Of a stretch of DNA of 64,000 nt, positions 1 through 64,000 are shown in pieces (position 1 is the first letter of the stretch; every line of letters starts with the position of its first letter). The notes beneath the pieces were generated by a model. It was given only the letters and a program-made list of their open reading frames with translations. It was not told where the DNA came from and made no database searches. Origin of the DNA: Climacium dendroides (taxonomy: Eukaryota; Streptophyta; Bryopsida; Hypnales; Climaciaceae); the NCBI GenBank assembly GCA_950106755.1, contig OX467092.1, positions 27,914,582 to 27,978,581 of the forward strand. The letters are read 5' to 3'. Made by a program: the position numbers and the translations under genes.

Positions 1-573
1 GGTGCGGGCAGTTTTGCTTTCTCGCTCTATGGTTATTTTCGTTTTTAAACAAGCAAAGTCTTGGAACATTTGCTTGAGCTTCCTACATAGTTTGTGGCCT
101 GATATTGGATCTCTGTTTTCTTTCAAGAAGACCCTCTCATTCACCTTCTCCTCGAGCTCCCTCATGTGGTCCTGAAACGATGTAGTTTCAAGACTCTGGA
201 TGAGATTTGTCACGCGGAATGGTATTTTCTCGGAGTTGAAGTGGATGGTGAAGTTGTATTGATCTTTGGCAGGGACACCCAAGATAGCCGTCTGATAGTG
301 AATTTTAATCGTCGGCGGAATGTCTTCCACCACGTCCTTCACTTGCTCTTCATAGGACATGGGGAGGAAGTAGCTCATCCCCCTGTATTTCACGCAGAAG
401 GCAATGAGCTCTGTACAGGGGATCATGGTAAGGCTCCAGCACTCGACCCTCTCGGGGTAAGTGAATTCCCAGTACTCCCCGTCGTCGAGGAAGTCGTCCC
501 CATCATCCTCACTGACCTTCAGGACTTCTGTCCTTGTGAAGTATTGTTGCAGCTTCTCAACTTGGCTATCCAT
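1..573 (-). CDS. Unknown protein, partial, cut by the left window edge
   Basis: Reading the minus strand from the ATG at 573-571 gives 191 codons with no stop before the window edge. This is the longest credible reading of the region; the open frame on the plus strand here is its antisense shadow. The N-terminus starts MDSQVEKLQQYF, followed by an acidic stretch (SEDDGDDFLDD) around residues 23-33, then a mixed region with aromatic residues, and a Lys/Glu-rich, probably helical end (MRELEEKVNERVFLKEN). I recognise no domain. The upstream DNA carries the same AGCTCGATTCGAGCT-type palindromes that precede HTHED copy A, so both genes may belong to one element and be controlled through the same sites. 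That link is inference. The real 3' end lies outside the window. Confidence 0.55.
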   Translation of the reverse strand, partial: MDSQVEKLQQYFTRTEVLKVSEDDGDDFLDDGEYWEFTYPERVECWSLTMIPCTELIAFCVKYRGMSYFLPMSYEEQVKDVVEDIPPTIKIHYQTAILGVPAKDQYNFTIHFNSEKIPFRVTNLIQSLETTSFQDHMRELEEKVNERVFLKENRDPISGHKLCRKLKQMFQDFACLKTKITIERESKTART

Positions 574-585
574 CTGCACATTGTA

Positions 586-2000
586 GTGTATTCAGCATGT
601 CAGAGTATTCATTTAGCTCGACTCGAGCTTATAGCTTCAGTTCAGTTATCTCTACATTGCCTTCTACATGGGATTCAATGTCTATTCGTTTTGCTTCACA
701 ATGTCTATCTGCCATTCTTTTCTAATCCGCTTTTTTTTGCAAGTATGTTATGTCACTAATGCTTATAAGAGCTCGAGTTGAGCTTCCTGGTTCTCTTTCT
801 TCTCACCATCGAGTGTTCGACTTCTTATATATGGATTATGATTTGTTTCATTATCTAGTTGTCTAGTGCAATACTAATACCGGATAGCTCGAATCGAACT
901 CTTAGGTTTTGGTGTCTGGTATCATTGCGCTTCTGTTGTCATTTTTCCTTGGTTGTAGTGTGTTCAGCATGTTAGCTTATTCATTTAGCTCAATTCGAGC
1001 TTATAGCTTCAGTTCATTTATTGCTGCATTCCCTTCCACATGGGATTCAGTGTCTATTCGTTTTGCTACATGTTGACTATCTGTCATTCTTTTGTTAATC
1101 CTCTCATTTTCGCATGTATGTTTAAGTCATTGATGTTTTCAAGAGCTCGATTCGAGCTTCCTGGTTCACTGTTTTTGTCACCATCGAGTGTCTGACTTCT
1201 TAGGTATGGATTTAGATTTGTTTCATTATCTAGTTGTGTAGTGCTATATTGATAGCGGGAGAGCTCATATCGAACTCTTAGGCTGGGGTTTCTGGTATCA
1301 TTGTGCTTCTGTTGTCATTTTTGCGTGGTTGGTTTTCAGTTGTTGTGAGAGGCATTATGATGTGTCAAGCATTATTGTGTATTGAGCTCGATTCGAGCTG
1401 ATTGTCTAGTTTTGTCTTATCATTGCACGTCTGAAAGTTTTTGTGATATCGATTTCTGAATGTTTTAGTTTTTTATTATTTTTGACAGGGACTTTTAGGC
1501 TTTGTGGACTTGTCAATGTCATGTTCTTAGTCTCTATATTGAAGGTAATCTTCTTGACTTTGTAGACGCTTGTATGGTTCTCACATTTTTTTCTTTGTCA
1601 TTATTTTTAATTTTAATGACATTGAGTTGTTTTAGCTCGATTCGAGCTAATTTAGTTTTGCTGTTAGTTGTGTCTTAGGTTATTCATTACATTGTTGTTG
1701 TTTTACTCGGTTTGACAATAACATTAGTCTAGATTGATGGACCTTCCTATTTAAAATCAGCTCGATTCGAGCTATGTCTAGTAGGATTTATCATTGTCTG
1801 GAGAGTCGTTCCTTTTGGTTATGAGTGCATTTACTGTACTTACTTCTATCTTGCTGTTGCTGAGGTCCAAAAACCAAGATTTTGCTCGAGTCGAGCTGGT
1901 CGGGTGGTTCTACTTGTTGCATATTCAGCTCGAACCCATCTGATTAACGAGATTGCATTTTCGACATTTAGTGCTATTCGAGCTGAATTTGCATTGGACT
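586..2000. repeat. Palindrome block 1: AGCTCGATTCGAGCT-type sites
   Basis: About ten variants of AGCTCGATTCGAGCT occur, for example near 617, 767, 889, 987, 1141, 1261, 1384, 1636, 1757 and 1884. The first part is also a two-copy direct repeat with a period near 370 bp (586-700 resembles 956-1070). The sites are spaced roughly 100-150 bp apart, and several variants keep the palindrome while changing its centre. No gene is visible in the block. It lies directly upstream of the minus-strand ORF at the left edge. Such spaced palindromes resemble the subterminal protein-binding sites of DNA transposons, which is inference. Confidence 0.75.
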
Positions 2001-5000
2001 ATCGCTAAAGCTAACCCTACGACCCTGACCAGAATGTTATCAACAGACCCTAAGAACTAATAAGCGAACCCTACGAAAACCCTACTCAGACCGGAACACA
2101 GACCTTGCTAACCTCTTTAAACCCATGATAAAAAAATGATTCAACCTCCACCAGATGCAAAACAAATGAAATAGGCATCATACCACTGAGAAATAAGTCG
2201 ATGAAGAAGAACCACCGAATGCAGAACTACTACCACGGAATTAAATTAACAGAAATAGAGTCCCACCAAATTGTCCCAAATCCGCAATATTGAACCACAT
2301 TAACTCCACCTGCATGGTCAAATGTGCAAACAAGTTTAGGCTGCTGCAGATGACATCATATGCAATTCAAATACTTCGTCAATTGCATACGGAATAAGAA
2401 CACTACGAACCTAAAGCCATTCATACTAAATAATAAAACACAGAAATTCAAAAACATGAAAACTCAATCCAATACATGCAGGACAATAAACCAAGTGACC
2501 TAATTCAGGTAGCACACAAAACCGTTAACTTTACACCTTTTGGGTCTAGATTTTTAAACCCTAAAGATTCCTATGAAAAATTGCTATAACCGGAAGAGTT
2601 TGAAGATGTTCTGAGTACCAGTATCAAACCCAATGTGCCCAGACTATTCCTAGGAGCTTGACAAATTGACGATTCCTGACAAGAGCCTCAAGTGCTGGAA
2701 GAGCCAACAAAAGAGACGCCTCATGTACAAATAGAGAATACTTTTGATTATGAACTGTGAACGTGGACTATGTAAACCAAGACCAATGCACGTAGCACAA
2801 CAAGTACAAGCTTGTACAAATAATACTATCACACACTACAATTGCCAAATCCACTTACATCCCGCTAAGAACCAAACTACACCAAACGAATTGTCACTGA
2901 AGCAAACTCCATATCGCAGTTGACATACCCGCTGACATACCAAAAAATTGTCACTGAATACCAATTGACATACCAGCTGAAAACCAAATATCGCAATTGA
3001 CATACCAGTTGAAAACCAAAATTGACATATCGCAGGAAGCAGGACTCACGTCTCCACAACAAAATGCACAAGATCAACAGTAACTTACAAGAAAATTGTC
3101 AAACTCACGTCTCCACAACAAAATGCACAACATCAACAGTAACTTACAAGAAAATTATCACCTCCTGGACTCTTCGAGTTCCCGTTTCCGTTCCAGCGCT
3201 GCAGCTACCAAATTCGATATTGAAAACCCTGAAATGTCACTTGAGTATGCTCTGAATCAGGACTAGGAGTTGTAGGTTATTATTTACCGCGGCCGCGTAC
3301 TCAAGAAGCGCACTCGAGCTTGACTTACCGCGTGCTCTAGAAGCGTAGTGGCACTCATAAGAAGGATACCTTCAAATTCCAATGGAGCACGTTCTGAAAA
3401 CCCTAGCAGCTACAGGTTTAGGTCTGACTTGCCGCATGCTCCAAAAGCGCACTCAGAAGAAGATAGAAACAACTCAAGCTAATACAATGCACTCACTTCC
3501 AATTTCCGCGCACTCCCCAAAAAATACAATGCACTCACAGGAATATAGAACACACTCACACGATCACACGGCAATCACACGGCGCAGCAACACAAACAAA
3601 AAACACAGAATGCGAAGGAAGGCGCCAGAACGCACTCTCACAAAGACGATCACACGGCGCAGCAACAGAGAATGAAAAAAAAACACAGAATGCGAAAAGA
3701 GGGCGCCAAACCCTAACCCCAATGCCGGCTTCTGCTAATACCCGACCCCCTGTTGATACCTGACCCCCTCTAGTACCCGACTCCTTCTGATACCCTAATT
3801 CAACCCACTTCTGGTACCCTATTCCAACCTGTTGCCTGATAACCGACCTCCCGATCATACCCGAACCCTTCTGGTACCCTAACCCGCCCTATTGCTTGGT
3901 GACCGACCTCCCGCTGATACCCGACCCCCTCTTACCCGACCTCTTCTTACCCGACCCCTTCTAGTGCTCGAACCGGGTCCAGACCAGGTCCCTTTGTAAC
4001 GACTACATTAATGACTATAAATACTAGTATGTTGTCATTACTCTAATGATGATAAATAGTGTTACCTATATTAATTTATATAGAAAAGCCATAAGTTTTC
4101 ATTCTTGATGAATATTTTTACCAACTATGGATGTAGAGTTTTCCCACTTAGAATGATACTAGAAGTTATGGTTTTCGTAAAAATATTTACAAAGAGTAAA
4201 AAACTTATAGCATTTCTAAAACAAATAGTATGGATAACACTATTTATCATCATTAGTGTAGTGTTACCTGGACCTTTCTTTTGCATTCTAAACTTCGATT
4301 AGTTACCATTTTTCATTGTATTCACTTTTTTGACCAATAACCTTTTTGAGCATGTCATATGCTTTTTGGATTATACGTTTTCTTTTGCATTTTGATGAAA
4401 AAATAAACTAATAGTAAATGGAAACTTGTAAAAAGATTTATACCCAATAAATCAATATACTTGTGAAGATTTTAATTCTAAAAATGTCATTATAATAATA
4501 AATGATGGATTATAATGTTTCCTAACCAAGCAAGCACCAACTAAGTAATTTCAATTTTATCAGAATTTGTGATATTATAGGAATACAATAGGCAGGCCAT
4601 ATTCATTAAAATGAGACAATGTGTAGTCTCAATTTTATCTTCGACTCGAAGGTAGATCATCATAACTCTTCAATTTTGAGACTATTTGATAATTTGAGAC
4701 TTTCATATATTAATATATATATAAACATTTATATCCAAAGGTTGCACTCTCATTTTATGTTCGACTTGAGGATAAAATCACTGTAATTGTCATAGGGTTA
4801 AAGTCTCAAAATGACCATTTCGTCTCATTTTAACAAATATGGCCTTTAGCTTGTACAATATCACATCTTTAAATCTTGGGAAATTACAAAAACATTATGG
4901 TGAATGAAGAGAGTTGAAATTCAGAAGTAAAAATAGAGTGATATAAGATAATTGGCATTTCCAAATTTAGAATTGAAATCTTCACAAGTGAATTGATTTA

Positions 5001-5124
5001 TTGTATGTATACATATAATATGTGAATGAAGTTTCAAGCCAAAATAAACAATTAGCATGCCACCTCTCTAATGTCATTGTATTAATCCACTCTAATATCA
5101 ATTCTTTTCCACAAACATGTAGAA
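2001..5124. other. Non-coding interval with short repeats
   Basis: No convincing gene is seen. A roughly 58-bp direct duplication lies around 3,040-3,160. A degenerate C-rich run of TACCCGACCCC-like units fills about 3,730-3,985. From about 4,000 onward the DNA is AT-rich. Short open frames here show no domain and have biased composition. A probable foldback MITE at 4,594-4,845 is listed separately. Confidence 0.6.
4594..4845. mobile_element. Probable 252-bp foldback MITE
   Basis: The ends are inverted repeats: AGGCCATATTCATTAAAATG on the left and the imperfect complement, ending AACAAATATGGCCT, on the right, followed inward by GAGAC/GTCTC. The interior is AT-rich and non-coding. A matching right end (GTCTCATTTTAACGAAT then AAGGCCT) occurs near 51,509-51,532, so this is a repeat family. 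I could not identify a clean target-site duplication, so the superfamily is unknown. Confidence 0.6.
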
Positions 5125-5990
5125 CTTGTGGGAAAATACTTTGCGCCCATCTAAATTGGCCTTCATTGATTTTCATGACATGAGGACCCAAAAGTACAGT
5201 CAATTTAAGACTTTACGTTTGAAAAAACATGTGGGACACCCATTTATTTTTTTCACACATGCATTGACCAAATCCACAACCCAAAAAAAATTTAAAACTT
5301 GTGGGAAAATACTTTGGGCCCATCTAAATTGGCCTTCATTGATTTTCATGACATTGGCACCCAAAAATACAGTCAATTTAAAGACTTTACGTTTGAAAAT
5401 ACATGTGGGACACCCATTTATTTTTTTCACACATGCATTGACCTAACCCACAACCAAAAAAAATTTAAAACTTGTGGGAAAATACTTTGGGCCCATCTAA
5501 ATTGGCCTTCATTGATTTTCATGACATTGGCACCCAAAAATACAGTCAATTTAAAGACTTTACGTTTGAAAATACATGTGGGACACCCATTTATTTTTTT
5601 CACACATGCATTGACCAAATCCACAACCAAAAAAAATTTAAAACTTGTGGGAAAATACTATAGGCCTATCTAAATTGGCCTTGATTGATTTTCATGACAT
5701 TGGTACCGCAAACTATAGTCAATTTTAATAGTGTAGGTTTATAAATACATGTGGGTCACCAAATGAATGTATTTTTTTGGACACATGCATTGACCAAAAC
5801 CACATCCGAAAAGAATTTAGAGCTTGTGTACACAGGTTTTTGGACCATCTAGATTGGCCTTGATTGAATTTCATGACGTTGGTATCTGAAGGTTTTATGA
5901 CGTTCGTACCACAAGGTACTATAACGTTAATGATGTTTGTACAGGCTTGGCCTTTTATGTATGAACTTTGAGGCACGTGGAAATATTCAT
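5125..5990. repeat. 173-bp tandem repeat, about 4.5 copies
   Basis: The unit starts CTTGTGGGAAAATACTTTG and recurs at 5,125, 5,298, 5,471 and 5,644, a constant 173-bp step. A diverged copy follows near 5,823 (step 179). The middle copies are almost identical, so the array expanded recently compared with its edges. The parallel open frames on both strands are a by-product of the repeat and not genes. Confidence 0.9.
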
Positions 5991-7060
5991 TTACATTATT
6001 TTTTTGATTAGATGTCCATGGATTGTTAAAGAAGAGCGTGATTGCAATTTCTATGAATTTTTCCTTTTTCATTTGTACTTTTATTGTATATTTTTTTTGA
6101 CTTTTATTGTATATTTTTTTTGACTTTGTGAGACAAAGTGCAGGCTCAGTTAGTTTAGCATGAACCTTGAGCCACATGGAAATATTGAATTACATTATTT
6201 TTTTCATGAGGTGCCCATGCATTCTCATTGAATAGGGCGTTTTTAATTTCTATTACAATTTTTTCTCTCATTTACATGTCTATTTCATTAGCCAAATGAA
6301 CCAAAAAGTTTTAAATTGTAGATGTTTCTACAGTCAATATGTGTTCCATCTCCGAAGTGTAGAGTGACCTGGATTTGTTGTAATTAAGTAAACTTAAAAT
6401 TATTGTGGAGAATGTATTTTACATTTGTGGGATTTACTATTAAATAGATGCATTTATTTATATAGAATATTGAATTATTCAATCTGGACTCTAGAGTTGT
6501 TATGTTTTTTGAACCTGTTATTAGCAGATTTAATATTCTTATTAATATGGAATATATTGAATTAATAGTGCATTCATTTTGTTTAAAAAACTTTCATGCC
6601 TATTTTTGATTTCACAACAATTAAGTTCTTTATGGAAATCTTGAAATTTACATTTCAGAAGTGCTTATTTTTTATTCTAGAATTTGGATTGCCATTGTTT
6701 GTAATAATTGATTCAAATTTCTAATGCATTTGAATGTATCATTAATGTATAATATTTAACATAAATCGTTTAATGAATTTCTGTTGTATATATCAAAGTT
6801 TGCTCATTTGAAAAAAAAATTTACGAAAAATTTAATAGTTTTTAGTTGAATATTTATTTTGAAAACTATTTCTTATTCTATCTAATACATAAAAATTATA
6901 CTGAAATTCAAATGATGAATGCATAGCATAGCAAGGACGAACCGATTCTTCATAATTTTTTTTAAATTAATTTCAATTTGAAGATTTATCAAATTTTTGT
7001 TTCTGCATTCTATATGATATAATGCACTTAAATTCTAACAAAATACTAATTATGAATTCA
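5991..7060. other. AT-rich non-coding DNA
   Basis: The stretch is strongly AT-rich with poly-T and poly-A runs and no coherent open frame. A short tandem TTTTATTGTATATTTTTTTT occurs near 6,078-6,122. No RNA gene or element end is visible. Confidence 0.5.
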
Positions 7061-7790
7061 GAAGTACCAACCGCTAGTTAAACTTTAGAGTATTTCCCTG
7101 GAAAGTATGCGTTCCATATTCTCGGGAATGTATGATTGGAATGTACACCTAATAGTACCCCGGAAGTTTGCTTCGGATGCTCTTTTTTGGCTGTGCTTTT
7201 TCAAAGTACTCCCTGATTCTAGGAAACCCTACAGTGATGCATTTCAAATTTCAGTTCGCGCCGTTCTCTTGCCGCCCAGAAGTTCCCGCCATTGACTATG
7301 GAGGACGCCTTCGCACGGAATTCAGTCATCTTCTTTCTTTCTTTCTCTTTGTCGCTCTCTCTGTCGTCGTCCGAGTCGACTTGCGTGTGCTTTCCCCTCA
7401 GCATTTATGAAGGACTTGTAAGTGCTATACTTGTTTCTTGCAGATTTGGGGATGCTTTCATTTTTTTGAATGAGATGTACGTGATGTGGTGGTATGCGAC
7501 TTCCGTTTGATGCTTTTCTGTTTCCGTATCGCGGTTTGATCGATATAGAGTTCAAGACTTTGCAACTCTGGTGTACTGATGAACGTGTCGGCCGTTTCTA
7601 TAGTTTCGTAACGATTATTGTATGAAGCAATTTGCCCTGCATTACTGATTTAATTCTACCATTTCGCGAACCTCGTCGTTGATGATGTAGAGCTGTCTCA
7701 GTGTTGAGGGAACTCCGAAATGTATGCCGGAAAATACGGAATACTCTATTCAATATTAGTGAATCAGTTATTCCGGAAAATCCGGGGAGA
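7061..7790. other. Possible leader or first exon, unassigned
   Basis: Around 7,260-7,510 the GC content rises and an ATG at 7,298 opens a 71-codon frame starting MEDAFARNS. It runs through a TTTC/CTCTCT microsatellite, which makes the Ser/Leu-rich translation suspect. It could be a 5' leader of the HTHED copy A unit, since it lies upstream on the same strand, but no splice link is clear. Confidence 0.25.
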
Positions 7791-8390
7791 TTTAGTTCGA
7801 ATCGAGCTTATCATTAACACACAAGGAACATATTGACTAAGTGCAGAAACTACACAGTCAGCTCGATTCGAGTTGATTGAGTTGACAAAGAATATATATA
7901 AACGAGTGCACCGACTGCACGATCAGTTCGATTCGAACTAAACTACAATTCTTGAAGATCTTATCTTGCCAGTTGAGAAATAATTATCAATTTTACATAT
8001 TTGCTCTGAAAAGAGCTGAACGAGGAAATAGTCATGTAGTGTGGTTGATCAGCTTGATTCGAGCTGAATGAGGATTTATGATCATAATGTGGTTGGTCAT
8101 CTCGAGTCGCCGTGAATAAGGATTGTGATATAGAATATTATAGATTAGATTGAATAGGTTCTAATCGATAGATCTAGTGGTCAGCTCGAATCGAGCTGAC
8201 GTTGACGTGGTTAAGTTCCCATTTATTTGTCGAAGAGGATTTCTGATGCCTTAACTACCTGCGCGCCCTTTTCCAAATATTTAGAGCTTTCAGCCTTTCT
8301 AGATGTTTGTATACGCAGAACGTACTATCATTTTAGTGAGTGTTCGGGATCTCGAGATCCACTTTGTTAAGCTCGATTCGAATTGATTGT
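7791..8390. repeat. Palindrome block 2 upstream of HTHED copy A
   Basis: At least seven AGCTCGATTCGAGCT variants lie in 600 bp (near 7,793, 7,859, 7,923, 8,050, 8,100, 8,182 and 8,371). The last is about 100 bp before the copy A start codon. A diverged version of the same block precedes copy B at 55,990-56,540. The motif matches block 1 at 0.6-2.0 kb, but the intervening 5.8 kb does not carry it. Confidence 0.8.
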
Positions 8391-8468
8391 TATGGTTTCA
8401 TTCGGATACTGAAAGACGTGTTGTTCTTCTGAACAGAGTGACTACCATTTTGTCTAAAGGATACGGAG

Positions 8469-11309
8469 ATGAATATTGACGGGGACCCCATCAACGACAT
8501 GGAGTTCTCGGATGAAGAATTTCCTGTTCTGGAAGGGATGAATGTCGGCATTCCTGAATGTGAGGGCATCCCGCGTCGTCTATGGAATACAAGATGTGTC
8601 ACTCTCTACAATGAGGCGGGTTTACTTGTTGGCAAAGGGACTTGCCATAGTGTCAACTCAGACCTCGTGCTTGGAGCTAGTGGTCCCCTTGGAGATACCC
8701 ATGTAGCAGTTCACATCACCAAGACATTCTCTGAAGTGGATATCCCTCAAGAGCAGATTTATTATTTGGTAGCTTGGCTGATTAAGTGAGTCCACTGCGC
8801 GGGAGCAAGCCTTCACGACCATGAGGCTTGGGATAGATTTAATCAACTGCAAGCTCGCCTCCAGAATCCATAGCCTCCAACATCTGCTCGGCCATATTCA
8901 AGTATCCTCAGAAATCCACCTCGCGTGACATCCCGCAGATCTAAAGAACTCCTCACCCCAGAGTCCATTAACTTGGTGTCCAGCAGAGTCTGTTGCTCTC
9001 AAAGTTGCGTTCAACCGTTTCCAAGGGAGAAGATTCGAGCCTTCCGCAAGAGAATGTACTCCTGTACATCATTCAAGTTCAGGTCGCACATGAAAACTGA
9101 AGTACATAGGTTTGTTCATCTAGATGCGCGTGGAAGGAAGACTGTGACAATTGAAGGTATTAATGTGTACATGCGAGCATGGATGCATATTTCTGGAGTC
9201 CCGGAGGCCACATTCTATCGATACCTCAAATATTGGAAGGACGAACGAGAGGCAAGAGATCATGGGAATACAGGATTGGAGAAGCCGAGAAAGCACACCC
9301 AACAAGCAACTGCAACGCTAAAGTGCATCCTCGAGAAGGAGGCGAACCACATGCCACATCGTACTTGAACTTTGAAGTCAGGAGACAAGGTTATTTCCAT
9401 GTGTCTTCCCTCTACTTTTCAGTGGAAGGGTAAGATGAAGGAAATCAACGACGTCAATGCAGCGTTCGGATTACCCGAGGTTTCAACTTTGAACTTAAGC
9501 AAGATCAGGTCTTCCAAGTTCTTGGAGTTTGAGGTGAAGAAACCTGGTGATAATTTCGCTTGGTGTTCAGTGTGTGACAAATTACAAGAGCTACGAAGAA
9601 GTTGTATTGTTGGATCTCAAAGTACTTTGATATGGTCAAGGAGGCTTGACAAGCATTTGGCTATTGCTTGGGCGCATAGGGAGATGTATTACGTCAATCG
9701 TTACCGCTCGCACAAGTTTCCACACGAATGTTTGACAATCATGCATGACAAGATGGACCATGCCAAAACTGCTTCTCCGATCTTTTCCCATAAGACTAAA
9801 GAACTTGATGGACTCACGAAGTTGCCCGTTTCAGTGACTGGCATGATTGCCCACGGTCATGGTGATGTTCGATACGCGCATTATGGCTTGGATATGTTTC
9901 CCCACAACTCCAACTACACTATTGGCTCCATGGCGAAGTTGTTGCGAGATTTGGAATTACCACTGAAATCATCTTCTCGGCAATTGTTTCCGGAGTCGGG
10001 ATCCACAAATTTGTCCAAGGCAATTCTCAAGGGTGCCGAAGTGTGTGAAGCGTCGCTACCTCCACCACCGGAAACCTTATGTCCAGGGATGCCACTACCT
10101 CCAATTCTGAATATGCAGATGGATAATGCCACCGGAGACAACAAAAACAGATTTGTTTTTTGTTACTGGTCTCTACTTGTTGCAAACAAGATCTTTCGTG
10201 AAGTGTATGTGAACTTCATGATTGTGGGTCATACTCATGATGATATTGATGCGCTCTTTGGAAGATGGAGTATGCTTTTGAAGAAGGAAAACTTCCTTAC
10301 AATTCCTGCACTTATGAAGTCGTTTATGGATGTGGAATCCATTCCAACAATCCCTCACCTCATAGAGGAGGTGCCAGATTTCAAAGGTTTCATAGCAGGC
10401 AGTGTTTTAGACAGCAATGACATCATGGTTGGTCATACAAAGCGACAACAAGTCAAGTTTTACTTGGACTCTACTGGATGTCCAGTTATGAAGTACAAGA
10501 TGTTGTGCACTGATGTTGATTGGTTACCAAAGGGGGCTGGTAATGGAATGAAATTGTGGAAGGAGGACTCGGAAGGGCAAAGTTTGTGGCCACGTGGAGA
10601 GCCAGAAGCAGTTTTGCCAAGTCCAATGAAAGGCACGGAGGACATCTTGAAGGGCATATTTGGATTTGTAAAGTATTGGGAGCATTTGTGCAATCAAGAT
10701 CGCACTGGGGAGTACCGAAGACGTTATGAGCACGTAGTGCACTACTGGCGTGGCGTCAAGATAGCATTGCTAGAACCACTACCTTCATCTTCTGTTTTAA
10801 AGGATGGTTTCTAGCCAACTAGCCGTATTCAAGCTACTCGGGTGGATGAATTAGATGAAGACGGTGAGGACCGTGAAGAGTTCGGAGAAGATGATGCATA
10901 CGTAGGCCCTTTGAGAGGTCGTCCACAACCATCCTTTAGGGTGGGTCGAGATCTCTTTGAAGGATATTTTGTTGCAGTTCGACCCGTAGAAGGTGACAGT
11001 CATCCTGTTTGGATTGCAAGGGCATTGTCTGATCCAAATTGTAATCCGGAGAAACCTAATTGTATACGCATTTAGTACTTCCGTCCAACATCGAGAGATG
11101 AAGATGTTCAAGACTTCTACACTGGATGGGACAGTGAAAGAGGTCTACGTTGGAAAGTGGATGAAACCGAACTGCCACTTTGGGAGCATACAAATGCTCT
11201 TATGACAGCGTGGAAGTCTAACATTCGGAAGGATACTCGCCAATGCATGATCAAGATTCCAACTACTCAAATTGACATCATCAACCGAAGCCTTGCATCA
11301 TATACTTGA
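8469..11309 (+). pseudogene. HTHED copy A: putative RNase H-like nuclease/transposase, 5 in-frame stops
   Basis: From the ATG at 8,469 one frame runs 947 codons with no frameshift but five stops: TGA 8,787, TAG 8,871, TGA 9,366, TAG 10,812 and TAG 11,073. Reading past them aligns throughout with copies B and C. The N-terminal part has a conserved CEGIPRRLWNTR block. A middle region with Cys/His resembles a DNA-binding part (CCSQSCVQPFPREKI; then ATFYRYLK). The C-terminal core has DKMDH near 9,747, QMDNATGDNKN near 10,116 and GHTHDDIDALFGRW near 10,227. The layout resembles an uncharacterised family I recall as DUF7869; the name is from memory. The spaced Asp motifs suggest a two-metal nuclease core, which is inference. 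As it stands it should yield only truncated protein. Confidence 0.7.
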
Positions 11310-12575
11310 TATTTGTGGCTATGTATTGATGTATATTGCAAGTTTTATAAATATGTTGTTTCCATCGTCATGTTTTATAAAACGAATGGAATTCATATAT
11401 TAGAGTAGATGGTGTAGGTTTGATTTGATTGTTTGTATTTCATTGCTTGGTATTGCATAAATGTGTTGAAGTATATGTTTTGTGTTTACAAAACAATGTT
11501 TTTTTTGTTCAATATTCTTTATTTTGTATTCTTCAACTTTGTTTTATCTATTTTTAACTTCATTTTATTTTGTGTCTATCATTGAGTACATTTTATTTGA
11601 AATTACATTGCTATTGGGGAGCAAAATGTAGTGGAAATATCCACTATTTATTTGGTCAACATGTAAAGCACTTGTCACATTCTGGGTAGGGGGCCGGTTG
11701 GTTGTTACAATTTTCCTGCTTGCAAAGCTCACTTAGCAGCACCAAGTCATGTTTTTTCTCTCATGCGCTCATATGTCCTTGACGGGAATCGAACTCAGAC
11801 CGCTTCAATGAGATGAACAACCCCTTACAACGGACTGCGGAGCTCATGACTTGGTGTTCAGAAAATAACACAATCTTTATTTATATTAATCAGAACATTT
11901 ATTCTAAATCAAATTACATGTGTTTAAACAGACAATCACTCAAAAGACTCTCATTTTAATGGAAATTGCAAATTACAACTAGAAAATGTAGCCTAAACTG
12001 TGGAACATTATAATTCATTATTTAGGGTCTAAATGGACTATATTATTTTGAGAGACTCCAAACCTCTCAAAATATTGAATATAGTGTTCGAGTGAATTAG
12101 CATTCATGGACTAGTATGTCAAGAAACTCGACGTCCCACAGAATCAAGGAAACCTGAGAAAATCTCGGCAACAACTCCAGTGCAGAAGTTGCAATTTCTA
12201 GATCTAAGTTGCCGTAACAGTCATTCCGGGTTTCAGTGCTGAACTTTGCGGCAATTGGGCGAGCTGCCAGAAACAGTGAGCAGAAGCTCTAGATCAGAAA
12301 ATGGGAACCGATGGAAAAGCTCAATCTTGCCGAGTAACAAACACAGGGAAGAATTGTTTAATGAAGAGGAGTTCAAGAGGGCATGAATTACGCCAACGTC
12401 ATGGCACACCCCAGCTACAGAAGAGATATATGGTCTCTAGCAATAAGATCCCACTGCGGGCTCAACTTGCTCATACAATAATCATTCGCTATGAAATGCT
12501 GTTATTGAAGTGTGAGCAAGATGTTATTGAAATTATATCTCACAAATCAAGCATTGGCAAAAACCTTTCACTGAA
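11310..12575. other. Non-coding interval up to the CACTA element
   Basis: It starts with the AT-rich 3' flank of HTHED copy A. The only structured feature is the inverted-repeat unit at 11,740-11,856. A 131-codon frame at 12,301 (ATG) has no recognisable domain and continues into the CACTA left end, so I do not call it a gene. Confidence 0.5.
11740..11856 (-). repeat. Small inverted-repeat unit with tRNA-like T-arm sequence
   Basis: CACCAAGTCATG (11,740-11,751) and its exact complement CATGACTTGGTG (11,845-11,856) bound a 117-bp unit. On the minus strand the interior contains GAGTTCGATTCCCGTC, close to the tRNA T-arm/B-box consensus. I cannot fold a full cloverleaf, so this is not called a tRNA gene. 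It may be a SINE fragment or a MITE. Confidence 0.4.
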
Positions 12576-13834
12576 CACTATAAGAAAATGGTGTCCGCCT
12601 GGACATCTAGCCAAAAACGACGTATATCCGCGTAGACACGATACGTTGCACGAGACGTCAGGGTGTCAGGTCGAGAAAGTGGAGATTTTGCGATGATGTC
12701 TGTGTTAGCATTGCTAGATTGCAGTCACAGCATACTGATGCTACAAAAAACGTGCATGCAATGTAAGGCATCCAGGTGGACATCAGATGTTTCCCAGGAT
12801 GTCCACAATAACATGTTTAGCCACGTCATCATCTTTGGTCAAACATACCTCACAAGTTTAGATAGAATTTTGGTGCGGTCAGAGGTTTAGTGACTGCCCA
12901 AGGCTAAAAAGAGGACAATGGGTAGGTTGTGACTCCTAAAAGCTTATGTGGCATTTGATGTGGCGAGATGAGGTGGTTATTGTGTGACGTGGACCGACGA
13001 GGTGGCAAGATGACGTGGCTGCTATGTGACGTGGCATGATGACGTGGATATTGTATGACGTGGACAAGGATGATGACGTGGCATGCCACGTCAGCATCCA
13101 TGTTCCGACCTCGGATGTCTCTGTAGACATCACACCTGACGTTCTGACATCCACATTGACATCACTTCTAGCATTAACATTTTGTACTTCCTGCCACTGT
13201 AACTTCAAAGCACATACTATCCACGGTGCGTTTCATTACATCTGACTGGACATGTGGGTGTTGTAGAAGCAACTGTAGGCGTCCACTTTGATGTCAAAAA
13301 TGACTTTAGATGCATGACATTATTTTATAAAAAAGGGTGAATTTGTACATGATGCACTTCCTTCCTATGTGTTTACTTAGGTCAGGGGCATTTCTGGGTT
13401 CTTCAAGTCATACAACTTATGCACGTTCTTCAAACTTCATTAGGATAAGATTGCAACCTACTCTTATGATGTCACGTACAGCACCGAAGTAGACAGATTC
13501 TGTTAGAAAATGCATGTTCAAGATGCATCAGGAATACTTGGAAGACATGAACATGTTGATGTCCACGTATTTTGCAGACGTCCTATGTGACGTCTAAATG
13601 CTATCACAGCATACACATGTCAATGATGTGAACACCCTATGCTTCTTCCTCAGATGCGATGTCATCGCTAACTATGGCAACATATTCGCCACCATGGTCT
13701 ATGGGTTGGCGCACCGGGTCCACGACTTGTTGCACTGGTTGTAGTCCATTGAAGTCCCTATCATTCACCAACTACACCATGTTCAGGGTTGTCGTTAGAA
13801 GGTACAATGAGCCACGTCTACCCCTCACCTCAGT
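12576..13834. repeat. CACTA left subterminal region
   Basis: GGACATC and GATGTCC recur in both orientations from the terminus inward. Between 12,955 and 13,100 there is a run of TGACGTGG units ending in a 20-bp perfect palindrome at 13,074-13,093. CACTA transposases bind short repeated subterminal motifs, so these are the likely recognition sites. TGACGTGG is also the core recognised by plant bZIP factors. No protein-coding stretch is visible here. Confidence 0.75.
13074..13093. promoter_or_regulatory. 20-bp palindrome, left copy
   Basis: TGACGTGGCATGCCACGTCA is a perfect palindrome 498 bp from the left CACTA terminus. The identical sequence occurs at 42,022-42,041, 289 bp from the right terminus. 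It contains two ACGT cores in the TGACGTGG context that plant bZIP factors bind. It could be a binding site for the element's own protein or for a host factor. Confidence 0.7.
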
Positions 13835-14556
13835 TCAGCAAACTACTTTCCAACCAAGCCGATGTGGATCGTCGGAGAAGAATACCTGTTGGCAATGCAA
13901 AGGAAAGGCAAATGAATCTGCATGGACTGTTCCATCCAAATGGTTGAAGTTTGCCAACGTGAAGCCATACTTATCCTGTTGCACGCTAGGAGCTCGACTA
14001 CCTTGTGTGCCCCTCACCCAATCACACAACAACACTGTGACGCAGTGATTTCGATAATCCAATACCAAAATCTCTTCAATGTACCCCACATACTCCTGCG
14101 TGGATTCCAGTGGCCGGCCATTTTGCAAACCCCAACGAAGCTGGCGTGTGAAACTCGCTACCACTCCAGAATCACGGGTAACAAGCCCACGTTCAGAGCT
14201 TCGAGCACGGAGGTGCATGCCATGACAGTACATTTGACGGTGCGATGTTGCCTTCCGCTCAAGAAGCTGCGCATAATGTCTGATGTCTTCATCCACTGGA
14301 CGTCCAGAATGATCAGCCTCCGTCACCGTTGACGTCAGCCACTGTGCGAAGGATGGAAACTCACTTAGTTCAACTAGATAACGGACAGCTCTTCCTGGAT
14401 TTGAGCGCCGCCATGCAACACGAAAAGCTTCCCGCTCCTCCCATCTTTGGGACTTTGCTGCAGTGTAGTCCCTACATCACACTCAGCAATAATGAAATTA
14501 GGACAACGGATTGAAGATTTGACATCATGTATGCCGGGGCCAAGTACAGTGTGCAT
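13835..14556 (-). CDS. CACTA TNP2 C-terminal exon region (DUF4216-like)
   Basis: The minus strand reads a segment with EYVGYIEEILVLDY, then VLLCDWVRGTQG, DKYGFTLANF and QQVFFSDDP...WKVV. This is the order of motifs in DUF4216, the domain that follows DUF4218 in many plant TNP2 proteins. A second open segment at 14,374-14,556 probably links the two domains. Exact exon borders are uncertain. The region lies 3' of the DUF4218 exon on the same strand and completes the TNP2 gene. Confidence 0.65.
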
Positions 14557-14963
14557 GGCACATTTGCAAAGGTGTACAAGAATTCAAGTAGTCCTTAACA
14601 ACGATCGTGTGTTGAGGGTTTCCTCTTCTACTGAGATGTCCACACTGGGGCCAAAACAAACATCAAAGCGTCTTCCTACATGACATCATTGAACGTGCCG
14701 GCGTCGGATATGACGTCTGCTAGGAGTGTATATAAGGCAACGTGATGTCCAAAGTGGCACTAGAAAGCAGTGCCAGTTACTTACTCTCGCCAAGTTTCCA
14801 AGCATGGCGCATTGTCAATTACGAACGCATGTGCATACACTCGCAAAGCATCGGATAATGCCCTCTCTTTTGATTTCCTGCTACGTATCACCTCGTCATT
14901 CATGATGGGATCTTCGTCTACATCCCAAACGCGCTCACCAGTCCCTTGAAACTGTCTCATGTA

Positions 14964-15345
14964 TTATGTGCAGAAGCCAAGCGTGTCTTCAATGCGATAT
15001 CCCTCTGCTATGCTACCTTCTGAATGCACCAAAGTCCGCACATAATCCTTCAAAGTCTTCATGTATCGCTCAATGGGGTACATCCACCTACAATGCACTG
15101 GGCCACATACAAATAACTGTTCAACAAGGTGCACTAGCAAATGGGTCATTATATTCAAGAATGTCGTGGGGAACTCCTTCTCTATGAGGCAGGTTGCCAT
15201 AATAACATCCTGCATGAGGACATCTTTGTCAGCTTCCTTGATCTCCTTCTCACAAAGTCTTTGGAAAACCATGCTCATTTTTATAATAGCCAAGCACAGA
15301 TTCTCATCCAAGATGTTCCGGACAGCCACCGGTAGAATCTACACA
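14964..15345 (-). CDS. CACTA TNP2 exon encoding DUF4218
   Basis: The exon opens after a minus-strand acceptor ending TGTAG near 15,346 with ILPVAVRNILDEN. It then reads MATCLIEKEFPTTFLNIMTHLLVHLVEQL, CGPVHCRWMYPIERYMKTLK and EGSIAEGYRIEDTLGFC (short segments quoted in order, not one continuous run). These are the hallmark DUF4218 motifs of plant TNP2 proteins. The stretch is open with no internal stop. Its function in the protein is unknown. It continues the preceding catalytic exons at 16.05-15.6 kb and 18.3-16.4 kb. Confidence 0.75.
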
Positions 15346-15609
15346 TGAACAACATCTCTGTAAGTCACTCTCCCACTGCTACATTTTTAACACATTTCCT
15401 TGTAACTTGCATGAGGGTCACCCGGACATTAATTTTGGACATCCACTACAACGTCTTTGTGTTGAATATGACATACTACTAGAAAACGCATCACAGCCAA
15501 ATGAAACACTATCATGTTCATGAAGATGTCTTCCCGTGCACTGTCATTAACATACTACTGCCTTCAACAACGTTACTAAAGACATATGATGTCCACAACG
15601 GTTCAGGAG

Positions 15610-16042
15610 CAGTGACAATCTCTGAACTCCCTCCCTTCCTTGGATAAGTTCAACGAACCCTTGTGTCACGTCCCATGGCAACCTCACTTGCTGCATGAGA
15701 ATGTGATAATCATGTGTCTTCATATACTATAATGTTCCATTCTGTAGACGTTTATGAATTGCACCAACATAGTTTGTTGGGGTACGGATACTTGATACTA
15801 TATCCACAAACTTCCTGCGCTCATCTACTGTCATTGCATACGACGCATTTGGCATGTAGAAATCGTGTTGGCGTCTTCGTGGGCCTTGAAGCCAAATTTC
15901 TCTACGTATTCCAAGCTGTTCTACATCAATGCGGCTGCCAGGGCTATCGTTCATAGCAAGAAGGGTCTTCACCATGTTCTCGCATAAGTTTTTCTCACAA
16001 TGCATCACATCCAAAATGTGTTGGATCAAAAGATACTGCAGA
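15610..16042 (-). CDS. CACTA TNP2 exon, end of catalytic domain
   Basis: A minus-strand acceptor (TTCTGCAG) near 16,043 leads into YLLIQHILDVMHCEKNLCEN, the motif near the end of the TNP2 transposase domain. After RTPTNYVGAIHKRLQNGTL comes an in-frame TAG, and then KTHDYHILMQQVRLPW, the typical lead into DUF4218. The TAG at about 15,727 is therefore a nonsense change inside a once-open exon. The preceding intron runs back to the donor near 16,381. Confidence 0.65.
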
Positions 16043-16364
16043 AGGAAACACACATAAATCTTAAAGTACGCTCTGCCCTCCAAAAAAATGTGTATCGTCA
16101 CTTCCCGTGTTGTCTGCTAAGAAAACGTACAACGACATTCAGCCTTCACTTTGTATTCACGACTACGTCTGAAGGGACATGTAACACAACATGAAATGTT
16201 CACATTGCACGGCTGAATAGGCGGCCACTATCTACAGCTATTGCAATTTGTGCAGCAGGATGTCTTCTATGACATCTACTTGGACATCAACGCGCCAGTA
16301 CTATGACACAGAACGTTAGAGAGGACGTACCACTCAGACATTGGACACTACCTACATGTCAAAG

Positions 16365-18326
16365 TCAGGTTAGACCACTTTGTACCTTCCAATAGGGCAG
16401 CTCAAACAATGCACTCAAGCGTTTCACCCCTGTGAAATGCACTGGGTCATCCTTTCCATCTTCTCTTCCACCCAGATCTAGAAACGCTTGCCGCCACGCA
16501 GCATATCGAATAACATCTTCGACGGTCATGCCCTTTGGCCTGAAGCGATGCTCTACTTTTCCATTGAAGCGACGATTTCGACGATAAGGATGGTGTCGAC
16601 TTAAGTACCTTCGTATGCCCCCATATACAATCTTGGACCCTCTTGTACTTCGATTCGCCCTCACATCGCCGGTTCTTGCAAGTCGAGAATCTGTCTCAAG
16701 ACCACAATCTGGGCATCCTTTATATCCCTTGCAAGACAAGCCAGAGATCAGAGCATACGCAGGAAAATCGGATATGGTCCACATTAGTAAGCCACGCATG
16801 ATAAAGCGACGAGCACCTTCGGGCTGTGAGAAATCTTGAGCCACCACACCTTCCCACAATGCATGTAGCTCCTTCAACAATGGTCGCAAGAACACATCCA
16901 TGTTCTTAGAAGTTGGGGACTGCTTCCCAGAAATGAGAAGGCTAAGGGAGATGAAGAATTTCTTTGTCACAAACCATGGCTCAAAATTGTAAATCAAAAT
17001 GAGCACCGGCCATGTCGACCAATTCGTGTTGCTCAGCTTGAAGGGATTGACACCATCCAATGCTAGTGCCAGACGCAGGTTCCTGTCGTCAGCACTGAAG
17101 TTGTCAAAGTGGACGTCCACGTTGACATGCTTCCAAGCAGGGCTGTCCACCACTGACCGCATGATGCCGTCATCGCTGACATGCCGCGTCCAACCCGTCA
17201 GCATCTGAGCGATCTCCAAAGATCGAAACATGCGTTTAAGTCTTGGGATCAAGGGAATGTGTCGAACAACCCTTGTTGGTATTGAGTTCGTTCCCTCCAC
17301 CCACCTTAGTTTAGAGCACTTCAGGCACGTACTTAGATTTGCATGCTCGTCTTCGAATAGCACACAACCACCTGGGCACACATGGATGTTGTTGTACTCT
17401 AAGCCCAACTTCCTAATCATTTTCCTTGCCTCATAATGACTAGTAGGGAGCTTGTTGTTCTTCGGGAGCAAGTCTGATGACAAACACCGTAGGAGCTCAC
17501 TAGTGAAATGGTTACTCACGCGGAAGACCACGCACATATTCATGATGATGATTGTTGCTGACAGAATACTTGATGATGCCCCCTCGTACAATGCTATTGT
17601 TGCGTGCTCATATAAACGCTACATGTCTTCAATAGTGTCAACGTCAACGTCTGCTTCAGCACCTGACGCTCCGTCAGACGCCAAGGTGTCCGAATGCAAT
17701 GCATCGCCACGATCAAAGGCCTCCATGACTTGCCTTTGGACGTCGTGTTGTACATCCAGAGGAGCGTCGTCGTCATTAGCAGTGTCACCGACATCAGTGT
17801 CCCCTAATTCTGGTCCTCCGTTCACATCCTACATCTGAATGTCTTCCTCTACTATATCTGCGTCATTCTCAACGACGTCATCGTCGTCATACACAAGATC
17901 TTCCACCCATATGCCATTAGGAGGGTATCCATTGGGTGGGTCCCCTCCAATCATTGATTTCGTCAAAAAAACATCCCATCCCACCTCTCCATGATGCTTC
18001 CGAATCACATGGATAGTCCGGCGTCTTCCTCCATGATAATATTTGCATAGACATGGAAACCTCGTCAAATTCAGCTGCGTTGCTACCCTCAACTCGGTTT
18101 GTAGAATAAGGTCACCTATAGGAATGTGACGAAGGACACGACCGTCTGCATTGATGTGCACTCTTACAGCACGACGTCCACGCCTGCCCTCCATGTCCGT
18201 CATAGGCATCAACACGTACATGCACTTGCTGATATCATGCAATTTGAAATGTCCACTCTTGAAGTAATTAAACTTGTTTCCTACAACATGCAATGGGAAA
18301 GACGAAGAGAAAGATATAGTAGACAA
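16365..18326 (-). pseudogene. CACTA TNP2 transposase, main 5' region, with in-frame TAGs
   Basis: A single minus-strand frame runs from about 18,326 to 16,365, interrupted only by TAG at 17,829-17,831 and TAG at 17,619-17,621. The 5' part (FPCLCKYYHGG...HGEVGWDVF) resembles the transposon-associated zinc-binding domain, followed by an acidic linker. From 17,591 the TNP2 core is clear: MIRKLGLEYNNIHVCPGGC, LFEDEHANLSTCLKC, LIPRLKRMFRS, LALDGVNPFKLSNTNWSTWP and LLMWTISDFPAYA. It ends at PYWK, next to a GTACAA donor. The start codon is not certain. The protein would cut the element ends during cut-and-paste transposition. The stops suggest this copy is no longer active. Confidence 0.75.
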
Positions 18327-20600
18327 TCAGAAGGAAGTCAAGGGTGGTTGAAAAGGAACACTTCTGATCACCCAGTGACAATTTTGAACGTCTAGATGTT
18401 TTTGTGAACATATGTTTGTCACTGTAGACATCTACTTTGACACCATCATGTCCACTGCACCTATCTGTTCATCACTATCTCTTAGATCGTGGATAGTAGT
18501 TCGTGCAGTACTGTAGACTTGTGAACCTATAACATCCAACATCACAGTCTATGAATTATTTGTTTTGGTGGAAACCAAATGTATACGTCTCGAGGAAGAA
18601 AGAAAATTTTCCACAAATATTAGGTCCTGTTTCCAAAGAACATGAGCGTAAACTGCAAATGAGGTTCATTTCCTTAGTACTTCAGAATGGGATAAAAAAG
18701 CAATGCCAAGCAATGAAACCCGACGCCCAAACGCCTACTTCTTGCAAATTGTAATTGATAAGTGGCTTTTATGACTTGAAATCTCTTTGTAACTCTCTTC
18801 TTTTAACTACAGGGCATCAACTCAAACAGAGGTAGGACACGTGAATGTGCTGGAGTTGACTTCCAAAGGCCCTAGGTGCGTCCAGCATCATGTCCAGTAA
18901 GACGCATTTATGTCTATAGGAATACCACAATGTCACCCACAGGCTTGTACGTGACATCAACACGTCTGAATAGAAGATAAAAAGGTATTTGCTACACGTG
19001 CTACGTTTGACATGGGGTGCTACGCCTAACATCCTGGAAGGCACCGGAAAGTTATATAAGTTTATTCATAAGGACATTGACATGTTCTGCTTGACGTTAA
19101 GTCTTGCGCAGGCAGGTTAGAAAAAGCATTGGGTGAAGCTACGCAACACTACATCCCATGCACTTTAAGGACTGCAGCTCTAAGCAGTCAGTGGTTTCCA
19201 TGGCTAAGGAGGGCAGTAAGGTTTGCGCTTTGAAATTATAGTACATTATAGGCACTACTTTCTTAGAAGAAGCTAATTTAGCATCATTTAGAAGCTACCT
19301 AGGTAGAGGATAGCCATACAATATAGCAGAAGAAGAATGAATTGTATTGCTGGGACTTCGTTACTTCCAAGAAGAAAAAGTGGTTACAAGTTTCATTTCA
19401 ATAAGTCCCCCATAAAAGATGGTGAAAAGATAAAGACAAGGTGAATTTCAAGTTCTACTCTAAAGCTTCTAGTTTTCAAGCTCTAATTTGGTAGAGCCTC
19501 AAAGAAATGACTTAGAGCCAAAAAAAAATTAAAAGGTGAAAGGCAAGTTCTAATTTAGAAATTGTATTTTGAAGAAGCTTCAAAGAAATGACTTAGGGAA
19601 TACAAATAGAAGGTCAAAGCCAAGTTCCATTTTACAAATTTTATTTTGAGGAAGCCTAATTCAAACTCTAGGATATTCTTTTACTTTAGACCCCACTTAC
19701 AGAATAAAAATAGAAGGTCGAAGCCAAGTTCCATTTCACAACTTCTAATTATTCACTTGGAGAATAAAAATGGAAGGTCAAAGCCAAATTCGAATTTCCT
19801 AAGAACATGTGCGATGAGACGCAGTCATGCCTACTAGGACACGATAGTGTCATTTGTGATGTCATGCAAAACATCATCGCAACATATCCCCTTGTCCATT
19901 TCAAATTGGCAAAAAACGCATCGTTACTAACACCAAGTCAGACATCATGATGTCCGAGTTGATGTCTACATGTCAATTGTGATGTCTGATGAAGCACACA
20001 AATGTCAACTTCCAACCTAAGGGCCCTCTTGAAAAGTACAGCACCCGACGTCACACATGGGGCTGTCGCTCCGTCATGGGACTTAGAGAAACCCTAGGCC
20101 CACGTTCGGCCTTCCTCTTCCTGCAGCTGCTCTTTTTCCTTCACCTACACTTGAATTTGCAAACTTCTAAGGAATTGAGCATGTTTCACCAGTTTGTGGA
20201 CAGCATTGTTGCTGCTGTACTCACCGCAGGGATGGAAAAATCAGTAGCTGTAGTAGATGGAAGCCCCCATCGCAGCAAGCGCCTAAACAAGACCAAGCAC
20301 CGTGTAGACAACTTCTTCCCTCCTTCGCTTCCTCCTCTCCCTCCTCTCCTCTCCTCTCCTCCCTTCCCCTCCCCTCCCCTCCCCGCCCCGCAAGCCTCCG
20401 TCATGGCCTCCAACAGCTCCCGTCAATTCTAGGAATTAAAATTGGCGTCATTGAATTGTGTAGGCAGATTAGGGTTTCATCCATTTTTTCCATCCATGAC
20501 ACACTGAGGCTTCAACTGATGTCTAACTGAACATCACTAGGAGCGTTGGGGAATTTAAGCTTGACATTGGGATTATCTTTGTTCTCTTGTTGATGCATCT
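18327..20600. other. CACTA internal spacer between divergent genes
   Basis: The spacer separates the minus-strand TNP2 and plus-strand TnpA-like genes and so should hold both promoters. GATGTCC/GGACATC motifs occur at 18.4-19.05 kb and 19.85-20.0 kb. Between 19,380 and 19,810 there is a degenerate tandem repeat of GAATAAAAATAGAAGGTCAA-like units. A CT-rich microsatellite lies at about 20,330-20,395. A plus-strand frame at 19,989-20,432 starts with ATG but runs into that microsatellite, and I cannot support it as a gene. Confidence 0.5.
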
Positions 20601-20605
20601 CTTGT

Positions 20606-20961
20606 TTGAAGGTGGAGGAGCAACGTGCGGAGGTGGAGCGTGGGAGCGTGGAGGTGAAGCATGGGAGCGTGGAGGCGGAGCGTGGAAGCATTGAGGCAGA
20701 GTGTGGAGGCAGGAAGGACTCCCACGCCCAAGCGGGGAACCCCGGCACCCTTGCACGGAGCCCCCACGCAAGGGCGGGGAGCCCCGTGCGGAGCCCCCTC
20801 GGTGCCGCCCCTGTGGGGAGCCCCCAGTGGGGAGCCCCCAGTGGGGAGCCCCTTGCCGCGGGGAGCCCCTGCCGTGGGGAGCCCCTGCCGTGGGGAGCCC
20901 CTGCGCTAGAGGAGGGAGCCCCTCCCGCGCCGCAGCTCCTCCAGCAGCGGGAGCAGGTCAG
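20606..20961 (+). CDS. Possible upstream exon of the CACTA TnpA-like gene
   Basis: The plus frame encodes a Glu/Arg-rich start (KVEEQRAEVERGSVEV), then a Pro/Gly/Ser-rich repeat, and ends QLLQQREQ next to a strong donor (CAG then GTATGT at 20,962). The middle (about 20,755-20,925) is a GC-rich minisatellite of GGGGAGCCCCTGCCGT-like units, so the Pro/Gly part may be repeat-driven. The position, upstream of the Transposase_24-like exon on the same strand, fits an N-terminal disordered segment. No start codon can be chosen. Confidence 0.35.
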
Positions 20962-21944
20962 GTATGTAATTTTTATTTTTTTTGGTTTTGGTTTGTTGTA
21001 GTCTTGTGTTGTTGTGAATTTTCAATCTCTCTCCTTACACTCCACTACTTTGGTTTCCATTTGCAGGAGTGATCCTTGTGTTGGCTTTTGAGAGTAGCAT
21101 GAGAAAATCCTTCATGAGATTGTTTGATTTAGGAGCGGTTTTCAGGAGCCATGAATCACCTTGGATTTCAGTTTAGCAAGTTTATGAGCTGAGCCATCCA
21201 TGAGTGTCCAGCCTACTGCAACGGAGGATCTACATTGCTTGCAGGCACAGGTTGTTAGACTTTTAAGGATAGTTGATTTTATTTCCATTGTGTACAATGA
21301 AGTACTCATTTGCTTCCTTGTGACATTGTGGATGTCAAGGGGGACTTGCACATGCTTCTGTGGATGTCAAAGCAGACATCAATGTGTCCACTTGGCCAAT
21401 TTTCTTTTTCTTTTTCATTTTCTGCTTGCAGGTGGGTGAACATCCATGGTGGCGTGGTAGTGCTTTTCCGGACACTTATGTGTCCTTGATGATGTCACAA
21501 AGAGCTGCAGGGGACATTATGTCCATTTTTTCGTGTCCTATTCGCAGATGAGACTACCATATGGACTCCCCTGTGGCGTAGTAATGTTTTTATAAACATG
21601 CAGATGTCCAATGTGATGTCCTGCAGTGCATCACATGTCACGTTCTTGGTTCTTAAGTGTCTTGTATACATTCTTGCTTCATTCCTTCTCGTGCGTGACA
21701 CTCCCGTTCGACCGTTGCTTGAGTAGGTTGTGAGTTCTTTTTTTGAATTTGATGTCCTCCTGGACGTCATGATGCTGAATATGACATTTGGATGAGCATC
21801 ACCATGCCTTCTATATTGATGTCTGCAGTGGTGTTCAGATGTCTACAATGATGTCTGTGCAGACATCATTGTGTCTGCGAAATTAAATTATCTCGGAAGT
21901 CTTATCGTTTGCAAGTGTTTTGTATTGTGACCGTCTTATTTCAG
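20962..21944. other. Probable intron region of the TnpA-like gene
   Basis: This T-rich DNA lies between the donor at 20,962 and the acceptor ATTTCAG ending at 21,944. It holds several GATGTC and GACATC motifs, and possible small exons (a TTTGCAG acceptor near 21,066) that I cannot resolve. No other gene is seen. Confidence 0.4.
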
Positions 21945-22876
21945 ACTGGGAAGTTGGAGGCGACCAAGTGGAGATAAATCCTTCGTGGTTTCCGAAGCAT
22001 GTGACGAAGACTTTGATCAATGTTCGCCATCATTTGATGAAGTTGATCGATGGGGATTGCCCTAAACCACCAGAAGTTGATGCCTCCGTGTGGAGGAGGT
22101 TGCAAGAGAGGCACAGCTCGTCAGACGCCAAGGAGAAGTCTGCGCAAATGCGTGCAGTTTCTAAGGCGAAGGGGTTCAAGGAGGCTCAATTGAGGCTCAT
22201 TGAAAAGAATGTCATAGGTGAATTGGTGAGAGTCCTCCACTTCCATTTGTTTCGGATGTCCATTCAGACATCATGTTGCTTTGTAAGATGTCTGCATTTA
22301 TGAACCTCATGTCTGAAATGATATTTGCGTGGACATCAATGTCGAGACCTTTAATTGTTTTCGTGTGCTAGACCCTACAACTTGGACGCATACCTTATGA
22401 GTCGGAGGTGAAGGAGGCAACGGACAAGGAGTATGCTCGGCGCCAAGCAGAGACCCGCAACTCACCTCATGACTACAGTCCAGATATACAAGAACTGCGG
22501 ACGTCGAACGCAGAGTTGGGAGGGCGCCTTGGTTGAGTAGAAGAGCTTCTCCAACAACTCCTTCATTCCCTTGGAGGCAATAATCTTCAAAGTCATGTTC
22601 TCTCAAATGTAGGAGGTGGTGGTCAGAATGCTGGATGCGATGTCACTCTTGTGAAGAAGGTAGCTGTTGAGGACGTCCCCATAGATGTCGAGGGGGGATC
22701 TTTACGTCAATGCTGACGTCGGTGGTGACGTTGCTGAAGACATCGCAGATGACGTTGAAGAAGAAGTGGACTACTTGAAGGACACCGTTTCGGACGTCCA
22801 GACTAACAACAACGCTGGTGCAGACGTCTGAGAAGACGTCCAATTGTGCGTTGTGCAGACCATTCCCAAGCACAGC
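21945..22876 (+). pseudogene. CACTA TnpA-like protein (Transposase_24-like), part left of the hAT
   Basis: Exon 21,945-22,225 follows an ATTTCAG acceptor and ends at a GTGAGA donor. It encodes PSWFPKHVTKTLINVRHHL, then VDASVWRRLQERHSSSDAKE and SAQMRAVSKAKGFKEAQLR, resembling the plant Ptta/En/Spm (Transposase_24) domain. The next exon begins at 22,372 and encodes a charged, probably coiled-coil region (KEYARRQAETRN). It is broken by TGA at about 22,535, by a frame change at the G-run near 22,691, and by another TGA near 22,828. The hAT then interrupts it at 22,877. TnpA-type proteins bind subterminal repeats and assist TNP2. Confidence 0.6.
22869..22876 (+). repeat. hAT target-site duplication, left copy
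   Basis: AGCACAGC lies immediately left of the hAT terminus CAGGGTT and is exactly repeated at 40,450-40,457, immediately right of AACCCTG. Eight base pairs is the diagnostic duplication length for hAT insertion. Confidence 0.93.
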
Positions 22877-22884
22877 CAGGGTTA

Positions 22885-23285
22885 CATGGACGTCTGGACG
22901 TCCGGACGGACGTCCAGCGTCTACGTCCGCCGGTTCCCGAACGTCCGCCGACATAGGACGTTCTGACCGTCCAGCGGACGGGGAGGCGGACGGGGCGGAC
23001 GGGGCGGATGGGAGGCGGACGGGGCGGATGGGAGGCGGATAGGACGGCGGACGGGGAGGGCGGACGGGGAGCCGGACGGGAGGGCGGACGGGGAGCTGGA
23101 CGGCAAGGCGGACGGGGAGGGCGGACGGGGAGGGCGGACGGGGAGGGCGGACGGGGAGGCGGACGGGGAGGCGGACGAGAGGCGGACGGGAGGGCGGACG
23201 GGAGGGCGGACCGGGAGGCGGACGGGGAGGCAGACGGGAAGGCGGACGGGAAGGCGGACGGGGCAGATGGGTCGGTGTGGGGTCG
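22885..23285 (+). repeat. GGACGG cluster 1, left subterminal
   Basis: Dozens of GCGGACGG units, many as GGCGGACGGGGA, run almost uninterrupted inside the left hAT terminus. The motif reads GGACGG on the plus strand, so it points inward. Long open frames on both strands here (Arg/Pro/Ser- or Gly/Arg/Asp-rich) are products of the repeat and not genes. Confidence 0.9.
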
Positions 23286-24729
23286 TCCGATCGGGGCATC
23301 TGGCGGAAAATGGGGTAAACTTCGGTGTAGGTTTAGATGAGTTACATTTGATGTGCGCAATTTCATCCAATTTTTTTTCTTTCAAATTCGAACAATTTGG
23401 CATTATCATCCAATTTTTCTTCAAATTTAACCTATAGATTTGGTGCAGTCCATTTTTTTTTAGGCATTTGGGCCTTCAATTGGCCCAAGAAAACAATGGT
23501 TCATGGTTCAAACAAATTCAATCATCCAAATAACCATAGGATGTTGTAACCCCTACATGCCGAAGCCTTATTTTCAAATTTAAACTTCCTTTAATTTGCT
23601 CTAAATTGAACAAAGAGCCCACATTTTGGTAAGATGTATCAATTTTTTTGGAATTGTAACCATACAAATTCAAACTAGACTTGTTAGAGATTGCATAGGA
23701 AAAGAAAGCACAACAATATCACTTGTACAGTGAAAGATTATAACATTTAACAATGATGCTGTTAAAATCACAAAAAAAAATTGAAGCCTTTTTGGCAAGG
23801 CAAATCTAAAATGTTGGGGACCCAAAGAATATGAGGTTAATGGGCCAAACTTGCCCAATCAATTTATAGCTTTGCAAAATTTACTCTATAATTTTTTAAT
23901 ATGAATTTCCAATATGAATTTTCCTCCAAGACCTACTGTATTTGAGGCTCATTTCCAAAAGCTCTTAATACAAAAGAAAAGTCAAGATTGCACAAGGTAC
24001 CCTTGCATAATATCTCTTTCAGAAAAATCATTGTCCTTTAATTGCAAGATCGGACTTCTCACTTCTGGAGCCAAAAGTAGACTTCAAAAAGAATTTCCCA
24101 AAATTATTACCTCACTAAAATGATGAAAAATAGTTAGGTTTTACTGAACTTCTAAGTTTTGCAAACACCATATTCAATATTTTGGGTCCTCAAGCATTTA
24201 GGGGGTAATTACTATTTTTTTTTAACATGTTAATGAAGCCGACAAACTCGTTGCATGCAAAAAATTAACAACACACCATTAATACCAAACAAAAAACCAT
24301 GCTTCTAAAATCTTGAAGACAATTTACAATTATACATAATACATTGTCCAATTGAATATCTTCAACCATACATGGCAAATTAAAGAATTGGAAGACCATA
24401 CAATTTAAAACAAAAACTTCCCAATCTTGCAAATACCAACTTAAAAAATCACAATTTTCGTAATTGAAGGGTTTTAGACTTTTCTATGCAAAATTGCAAA
24501 CCAACAATGACAAAAGATAGGGACAATTCACACACTTTAAAAATCATTATCAATTAAAATATCCTCGTCAATTACAAAGGCACATAAAAGTCCAACTACA
24601 TTGGCATTCATTGGTCTTAAAAAATCAAAATGGTGCACATATGCTATGCAACTATGTAATTCGCATACATACTACTTGGCATCTATGCATACTACCAGCC
24701 TATATACTTATATGAACTATTCTTGAACT
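23286..24729. other. hAT spacer downstream of the kinase-like gene
   Basis: This is AT-rich non-coding DNA. The part at 23,655-24,010 is clearly related to 27,025-27,395: both carry CAAATTCAAACTAGAC, AAAGAAAGCACAACAATAT and a GGTACCCTTGCA end. It is also related, in inverted orientation, to 29,590-29,790 (GAGGCTCATTTCCAAAAG). These shared spacers show that parts of the element were duplicated internally. Confidence 0.7.
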
Positions 24730-26217
24730 TCAATATGAACCACGGAAGTGTTCATCTGGAACAGGCCAGTTGAATGAAGTACTAAAACGGAAGATGACTT
24801 GTGCCAAAGTACTCTCTTTGTTCTGAACGCGCTTCAAGTAAGTATCAAACACCTGTGCAAATTGTGGATGGAGGTACTTGACATGTGAGCTACTTGATTC
24901 ACGCTGCAATTTGTGATACGCCTCCGACATGCACTGCCTACTGATCCGTTCAGCTAATTTAGCAACAGCATATTGCTCGGATAGCATGGAAAGAGAAGGG
25001 ATGTTTTGCACATCCGCATCTCTTCCGTGTACATAAGTAATACTGGGATCCACCCACCACCTCCTCTTTATAGCTTCGTCTTTTTCAGCTGTTGATGTGA
25101 ATGTATACAACGACTTCATAGGCTCGCTCAACACTGTAGTCATCCCCCAATCACAAACTCCAATGTAAACCCGGGACTCATCTTCAGGAAAATGAAACAT
25201 GATGTTGTCCGGAGAAATGTCGTTGTGGAGATGTCCAGCGGTGTGCACCGCATTCATGATGTGCAGTAATGCCCATGCAAGCTCCACGCGTTTGGCTCTA
25301 AATCGCTTCAGATTTTTAGCAGCAATGATTTCTTCTTCTGTTATACACGGCTCATACAGCACTCGAAGGGCTATATTGTTTGGATAGTCATCATTCCGAC
25401 GCATCATTTCACGCAATGTACCGCCGTTCCACCAGAATGAGTATCCTTCATTCTTTTTGGAATGCACTGCAAAAAAACGTATCACTCCAACATGCGGAAT
25501 CCTTACTGCCATAGTCTCAGTATTGTATTCCATCTTTGCAAAAGCAGGTCGTTCACCTTCTTGGAGAGACATCTTTGCTGCAAACTCCCATGATGGATGA
25601 ATCTCCCCACATCCTTCTATTCGCACTCTCCGAATTGTAGCATAGCCACCCTGCATGATTTTGTTATTTACGGGAATTACCGTGGCCATTTCCGGAAGGG
25701 CTATTAGAAGGCGACGTGTATTTTGTGCTTGGTCCATTCCAGGCTTGCTCGTCCACCAACCAATTGACCCTGCTCTATTCTGCCTCCTCTTAAATGGTTG
25801 GCACCTTTTGGTGAATAAATCCGCTTTCATAATGACATGCTCGAAGGCTTCATCATTTTCGCGTTTCTTCCTCCAATATTTATCCAAAATGACCGAAGTA
25901 TTTCATAATGCATCATGCACCTTGCTGTCAAGAAATTTGGGGAAATTCTTCTTCTCCGTTTCATCAATCCACTGCGGTACATGCTAGGCGTTCAACATCC
26001 TCTGCCTCATATCCACGAAGAATTTCTCGATGCAGTCCTCTTCATATCGCACATATTTAGTGTCAAGAGACACTGTAGTCTCTGTCTCATAAAACTTCAC
26101 AATCAATTCGATTAAGAATGCTTTGCAACTCTCCGAGGGATTCTCCCTTGTCCACTGAATAGAGGGGGCTTCTTCTTTTCCCTTCGGCTCCTTGGAAGCC
26201 TTCTTCGCCCTCGGCAT
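24730..26217 (-). pseudogene. Protein-kinase-like cargo gene with two in-frame stops
   Basis: From the ATG at 26,217 one minus frame runs to TAA at 24,730, interrupted by TAG (25,984-25,986) and TGA (25,903-25,905). The N-terminus is basic (MPRAKKASKEPKGKEE). After the second stop, 385 codons are open. Counting from 25,887: a glycine-rich loop MQGGYATIRRV at 78-88, the lysine in WEFAAKMSL at 105, the catalytic loop HNDISPDNIMFH at 221-232 (an HRD variant with Asp and Asn kept), and CDWGM at 245-249 in place of DFG. The residues needed for catalysis are therefore present, although the family is atypical. Its targets are unknown. It lies inside the hAT with a GGACGG cluster upstream. Confidence 0.75.
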
Positions 26218-26395
26218 GTTGATAACCCGGTAGAATGATGAACGTCAAAGTTTTATAAAAAAATTGGCAAGAGTTACCCCAAATATTAGACTCTTACCCA
26301 CCCAAAGAAAGGAGCCATTGGAGGTCAAACCACCAGCTCTCCGCTCTCTCTTGCATGCAAGGGGGAAGGCAAAAGTGAGAGCGGACAGTCCATCC

Positions 26396-26775
26396 GCTTG
26401 TCTTATATGAGGCGGACGGCCTCATTCCAGTCCTACAGCGGACGGAGGCCGTCCGATCGGGCGGACGGACTGGCCGTCCGCCTCTTCCTGGCCATCCGAT
26501 CGGACGGTCTAGGGTTGGCGGCCGCCTCGTCCGGTCCGCACGATCGAACAGAGGCCGTTCGCCTCTTCTTGGCCGTCCGAGCGGACGGTTTAGGGTTGGC
26601 GGACGCCTCGTCCGGTCCGCACGGTCGAACAGAGGCCGTCCGATCAAGTGGACGGGGTGGCCGTCCGCCCCCTCTGGCCCGTCCGATCGGGCGGACGGGG
26701 TGGCCGTGCGCCCCCTTTGGCCCGTCCGATCGGGCGGACGAACAGTCTGCGTGATCGGACGGTCCAAAGGGGGCG
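26396..26775. promoter_or_regulatory. GGACGG cluster 2, upstream of the kinase-like gene
   Basis: GGACGG and CCGTCC occur in both orientations, often as GTCCGATCGGGCGGACGG, about 180-560 bp before the kinase-like start codon. The same motif fills both hAT ends. The position suggests promoter or enhancer use, which is inference. Open frames within it are compositional. Confidence 0.7.
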
Positions 26776-27630
26776 ATTTTTAGATCATCCGCTTCATTTC
26801 TACTATCTCATTTTTAGGGTGATTTTTCCCCCTTTTCATTCAATAAGCTTCATGTAGGTCTTCTTGTTTGGGAGGAATTGGGCATTTGGGCATTTCAATG
26901 CCTAATAATTAAAAAAATAGACCCAAGGCTTCTTCTCAACTTTCTTCAATTTCTTGAAATTTTTACTTCTAAAGAAATGTCAATATTTTCATTACATTTA
27001 TCATTTTCTTGGAATTTCGAGTTTTTAACCGTACAAATTCAAACTAGACATACTAGACATTATGGAAAAAAAGAAAGCACAACAATATCCCTTATGGAGT
27101 TAAAAATTATAATGTTTACCTATGAGGGTGTTCAAATTGCAAAAAAGAGTTCAAATATTTCTTGCAAGTCAAACCATTGAACTTCGTGACACAAAAAATT
27201 GGAAGGCTTAATGTGTATAAGCTCAATTACATTAGGGCTAATCAAAATCCACAATACTATTATACAATTCTTCCAAATGAATTTGGATTCTAATTTATTT
27301 TCCAGAACTAATTGCATTTCAATCTCATTTCCAACTTCCAAGAGCAGGTAAAGAATACAGAAAGTCAACATTGCATTCGGTACCCTTGCACTAAATCTAA
27401 AAAAGAAAAAACATTGTCAAGCATTTCCAAGAAGAGATTTTTGATACTACAACTAAACATGTTCAATAGATGTGCATGTTCAAAGTTTTAAATAGTGACA
27501 TCATTGACCACTAATGGTCACAAAAGTGGTCACCAAAATACATTTAAACAATAATAGTAAATCCATAACCTCCGAATAAGTCAAAAGACATCTTCTACTC
27601 TACCCTTAAATAGTTAAACTACATTATACT
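26776..27630. other. hAT spacer between the two minus-strand cargo genes
   Basis: This is AT-rich non-coding DNA. Positions 27,025-27,395 match the spacer at 23,655-24,010 in the same orientation, with many substitutions. The repeat of the order spacer, gene, GGACGG cluster suggests module duplication. Confidence 0.65.
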
Positions 27631-28737
27631 CTATTCTGAATCCGAACTACTATCGTCATTTCGACCTTCGGGTGTGGGACCGAAGCCACCACATCGCCCA
27701 TATCCGCCAGACCCTCCTCCTTATCCGTAATCGGAGAAGTATGGACCCCCAAATGGTGGAGGTGGAGGAGGTGATGCATTTGCCTCGGCCCCTCTTGTCC
27801 CTCGTTCGCTTGAGCCGGTGTAGTATGAGCTTCCATGAGGCCCATATGAGTCCGGCCCTCCCGTCCCCGGATAGAATTGCGACCCACCATATTGAGATCC
27901 ACCGTAGTCCATGAACCTTGTGCTTCCATGGCTTTCTCGTATGTTTTGGAAGTCATCGTGGAGGCCAGGGCTAAAATGCAAACTTCCTCCTCCATATTGC
28001 GGGCAATGCACATCACGATCATGACGAGGTGGTGACCGTTGTTGACGCGGGCGACCTTGATCCAAAATACTATTTCTTGTTGCCTCTCGCAATTGATTTT
28101 GGAAGTCCAAGTATTCGCGCTCTTCTCGACGTACGTGCCTTTGTGGAAGTGGAGGTGGAGGTGGTAAGTCTTCTTCGTCATCATCATCATTGTCCTCTGC
28201 ATCTGGCAATGGTTCCGGAGGAAATCCAAATTGACCCCGATTAGACCACTCCGGCATGCAATCGCTTGGGCCAACCCAATTGGTGTCTATCACCGTTTTG
28301 TCACAGCTCAATTTGGTCTTCTTGTCCTTTGCAGGCACCGTACGCCAATCCACATCTTTCTGGAGTACAATCTCCGCCCAAATCATTGCCATGGTGGAAT
28401 AGTTCATGATATTTGGTTTGGAAGTACCTAGACCGCAAGATGCCCAAATCTCCTCGTATCTCTGCTTGAAATGTTCACTCTTGCAAGTGTTCATGGGACC
28501 TTCCCACCGTCTCACTTGTCTCTCTAATACAACCGTGTTATCTGCTGGCCAGAGTTTCGCAATGTGTGACATTTTCACATACTCTCGGCACGTTGTGCAA
28601 GTCCATACTGCTTTGGGCTCGTATTGCCATCCCTCTTCAGCCACACAGAAGTGGTTGAAGTAGGCGTCCCAATCCATGTCTTGTGATTTTCCCTTTGTAC
28701 TCTTCTTCAGCGGATTGGGAAATCCTTTTGGAGCCAT
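27631..28737 (-). pseudogene. CREYVKM-family cargo protein 1, one in-frame TAA
   Basis: The first ATG in frame is at 28,737 (MAPKGFPNPLKKS). The frame runs to TAG at 27,631, with a single internal TAA at 27,721-27,723, and reading on gives the natural-looking acidic end DDSSSDSE. The conserved part reads WTCTTCREYVKMSHIAKLWP, then NYSTMAMIWAEIVLQKDVDW. Both blocks recur in the plus-strand gene at 31,882 (CRKYVKMYHIGKLWPRE; INYSLAGMVYAELILGRQVDW). The rest is an acidic linker and a Gly/Ser/Tyr/Pro-rich tail. I recognise no known domain. The conserved block could be a binding module shared by both cargo proteins. The tail suggests a disordered region. Confidence 0.65.
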
Positions 28738-28924
28738 GGTAATCCTTCTTTTCTGCACCGAATGCAATGTTTGAGTGAGAAGTTTACAATTTCTATAATT
28801 GAGAAGGTGATGAAGAGATTACAAAAAATTAAGTTAATTCATTCACAGTTGTTCACGCTCCAAGTCGGAAGGGGCTCACAGATACCAATTGGCGCTGGAT
28901 GTGCCCACTCCGCAAGGGAAACAA

Positions 28925-29225
28925 CTGCGCGGAATGGGCCGTCCGCGCCCCTCTTTATACCGTCCGCCGATGCTGACATCACTGCCCAAATCCAACGGGC
29001 GGACGGGCCGACCGCCAGATCGGACGGGCAATATGCCCCGGCGCGTCCAATCGCACGGCCTCGACGGACTATGGACGACTGCATCGGACGGAGCCCGCAG
29101 ATGGACGCTCTGACCGCGCGGCGGACGGACAGCGGGCGGCGGACTGTCAGACGGATAGCGGACGGACAGCGGACGGGAGGACGGACAGCGGACAGGTGGA
29201 CGGCGGACGAGCGGATGACGAACGG
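28925..29225. promoter_or_regulatory. GGACGG cluster 3, upstream of CREYVKM gene 1
   Basis: GCGGACGG and GGACAGCGGACGG units, mostly in plus orientation, lie about 190-490 bp before the start codon at 28,737. The open frames on both strands here are compositional. Confidence 0.7.
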
Positions 29226-30506
29226 GCCGTTCTTATACACATTGAAGTTCATCATGCTCGAGTCAGATTCGTTAAAAATTAATTAAAAAATAAAATAAAT
29301 ATGGCATGTAGTGAAATTTTCAGAATTTATAACAGGACATAAGTTGAAATCTCAAAAAAAATTGATGAAAACAAATTGAAATCTCATATAAAATCTTAAT
29401 TAAATGAATTAAAGCGTCCTAAATACTAAATAAGAAAGAAAATTATCTATGAGAATAGAGATTCTAAGTCTAATAATACTTAACCAAGTTGCTATTCCTA
29501 GTAGTTTATATATATATATAAGTTTATCTTAAATCTAACTTTAGCATCAAAAATCCAATTTTCAAAATGATTGATTATGATTTTCTTATTCAAGATTTTG
29601 TACAAGAGTTTCCATCACAAACTTGACTTTCATAGTGTTGAGGGCTTTTGGAAATGAGCCTCAAATACACTAACTCTTGGAGAAAAACCACATTAAAGAT
29701 TCATTTAAAAAATTGTAGAGTAGATTTTGAAATGCACGTTAGGCCCTTCATCCTCATATTTTTTTGGTGACTTGATTTCCTTCATATTTTTTAAATCATT
29801 CTGTAATTAGTTATGGAGGGCGAATAAGTTGAAAAGCAACGGTCATTAAAAGTGACCATGTCCTAAAATGTGCTAGTACATTCACTAAAGCAAAATGTAC
29901 CTCTCCGTCATGATCACTCTTAGAGCACGGGTGTTCTTAGAGCAACTCCCTTATGGATTTACTTAATTTAATTTTAAAGGAAAATCATCTAAGTGACTAC
30001 AATAAAGTACCTATGTTTTAGCATTAAACATGTTGATTACAAATGCATATTCTATATAAGAGGAAAATCAAAATATTAAATCTTTATTTTATTTTTAAGT
30101 AATCAATAAATAAACTTCTTTTTGTATTTTAGAAATAAAATGTATAGAAAAAAAAAGAAAAATGAAACAAAAGAAAAAAATCTTTGTTTTTAATTAAAAA
30201 AGAAATAAAAGATAAACATGCATATTTTTATTGACGTTTTTTAATTGAGCCTTGATAAAATTGAAGAGCATATGAATTGAAAATCCGGCCCAAGGGGTTT
30301 AGACTTTAGATTAAGTAGGGCCGGATGGAAAAAATTGGGGCCGGATTGAAGAATGGATCGAAGGCAAATCCGGCCGGACTTTCATCCGGCCTTAGGCACA
30401 GTATAAACCCAGGCTTAGATAAAAGAAGAACTTATACATTATACAAATAGAAACTAAAATTTTTTTATTGCTTCACGTTGCAAATTCTCCAAGAAAATAA
30501 AATAAA

Positions 30507-30539
<33 letters not shown>

Positions 30540-31300
30540 ACAAAAAAAAATGAAAACAAAAACAAAAAACACACAAAAACATATCTTTTATAGATTAGAA
30601 GATTATAATGCTTTTCACAATGAGTAAGGATTTTACAGTTCTACTAATTTCAGAAATGTTGTGAAGTCTTACACTCTTTGTATATCCTTACTTTTAAAAC
30701 AATCCTAATCAAAAAAGGGCATTACAAAATACAGTACAAACATGGCGTTGCAGTGTGTGACATGCATAAGTTATATACATTTTTGGCTTCTCTATAAGTC
30801 CATATGTACAAAACACCTTGAAGTCAATGGAAATTGTCCATGACGTTCAAAACTAGAACCAAAACCAAACCCCTTGAAGTAATTGTTGTGATTGTAGCAC
30901 CATCTCAATTTGGTCAATTGGGAATTATAACGTTTCACTTCATCACTAATATTGATCATGTTTTTGTTTTTTTCTTTCCCTTCGAAATATCCTACATGAT
31001 GAAAAAATAAATCAAAAAATAATATCCTTTATATCTAGTTAAAATTTGTATGCATACAATTTCAAATGAATATTACAAATTTACAATTTGCTCAAAACAA
31101 TGGCGTAATCTGAAATGTAGGAGACTAAGAGTTGAAGGTTTTAGGGTTTTAGGGTTCTAGGGTTTAGGGTCTCACTGTAAACTTCAAAGAACTCTAAATG
31201 ATTATTTAAAATCTGATTATAACTTGTCTATTTCTTATTTTCTGGGTTAATGAGAAAAGCATAGGATGCTGAAACTTTAATTGACCCCCAAAAAATGACA
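29226..31300. other. AT-rich centre of the hAT element
   Basis: No gene is visible. The segment separates two minus-strand from two plus-strand cargo genes. It contains TA microsatellites (near 29,506 and 30,515-30,540), an inverted copy of the 23.8-24.0 kb spacer at 29,590-29,790, a patch of GGCCGGAT/ATCCGGCC repeats at 30,285-30,400, and a degenerate AGGGTTT run near 31,135-31,175. Confidence 0.6.
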
Positions 31301-31307
31301 GTAAGTA

Positions 31308-31610
31308 AAGGCGGACGAGAAGAATCCTAGGCTTTATGCCAAATTGTCAAAAATTTGGACGCCTCGAAATAATAGGCGACGGGCTAGGTGGATGGGGCGG
31401 TCAGACGCAGTCGGGTCGTCCGCCGGGCGGACCGGGACCGGGCCAGCCGACCGCTTCGTCGGCGGACGGGGCAGCTTCGTCCACCCGTCCGCCGGCCGCT
31501 TCGACGGCGGACGGGGCAGCTCCGTCCGCCGGCTCGGGCCACGTCCGCGTGGTCCGGGATAGGTCCGGTCCCGGGCCTCTTTTAGGTCTGGGAGCGGACG
31601 GGTATATTGG
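31308..31610. promoter_or_regulatory. GGACGG cluster 4, upstream of the CREYVKM-RING gene
   Basis: Mixed-orientation CGTCCGCC/GGCGGACGG units lie 270-570 bp before the ATG at 31,882. All six frames are open across it because of base composition, so none is called a gene. Confidence 0.7.
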
Positions 31611-31881
31611 CGGAAGGCCAACACACATCTCCTCACTTTCACTCTTCCATTTGGGAATCACTGCCACGTCGGATGTGCTACTATTGCTTCACGCGCTAGT
31701 TGCTCCTATGTGGTGAAGAGTGGGGATCATATTTTGATCATACTACATTGGATTTTGGTCCTTGGTTACTTACATATGTTTGGAGACAGTGAAGCACATT
31801 ATATATTTTGAGAGAACGGGGATTATATATTGGAAATTTCCATTCTAAAATTGCAAGTGAGTACTCGACAATCAAGCAGTC

Positions 31882-34800
31882 ATGGCGGGGGCAAGTAGTG
31901 CTGCAACTGAAGGCAAGAAGAAGTCAAAGCCGAAGGGCGTTGGTCATGAGCTACGGTTTGACATTTTGGATGACGTCAACATCAAGGCTGAGACGGGTTG
32001 GGAAAAAGAGGATGTGGAGTATTGGACCTCTAAATTGTGCCGCAAATACGTGAAAATGTATCACATTGGGAAGTTGTGGCCTCGAGAGTGTCACCCTCTT
32101 CACACCCGTGAATATTGTTTTAAACCATTGAATTGCCTCAATGATCATTTTGTGCACCGTTCGATGGAAGTGTGGAAGGCCTTATTTCCGGAGAAGGCTA
32201 TGAGCAAGGGCAAAATTAACTACAGCTTGGCAGGCATGGTTTACGCTGAACTCATACTGGGCCGTCAAGTGGATTGGAGTACGTATCCTACGATAGCGAC
32301 ATTGCCACTTGCGATTGGCAGACGTCAGAAACACATCCCTAATATGTTTCTTCCGAAGGCGCAACTTCCTGAAGCAAGTGAAAAAAAGAAAGCATTAGAG
32401 GATGCTGTGGAATCAATTCAGATCCTTCTTGAAATCCAAGTGCGTCGTACGGAAGTATTGAATGGAAAGAAAATGGCGGTAGAACCGGTTTGTATGGGGG
32501 ACCCCACAAAAGGAAGCACTTGTCTTGTGGACGATGTGGAGGGAGAGGTGTTTTTGACTCCACCGACGGATTTGAACCCTACACAAAACGTGTTAGAAGG
32601 GGTGCCAGAAAGCAACGTTGCAATGAAGCTCCCTCGGCCAACAGAACATGGATCTACATCGATGTCACAGAAGCACCAAGAAGAGGATCCTATAAAAGAC
32701 ATTGAAGATAGAGAAGACATTCAAGACGTGAAGGAGGCTCACGCTTGTATTGACCGGTTTTTAGCAGACACAGCACAAGACATTATGTTCTATGTCCCTC
32801 CGTCTCCTAAATCAAGGAAAAAATCAAGCCTACTGTCCAGACCTGAAAATGCAATTCGGACTTCACCAAACCAAAATGAAGAGCATCCAACTCAACCGAC
32901 AGATGTAAGGATGGACTCTCAAGACGAGGCTGCTGTAAACAACGACAAAGAGACCCCGATTATCCAAGATCATCCGTTGCTAGCTTTGTTGGGCCCAGAG
33001 GATCTCAAGACTCTACAAAAGATGCCTCCATTAGAAGAGATGGAGAACTTGTTGCAGTGTTCCCTCCGATGGAATCAATTTGAAATTCAGAAAGAAGCAA
33101 CAAATGGCGGAAATGAAGGGAGCACTATAAACGAAGGTGGCCCTGAGCATGTAGGAGGAAATCCTAATGAAGGTGGCACTACAAATGAAGGACGCAGCTC
33201 CACTTTAGGCAATTCAACAGCAGGATTTGGCGAGATATTTAGAACGGCGTATTCTCTATCATGTACAGCTAGAGTTGTGGCTGTATTGACGCCTGCTCTT
33301 GCGCAAATAACTGATACATTTACGAAAATGACACCATCCGTTCTTCATGGTGCTTTGACTTTCAGAAAGTTTGTCGAGTTTGCGGACAAACTACAAGTCG
33401 AGAAGTTGGAAGACCTTAAGCAAAAAAAATTTTTGGAATAGCAGAATTTGGAGTTGAAGGAGGTGCATTACTCCAAAGAAGATCATGATGACCTCAAGGC
33501 AAAGTATGAGATATTGGAGAGCAAATACAACACATTGTATTGGAGGCCGACCCCAAACTTGAAGCCCTTGGGTAATGACTATGAGAGTGTCAAGAAAAAT
33601 AACAAGACTTTGAAGCGAACGAATGACAATTTGAAGGCCATGAATGAGAATCTCAAGGCTATGAATGAGAAGTTGGTGTTGGAGTTGAAGACATGCAAAG
33701 AGATGTTAGAAGAGCATCGCAAAACATTGTGGACATTACAGAACGAGAAGGCAGGTCAACAATCGCCTGGCGGAATAGGGCTATTAGAGGCAAGTGAACC
33801 AACACAAGAGAGTGATCAACTATCTCTTCCTCTTGACGAGGGCAAAGCTGAGGATGGGACCGTAGAACTCCGACAGCGCATTCCGAGTCCAAAATCTATA
33901 GTTCTCCCCTCATTTGAAGATGCTTCCATGCAATTACAAAATTCGGAAGTTGAAGAGTTAAAGCATCAATTGGACTTGGCAGTTCGAGGAAAGAATGAGG
34001 CCGAATCAACAATGAAACGAACGATGGAAGTAGGGGTACTAAGTGAAATCCTTCCAAAGGAAAATGCGGATTTACGATGGATGATGTGGGCGCGACAACT
34101 ACAAGATCATTCCTCAGTATCATCCGGACTCATGAACAAGCTCTTGAGGTATGCATTGCAATCAGACACAGCATACGAGAATGTCAAGAGTTCTTATGAG
34201 CGTTTTGTGGAGAAGTTGGAGGAGGAAAGAAAGGACCCTGATTTAAAACTTACGGTTTGGGGGAACATGGATAGGATGTATGAGCGGCTAAACCACGGAA
34301 AGACCTATGATACGGAGAACATTGATTGGACTTTGGAAGCGGAGGAAGGATGGGTCCCTTATGGCATGTTGTCAGCTCACTTCCAGCAACATGAGAAGGA
34401 GCTTGTGCCAGGAAGTTTTCCAAATACTCCCATCTTGGAGGATCATTGTTCTCTTTGCCAAGGTTGTTTTGGGCCCGAAGGAGCTATAGCATTGGGATAG
34501 TGTCGCCATACATTCCATGTGTTTTGCATTCAAAGATTGGCGGAATTTCAACGCCGTTGTCCCGAATGCCGTATTCCTCTGAGTCCAAGGCTGTATGAAA
34601 TGCTAGGGATTTTGTACCGTATGCCTACGGGGCACGAATACAATCGATGGAACCTTCCACTTGACCAAGAGCCATACAAATTTCAGAACTATTTGCATTG
34701 GGGGAAACCAATGAAGTGGGATGCTCGATCACAAATATATGAGCTATGCGATGGCCCATTTTCCACCAAAGATAAATTCTTTTGGATGACGTCTGACGTG

Positions 34801-35508
34801 GAGGTTGAGTTGCGTGCCTTCGAGATTAAGAACAGCGAGGCTCGAGAGTTGTTCTGTCGCAGCATGGGCGGACATTGGAGCACACAACACCAAAAGTTCT
34901 TTCGAATTCCCGAGAAGGAATGGAAGAGAGAGGGTCCAAATGACCTCTTGGTGGAGGTTGAGCATGATCCAAAAGTCATAAAGCAATTTGTGGGCTACAA
35001 TACGGATTTGATAGGGCGGGCCCTCATTTTGTCGAAGTTGGAAGAAGCAGCAAGAGTTCGTTCTGTGGTAGACCTAAACGGTAAATCATCTACAGAGCAT
35101 AAGATGGAAGACGTTGCAAGGGCATTTGACATGAACATGAAGGACATTATAACCAAGTGGAGGAAGTATCTAGGAGAGGGAGGCGAACAAACTTGGATGA
35201 TGAAAAGCGAGGATGAAATGATAAAACAATTGATGGATGACATAGATTGTGTTGTGAGGGCTTTGAGGGCCCACGAAGTGGAGCTGTCTCCAAAGAAGAA
35301 GAATAAATGGAAGATTGAAGAGGAGGATGACCACTCTCCGGAAACCAAACGACAATTTGAGAGGGTTGACATGCAGGTACAAGCTAACCGCGGAGGGAGC
35401 AGCCATGGAAATAGTCCGCAACCGGTGCCTCGTCGAACAAGTAGAAGACTCTTGGCGAGGGAGGGGACATCTCGTGATGCCGAAGAAGATAATAGTGTGT
35501 TGAAGTAA
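31882..35508 (+). pseudogene. CREYVKM-coiled-coil-RING-H2 cargo gene, two in-frame TAGs
   Basis: One plus frame of 1,209 codons runs from ATG 31,882 to TAA 35,506, with TAG at 33,439 and at 34,498. Three domains follow in order. First is the CREYVKM block (CRKYVKMYHIGKLWPRE near residue 52). Second, from about 33,450, is a Lys/Glu/Asn-rich coiled coil (repeats of NDNLKAMNENLKAMNEKL). Third is a RING-H2 finger at 34,444-34,590: CSLC, then C-R-H-T-F-H-V-F-C, then CPEC. The second TAG falls inside the RING, one codon before the third ligand Cys. A basic, charged C-terminus follows. RING-H2 proteins are usually ubiquitin ligases; that role here is inferred from the family. The stops look like nonsense changes (CAG or TGG to TAG). 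Readthrough would restore the finger. Confidence 0.75.
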
Positions 35509-36408
35509 TTGTGAAATGTTTAATTTCCTATGTAGTCGTATTTTAATGGCACTCAAGATATAATTATGTAGTGTGGGCTTCATTTTTTTTTATAACTAGT
35601 AGTATTGTACGTGGCCCACCATGTCCATCATGACTTTTTTGTATTGCATATACATGTAGTGAAGAAAAACATGTTGCAAGTAATTATTTATTTATTTGAA
35701 TATATATATATATATATAATGTTTTTATCATAAAATTCATTTTCTTGGACTAAGTTTTATTGAAAATTTGAAATGTGCATGTTATGCCCAATTTTTAGTG
35801 AATTGTGTCGTTGATTGAGAATTTTGTTGTAGTACTTAACACTTGTTTTTTACTACTTTCGTAATCTAGTTATCCCTAGGATGGAATGCAACCAACTGAA
35901 CCAAGAGCCCAAAAGTTCGAAGTAAAGAAAGAACAAAGTAAAATTGACCACCCTAAAAGGCTAAAACCGCCCTGTCCGCACGACCGCCCGTCTGACCCGT
36001 CCGCCCGCCCGCCCGCCCCGTCCGCCCGCCCGCCCCTCCGTCCTACCGGCCGGCCGCCTTGACCGACCCGACCGACCATCCGTCCGCCGGGTTTTCTGAC
36101 CGTTGGCAACGGTTACTTCTAAGGCATACAGTAATTCAACAAATTAGGAGTATAAGAGCAAGGAAGAAGGCATTTACAAGCACTTTTGAGAAACTGAACG
36201 CTAAGATTTCCAAGGGCTAGGAGCTGCAATCTTTGTGTCCCTTGCTTGGTAATGCATAGTTCAGTGGACAAGGGGGCTTTGGTTTCCAAGGCTTTGCTTA
36301 CAGACTATATTTGATACATGTGACATGGTGATTTGAACCTAAATATTTGGAACTAAAGACAAGATTGGAACTTGAACTTGGACTTGAACTTGAACGGAGC
36401 TTTCCACA
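35509..36408. promoter_or_regulatory. hAT transposase upstream region with GGACGG cluster 5
   Basis: After the RING gene come AT-rich DNA and a TA microsatellite near 35,701-35,720. A compact CCGTCC/CCGCCCGTCC cluster lies at 35,968-36,085, about 320-440 bp before the transposase ATG, with GGACGG reading on the minus strand. A short run of GAACTTGGACTTGAACTTGA lies just before the start codon. Confidence 0.65.
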
Positions 36409-39400
36409 ATGAGTAAGGATTTTTCCGGTTGGTATGTTGTTCCATCAAGCGGTAAAGTGCAGTGCAAGGCATGTGACTTGGTGTTTGCAAATCGAAAGTG
36501 TCGCATGTTGAGCCACCTTGGATATGAAGGCAAAGACGGTGTTCGCGATAGGGGGGTAAGCATATGTCCAAAATTGACTTCGTCAATTCAAACTCTTTTT
36601 GCCGGTTGTAATGGGTTATTTCCACGAAGATCGGCCCTTGACAATGTAGATGGTGAAAACATAGGGAGGGTTGCAAGCAATGCCTCAAATGGAAGGGATT
36701 TTTCACGTTCAACACAAGAGGACTCGTGTGCAGCGCCGTCTGAAATTCATCGTGCGTCTTCAAGGGTACATCAAAGTGTGGAAACATCAAGTGAACAATG
36801 TCCAACTCCACCCTCTTCCATCAATCGGTCACGAAGACAAAGTCGGCTAGTAGATGGGTTTGAACAAGCTGATAGACGCAATTTGAATGTGTTGTGGGCC
36901 AATTTCTTCTATTCAACCAACATACCATTTGCGGTAGCTCGAAGTGAGGCCTTCAAAGAAGCAGTGAAGAAAACAGCTGAGTTTGGTAAGCCATACAGCC
37001 CACCATCGTACGACGCTCTACGAACCAAATTACTAGAAGAAGCAAAAGAAGATGTCAAGCTAAAGTTGCAGAAGAGGACCGAGGATAGTATTAGAAAGTT
37101 TGGAGCAACCTTGTCTATTGATGGATGGAGTTTGGTTACAAATCGGCCATTGGTGAATTGTATGCTTGTATCTTTTGCAAGGGAGCAATTTTTGGGATCG
37201 GTGGACACAAGTGGGTTCGTAAAAAACGCAGAGTACTTGGCCTCTATTTTGGACAAATTCATACAGGAGGTGGGTCCGCATAATGTGGTGCAAATAACAA
37301 CGGACAATGCTCCTGTAAACCCTCGAGCATGTAGAATCATAAAAGACAAATATCCTCACATTTCTTTTCAAGGTTGTATGGTGCGCGCCTTGAATTTGTT
37401 GCTAAAAGATTGGGGGAAGGAAACATGGGTGGCAGATGTCGTGGCCAAAGCTCGTATCGTTCTTATGTTTTTTAGAAAGTGGCACATGCCGCTTGCAATA
37501 TTTCGTTCATACAAAAAAGAGCACAACTTATTGATGCCAGGCGAAACAAGATTTCCTTCAAATTTCATTGCGCTTGAACGCTTGTTGAAAGTGAAGGGAG
37601 CACTTCAACAGAGTGTGACAGATCCGCGTTGGGAACAATATGTGAGGACGTTGGACGACAAGAAAAAGAAGAACCGTACAAAATCTCAGTGTACAAAGAA
37701 GATAATAAACAGTGAGCATTTCTGGAGGCGTTGCACGAATTTTGTGCAGTTGATGGGCGTTGTTGTGTATGGACTTTGTGATTTAGATGCAAAGACGCCA
37801 TGTTCAGGGAAAGTTTTGCATATTATGAAGAAGATACGGTCGCATGTGGGGGGGTTAGAAAATCCACCTTTTCTATTGAGCCCCGAATTTGCCAAACCAT
37901 TGAAGGAGGCGTTCAACGCTAGATGGAAAATGGTAGAGACCGATCTCCAATATGTAGGAGCTCTTTTGAATCCCTATCTTTTGCACGATAAAGAACTAAA
38001 CAATGATTCAGAGGCCACCGAGGCATGCAAGCGTGTTCTCATGCGAATATGTAAACCTACAGACTACGCGGACGTCGTCAAGGAATTCATGGCGTTTCGA
38101 CATAGGGAGCCTCCTTTCCACAACATTTTGGATCCAAGTGAACAAAAATTATCGGCACACGCTTGGTGGGATTTTGAAGGCGCATGTGGGAAGCTCATTG
38201 CTCCAATTGCAAGGAGAATATTGGGCCAACTGGTATCTTCATCTTCATGTGAACGGAATTGGAGTAGCTATTCTTTTGTTCACAACAAATCTCGGAATAA
38301 GTTGAGAACAAAGAGAGCTGCGGATTTGGTGTATGTGTACACTAATTCAAGAGTGTTGGCCGCATCCAAGGAGAGGGATGAGAAGAAGTGGTACCTTGAA
38401 AATGTAGATTCAGAAGAATCGGAGGGACCAAACAAAGATGACGAGAGCAGCGAAGATGAAGAAGAAGGTGTTCGTGTGGACGGGAATGAAGCACATGGAC
38501 AAGAAGCAAATTGGTACGACCCAATATTCAATGAAGAAGAAGATTTGGATGGCAACACATACAATTTTGGAAGTGAACCGTTTGGAAGAGTAAATATGGA
38601 TGATGATGACATGGGCAACAATGACCGAGACGAGTACGACTTTCCAATGGACGATAATGATTGTGGAAACGATGAAGGCGTACCTTCCATAGCAAGGTTT
38701 GTAAATGGAAATCGATTTCTAAGTAGTGACAAGGTCCTCAATCTAAACGAAGAGGACGCAAATGTCCAAGTCCTGACTTCTAATGGAACCATAGCATCCA
38801 ATGCTAGAACTTCCGAAATAGATGAAGTGATTGGAAGCGGTAGGTCTCCATCCATAGTGGTGGCCCAACTAGAAAAGAATGACAACGTTGAGGACCGCGA
38901 GCAAATGAATGTGGACAAGATAAGCGTGGAGTCTCTAGGAGGATTGGCAAGGAAAAGCAACGGGGAACCAAGTAGCCTAAACCATGAAGCGAGTGGGACA
39001 CAAGACAATGTATGTTCGTGTTTGATAGAATGTGGAAGTCCGAACTTGCTTCACAGTGGCCAAGGCACAAAGGAAAACATGACAAGTTTTGTACGTCCAC
39101 CGCGTAGCATTCCTCCAATAGGTGCACGCTCACTATTTAATAGTGTAAGCACTACTTTGGTGGGTTCAGGAAGTTCTCAACGTCCGACACGAGCTTTCAT
39201 CATTTCGAAAGAAATAGAACGTACCGAAAATCGAAGATTGCAGATTTCTTCATTCACCAATGACGAGGAAGATGAGACGTTGGCCTCAATGTTAAAGAAG
39301 CAAGGAAACCGCCTACCAGCATCTTCAACAAGGCTAGCGGACCCAACACTGGAATCTTCAAATGCTATAGAGGCATTCATTGAAGAAGGGAGAAAGGCAG

Positions 39401-39792
39401 GGATGACAATGATAATGGAAGAACCCTCTAAAGCAAAGAACAAACGAGTAATGGAGCCGTTTGCTATCTCTCCAGCGAAGAAAGTGAATGCAGGAAAACC
39501 CCCCCTTGATAAGCGTTTGTCTATTCCAGAACTTCCGTTGAGAAAAGGAAAAGCGGTTGATCGCCTCCGTAAACGTGTAGGGAAAACCTTGATGAAAGCA
39601 AAGAACGAGCAAATGATAGGCAAGCCTAAGAAAGCTCGTGTATCTTCAACAGTACAAGAGAAAAGAGAGGAAACTCAAACACTTTCATCAGACGATGAAG
39701 AGAACACCATGAGTGATGAAGATGATGGATTCCAATCAAGAGAGTACACTAGCGGGGCAGAGGTGAAAGGAGATAGTGATTACCACCCCTAG
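36409..39792 (+). CDS. hAT transposase (BED-like finger, DUF659, hATC), intact, 1,127 aa
   Basis: The frame is open from ATG 36,409 to TAG 39,790. The N-terminus carries a BED-like zinc finger (CKAC at 19-22, then CRMLSHLGYEG). DUF659 spans roughly 165-340: YSTNIPFAVARSEAFKEAV, LSIDGWSLVTNRPLVN and TTDNAP, giving candidate catalytic Asp238 and Asp299. The hATC dimerisation region has SSSSCERNWSSYSFVHNKSR, with candidate catalytic Glu615. The usual CxxH after the second Asp reads CMVRALNLLLKD, so the His is replaced by Arg. About 450 extra residues follow: a long acidic segment (665-760), then a basic end. Typical DUF659 transposases are shorter. It is the only long intact gene in the 17.6-kb element, so it is the likely mobilising enzyme. 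Confidence 0.92.
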   Translation: MSKDFSGWYVVPSSGKVQCKACDLVFANRKCRMLSHLGYEGKDGVRDRGVSICPKLTSSIQTLFAGCNGLFPRRSALDNVDGENIGRVASNASNGRDFSRSTQEDSCAAPSEIHRASSRVHQSVETSSEQCPTPPSSINRSRRQSRLVDGFEQADRRNLNVLWANFFYSTNIPFAVARSEAFKEAVKKTAEFGKPYSPPSYDALRTKLLEEAKEDVKLKLQKRTEDSIRKFGATLSIDGWSLVTNRPLVNCMLVSFAREQFLGSVDTSGFVKNAEYLASILDKFIQEVGPHNVVQITTDNAPVNPRACRIIKDKYPHISFQGCMVRALNLLLKDWGKETWVADVVAKARIVLMFFRKWHMPLAIFRSYKKEHNLLMPGETRFPSNFIALERLLKVKGALQQSVTDPRWEQYVRTLDDKKKKNRTKSQCTKKIINSEHFWRRCTNFVQLMGVVVYGLCDLDAKTPCSGKVLHIMKKIRSHVGGLENPPFLLSPEFAKPLKEAFNARWKMVETDLQYVGALLNPYLLHDKELNNDSEATEACKRVLMRICKPTDYADVVKEFMAFRHREPPFHNILDPSEQKLSAHAWWDFEGACGKLIAPIARRILGQLVSSSSCERNWSSYSFVHNKSRNKLRTKRAADLVYVYTNSRVLAASKERDEKKWYLENVDSEESEGPNKDDESSEDEEEGVRVDGNEAHGQEANWYDPIFNEEEDLDGNTYNFGSEPFGRVNMDDDDMGNNDRDEYDFPMDDNDCGNDEGVPSIARFVNGNRFLSSDKVLNLNEEDANVQVLTSNGTIASNARTSEIDEVIGSGRSPSIVVAQLEKNDNVEDREQMNVDKISVESLGGLARKSNGEPSSLNHEASGTQDNVCSCLIECGSPNLLHSGQGTKENMTSFVRPPRSIPPIGARSLFNSVSTTLVGSGSSQRPTRAFIISKEIERTENRRLQISSFTNDEEDETLASMLKKQGNRLPASSTRLADPTLESSNAIEAFIEEGRKAGMTMIMEEPSKAKNKRVMEPFAISPAKKVNAGKPPLDKRLSIPELPLRKGKAVDRLRKRVGKTLMKAKNEQMIGKPKKARVSSTVQEKREETQTLSSDDEENTMSDEDDGFQSREYTSGAEVKGDSDYHP

Positions 39793-40449
39793 GCATTCAA
39801 ATTTAGAAAGGATTTGAATGAAGAACATTTACAGAACTTGGTGCTCAAATGCTTACGATTTAGAGAGATGAATAGCTAAGATTTATTAGTTCTCGGAGCA
39901 TTTCATAGTAGTACAAGGTTGCCAAATTATCTTGAAAAAATTAATGAAACTATCATTTTTGGGGGATTTTGTCCCAAGTGATATTGAAGAAATCTTCATT
40001 GTGTTATTTTTTGTTCTCAATTTCAAGTGTGTAGCACGTAAAAATTTCTGAAGCGCCAAAACTCACAAATATGTAAGAAGAACCCTAAAACAAACTGAAA
40101 ATCATGCAAAATTGCAAAATACAAAGTTACAAACCCTCACTCTCTCAGTCGGTCACTCCCAGACTCCCTAAACCCCTTGGCCCTTGAACCGTTCGCGCGT
40201 CCGCCTGTCTGCCAATCCGTCCGCTCTCCCGTCCGCTCGTCCGCCCATTCGCCACTCTGTCCGCTCGCCCATCCGCCCATCCGTCCGCCCGTCTGCTGGC
40301 CCATCTGCCCGTCCGCCAAGAAAAACGGCTGTCTGTCCGCCCGCCCGCCCACAGGACGGCGACCGAGGACCGTCCGTCTGCGTTCGTAGGGTCCGGACGT
40401 CCGATTTTGGACGCAATTTCGCCGCGGACGCACGTCCACGACAACCCTG
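39793..40449 (-). repeat. hAT right end with GGACGG cluster 6
   Basis: AT-rich 3' flank to about 40,140, then CCGTCC/CGTCCGCC units from about 40,195 to 40,440, up to the terminus AACCCTG at 40,443-40,449. The motif reads GGACGG on the minus strand and so points inward, mirroring the left end. Confidence 0.88.
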
Positions 40450-40457
40450 AGCACAGC
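40450..40457 (+). repeat. hAT target-site duplication, right copy
   Basis: AGCACAGC, identical to 22,869-22,876, directly abuts the right hAT terminus. Reading through the joined flanks keeps one codon frame in the TnpA-like gene (CAC AGC then GAT GCT). Confidence 0.93.
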
Positions 40458-40941
40458 GATGCTTCAGTAGACATTGGAAAGGACGCGGAGAAGTCCTCCA
40501 CAAACCCGTATGCCATTTCCGTGGATGAAGTTCCCCCCGCCGAAGTGCAGACGTCTGCTCTTGCAGCACAAACCGGTAGAGTTCAAGAGGTATTTTACAC
40601 ACCCTAAACCGTATGACAAGAGGTCATTGGATGTCATTCATGTTTTTTTCCTCATAAGAATTAGGCTTTGTGTCCTTGCATCCACATGTAGCCCAAAATG
40701 CGACGAGTCCACATTCTCTAAAGTGTTTTATATTATCGCTTTGTTCTAGGTGGCAAATATGCAATCCTCCGAGTCGTCTACCCGTTCCAATCGGGTCACA
40801 AGGACTGTACCAAGTGCAAAGCCGTCCAAGTTTGTGGCCCCAACAAAGCCCTTGAAGGCAACTGCACCGAAGTCTTTGAAGGCAAGCCCTTCTACGGTGG
40901 CAAATCCCCCTAAGAAGGGAGAGGCACTACACAAGAAATGA
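40458..40941 (+). pseudogene. CACTA TnpA-like protein, part right of the hAT
   Basis: The interrupted exon resumes as DASVDIGKDAEKSSTNP and continues to VEFKR/GRVQE, next to a GTATTT donor near 40,591. A last exon opens after TTGTTCTAG at 40,750 and runs to TGA at 40,939-40,941. It encodes 63 residues rich in Ser, Lys, Pro and Ala (KPLKATAPKSLKASPSTVA), a basic tail suited to nucleic-acid contact. The hAT insertion and upstream stops make the gene non-functional. Confidence 0.55.
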
Positions 40942-41047
40942 ACACACGGTGAGATTCTTACCAATCTTGAAGTTTGTATTGAAATTATGCCGTTCTCGGA
41001 CGTGGACAGTGGTTCCAAGAACATGGAGTCGTTGATACCTGTGTCAA

Positions 41048-41287
41048 ATGGAATGCAGACCGTGTTGTAGAGGACGTCCTGAGAGACAGGAGGACATTAG
41101 CCCCAGCAATGGGACGTTGTTGCAGACATTCGCGTGTTTGGAAAGTAGCGGACGGGAAAAGAAACTGAAGAGGTTGCTTTCATACAAAATTCTCTTATAT
41201 GTGTTTTGCTTTGTGTTGATTTCTTTATTCGGCTTAGTCTTCATTTTCAGCTTTGGCTTTGTGTTCTACCGTGATCCTCCTTTGTGA
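41048..41287 (+). CDS. Small ORF with C-terminal membrane helix, uncertain
   Basis: An ATG-started frame of 79 codons has a Cys/Arg-rich start (MECRPCCRGRPERQED), a Lys/Arg patch (REKKLKRLL) and then about 28 hydrophobic residues (ILLYVFCFVLISLFGLVFIF), ending YRDPPL. The pattern would suit a tail-anchored protein. It lies in the CACTA element just after the TnpA-like 3' exon and could be another exon of it, or a chance frame in T-rich DNA. Confidence 0.3.
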   Translation: MECRPCCRGRPERQEDISPSNGTLLQTFACLESSGREKKLKRLLSYKILLYVFCFVLISLFGLVFIFSFGFVFYRDPPL

Positions 41288-42330
41288 GACATGGTTGTTT
41301 TTTGTATTAGATTTTCTATTCTATAAATATGGACATACTCCTATTTCAAGTCATTGTCAATTTGTGGATGTTGTTGATGTCTGAAGCAGCATCCCGTGTC
41401 CCGCCAACCAATGAATTGTGACGTCAAAATGTCCAATACAATACATTCATTAAGCATGACGTGTCTCGTAGCACACATCCGCTCAGACATCTTCATGTCC
41501 AATTCAATGCAAATACAAAGTATCGAAGTGTCCCAGACAACAAATCCATCGGACATCATAATGTCTAATGCAATGCACACAAAAAACATCAAAATGTCCA
41601 ACACAATGTACACAGAAAACATCGGAATGTCTAATAAAATGCATCCGCGAAAACAGTGGAATGTCCAACAAAATGCATACATGCGTTGCAGAAGACTTAG
41701 ATCTTCTAACGGGACGTTACCGCTGACATCCTACAATGCATCCATCCATCTGCTACCCTACCATATAGGTGCGCTGCCTCGTGCAAGTAGACATCTCCTA
41801 TGATAGTGACTGCTTTGAGAAGCACGCATGTGCAAATTCCACACGTCAGGATGGACATCTCATTCAACATACAAATGTTTCATTTGACATCATAAAAGCC
41901 ATGCGGATGTCCACAGCGATGTCTCAGGAGACATCTGGAATTGCTAGGAAGACCAAACAAGTGGTCCCAAAAATGCCATGTCAGCATCTGCGGATGCCAC
42001 GTCAGCCGATCCCGTCAGCTCTGACGTGGCATGCCACGTCAGATACACGTCAGACGCCACATCATAGACGGGCAATGGATGAAAAAAATGACACTCTGGC
42101 TTTCCCGCGCCTATGTGGTAGCCACATGTCAACTTCCTAAGCCCCCCGTTGACCAAAGTTTTTTTTGGCATCACAATGTCCAGCCTGAAAATCTGTGTGG
42201 ACATAGCATGAAAAATGCATGTCCACGGCAGCGTGGTCTAATTGGATGTCCACCCTGATGTAGACACGTCAAGCGCGATGTCCGGATGTCAAAATTGCGA
42301 TGTCTCGGCAAATGCAATTTTCTTATAGTG
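41288..42330. repeat. CACTA right subterminal region
   Basis: GACATC, GATGTCC and AATGTCCAA motifs recur from 41,380 to the terminus at 42,330. The 20-bp palindrome sits at 42,022-42,041 within a run of CCACGTCAG/TGACGTGG units, mirroring the left end. Short open frames here carry no domain. Confidence 0.75.
42022..42041. promoter_or_regulatory. 20-bp palindrome, right copy
   Basis: TGACGTGGCATGCCACGTCA, identical to 13,074-13,093, lies 289 bp inside the right CACTA terminus. Confidence 0.7.
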
Positions 42331-43735
42331 TTTTTCGGATTTTGAATCCTAGTCACCACTTTTTTAGTGTTTTGAGACCCTAGCCATTATTTTTTTAGGG
42401 TTTTAGAACCCTAGCCGTCACTTTTTAGGGTTTTGAAACCCTAGCCGCCACTTTTTAGGGTTTTGAAACCCTAGCCGCCACTTTTTAGGGTTTTGAAACC
42501 CTAGCCATCACTTCTTGTGGTTCTTCTTCCTTACCTTCTATTGTCTCTTAGCTCTCATTTGTTGTTGCTTTATGTTGCATCTCAACTCTTGTTTCTTGTT
42601 ATTCTTTACTTCATGTTTCTTGCTTCTTATTGTTGCATCTAAATTCTTTTTTTCTCTTGCATTTCAACTCTTTTTTTTTTTTAGTTCTTGTTTTGTAGGT
42701 CTTGCTTCTTATTTCTTCTTGTTGCATCTACACTCTCATTTCTTGTTGTTTCTTGTTATGTCTTAGTTGGTGCTTCTTATTTTCTCTTGTGTCTTAATTG
42801 TTACTTCATGTTGTGTCTTAGTTGTTGTTTCTTATTTTGTGTTTCTTCTTACGTTTTAGTTGTTGTTTCTTGTTTCTTGTTGTGTCTTAGTTATTGCTTA
42901 GTTGTTTCTTGTTGTGTCTTAGTTATTGCTTCTTGTTTCTTGTTGTATTTTAGTTGTTTCTTAGTTGTTTCTTGTTGTGTCTTAATTGTTGTTTAGTTGT
43001 TTCTTGTCGTGTCTTAGTTGTTGCTTCTTGTTTCTTGTTGTATCTTAGTTGTTGTTTCTTATTTTGTATTTCTTCTTACGTTTTAGTTATTGTTTCTTAT
43101 TTCTTGTTGTGTCTTAGTTGTTGCTTAGTTGTTTCTTATTGTGTCTTAGTTGTTGCTTCTTGTTTCTTGTTGTGTCTTAGTTGTTGCTTAGTTGTTGCTT
43201 CTTATTTCTTATTGCATCTTAACTTTTACTTCTTGTTATTTCTTAATACTTATATTTTTTTTCTTGTTTCCTCCATTATCAATCTTATTCTTCCTATCCT
43301 AAACTTAAGCTACATATTTTGTGTTATAAGCCTTTGAAGGTTGAATTTTGTTGTTCAATCACTAAAAATTAACCTCTCATTTCTTTAATTGTATATACAG
43401 GCACCAAAAGTTGAAACAAAGACATTGGAGGCTAGTTACAACCCAATGAAGCCATCTTCACATTATTGTAAGGATTGTAGGCCTTATTGGATTGTGTGAA
43501 TGATTCATTATGATATATATATTTTGTATTAGTGACTAATAAATGTCAATGAAGATAGTTGTATTTGTTCTTGCATTCTCCTTCTTTAATATGATTATCT
43601 CTCATACATTTCTAAAATCATATATTATATATTCATTTTTAATTGCATGAGGCTTTTTATTCAATTGTCAAATCATCTTGATGTATGATAGTTATATATC
43701 ATATCCACTTTAAATGCATTAAAAATGTGATTGTA
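42331..43735. repeat. Tandem and T-rich simple repeats
   Basis: A 30-bp unit ACTTTTTAGGGTTTTGAAAC followed by CCTAGCCGCC repeats about six times at 42,355-42,510. From about 42,515 to 43,340 the plus strand is a degenerate array of CTTGTTTCTTGTTGTGTCTT-like units, which gives false Cys/Leu/Ser-rich frames. After a TATATACAG acceptor-like site at 43,400 a short frame ends DCRPYWIV then TGA (43,497). It might be a terminal exon, but nothing upstream supports it. Confidence 0.6.
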
Positions 43736-44585
43736 GTTAGTAATATGACTGAGAGAGTCGTATTCTACATCATTCAAAAATATGACTTATTAGAATCATT
43801 TTTCAGATTAACAAGAATATGACTCACTGTAGTTATATTCCACATTATTGCAAAATATGACTTACTCTAGTTATATTTCATGTAACCAAAAAATATGACT
43901 CATTGCAGTCATATTCCATGTTACTATAAATATGACTGACCGCAGTTATATTTCATATCACTACAAAAAATGACTTACCGCAGTCATATTTCACATCACT
44001 GCAAAATATGACTCACTACAGTCATATTCCACGTTACTGCAAAATATGACTCACCGCAAACATATTCCACATTACTGCAAAATATGACTTACTGCAGTCA
44101 TATTCCACATCATTGCAAAATATGACTCATCGCAGTCATATTCCATGTTACTGCAAAATATGACTCACCACAGTCATATTCCACGTCATCAAAAAATATG
44201 ACTCACCACAGTCATATTCCACATCATCAAAAAATATGACTCATCGGAGTCATATTCCACGTCATCAAAAAATATAACTCGACACAGTCGTATTTCACAT
44301 AGGATTTTTTTATTTGCCCGGGCAACCCAAGAAAAAGTCAAAAAACCCCTAAGATAGTCAAAGTATACGTCTAGTTGGCATACTATGGCTAAAAATGGGT
44401 ATTTATACCCCTCAACCCATATGACTGCCAATATGACTGATGTCTGAAGCGACTGCTTCTAAACGACTGGAGTCAGTCATATCCCGAGTCATCTACAGTG
44501 ATTTCTGCATGAGTCATATTTTTTGATTTTACGACTCACTGCAGTCATATTTTGCAGTCATAAAACACTGCCATTGTTGTAGTAT
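43735..44585. repeat. 38-bp palindromic minisatellite (ATATGACT...AGTCATAT)
   Basis: A unit of about 38 bp, typified by AATATGACTCACTGCAGTCA followed by TATTCCACATCACTGCAA, repeats about 15 times to 44,300 and again, degenerate, at 44,400-44,570. Each unit has ATATGACT and its complement AGTCATAT about ten bases apart, so each can form a hairpin. The array ends near CATTGTTGTAGTA, which resembles a CACTA terminus with one change. It may be the subterminal zone of a decayed CACTA element. Confidence 0.75.
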
Positions 44586-46225
44586 CATCACAAAAAGTTA
44601 ATTCCATTTCAACACCCATGTGCAGTGCTTTAGAGCCTTTTGTAGGGGTGGTTCTTAATGCCTGAACCATTTTAGAGACTCCCCCTATAAGCCTGGCCTA
44701 GAAGTTAAGTAGCCACTACAATGGATTCTTGCATCCAAGATGGCCATCATAAAACCTTAAACGGTGATTTCAAGAATTAAAGCACTTATAAAATTACTAT
44801 TAATACACAATTTAGGAAGTTCTAAATGAATTTAACCACTTAGAAGAGACCATTCTATTTTGCGTAGTACACTATTTCGACTACCATTCTATCTTTGTAA
44901 ATGACCACCACTTTGGAATTGAAATGTTTCATTCTAAAAACAAAATCAATTTTAATAGTATATTCTGGACTTATTATTTAAGATGCTAGTACGCTTAAGT
45001 CTTTAGTTCTTGTTAATTAGCCCCTAACCATGTTATGAATTAGGTGGGTATTAATAGAACTATGGATCTACTACTACTTTAGGTTGCATCTCATAACTCA
45101 CAAGTCTTCAAATTTTGCAATTAATTCTGGTTTTTGTTGCTGTGGTCTACTTTTGAATCATACCCAAATAAATGATTATGACACGTTAAGTCACGTTAAG
45201 CACTGAACCAAAAATATTATCAATGAGGAGCTCATTTTTACGCTATGCTTACATGATTCAGAATGACCTATTTATTTTTGGTGTTTTTGGTTATTATTTT
45301 GGTTATTATCTATTTAAGAAAAGGAGAAATTTAGAAGTGAAATATCTTATTTACACCACATTTTTTGGGTTTAAATGCCCACAACGTAGAACATACCCCT
45401 AATTATATTATATTATCCAAAGCATGAACCCTTATCTTTAACCCAAGACTCCAGTTCTTCCCTAAAATAATGGCAAATGAATTGAGCAATACTATCTCCC
45501 CATTTCTTTTCATCGCTATGGTATTCCAATACACTTACATAAAGAAAATAATGGGAGAGTAATTGAGCAACATTATCTCCCCATTTTTCTTCATTCCTTT
45601 GGTATTTCATCACTCGTATATCACAAAATGGCAGATACATTGAGGAACACTATTTCCCCATTTTTTTCATTGCTACATTATTCCACCACACTTGCATGAA
45701 GAAATGGGAGAGTAATTGAGCAATACTATCTCCCCATCTTTTTCCATTCCTCATGTATTCCACCACACATATGTGAATAAATGGCAAATAAATTGAGCAA
45801 CAATATTTCCTCTTTGTTTCTCATTGCTTTGTTATTCCACCACCCTTGCATGAAAAAATGGGAGAATAATTGACAAACGTGCATTTCAAGTATTACACCA
45901 AACATGCATGTATAAATAGCAAATAAATTCAACAATACTATTTTTCTTTCTTCATTGCTACGTTATTCCACCAAACCTACATGAAGAAATAAAAGAGTCT
46001 CTCCATTTTTGATCATCATTGCAACATTCTCCCATATTTGCATGAAGAAATGACAGAAGCATACCCATTGAACCCTAAAACCTTCAAAATATTGAAAAAC
46101 CATTTGTCATACCCTAAACCCTAAACCCTAAACCCTAACCCTCTAAAAATTCATAGTCTAAAAACCCTGAATCCTAGAACCCAACAATGGACTTGACAGA
46201 AAATAAGCCAACAAAAAAGGCCTAA
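44586..46225. repeat. AT-rich DNA, degenerate ~120-bp repeat and telomere-like run
   Basis: No gene is seen. From 45,440 to 46,040 a degenerate unit of about 120 bp recurs (GCAATACTATCTCCCCAT... with ATTCCACCACAC). At 46,111-46,140 there are three to four CCCTAAA units, the complement of the plant telomere repeat. Confidence 0.55.
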
Positions 46226-46500
46226 AAATACTAAGCAATCGATGGGCACACGACCCGAGAAGTCAACCTAGTGGAACTACAACAAAGAATTCTGTGTAGG
46301 GACAAGCTTTTTTTGGAAAATGCATTGGTGGAGCCACATCTTTCTTGTAGAAAGCTGGCAAAAAATACTAAGCAATCGATGGACACAGGACCCCAGAAGT
46401 CAACCTACCGGAACTATAGTAGACAATTACGTGTATGGACAAGTTTTTTTTGGAAAATGCATTGGTGGAGGCACATCTTTCTTGTAGAAAGCTAGCAAAA
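46226..46500. repeat. Tandem duplication of ~137 bp
   Basis: The segment starting ATACTAAGCAATCGATGG at 46,228 recurs at 46,366. Both copies contain GGAAAATGCATTGGTGGAG and CATCTTTCTTGTAGAAAGCT. It has no evident coding value. Confidence 0.8.
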
Positions 46501-47060
46501 GCGCCTTTAAGCGAATGACTGAACACGTAAGAATCAAGGAGTTTGCAGGAAATTTGAAATTTCGAATTGCCCGCTAAAATGTTCCCGCTTTTTCCAGCTT
46601 TTTGCCCATCTCCTGCCACGTGCATGTTCACTTAACAGAACTTGCCTTCCTCCACAAACACGCTGAGGTGACTCTTTTGTTGTTGCTATTCTCTTGCGCT
46701 TCAAGTGTATCCGCATAGCACATTCACAAGTTCAGGTCTGCAATGATTTTTCTTATTGTTTGTGAGTTTTTAGAAAGAAGGTGTACATTTGTATTTAAAT
46801 TAGTTGCCATTGACCTCGTTTGCTAGTGAGTTTGTTTTGCACATATTGATGTCAAGAAGTACGTGGTGCTAGTCGTTGAAGGTCCATGTTTGTGACATCT
46901 CAATGTATGAAGACGTTATTTTTCTCGAGTAAGCCTGGAGACTGTAGGAAATTGGTTACTCGTGCTGTTAGTGAAGAGAGTTGTAACACAACGTTGTTTG
47001 CAATGCCCATTTTTTGCGGCGTGAATTTCGGAGCATTTCATGGATAATTCCATTACCTCA
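46501..47060. other. Non-coding interval before the copy C array
   Basis: No gene or repeat stands out. It may hold the 5' leader or first exon of HTHED copy C, since copy C begins right after an acceptor-like site at 48,231. Confidence 0.35.
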
Positions 47061-48000
47061 AAACTGTCATTGAGGGTACTTATCGTTGAGTCGACGATAA
47101 CAATGACCTCTTTGACTTCTGGTTATCGTCGAGTCAATGATAACGTAGTCAGATTTTTTCAATCGGCATTCCTAGCAAATGTGTAGCTACTTCAATTTCT
47201 TCTCATTTCAAAGGAGAATGTGCATCGGGTTGAATTATTTGTTCTTCACATCCAACGAATCATGAAAGGAATTTCATTGAGGGTAGTTATCGTTGAGTCA
47301 ATGATAACTCTGCGTTCTTTGGCTTCTGATTATCGTCGAGTCGATGATAAAGTAGTCGAATTTTTGCAGTCGGCGTTCTTAGCAAATGTGTAGCTACTTT
47401 AATTTCTTATGATCTCAAAGGATAATGTGCATTGGCTTGAATTATTTCTTCTTCACATCCAACGAATCATGAAAGGAGTTTCCTTGTTGATATATATCGT
47501 TGAGTCAACGATAACTCTAAGTTTTTTGACCTCCGGATATTGTCGAGTCAATAAACCGTAGACGAATATTTGCAATTAGCATTCTCAGCAAATGTGTAGC
47601 TACCTCAATTTCTTATGATTGCAAAGAAGAATTTACATTGGCTTGAATTATTTCTTTGTCACATCCAACGAATCAAGAAAAAAGTTTCACTGAGGGTGGT
47701 TATCGTTGAGTCAACGATAACTCTGAGTTACTTGACTTCCTGTTATCGTCGAGTCGATGATAACGTAGTTGAATTTTTGAATTTTTGCAATTAGCATTCT
47801 CATCAAATTTGTAGCTACTTCGATTTCTTCTGATTTCAAAGGAGAATGTGCATCGAGTTGAATTATTTCTTCGTCACATCCAACAAATCATGAAACGAGT
47901 TTCATTGAGGGTACTTATCGTTGGGTCGTTGATAACTCTGAGTTTTTTGACCTGTGAATATCGTCGAACCAATGATAATGTCAACTATAAAAACAGTATT
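47060..48000. repeat. ~205-bp tandem repeat with paired palindromes upstream of HTHED copy C
   Basis: About five units of roughly 205-215 bp start near 47,080, 47,285, 47,487, 47,697 and 47,915. Each holds two palindromic sites about 40 bp apart: TATCGTTGAGTCAACGATA and TATCGTCGAGTCGATGATA, with small variations. The rest of the unit (TAGCTACTTCAATTTCTTCT...) is also conserved. The array ends about 230 bp before the copy C start codon, a position equivalent to palindrome block 2 before copy A. Confidence 0.85.
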
Positions 48001-48232
48001 TGCAACTTTGCATTGAAAAGTACTTACTTAGAGGAAGATGAATGACTGAATCATAGCACAAAATCATTGTATCATCGATTCAACAATGTTGTATTTGTAG
48101 AAAATTATGGACACTTGATGCTATTGGTAAATAGAGTATGTTTAATTTCTAGTATACTATAAATTGCTGTAGTAGAATATCTTTATCTTTGACTCAACAA
48201 TGAATCTAAGGAGTGATCTTTGTGCTTGCAGA

Positions 48233-51083
48233 ATGGATTTCCTTGGGTTTGATGAGTTTGCAAATCCAGTTCCCCCATTTCCACCTGATGTTCAAGTGTG
48301 CGAAGGAATTCCTCGTGCAAAATGGGTCTCACGGTTCGTCACTCTTCGAAACGAAGATGGGGTGGACCTTGCAAGGGGGGTTTGCCAGAAGTTAACCCAG
48401 AGTTAATCATTGACCAGGATGGAAAGCCTCTCGGCGATGACCAGGTTGCTATTCAAATTGTTGAGTCTCTGAACGAGGAACTCTTCTCATTTGGGAATGT
48501 TTGGTCGCTTCGTTCTTGGGACATCAAGAGAGTTTTTTTAGATGACGATGTGAGCTTATATGACCATGACCAGACCCATGTATATAACGCAGTCATGAAC
48601 CCCTCAAGCAGAAGAATTCGTAAGGGGGTTCGATCGTACGAAACAACTCGTGAAGGGATTGATCCTCAGATTCCTCCCAAGAAAGAACTTCTCCTCTCTA
48701 TGGAATCGATCACATTAGTGTCCACAAAATCATGTTGTGAGAAAAATTGTGTTCAACCTTTTCCGCGTGGGCAAATCCAAGCGATAAGGACTGAACTATA
48801 TTCGGGTGAGGACTTCAAGGCACGTAGCAAGACACTTTTAGAGGTGCACAGGCAAATCCATAAAGACAGTGGTGGCAAAGAGTGGATTACCTTGGAAGGT
48901 AGAGAAGTGTGCCCCACTGCGTGGTGGATCATTCATGGGATTGCAAGAGCTACGTTCTATAAGTACAAAGAGAAGGCTAGAATTGGGAAGCAAGCTCAAG
49001 TGCATGGAAATGTGGGATCCAAAAAACCCTGCATTCATACTCTTCAAGCTACTGCCACGCTTCGAACTCTTATTGAGTCTGATGCTGATCGAATGCCACA
49101 CAAAACAAGGACAATAGAGTCTGAAGAGAAAGTTGCAGCAATGGTTCTACCCTTCGCTTTTCGTTGGAGTGACCAATTGCCTAAAATCAATGAGTCCAAT
49201 GCAGAGTTCAATTTGCAACCGATTTCTTCCAGTGGCTTGAGCAACATTGCCGTCAGAATTTCCCTGAATTTGCTGCCAAGGCTCGTGGGGATAGTTTTGC
49301 TAGGTGTGGCTTGTGCGATGAAAATAAGCAATTGAGGAGCGCCTGTTGGAAATCAGAGTCGTTTGATAAGTATACCAATATTTTGAATACCCATGTTGCA
49401 GGTCAGAGGGCTCATAGAAAGTACTACTATGGAAATCGGGAATTTTCCGTGAGATGCCCGGACAAAATGTTGTGCATCATTCATGATAAAATGGATCACT
49501 CAAAAACGGCTTCTCCACACTTTTCTCACAAGAACAAATCGACGGAATCCTTCATGAAAATGCCTGTTGCTGTTACAAGTATGATTGCTCATGGTCATGG
49601 CGATGTACGATATACACACTATGGTGTGGGCATTTTCCCAATAGATTTGAATCATACCATTGGATCCATTGCAAGGTTGTTGCGGGATTTGGAAAGGCCG
49701 CCTAAGAATTCATCAAGGGCGTTATTTTCTATTGAAGGGGGGCAATCCACATTGACAAAGGCGCTTTTAAATGGAGTAGAAAATTGCTTGGACTCCCTCC
49801 TTCCACCTCCAGAACAGCCACTTCCAGCTCAACCTCTCCCACCAATATTAATATTGCAATTGGACAATGCGTCAGGGGACAACAAGAATCGATATGTTTT
49901 TGCTTTCTGCTCTCTACTTGTATACAAAGGCATTTTTCGTGAGGTATACATCAACTTCCTTATTGTGGGACACACTCACGAAGACATTGATGCTTTTTTT
50001 GGTCGATGGAGCTCAAGATTGAAGACGAATGACTACCCAACACTTCCAAAGCTCATGAAGTCCTTTATGGATTGTGAAACGCACCATGTGATTCCTCATC
50101 TCATTGAGGAGCTCCCTAATTTCAAGAAATTTGTACAGGGTTATTTGGGCACTGGTGGCGATGAATTAGGGGGGCATTCAAAAAGTCAACAATTCAAGTT
50201 TTTTATGGATTCTTCAGGATGGCCTTTGATGGAGTATAAGAATTTGTGTACTGACCCGAAGTGGTTGCCAGAGCACGGCAATGGGATTAAAATGTGGTCA
50301 GAGATTGAGGATGGTCTTCCTAAAGTACCAAGTGGTAGCCCTAAACCTTTGGCTCCAATTCCAATGAAAGCTCTTGAAGACATAAAGAAAGGTTTGAATG
50401 GCTATGTTAGGCATTGGAACAAAATGGCAAACAATGATCATAGTGGAGAGTACAGGCGGAAGAATGGTCCACTAGAAGAGTATTGGAAAGGCATTAGAGC
50501 TGCTCTAGATGCACCTCTTCAGATGCGAGAGGCATTACTTGATGGATTTTGGCCAGCTTCAAGGATTGCCAATGATGAAACAGATCAAATGCAAAGAAAT
50601 GGCACATTGTGTGAAGAAAATGCGGAGGATGCCAACTTTGTTGGACGTAAGCGTGATCGTCCACGTTCTTCGTTTCGTGTTGCTCGTGATACACACGTAG
50701 GTTCTTTTGTTGCAGTGCGTCCTGCTAATGGTGATCCAAAACTATTTTGGCTTGCTAGGGCTATTACGGCTCCGAGCCCCGATCCAGGGCATATGCATAT
50801 GATCAAAATCCAATATTGGACGCCTACTTCGGATCGGCACATTAATATGGAGACATATGAAGGTTGGGACACCAAACAAGGGAATGTGTGGCGTGAAGAT
50901 AGCGTTATACCTTCAACATGGTCAAGCATAGATTGTATCATGACAGCTTGGAAGCCACGGTTTTGTGACGGAACTAAAAATCCAAAGGTGACGGTTCCAA
51001 GCCTGCAAATTCAAATCATCAAGGCATCAGTGGCAGCCTTCACGACTGATGCAAATATCGATGGTTCTATGGTTGAAGAATGA
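48233..51083 (+). pseudogene. HTHED copy C: putative RNase H-like nuclease/transposase, two frameshifts
   Basis: The ATG at 48,233 follows a TTGCAG acceptor-like site. The N-terminal block CEGIPRAKWVSRFVTL aligns with copy A. A one-base loss near 48,388 shifts the frame, the next 900 bp are open, and a second shift near 49,240 leads to the final 590-codon frame. In that frame are CGLCDENKQL, IHDKMDHSKTASPHFSH (from 49,477), LQLDNASGDNKNRYVF (near 49,856) and VGHTHEDIDAFFGRWS (near 49,966). The C-terminus keeps PSLQIQIIKAS to TGA 51,081. No in-frame nonsense codon interrupts the long segments, so this copy decayed less than A or B. It is diverged in sequence from A and B and has its own palindrome motif. 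Confidence 0.75.
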
Positions 51084-51656
51084 CTTATAGTTCATAATTA
51101 TATTAGTCAAATGTTGTTTTGGTAGTTCAATTAGAGCGCTCAATGTAATTATTAACAAGTTTTGAGATGTTTACATTCATATATGTATTGGTTACTTTTA
51201 TTATGGTAGTGTGCCTATGTATGAGAAATAGCTCTCTATTAATAGTAAATTTATTTATTACTATTGTGTCTCCAAGTATTGCATTCTAAATGTTTTTGGT
51301 GAATTTTTGGTAATTCATATGTTTAATTTCATATTAAACTTTGCTATCCTCCATGTATAGATTACTTCTTTGACATTTGGAAGTTTTGATTTGTGAGAAA
51401 AATCATATTTGACGTTTCTAGGTCTCAATTTAATGAAGAGTCTCAAATTAATGAACCCTTTTTCCACCTTACATGTATGAAAAATTAAAATGAGACTGCA
51501 ACTTGTCTCATTTTAACGAATAAGGCCTTGCATCTTCTTCCGAAAAGGCATAACGAGTTAGATGCAATTGAACTGTCATTTATCACTTAATAAGAACGAT
51601 CTTTACATAATTGTTGTGCACTGCCATTTTTGGAAGAGGAGGATTTCAACTACAAT
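51084..51656. other. 3' flank of HTHED copy C
   Basis: AT-rich DNA without genes. Near 51,420-51,532 it carries a degraded copy of the AGGCCATATT-type MITE listed at 4.6 kb (GTCTCATTTTAACGAAT, then AAGGCCT). Confidence 0.5.
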
Positions 51657-51871
51657 CACTACAAGAGAAACTTGTCCTAATTGACAAAAATCAGCCCGTC
51701 CTAATCTACAGAAAATTGACAGATTTTTGTCAATTTGGACAAAAAACTGTCCGAATTGACAGAAAATTGTCCTAATTGACAAAAATCTGTCAATTTTCTG
51801 TAGATTAGGACGGGCTGATTTTTGTCAATTAGGACGAGTTTCTGTCATTTTGGACAGGTTTTCTTGTAGTG
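51657..51871. mobile_element. 215-bp CACTA-type foldback MITE
   Basis: CACTACAAGAGAAACTTGTC at the left and GGACAGGTTTTCTTGTAGTG at the right are inverted repeats, and nearly the whole element folds back on itself (GTCCTAATTGACAAAAATC and complements). The flanking triplet AAT is duplicated (51,654-51,656 and 51,872-51,874), as expected for CACTA transposition. It encodes nothing and would rely on a transposase supplied elsewhere. Confidence 0.9.
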
Positions 51872-51874
51872 AAT

Positions 51875-53574
51875 TGAAAGTCATTATGTTTTACGAAATT
51901 TTTAGGCACTATCTGGATGAAACACACCGTGCAAAAATCTACTCCCCTTCACAAAATAAAGTATATGTTGAATTGACTCAAATACCTAATGGGGTTTACA
52001 ACGTCATCAAGAATATCTAAAGGATCTCGCAAAGAAGCTTCCCAAACCAGAAAAAGGACTACCTGATGATTTGCTACTGAAAATTCTTGAGATTGTATGA
52101 AGAAATAGAAGGTAGAAAATAGGACGATACGATATGGATGACACGTTGCTACTGTACGAACATTTAATTGTAGATTAAAGGCTGCCACTATAGAACATCC
52201 TTTACAAACAGAAGAACACTTACAGAGAAGGACTCCGGACAGGCAACTTGACCTTCCAGAACCCGAGCAAAATTCTTTAACTTGAGTGCTGAAGGAACCG
52301 ACGATAAATTTAGCGGAGACCACCGCACATGCACAAATGGGGCCATCCCGTACCACACAAACCCAGAGAAGACCCTCAAATTGAGTCGACAGACAACATC
52401 TCAACAATCTTCTGCACAGCTAACCAAGAAGAAACAGAGTAAGAAGAGATAAGTAATGGAATTATAATCTACTTTATAAAGTTAGGCGGGATCAAGAGGG
52501 TGAATTTGCAAAATTACGGTTGCCAAGCTTGCCCCCAAACCCAAGTATGTGTTCTAGAACCGCGCAGAAACAAGTCAAATTAGCCTGGAGAACATTAGTG
52601 ACGACATTATGATCTAAATCGTGTTTGTGAGCATTACCGATACGTTATGAGAGTTGAGATGGGCTTTTGCAATTGAAAATTCGCACAATTAGGGTTTGTA
52701 AGCGCGACCAAAAAACTCAGTTCCTATATATAAATGTTCTAAACTTAATGCAAAATCACTACCGTGAAGTCAAATGAAAGTATTTGCAACTTGAGAGAAT
52801 CGAATGCGTCACAATAGTTGAGATCGATTTTTTAGATTGGAAATTCGCACAATTAGGGTTCCACACGTGACCAATCTGTTCAAAAATTACACGAAAGAGT
52901 CCCACTTCAGTACCATGTAGTCATATGAACTTTGGGCGTTTCGGCTGAAATTGATAAGAACAACAGATTCCAATAACATTGGTGATCAACTTTCAAAGAG
53001 AGATTGCAGACAATCCCATTTTCATTGAAACAGTTGTTGCTATAGACAGTCAATTTGCTAATTGAAGTCCAGCCAATACGCATTTGAAGAATTGACTTGC
53101 CGTTGTTAACCAACAGAGTTTAGTCAATAGATTAGATTTTCATTGAAAAACACTACCTGTAAATATGAACATCTATAGATGAAGAACCTCTATGTACCCT
53201 ATCCATGAGGACCATGACTACTTTCTCCTCCATCACAAAGTAAATTCATGGTTTGTTTTCAAAACAACCCTTTTAGTTGCGTTCCGCTCCATGTCCCGAA
53301 CGACATCTTTGGCCAACCCTGAGCGATGTCCCAACTTCAATGACAGTGTATGAAAACGGTAGAATAGGACTTGTTGCTCCTAAAGTATGCTTTTGCTTTT
53401 AACTAAGGTATTCAACGTACTTGGGTTGGGTATATTTTTATTGTATTTTCGGCAGTTTAGGGTTTACAAACTAAAGACTAGTTTAGTTGCTTGTCTTCTA
53501 CTGTTATTTCAATACAACTACATTCTGAAGGCAACCATAGTCCCTTGGTTAGATTCAAAATTGTTCAAGGTGGG
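51875..53574. other. Non-coding interval upstream of the second TNP2
   Basis: Open frames here are short and featureless. AATTAGGGTTT with its neighbours GGAAATTCGCACA repeats near 52,675 and 52,842. The last few hundred bases probably hold the promoter or an intron of the TNP2 gene that follows. Confidence 0.4.
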
Positions 53575-55340
53575 ATGGATAGAGAAATTGACGAGGTTCG
53601 AGCTGCAGAGGAGCGACGGAAGCAACAACGTGATGATAGACTTTGGGTGCGAGAGTATCGCCGAGCTCGATTTCTGAATTTGAAAAGAATGATCTATCCG
53701 TGTTATAAATGTAAAGGTGGAAGGAAGTGGCTTGCTTCTACAGTGAGGGATCATCTAATTCAAAATGGAAGGGATTCAAAATTTCGAGTGTGGCGAAGAC
53801 CTGGAAATAGGGAGGCATTAGATGACGAATGGGAGGCTGATTTTTGGAAGTCAGAAGGAGGTCAAGAAGTGCAAATAGATAATGAAGTAGACACTAGGAA
53901 CATGCTTGACAATTTGTTCCAAGACTTCAAAGACCCAGAGGCCATTGAAGAACGACTACATGACACAATAGTTGAAGCCTTTACAATAGCAGATGATGTC
54001 AATGACAACTGCAGCTTTAGACCAAGTGTGGATGCTGAAGTAGAGGTCAATAATACTATGCCACAAGAACTAGTTGGTGATACGAATGAGCGATCGGAGC
54101 ATGAAGGTTTAAGTAATTTTGACTCTCAAATTTTGGAGGATGCTCTGCATGAATTGTATGAAGGTGCTCAGTGTACCAAGTTGGCTACCACCATTCTTCT
54201 CATGAATGTGTGCACTGTCCATGGGGTGAGTAACAATTTTGCTAATGAATTAATTACTCTTTTGCAAGGACACATTCTACCACAAGGCAATACATTGCCT
54301 AAAAACTTCTATGCAGCTCGAAGCCTAACCAAGAAATTAGGGTTGTCTTACAATAGCATCCATGCATGTGAAAAAGGGTGTGTATTATTTAGAGGAGAAC
54401 TCGAAATTGCTACAAATTGTCTGAAGTGTAATCTTCCGAGGTATAGGGATGAAATCAGGAAGAAGTTTCCTGTAAAAGTATTGAGGCATTTTCCTATCAT
54501 TCTAAGATTGCAGCGCATGTTTCGCAGTCCCGCATTGTCAAAATTGTTGTTGTGGCACTTAGAGAATGGAAGTAATCGTCCAGGAGGAGACAATCTAGTG
54601 CGACATCCATGCGATTCAAAAGCATGGCACCACTTCCATGAAAATGTAGATCCAAGCTTTCAAGAAGATTCTAGAAATGTTCATTTTGCTCTTGCTGCAG
54701 ATGGAGTGAATCCTTTTAAACAGACCCGCTCAAGTTGGTCTACTTGGCTAGTAACATTGTTGAATTATAATTTACCTCCATGGTTGTGTACCAAATTTTT
54801 TTTTTATGATATTGGCTTTATTGATTCCTGGAAAGCAATCTGTAACTGCTGAAGTATTTGATGTGTATCTAGAGCCCTTAGTCGATGAATTGTTAGAACT
54901 GTGGAAGGGAGTACTAGCCTATGATGTAGTACAAGAAGTTGGTGCTTGTTCTTTCAACCTAAGAGCAGTTCTTATGTAGACAATACATGACTATCCAAGA
55001 TACGGCACTGTTGGAGGGTTTGCCCACCAAGGCTATGCAGACTGTGCATGGTGTGGTAATGACTTAGGAGTAGAGCACTCTATAGAGCTTTCTAAAGAAA
55101 TTTATTGTGGGACTCGTAGATGGTTGCCTATTAGTCATCCGTACCGATCAGAGTACATGAAAGATCACTTTGATGGGCGACTAGAGACTCGAGGAAGGCC
55201 CAAAGTTGTATTTGTAGAAGATCAATTGAAATATGCACACCAATACAAGACTTGGAAAGCAACAGGGAATAGAGATGGTGCTCCAGGTGATCCATCCAAA
55301 TAGCATGGAGTGAAGCGGACTAGTATTCTTTTCAAGTTGT
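53575..55340 (+). pseudogene. Second TNP2 transposase, frameshifted and truncated
   Basis: The ATG at 53,575 (MDREIDEVRAAEERR) opens a frame with a zinc-binding start (YPCYKCKGGRKW...HLIQNG), a variable acidic part, and then the TNP2 core: LTKKLGLSYNSIHACEKGC, TNCLKCNLPRY, LRLQRMFRSPALSKLL and LAADGVNPFKQTRSSWSTW. A length change in the T-run at about 54,798-54,807 shifts the frame. The next frame continues LALLIPGKQSVTAEVFDVYL and on to HPYRSEYMKDHFDGRL, with TAG near 54,977 and 55,301. Repeat X cuts it off at 55,341, so the end of the catalytic domain and DUF4218 are absent. It is clearly related to, but distinct from, the TNP2 at 13.8-18.3 kb. No element ends were found. Confidence 0.8.
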
Positions 55341-55987
55341 TGTCGTAGCATAGGAAAGTCAGGTTGCTTCTCTAGGACTGGAAATGATCCTAAAGTGGCC
55401 CGTTTATCGTTTCCACAGAGATTTAGTTAGAGGAATCCTTATTTGTCCGGAAGAGAGGGATTTGCCTTGCCACAACAAACCCAAGAACACCTACTCTAAT
55501 CCGGTTAAGTCCGAATTCTAACTATTCTATTCTATTACCATACTCACCCTTTAACTTCTCCTATTCACACATTATCTACAATCTATTTACAATCAAACCG
55601 GAACTGAAAAAGGGGTAGCTAGTCCGACTTTCCCATTCTTAGTAACTGGAATGAAGTTTAACCTCTGAATCAAGAGGGATCCGCGTATTGGGCTTGAGGC
55701 AGGAAGCTTAAAACCTACCCTCTAAGTTTTAGAGTGACAAGAGATCCATTGTAAAAAGAAGAAGAAAAATACAACACAACAAAGCCTAATTCCGGCCAAA
55801 TTCTCCTTCATAGCTGAACCGGATAGCTATCAGGCTCAGCAGGTCATGCAAGGTATAATTGGCTAGAATTCTAATTTGGACTACAACGACGGCCTATTAG
55901 TTAATCTGGATTTCTGGCAAAACCCGGGATGGATGAGTTAGGGAGTTGTTACCTCCCCTTCGGGATTCCGGTTAAGTCTGAACCTAT
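55341..55987 (+). repeat. Repeat X, left copy (647 bp, uninterrupted)
   Basis: It starts TGTCGTAGCA and ends GTCTGAACCTAT. It matches 59,028-59,639 plus 63,205-63,239 closely along its full length, both totalling 647 bp. It interrupts the second TNP2 on its left and abuts HTHED copy B on its right. The two copies could be LTR-like direct repeats or two insertions. The start TG is LTR-like but the end is not CA. Confidence 0.8.
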
Positions 55988-56625
55988 ATTTGACTGAGTG
56001 CAGAAACTACACAGTCAACTCGATTCGAGTTGACTGAGTTGACAAAGAATATATATGATCGAGTGCATCGACTGCATGATCAGTTTGATTCGAATTAAAC
56101 TATGATTCTTGAAGATTTTATCTTGCCAGTTGAGAGATAATTATCAATTTCACATATTTGCTTTGAAATGAGCTAAATGAGGAAATAGTCATGTAGTGTG
56201 GTTTATCAGCTTGATTTAAGCTGAATGAGGATTTATGATCATAATGTGGTTGGTCATCTTGAGTCGCCGTGAATAAGGATTGTGAAATAGAAAATAATAG
56301 ATTAGATTGAATAGGTGAGAATCGGTAGATCCAGTGGTCAGCTCAAATCGAGCTTCTATTCATGTGGTTAAGTTCCCATTTATTTGTCGAGGAGGATTTC
56401 TAATGCCTTAACTACCTGCGCACCCTTTTCCAAATACACAGAACTTTCAGCCTTTCTAGATGCTTGTATAGGCAGAACGTACTAACGTTTTAGTGAATAC
56501 ACTGGATCTCGAGATCTACTCTGTTAAGCTCGATTCGAACTGATTGTTATGGTTTCATTCGGATACTGAAAGACATGTTCTTCTTCTGAACAGAGTGACA
56601 ACCATTTGGACTAAAGGATATCGAG
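55988..56625. repeat. Palindrome block upstream of HTHED copy B
   Basis: This is a diverged copy of 7,835-8,468, keeping some AGCTCGATTCGAGCT-type sites (near 56,017, 56,082, 56,337 and 56,527) and losing others by single changes such as C to T. It is non-coding. Confidence 0.8.
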
Positions 56626-59027
56626 ATGAATATTGACGCGAACCCCATCAACGACATGGAGTTCTCGAATGAAGAATTTCCAGTTCTGGAAGGGATGAAT
56701 GTCGGCATTCTTGAATGCGAGGGCATCCCACGTCGTCTATGGAATACAAGATGTGTCACTCTCTATAATGAGGCGGGTTTACTTGTTGGCGAAGGGACTT
56801 GCCATAGTGTCAACTCAGACCTCGTGCTTGGAGCTAGTGGTCCCCTTGGAGATACCCATGTAGTAGTCCACATCACCAAGACATTCTTTGAAGTGGATAT
56901 CCCTCAGGAGCAGATTTACTATTTGGTAGCTTGGCCGATAAAGCGAGTCCACTGTGCGGGAGCAAGCCTTCACGACCATGAGGCTTGGGATAGATTTAAT
57001 CAACTGTAAGCTCGCCTCCAAAATCCACAACCTCCAACATCTGCTCGGCCATATTCAAGTATCCTCAGAAATCCACCTCGTGTGCTATCCCGCAGATCTA
57101 AGGAACTCTTCACCCCAGAGTCCATCAACTTGGTGTCCAGTAGAGTCTGTTGTTTCCAAAATTGCGTTCAACCGTTTCCAAGGGAGAAGATTCGAGCCTT
57201 CCGCGAGAGAATGTACTCCTGTACATCATTCAAATTCAGGTCGCACATGAAAACTGAAGTACATAGGTTTGTTCATCTGGATGCGCGTGGAAGGAAGACG
57301 GTGACAATTGAAGGTATTAATGTGTGCATGCGAGCATGGATGCATATTTCTGGAGTCCCGGAGGCCACATTCTATCGATACCTCAAATATTGGAAGGACG
57401 AATGAGAGGCAAGAGACCATGGGAATACAGGATTGGAGAAGCTGAGAAAGTACACCCAACAAGCAACTGCAACGCTGAAGTGCATCCTCGAGAAGGAGGC
57501 GAACCACATGCCACATCGTACTTGAACTTTGAAGTCAGGGGACAAGGTTGTTTCCATGTGTCTTCCCTCTACTTTTCAGTGGAAGGGTAAGATGAAGGAA
57601 ATCAACGACGTCAATGCAACGTTCGGATTACCCGAGGTTTCAACTTTGAACTTAAGCAAGATCAGGTCTTCCAAGTTCTTGGAGTTTGAGGTGAAGAAAC
57701 CTGGTGATAATTTCGCTCGGTGTTCAGTGTGTGACAAATTACAAGAACTACGAAGAAGTTGTATTGCTGGATCTCAAAGTGCTTTGATATGGTCAAGGAG
57801 GCTTGACAAGCATTTGGCTATTGCTTGAGCGCATAGGGAGATGTATTACGTCAATCATTACCGCTCGCACGAGTTTCCACACGAATGTTTGACAATCATG
57901 CATGAGAAGATGGACCATGCCAAAACTGCTTCTCCGGTCTTTTCCCATAAGACTAAGGAACTTGATGGACTCACGAAGTTGCTTGTTTCGGTGACTGGCA
58001 TGATTGCCCACGATCATGGTGATGTTCGATACGCGCATTATGGCTTGGATATGTTTCCCCACGACTCCAACTACACTATTGGCTCCATGGCGAAGTTGTT
58101 GCGAGATTTGGAATTACCACTGAAATCATCTTCTCGGCAATTGTTTCCGGAGTCGGGATCCACAAATTTGTCCAAGGCAATTCTCAAGGGTGCCGAAGTG
58201 TGTGAAGCGTCGCTACCTCCACCACTAGAAACCTTATGTCTAGGGATGCCACTACCTCCAATTCTGAATATGCAGATGGATAATGCCACCGGAGACAACA
58301 AAAACAGATTTGTTTTTTGTTACTGGTCTCTATTTGTTGCAAATAAGATCTTTCGTGAAGTGTACGTGAACTTCATGATCATGGGTCATACTCATGACGA
58401 CATTGATGCGCTCTTTAGAAGATGGAGTATGCTTTTGAAAAAGGAAAACTTCCTTACAATTCCTACACTTATGAAGTCGTTTATGGATGTGGAATCCATT
58501 CCAACAATCCCTCACCTCATAGAGGAGGTGCTAGATTTCAAAGGTTTCATAGCAAGCAATGTTTTGGACGGCAATGACATATTGACATCATAGTTGGTCA
58601 TACAAAGCGACAACAAGTCAAGTTTACTTGGACTCTATTGGATGTCCAGTTATGAAGTACAAGATGTTGTGCACTGATGTTGATTGGTTACCAAAGGGGG
58701 CTGGTAATGGAATAAAATTGTAGAAGGAGGACTCGGAAGGGCAAAGTTTGTGGCCACGTGGAGTGCCAGAAGTAGTTTTGCCAAGTCCAATGAAAGGCAC
58801 GGAGGACATCTTGAAAGGCATATCCAGATTTGTAAAGTACTAGGAGAATTTGTGTAATCAAGATCGCACTGGGGAGTTAAAAGCACGTAGTGCACTACTG
58901 GCGTGGCGTCAAGATAGCATTGCTAGAACCACTACCTTCATCTTCTATTTTAAAGGATGGTTTCTGGCCAACTAGCCATGTTCAAGCTACTCGGGTGGAT
59001 GAATTAGATGAAGACGGCGAGGATCGT
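56626..59027 (+). pseudogene. HTHED copy B, heavily degraded and 3'-truncated
   Basis: It is a near copy of 8,469-10,876, with the same start (MNIDANPINDMEFSNEEF) and the core motifs QMDNATGDNKN (near 58,273) and GHTHDDIDALF (near 58,385). Its stops include TAA 57,007, TGA 57,403, TGA 57,523 (shared with copy A) and TGA 57,826. An 8-bp insertion near 58,575 and smaller indels shift the frame, and more stops follow. Several copy A stops are still sense here: CGA for TGA 8,787, CAA for TAG 8,871 and TGG for TAG 10,812. Repeat X truncates it before the C-terminal 140 codons. Confidence 0.85.
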
Positions 59028-59639
59028 TGTCGTAGCACACGAAAGTCAGGTTGCTTCTCTAGGACCGGAAATGATCCTAAAGTGACCCGTTTATCGTTCC
59101 CACAAAGATTTAGTTGGAAGAATCCTTGTTTGTCCGGAAGAGAGGGATTTGCCTTGCCACAATAAACCCAAGAACATGTACTCTAATCCGGTTAAGTCCG
59201 AATTCTAACTATTCTATTCTATTACCATACTCACCCTTTAACTTCTCCTATTCACACATTATCTACAATCTATTTACAATCAAACTGGAACTGAAAAAGG
59301 GGTAGCTAGTCCGACTTTCCCATTCTTGGTAACTGGAATGAAGTTTAACCTCTGAATCAAGAGGGATCCGCGTATTGGGCTTGAGGCAGGAAGCTTAAAA
59401 CCTACCTTCTAAGTTTTAGAGTGACAAGAGATCCACTGTAAAAAGAAGAAGAAAAATACAACACAACAAAGCCTAATTCCGGCCAAATTCTCCTTCACAA
59501 CTGAACCGGATAGCTATCGGGATCAGCAGGTCACGCAAGGTATAATTGGCTAGAATGCTAACTTGAACTACAACGACGGCCTATTAGTTAATCTAGATTC
59601 CTGGCAAAACTCGGGATGGTTGAGTTAGGGAGTTGTTAC
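59028..59639 (+). repeat. Repeat X, right copy, left part
   Basis: It starts TGTCGTAGCA, matches 55,341 onward, and stops at GTTAC, where a 3,560-bp element is inserted. The remaining 35 bp of X resume at 63,205. An open frame at its start is a continuation of HTHED copy B and not a gene. Confidence 0.8.
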
Positions 59640-60068
59640 TGTAGGAATCCGGAATCCAGAAACGGGTCAATAATACAAGAAGTAGGTGTGAAAAATAGAA
59701 AAAAATCCAAAAAATTATAGTTAGAGTGTGATTTTTGGACCAGATAACTTGAATTAGGAAATAAGTGTTCCGGCACCACCCGTATCCGGAACTTATCCGG
59801 ATCCGGAATCCGGACTCATCCGGAACACAGGAACCTATCGTATAGGTCTCGTAGCTACGGAAGTAGAATACCGTTGATACAACGGACCTGTAGCTGTTGT
59901 CCTTAAGACCGTAGAGAGACGGTTTAGTACTTAAGCTGTCTTCCTAGGGTTTCCTCTTCACTTTTCTGTTCTATGTACCCGAGACTGTTTGTGTGAGTAG
60001 TTGAGAGAAAGAGTAGTGAGTTAGCGACTGAGGTAGAACTACTTTTCCTTCGTTCTCACTTAGATCTT

Positions 60069-62018
60069 ATGGCATCCGGACCAGTACGGAAGATAGCGGT
60101 ATCTGCCCGGATTATCTCTCCGGCCATTCCGGATAGCCCGGAACTACACAAACAGTTAGAGGAGGACTTGACTAGGTTAGGATGTGTCGGTTTACTACAC
60201 CGACCATGGAACCTCAAGAGTGAGGAGATGATTCAAGAGCTACTTCACGGTGTTCCGAATCAGTATGAGCTTACTTTGAGAGGACAACCAGTCGCGTGGA
60301 CCGAGGACATCTGGGCGGATGTCTATCAGTTCCGGAAGAGTGGGAACGGTTTAGCATCGAGGACGGACCGTTTTGTAGCTGGGAAGTTCACCGGGACTGC
60401 AAACCCTAAGGACGGATTTGCTATCAGCGAGTGTAAGGATGAGAGACATAGGCGGATCCTAGAGTTTCTGATTCCGATCTTATATCCGGAAAAGCCAACG
60501 CGGGTTACCATTACGGTGGCCAATACTATCTTTGGGGCTATGGAGAATCGGGTAGTGCACTGGGGTAGAGTCATAGCCGGGATAGTGGCTAAATTAGCGG
60601 ATCACGTGACAAGAGCTAAGGCGAGTCCAGTTAGCACGTATTTGTTTCATCTGTACCATCAACAGGAACTTTTGAGTGCGGCGGAAATAATTCAGTATGA
60701 CATCGGAAAGACGCTCCTGTCATACGGACTTTCCGGGGAGGAAGCGGAAGATCCGGTCGAGTCTGAACCGAAGGAACTTCCCAAGGAACGTCTGACCGAT
60801 CCGAGGACCAAGAAGAGGAAGTCAACCGATCCGGGGTCGAGAATCAAGCCACCGACGATGGAGAGGGGGGAGTCCAGCAAAGGACCTGAGATGGAAACAG
60901 AATCCGCATTTTTCAATGCGGGGCTCGAGTGGATACGTGAAGCCAAGGTACTTCATGACGGGTTGTCAGATTTGGTGATAGATACCGTGGAAGTATTGAA
61001 GGTGGATCCGGATCAGATCGTAGAAGCTGTCAAGCGACTGCCCAAGCCGGAGGATCTGAAGAAGAGGGAGGAGCGGATCCAGGAGTTGGAAGCGGAATGG
61101 AACCTACTCCAGACCCAGGTGAATTGGGCAGAAGGGGAAATGGTAGCTACGAAGGAGAAAGAGAAAGAGGCTCTCGTTCTGGTCAAGAATCTAACCAGGG
61201 CAGTCAACATCAAAGCCGACATCATCACGAAAGCTGCCTTATTTGACTCGAAGATGATATCAGAAGGCCACATTACCGGAACCAAGGTAGTTACCATCCT
61301 CGTAGACTTCACCGCGAGAATAGAGCGAGTTTTCAAGGAGATCCAGAAATTGCTGGCAGCCATCGATCCAAACCATGCGATGGATTTCTCCACCTTTCCG
61401 GAACTTCCTTTTGTCGCAGGTACCCTAGGGAAGCCAGTGGCGGATCAGGCAACCCGGATGGAGGGATTGAGGGGGATACTCACACCAGCCGAGCCTTCCG
61501 CTAGTAAGATACGGATGACGGAGTTGAATTTGAGGCCAGCCTCGGAACCGGAACCAGAGTCTAGCGCGAAAACAGTTCCGGTGCCATCTAAGTTCTCAAC
61601 TCCAGAAGTTCCCAAGGCACAAACAATGCCGAATTTGATGACCAGATCATTCAAGGTTCCGGGACAGTAGGTTAGGGGAGATCTCATCAACTAGATCAAT
61701 GGGATGACCAATCCGGCTCGGACTAATCCGAAAGGATTTGTGCACATGCAAGAGACCACGTCGGAGAAAGGAAACAAACCCGCAACATTGGAGGATACAA
61801 CACCAGAGAAGGAGAAGGAAGTTCAAGTCATTGAAGATTCTGACGAGGAGAGTGCCCACTCCACTTCCGGAACCGAAGGCGGCAGCGATCCGTCTCCAGC
61901 AACGCACCATATCCAAACTCGGGCCACAGCAAAAACTACGCCAGCCAAGAATACGAAGGGGACGCCTACCAGCCAAGCGGGGAGTCGTTCAAAGAAAGGA
62001 CGGAAGCCAAGACATTAG
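60069..62018 (+). pseudogene. Gag-like or structural protein of the TG...CA element, two in-frame TAGs
   Basis: From ATG 60,069 the frame is open for 533 codons to TAG 61,668. A second TAG follows near 61,692, and the same frame then runs on to TAG 62,016. The N-terminal 230 residues look globular and alpha-helical with conserved-looking aromatics (GLLHRPWNLKSEEM, QPVAWTEDIWADVYQF, VTITVANTIFGAMENRVVHW). A charged linker follows, then a coiled coil near 330-385 (EERIQELEAEWNLLQTQ), and an acidic Ser/Thr-rich, finally basic tail (GSRSKKGRKPRH). I recognise no protease, integrase or polymerase motif. A structural or DNA-binding role is only suggested by layout and location. Confidence 0.6.
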
Positions 62019-63199
62019 GATTGGTAGGAGAAGAAGTATAGGATCCGGAATGGGGTTCCGAGCTTGGACCCGGTTTCCGGAATTTTAGGCGGATAGTAAG
62101 GAAATCCGGTTATCTCGGACAGCTGTTAGCAATCTTTCCGGATATTTCAGGAGGTTCAGGGATTGGTGGCCTGGATTTCCGGGTTTTCCTTTTCAGGCTT
62201 TTAGGAGTTGACTTTGGGTTTTTGTGTTAGTATTTTAAGGGCAGGCAAGTTAGTTGTCGGCTATTCCATCCTACTCCATTCGATCTTAGTGTTTTCACAT
62301 ATGTATTACGATTTCCCTTTTCTTAATCTAAGTCAGCCAGGGTGCTTCTAGCTGCACTTTGCTTAGGCGGAATCTTTGGCTCAGTGTATGCATGTATGTT
62401 TGTATCCTTGTATTGGAGAAAGAGAAGGGAGGGAGAGGAGGAATCCGGATTTTGAGCTACGGATCAGCTGGAGGTGGAGCTAGTGAGAAGGAATGCAAAG
62501 CTGAGTAAGGGAGTGTAAGTGTGACGTGCTTTTAAATTGCCGGAACGGCAATCTGGATAAGACGGTAGAGGTCCGTGCGAGTCCGGAACTAGGAGGGTTT
62601 TGTGCGGGGTTAAGCAACCGCCAAAGGAAAGGATCTCCCGCTACTTCGGAAAGTCTACCAACCTCCCCCTTGGTAAATTGTCTTCTCCTTGAGATTCTAT
62701 TCTTTTGGGTCTATAAGTTCTGATCCGTCGTTGTAGTAAGAGAGGTGTGAAAAGTGCTCTATGTGACCTGATTCCGGATCGGCCAATCCGGAAACTGTGA
62801 GAGAATACTCCTCCCTCCTCCTACAACTGTGTTGTCTTGGGTGTGTTGATTAGTAGATTTAGAGTACAGAGAGGATAATTGTACAAGTGGTGAGTCCCCA
62901 CCCCTTTCTAGATCAAGAGCGGACCCTCTGAGGGTAAAACAGAGGCAACAAAAACTAGTGACGGAAGAGAGACGGAACTCAGTTCCGGGTGTGTTCGGAT
63001 CCGGAACGGAATCCGGAATGTACTAAGTTTTCGGAACGAGATAGGGTAAGTGAAATAAGGGAGTTTAAGTGAGTAGTCACAATCCGGATACTTCTAACTT
63101 AATCGATATCTTACTAGAAGTTCCCTGGAACGATAATTCGTGTCATCTTGCAACCATTTGTCGTTGTAAGGATACTTACGGCTAACTGCGCGTACGACA
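62019..63199. other. 3' non-coding part of the TG...CA element
   Basis: No coding sequence is recognised. A purine-rich run (GAGAAAGAGAAGGGAGGGAG) at about 62,417-62,440 looks like a polypurine tract but is not followed by a visible copy of the element's 5' end. TCCGGA-containing motifs continue to the right terminus. Confidence 0.45.
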
Positions 63200-63204
63200 G
63201 TTAC

Positions 63205-64000
63205 CTCTTCTTTGGGATTCCGTTTAAGTCTGAACCTATCGACCGAGAAAACGGGAGCTGCTCTGGAATAGTCGACAGTTACACTCCGCACGCATCCAGG
63301 ACTTTCAAAACTCAACTAGAAACACGAATCGGTCACACTTGGGTCCGAAAAACACCCTCGCTTGCAGTCTCTATTCAAGAATCCGGACAATCTTAATATC
63401 CGGGCACACTCCTTCCTTATCTATTCTTGTAATCTCTACAGAACATACATCAATGGTTATCCTCCACCAAAGCACACACCGCCACCTCAAATTGTGAACT
63501 AGAAAGTTGATTTGGATTGCATAATGCTAGGAAATCAAAGTATGGAAATGCACACTGGATTAACAATAATCGGCTAACTAAATACTAAACAACCCATAGG
63601 ACTCCTCAGTCCATGGGAATCACCCATGGGACTCCTCAGTCCATCGATTTTTCTCTATTTTTCTCACCTAGCTCCTTTAATCTTGATTCGTCTCTGGATT
63701 CCGGATTCCCACAAAAAGAGCCTGTTGGACACAATTGAAGTTGTCCCTAGCCTCATGGTCTTTAAGGCTAGCTCCACGACAGTGAACAAGATGAATAGGC
63801 CAAGCTGTGGGAGTCCTAAAAAGGGCTTTAGAAGTTTTTAGGAGGAACTGAGGACATAGTGAGTTCATCTAGATAAATTTTTTGTCTTTTTGCTATAAAA
63901 ATAGAGCAGGGAGAGAGAAAAACCGGAACCGAAAAATCGGAAAACCTTAACTCCATAATAGAATTAATGGTTACTCCTGGAAACCAGAACCGGAAAATCA
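63205..64000. other. End of repeat X copy and right flank
   Basis: Positions 63,205-63,239 complete the right copy of repeat X (ATTCCGTTTAAGTCTGAACC matches the left copy end with one change). After it the sequence differs from what follows the left copy. Near 63,601-63,645 there is a short duplication of GGACTCCTCAGTCCATGG/CG. The only coding trace is the HTHED fragment at 63.68-63.87 kb. Confidence 0.5.
63680..63868 (-). pseudogene. HTHED copy D, short N-terminal fragment
   Basis: The minus strand reads WPIHLVHCRGASLKDHEARD, then NFNCVQQAL. Copy B reads WPIKRVHCAGASLHDHEAWD and then RFNQL at the equivalent position (56,932-57,009). Similarity covers only about 35 codons and ends on both sides in unrelated sequence. 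It is therefore a remnant of a fourth member of the family, in the opposite orientation to copies A to C. Confidence 0.6.

Follow-up and report, generated by a model that had tools for sequence, protein, structure and literature searches.

Elements of the hAT superfamily are usually regarded as small, a few kilobases long and with a single gene. In a stretch of 64,000 nucleotides of Climacium dendroides DNA (hereafter the window), a hAT transposase gene and three other genes are found between a pair of hAT-like ends. This raises the question of whether the four genes form one transposable unit and, if so, what the additional genes would contribute to it.

Boundaries of the element

The locus is flanked at both ends by an exact 8-bp target-site duplication, AGCACAGC, of which the + strand of the window holds these two copies only (Table 1). 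The hAT element proper spans positions 22877-40449, that is 17,573 bp. Its termini, CAGGGTT and AACCCTG, match exactly at 7 of 7 positions, and a second block common to both ends, TGGACGT, stands 3 or 4 bases inside CAGGGTT. Nine CAGGGTT...AACCCTG pairs occur in the window; flanks matching at 8 of 8 positions are found for a single one, the remaining pairs agreeing at 1-4 of 8, and by our own arithmetic the chance of such a match over nine pairs is about 9/65,536. When looser CAGGG...CCCTG pairs lying 0.2-25 kb apart are considered (n = 187), the 22877-40449 pair is again alone in having 8/8 flanks. Duplications of 8 bp are made by the hAT superfamily, and the other features of that superfamily, short CAGGG-like terminal inverted repeats and a transposase with DUF659 and hATC domains, are present as well. 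The locus is a single hAT insertion with four genes, within a known superfamily. A previous sequence-only reading of this DNA had proposed the exact duplication, the CAGGGTT/AACCCTG ends and the location of three further genes (kinase, A and B) wholly inside these ends, and all three proposals are borne out.

The four genes are all transcribed outwards, in two pairs placed on either side of an AT-rich central region (GC 28% between 30001 and 31000). Outside the element, the window contains further transposon genes, namely DUF7869 ORFs, at 9369, 49194 and 57829, and two ORFs of the tnp2 type, 16365-17618 and 53482-54852.

Table 1. Features of the hAT element and of its borders, in window coordinates.
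Feature	Position	Strand	Remarks
Left target-site duplication	22869..22876	.	AGCACAGC; exact 8-bp match to right copy
Left terminal inverted repeat	22877..22893	+	CAGGGTT and TGGACGT block (22887-22893)
Left subterminal array	22899..23289	.	25 hexamers (21 CGGACG : 4 CGTCCG)
Non-coding unit	23623..24035	+	Direct repeat at 26985-27418 (67%); partial inverted repeat at 29618-29735 (80%)
Protein-kinase-like gene	24730..26217	-	495 codons and stop; two in-frame stops
Array upstream of kinase gene	26413..26761	.	18 hexamers; TATA-like site ~26403-26409 (-)
Gene A	27721..28737	-	Domain shared with B, acidic and proline-rich stretch, Gly/Ser/Tyr-rich tail; frame open
Array upstream of gene A	28940..29209	.	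9 hexamers; TATA-like site ~28955-28959 (-)
Copy of transposase start region (36399-36423)	30610..30634	+	25 nt, 24/25 identical
Array upstream of gene B	31312..31600	.	8 hexamers; TATA-like site ~31603
Gene B	31882..35508	+	Domain shared with A, probable coiled coil (by eye) and putative RING-H2 finger; frame interrupted by two stops
Array upstream of transposase gene	35998..36086	.	3 hexamers in CCGCCC-rich tract; TATA-like site ~36151
hAT transposase gene	36409..39792	+	DUF659, hATC, zinc-finger-like N-terminus, long variable tail
Right subterminal array	40198..40430	.	10 hexamers (2 CGGACG : 8 CGTCCG)
Right terminal inverted repeat	40432..40449	-	CAGGGTT and TGGACGT block (40432-40438)
Right target-site duplication	40450..40457	.	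AGCACAGC; exact 8-bp match to left copy

CGGACG arrays at the ends and upstream of the four genes

Hexamers occurring 20 times or more in the element were counted de novo and compared with the rest of the window. CGGACG/CGTCCG ranked first for enrichment, with 75 copies in the 17.6-kb element against 5 in the other ~46.4 kb. Nearly all of the internal copies (73 of 75) are grouped into six arrays; two of these are subterminal, and each of the four genes is preceded by one of the others. The right subterminal array is inverted relative to the left one. These arrays at the ends and before all four genes are newly observed here. The boundary of the enrichment is not quite sharp, since four of the five outside copies (22498, 22791, 40997 and 41149) are located less than 700 bp from the ends of the element.

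The hexamer closest to the start codon is found 196 bp upstream for the kinase gene, 203 bp for gene A, 287 bp for gene B and 328 bp for the transposase gene, and TATA-like sites occur, in the same order, at -192, -222, -279 and -258. In 4 of 4 promoters the TATA-like site is at most ~70 bp from the gene-proximal edge of the array, these sites being weak matches picked among several candidates within 700 bp upstream (3, 4, 6 and 6, respectively). The composition control for the arrays comprised 600 GC-rich bases only, outside the element. In a rotation control, at least three hexamers also came to lie in the 700 bp preceding each of the four genes in 617 of 17,573 rotations; this control is weak, any small shifts of the true position being counted among the 617. 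From their distribution in the sequence, the arrays at the ends and at all promoters suggest that the genes are regulated together as one unit and are not cargo picked up at random. The symmetry of the gene layout had been put forward earlier as an argument against random capture; capture is indeed disfavoured, but the better argument comes from the CGGACG arrays.

The transposase

Pfam analysis of the transposase ORF (36394-39792) shows DUF659 (E = 1.7e-35) and hATC (Dimer_Tnp_hAT; E = 6.3e-07) domains, and 16 homologues were obtained by protein search. All 16 aligned sequences share D243, D304 and E620, which on motif grounds we take to be the catalytic D, D, E triad of hAT. The N-terminus has a zinc-finger-like CxxC...H pattern whose C24, C27 and H41 are kept wherever this region is present in the alignment. 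The C-terminal tail is long and poorly conserved overall; nevertheless, the motif (S)SGAEVKGDSDY, or a near copy, is found at or near the end of the tail in 14 of 16 transposases, and the end of the tail is missing from the two that are without it (P0069 and P0073).

Residue 331 is R in the window copy, whereas His is found in 15 of 15 aligned relatives. This His is presumably that of the hAT CxxH motif, of which C328 is retained. The motif would accordingly be present in the transposase lineage and lost from the window copy, and R331 is read as decay. The earlier description of the transposase as intact holds for the reading frame, which is open, but not for this residue. The count of changes does not single out the window copy as decayed: it differs at 10 of 185 otherwise invariant columns, equal to P0067 and P0070, and P0081 stands above it with 11 of 186.

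The kinase-like gene

This is a divergent kinase gene, whose Pfam Pkinase score is 26.7 bits, under the cut-off of 31.7. Its product is predicted to adopt a kinase fold (pLDDT 83), with 1,723 PDB chains matching the model at E <= 0.001; among the best 50 of these 1,723, identities are 11-15% and no family is prominent. A protein search yielded 61 homologues, 26 of which were aligned with the window sequence. G85, K110, E129, H226, N227, D228, N233, W252 and G253 are kept in all 27 sequences, and D251 in 26 of them, Asn replacing Asp in the remaining one. DWG stands in place of DFG, and the second Gly of the Gly-rich loop varies. On the basis of this alignment, the kinase family is conserved, with its predicted catalytic residues maintained. 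The matches include the moss Ceratodon purpureus as well as a 'Bacilli' MAG, an origin that probably reflects contamination.

The window copy has premature in-frame stops at codon 78 (25984-25986) and codon 105 (25903-25905). Its relatives align in one frame through both stops, across all 495 codons. At invariant columns it shows 3 changes out of 62, the third highest value among the 27 sequences.

Genes A and B

Genes A and B are paralogous, their common domain being 37% identical over 127 columns (E = 2e-23, calculated for this one pairwise alignment). The predicted model of this domain is of fair quality (pLDDT 77.5) and gave no fold match when compared with known structures. The putative RING-H2 finger of gene B, with candidate metal ligands of the C3H2C3 type, matches zf-rbx1 at 7.4e-06 when the gene is read through with X at the stops, its score of 26.6 bits being under the cut-off of 31. 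At least five homologues of B outside the window were found among the 7,995 scored candidates sharing most words with it.

The in-frame stops of gene B are located at 33439-33441 and 34498-34500. The alignment with one homologue, P0003, continues past the first stop. The second is covered by no B homologue found and is spanned by the RING profile. Since P0003 aligns past the one and the RING profile spans the other, gene B appears formerly to have encoded one long protein.

In both the kinase gene and gene B, the in-frame stops are read, from these comparisons, as lesions of the window copy and not as gene ends. Because both reading frames are broken, the window copy is predicted to be unable to make a full-length kinase or a full-length RING protein. 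The word intact therefore fits only the frame of the transposase, two of the four genes (kinase and B/RING) being interrupted by two in-frame stops each. The CpG ratios are 0.72-0.82 in the four genes versus 0.66 in the flanks; the genes are not more depleted of CpG than the flanks are, which lends no special support to decay driven by methylation.

Relatives of the kinase and of the transposase

The kinase relative P0049 (52% identity, with 66% of the kinase query covered) and the transposase relative P0073 (53% identity, with 59% of the transposase query covered) diverge from the window to a similar degree. Both originate from contigs of 27,639 bases, and each of the two lists contains one contig of this size. 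Under a rough log-uniform model for contigs of 10-60 kb, about 0.0006 chance coincidences of equal size are expected. From the equal sizes, it can be inferred that the two relatives probably share one contig. The conservation of the kinase family, together with a contig apparently holding relatives of both the kinase and the transposase, makes it probable that the kinase is resident in a hAT lineage. The source contigs of the five B matches correspond in size to no listed kinase or transposase contig; that of P0003, for instance, measures 45,926 bases. The cargo-bearing hAT lineage proposed in the sequence-only reading is in this way supported by the conserved kinase family with its 61 homologues and by the probable kinase/transposase contig, but not by the B matches, whose contigs fit neither list.

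Searches were also made in collections free of plant genomes, where a negative outcome therefore carries little weight. Viral contigs yielded no relative when queried with the transposase, with B, with the kinase alignment or with the transposase alignment, and plasmid records gave no match. In genome contigs, the kinase alignment retrieved no relative; with the transposase alignment, two weak relatives were obtained, on contigs of 3.6-3.8 kb from Halorubrum and Lachnospiraceae MAG entries. These contigs are uninformative on gene content.

Capture of genes by plant DNA transposons is well known. It could be proposed that host genes, or pieces of them, were taken up here by chance in a Pack-type process, that they are useless to the hAT element and that they are decaying, as the two broken genes out of four might indicate. 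We consider this unlikely. An array of the type found at the ends precedes all four genes and not the transposase gene alone; the kinase, its two stops aside, aligns over its full length and in one frame with its homologues; and its relatives are numerous, that of the moss Ceratodon purpureus among them, one relative being apparently linked to a transposase relative on one contig.

Internal repeats

A non-coding unit located near the left end recurs as a direct repeat and, in part, as an inverted one, and the start region of the transposase gene has a 25-nt copy near the centre of the element (Table 1). These repeats, together with the A/B paralogy, point to growth of the element by internal duplication. 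The same three observations could instead be viewed as traces of a composite or nested structure, in which related elements were joined or later insertions entered an older hAT, the outer ends mobilising the whole by chance. This view seems to us improbable. Repeats are equally well explained by duplication inside one element, the arrays precede all four genes, and among the 187 CAGGG...CCCTG pairs of the window no further one has 8/8 flanks, in a search that addressed perfect duplications and such ends only. As for an accidental match of ends and duplication around ordinary neighbouring genes in a transposon-rich region, the nearby tnp2 and DUF7869 genes would fit it, but it is hardly credible in view of the 8/8 flanks found in only 1 of 187 pairs, of the 75 out of 80 window hexamers that lie between the ends and of a transposase belonging to the very superfamily that makes 8-bp duplications.

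Comparison with known systems

Multi-gene plant transposons such as En/Spm (CACTA), with TNPA, and MuDR, with MURA/MURB, encode one or more proteins that act on repeated motifs of the ends and promoter. Like them, the element described here is a multi-gene plant DNA transposon with motifs at its ends and promoters, the action of a protein on these motifs being proposed in the present case. Unlike them, it has its own array for each of four genes; En/Spm and MuDR belong to other superfamilies and are not known to carry a kinase. In Starships, transposition relies on a tyrosine recombinase, the 'captain', whereas Pfam scans of the four genes studied here give a hAT transposase and no tyrosine recombinase. 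Ac, for its part, encodes one transposase only.

Starships, giant transposons of fungi (PMC11623301), resemble the present element in being eukaryotic transposons that carry cargo. Maize Ac measures 4.6 kb and its transposase 807 aa. The binding sites of this transposase, AAACGG hexamers, lie in the outermost 200 bp of either end of Ac (PMC3260210). The 8-bp target duplication, the short terminal inverted repeats and the hexamer repeats in both subterminal regions are shared with Ac/Ds. The differences are the four genes, the 17.6-kb length, the CGGACG hexamer and the arrays that also precede each gene. Membership of the Ac/Ds family is not indicated, AAACGG showing no excess in the window (23 observed versus 26.7 expected); near the right end it occurs once, at 40323, and in the left array it is absent.

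The nearest large cargo hAT among the matches listed is ToxhAT of wheat-pathogen fungi, which measures 14.3 kb and has eight genes and 74-bp terminal inverted repeats (PMC6737239). Its authors did not find target duplications and reported a nested type II transposase (PMC6737239). Both are large, multi-gene hAT or hAT-like elements. The cargo of the fungal element is unrelated, and the exact 8-bp duplication, the kinase, RING and A/B genes and the shared arrays set the present element apart. No nested hAT was found inside 22877-40449. Gene content of the ToxhAT type was not recovered either, Pfam analysis of the four genes detecting neither a patatin or Tc1 domain nor an MFS transporter. In the open-licence PMC literature, no kinase-bearing hAT was reported among the matches listed.

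A proposed mechanism

We consider it fairly probable that the locus represents one cut-and-paste hAT whose lineage has a kinase of its own together with two accessory proteins that are paralogues of each other. In this reading, the transposase would bind the terminal arrays, the transposase, A or B would bind those of the promoters and keep the expression of the four genes in step, and the activity or life-time of the transposase or of a host factor would depend on the kinase and RING protein. By analogy with the Ac transposase on AAACGG, the transposase would bind the CGGACG arrays of both ends, possibly through its zinc-finger-like N-terminus, and would thereby bring the ends together. Binding of the transposase, or of A or B, to the four promoter arrays may then result in the joint rise and fall of the four genes. 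Finally, the activity or life-time of the transposase, or of a host factor, might be set by the kinase and the RING protein. A candidate target within the transposase is its conserved end motif, (S)SGAEVKGDSDY, which contains Ser and Tyr.

More tentatively, the locus may reveal a multi-gene, self-regulated lineage of plant hAT elements, in which a kinase, a RING protein and the paralogue of the latter would be placed on the same arrays and transposition would come under element-encoded phosphorylation and protein turnover. If true, such a lineage, with its conserved kinase, co-regulated accessory genes and conserved end motif on the transposase, would allow the control of a transposase by its own element, through post-translational modification, to be put to the test. 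It would likewise offer a case in which to examine how cut-and-paste elements grow into multi-gene units without viral parts.

Other features inside and outside the element

Within the AT-rich centre of the element, a lone copy of the start region of the transposase gene was found at 30610-30634 (24/25 identical); a longer match to this gene was sought at this place and not found. The kinase relative P0011 and the two weak hAT relatives L001 and L002 have bacterial or archaeal MAGs as their database source, and we infer that they are probably eukaryotic contamination in these assemblies.

Features of the window outside the element
Feature	Position	Strand	Source
Tandem array, unit 173 bp	5123-5882		
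DUF7869-domain ORF	9369-10814		Pfam scan
tnp2-type ORF (CACTA-like, Transposase_21)	16365-17618	-	Pfam scan
Tandem array, unit 30 bp	42331-42513		
Tandem array, units 31/63 bp	42742-43211		
Tandem array, units 38/76/114 bp	43742-44300		
Tandem array, units 77/153 bp	45465-45873		
Tandem array, units 207/215 bp	47067-48014		
DUF7869-domain ORF	49194-51083		Pfam scan
tnp2-type ORF (CACTA-like, Transposase_21)	53482-54852	+	Pfam scan
DUF7869-domain ORF	57829-58593		Pfam scan
Open frame, 557 aa	59997-61670	+	

The Pfam scan of the 557-aa frame returned zero matches at E<=0.01. The ORF at 13835-14476, whose DUF4216 match scored slightly under the Pfam cut-off, may go together with the reverse-strand tnp2-type ORF. 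Finally, the first and last DUF7869-domain ORFs are, as judged by eye, nearly identical across their common part, which suggests that these ORFs represent a transposon family that has multiplied of late.
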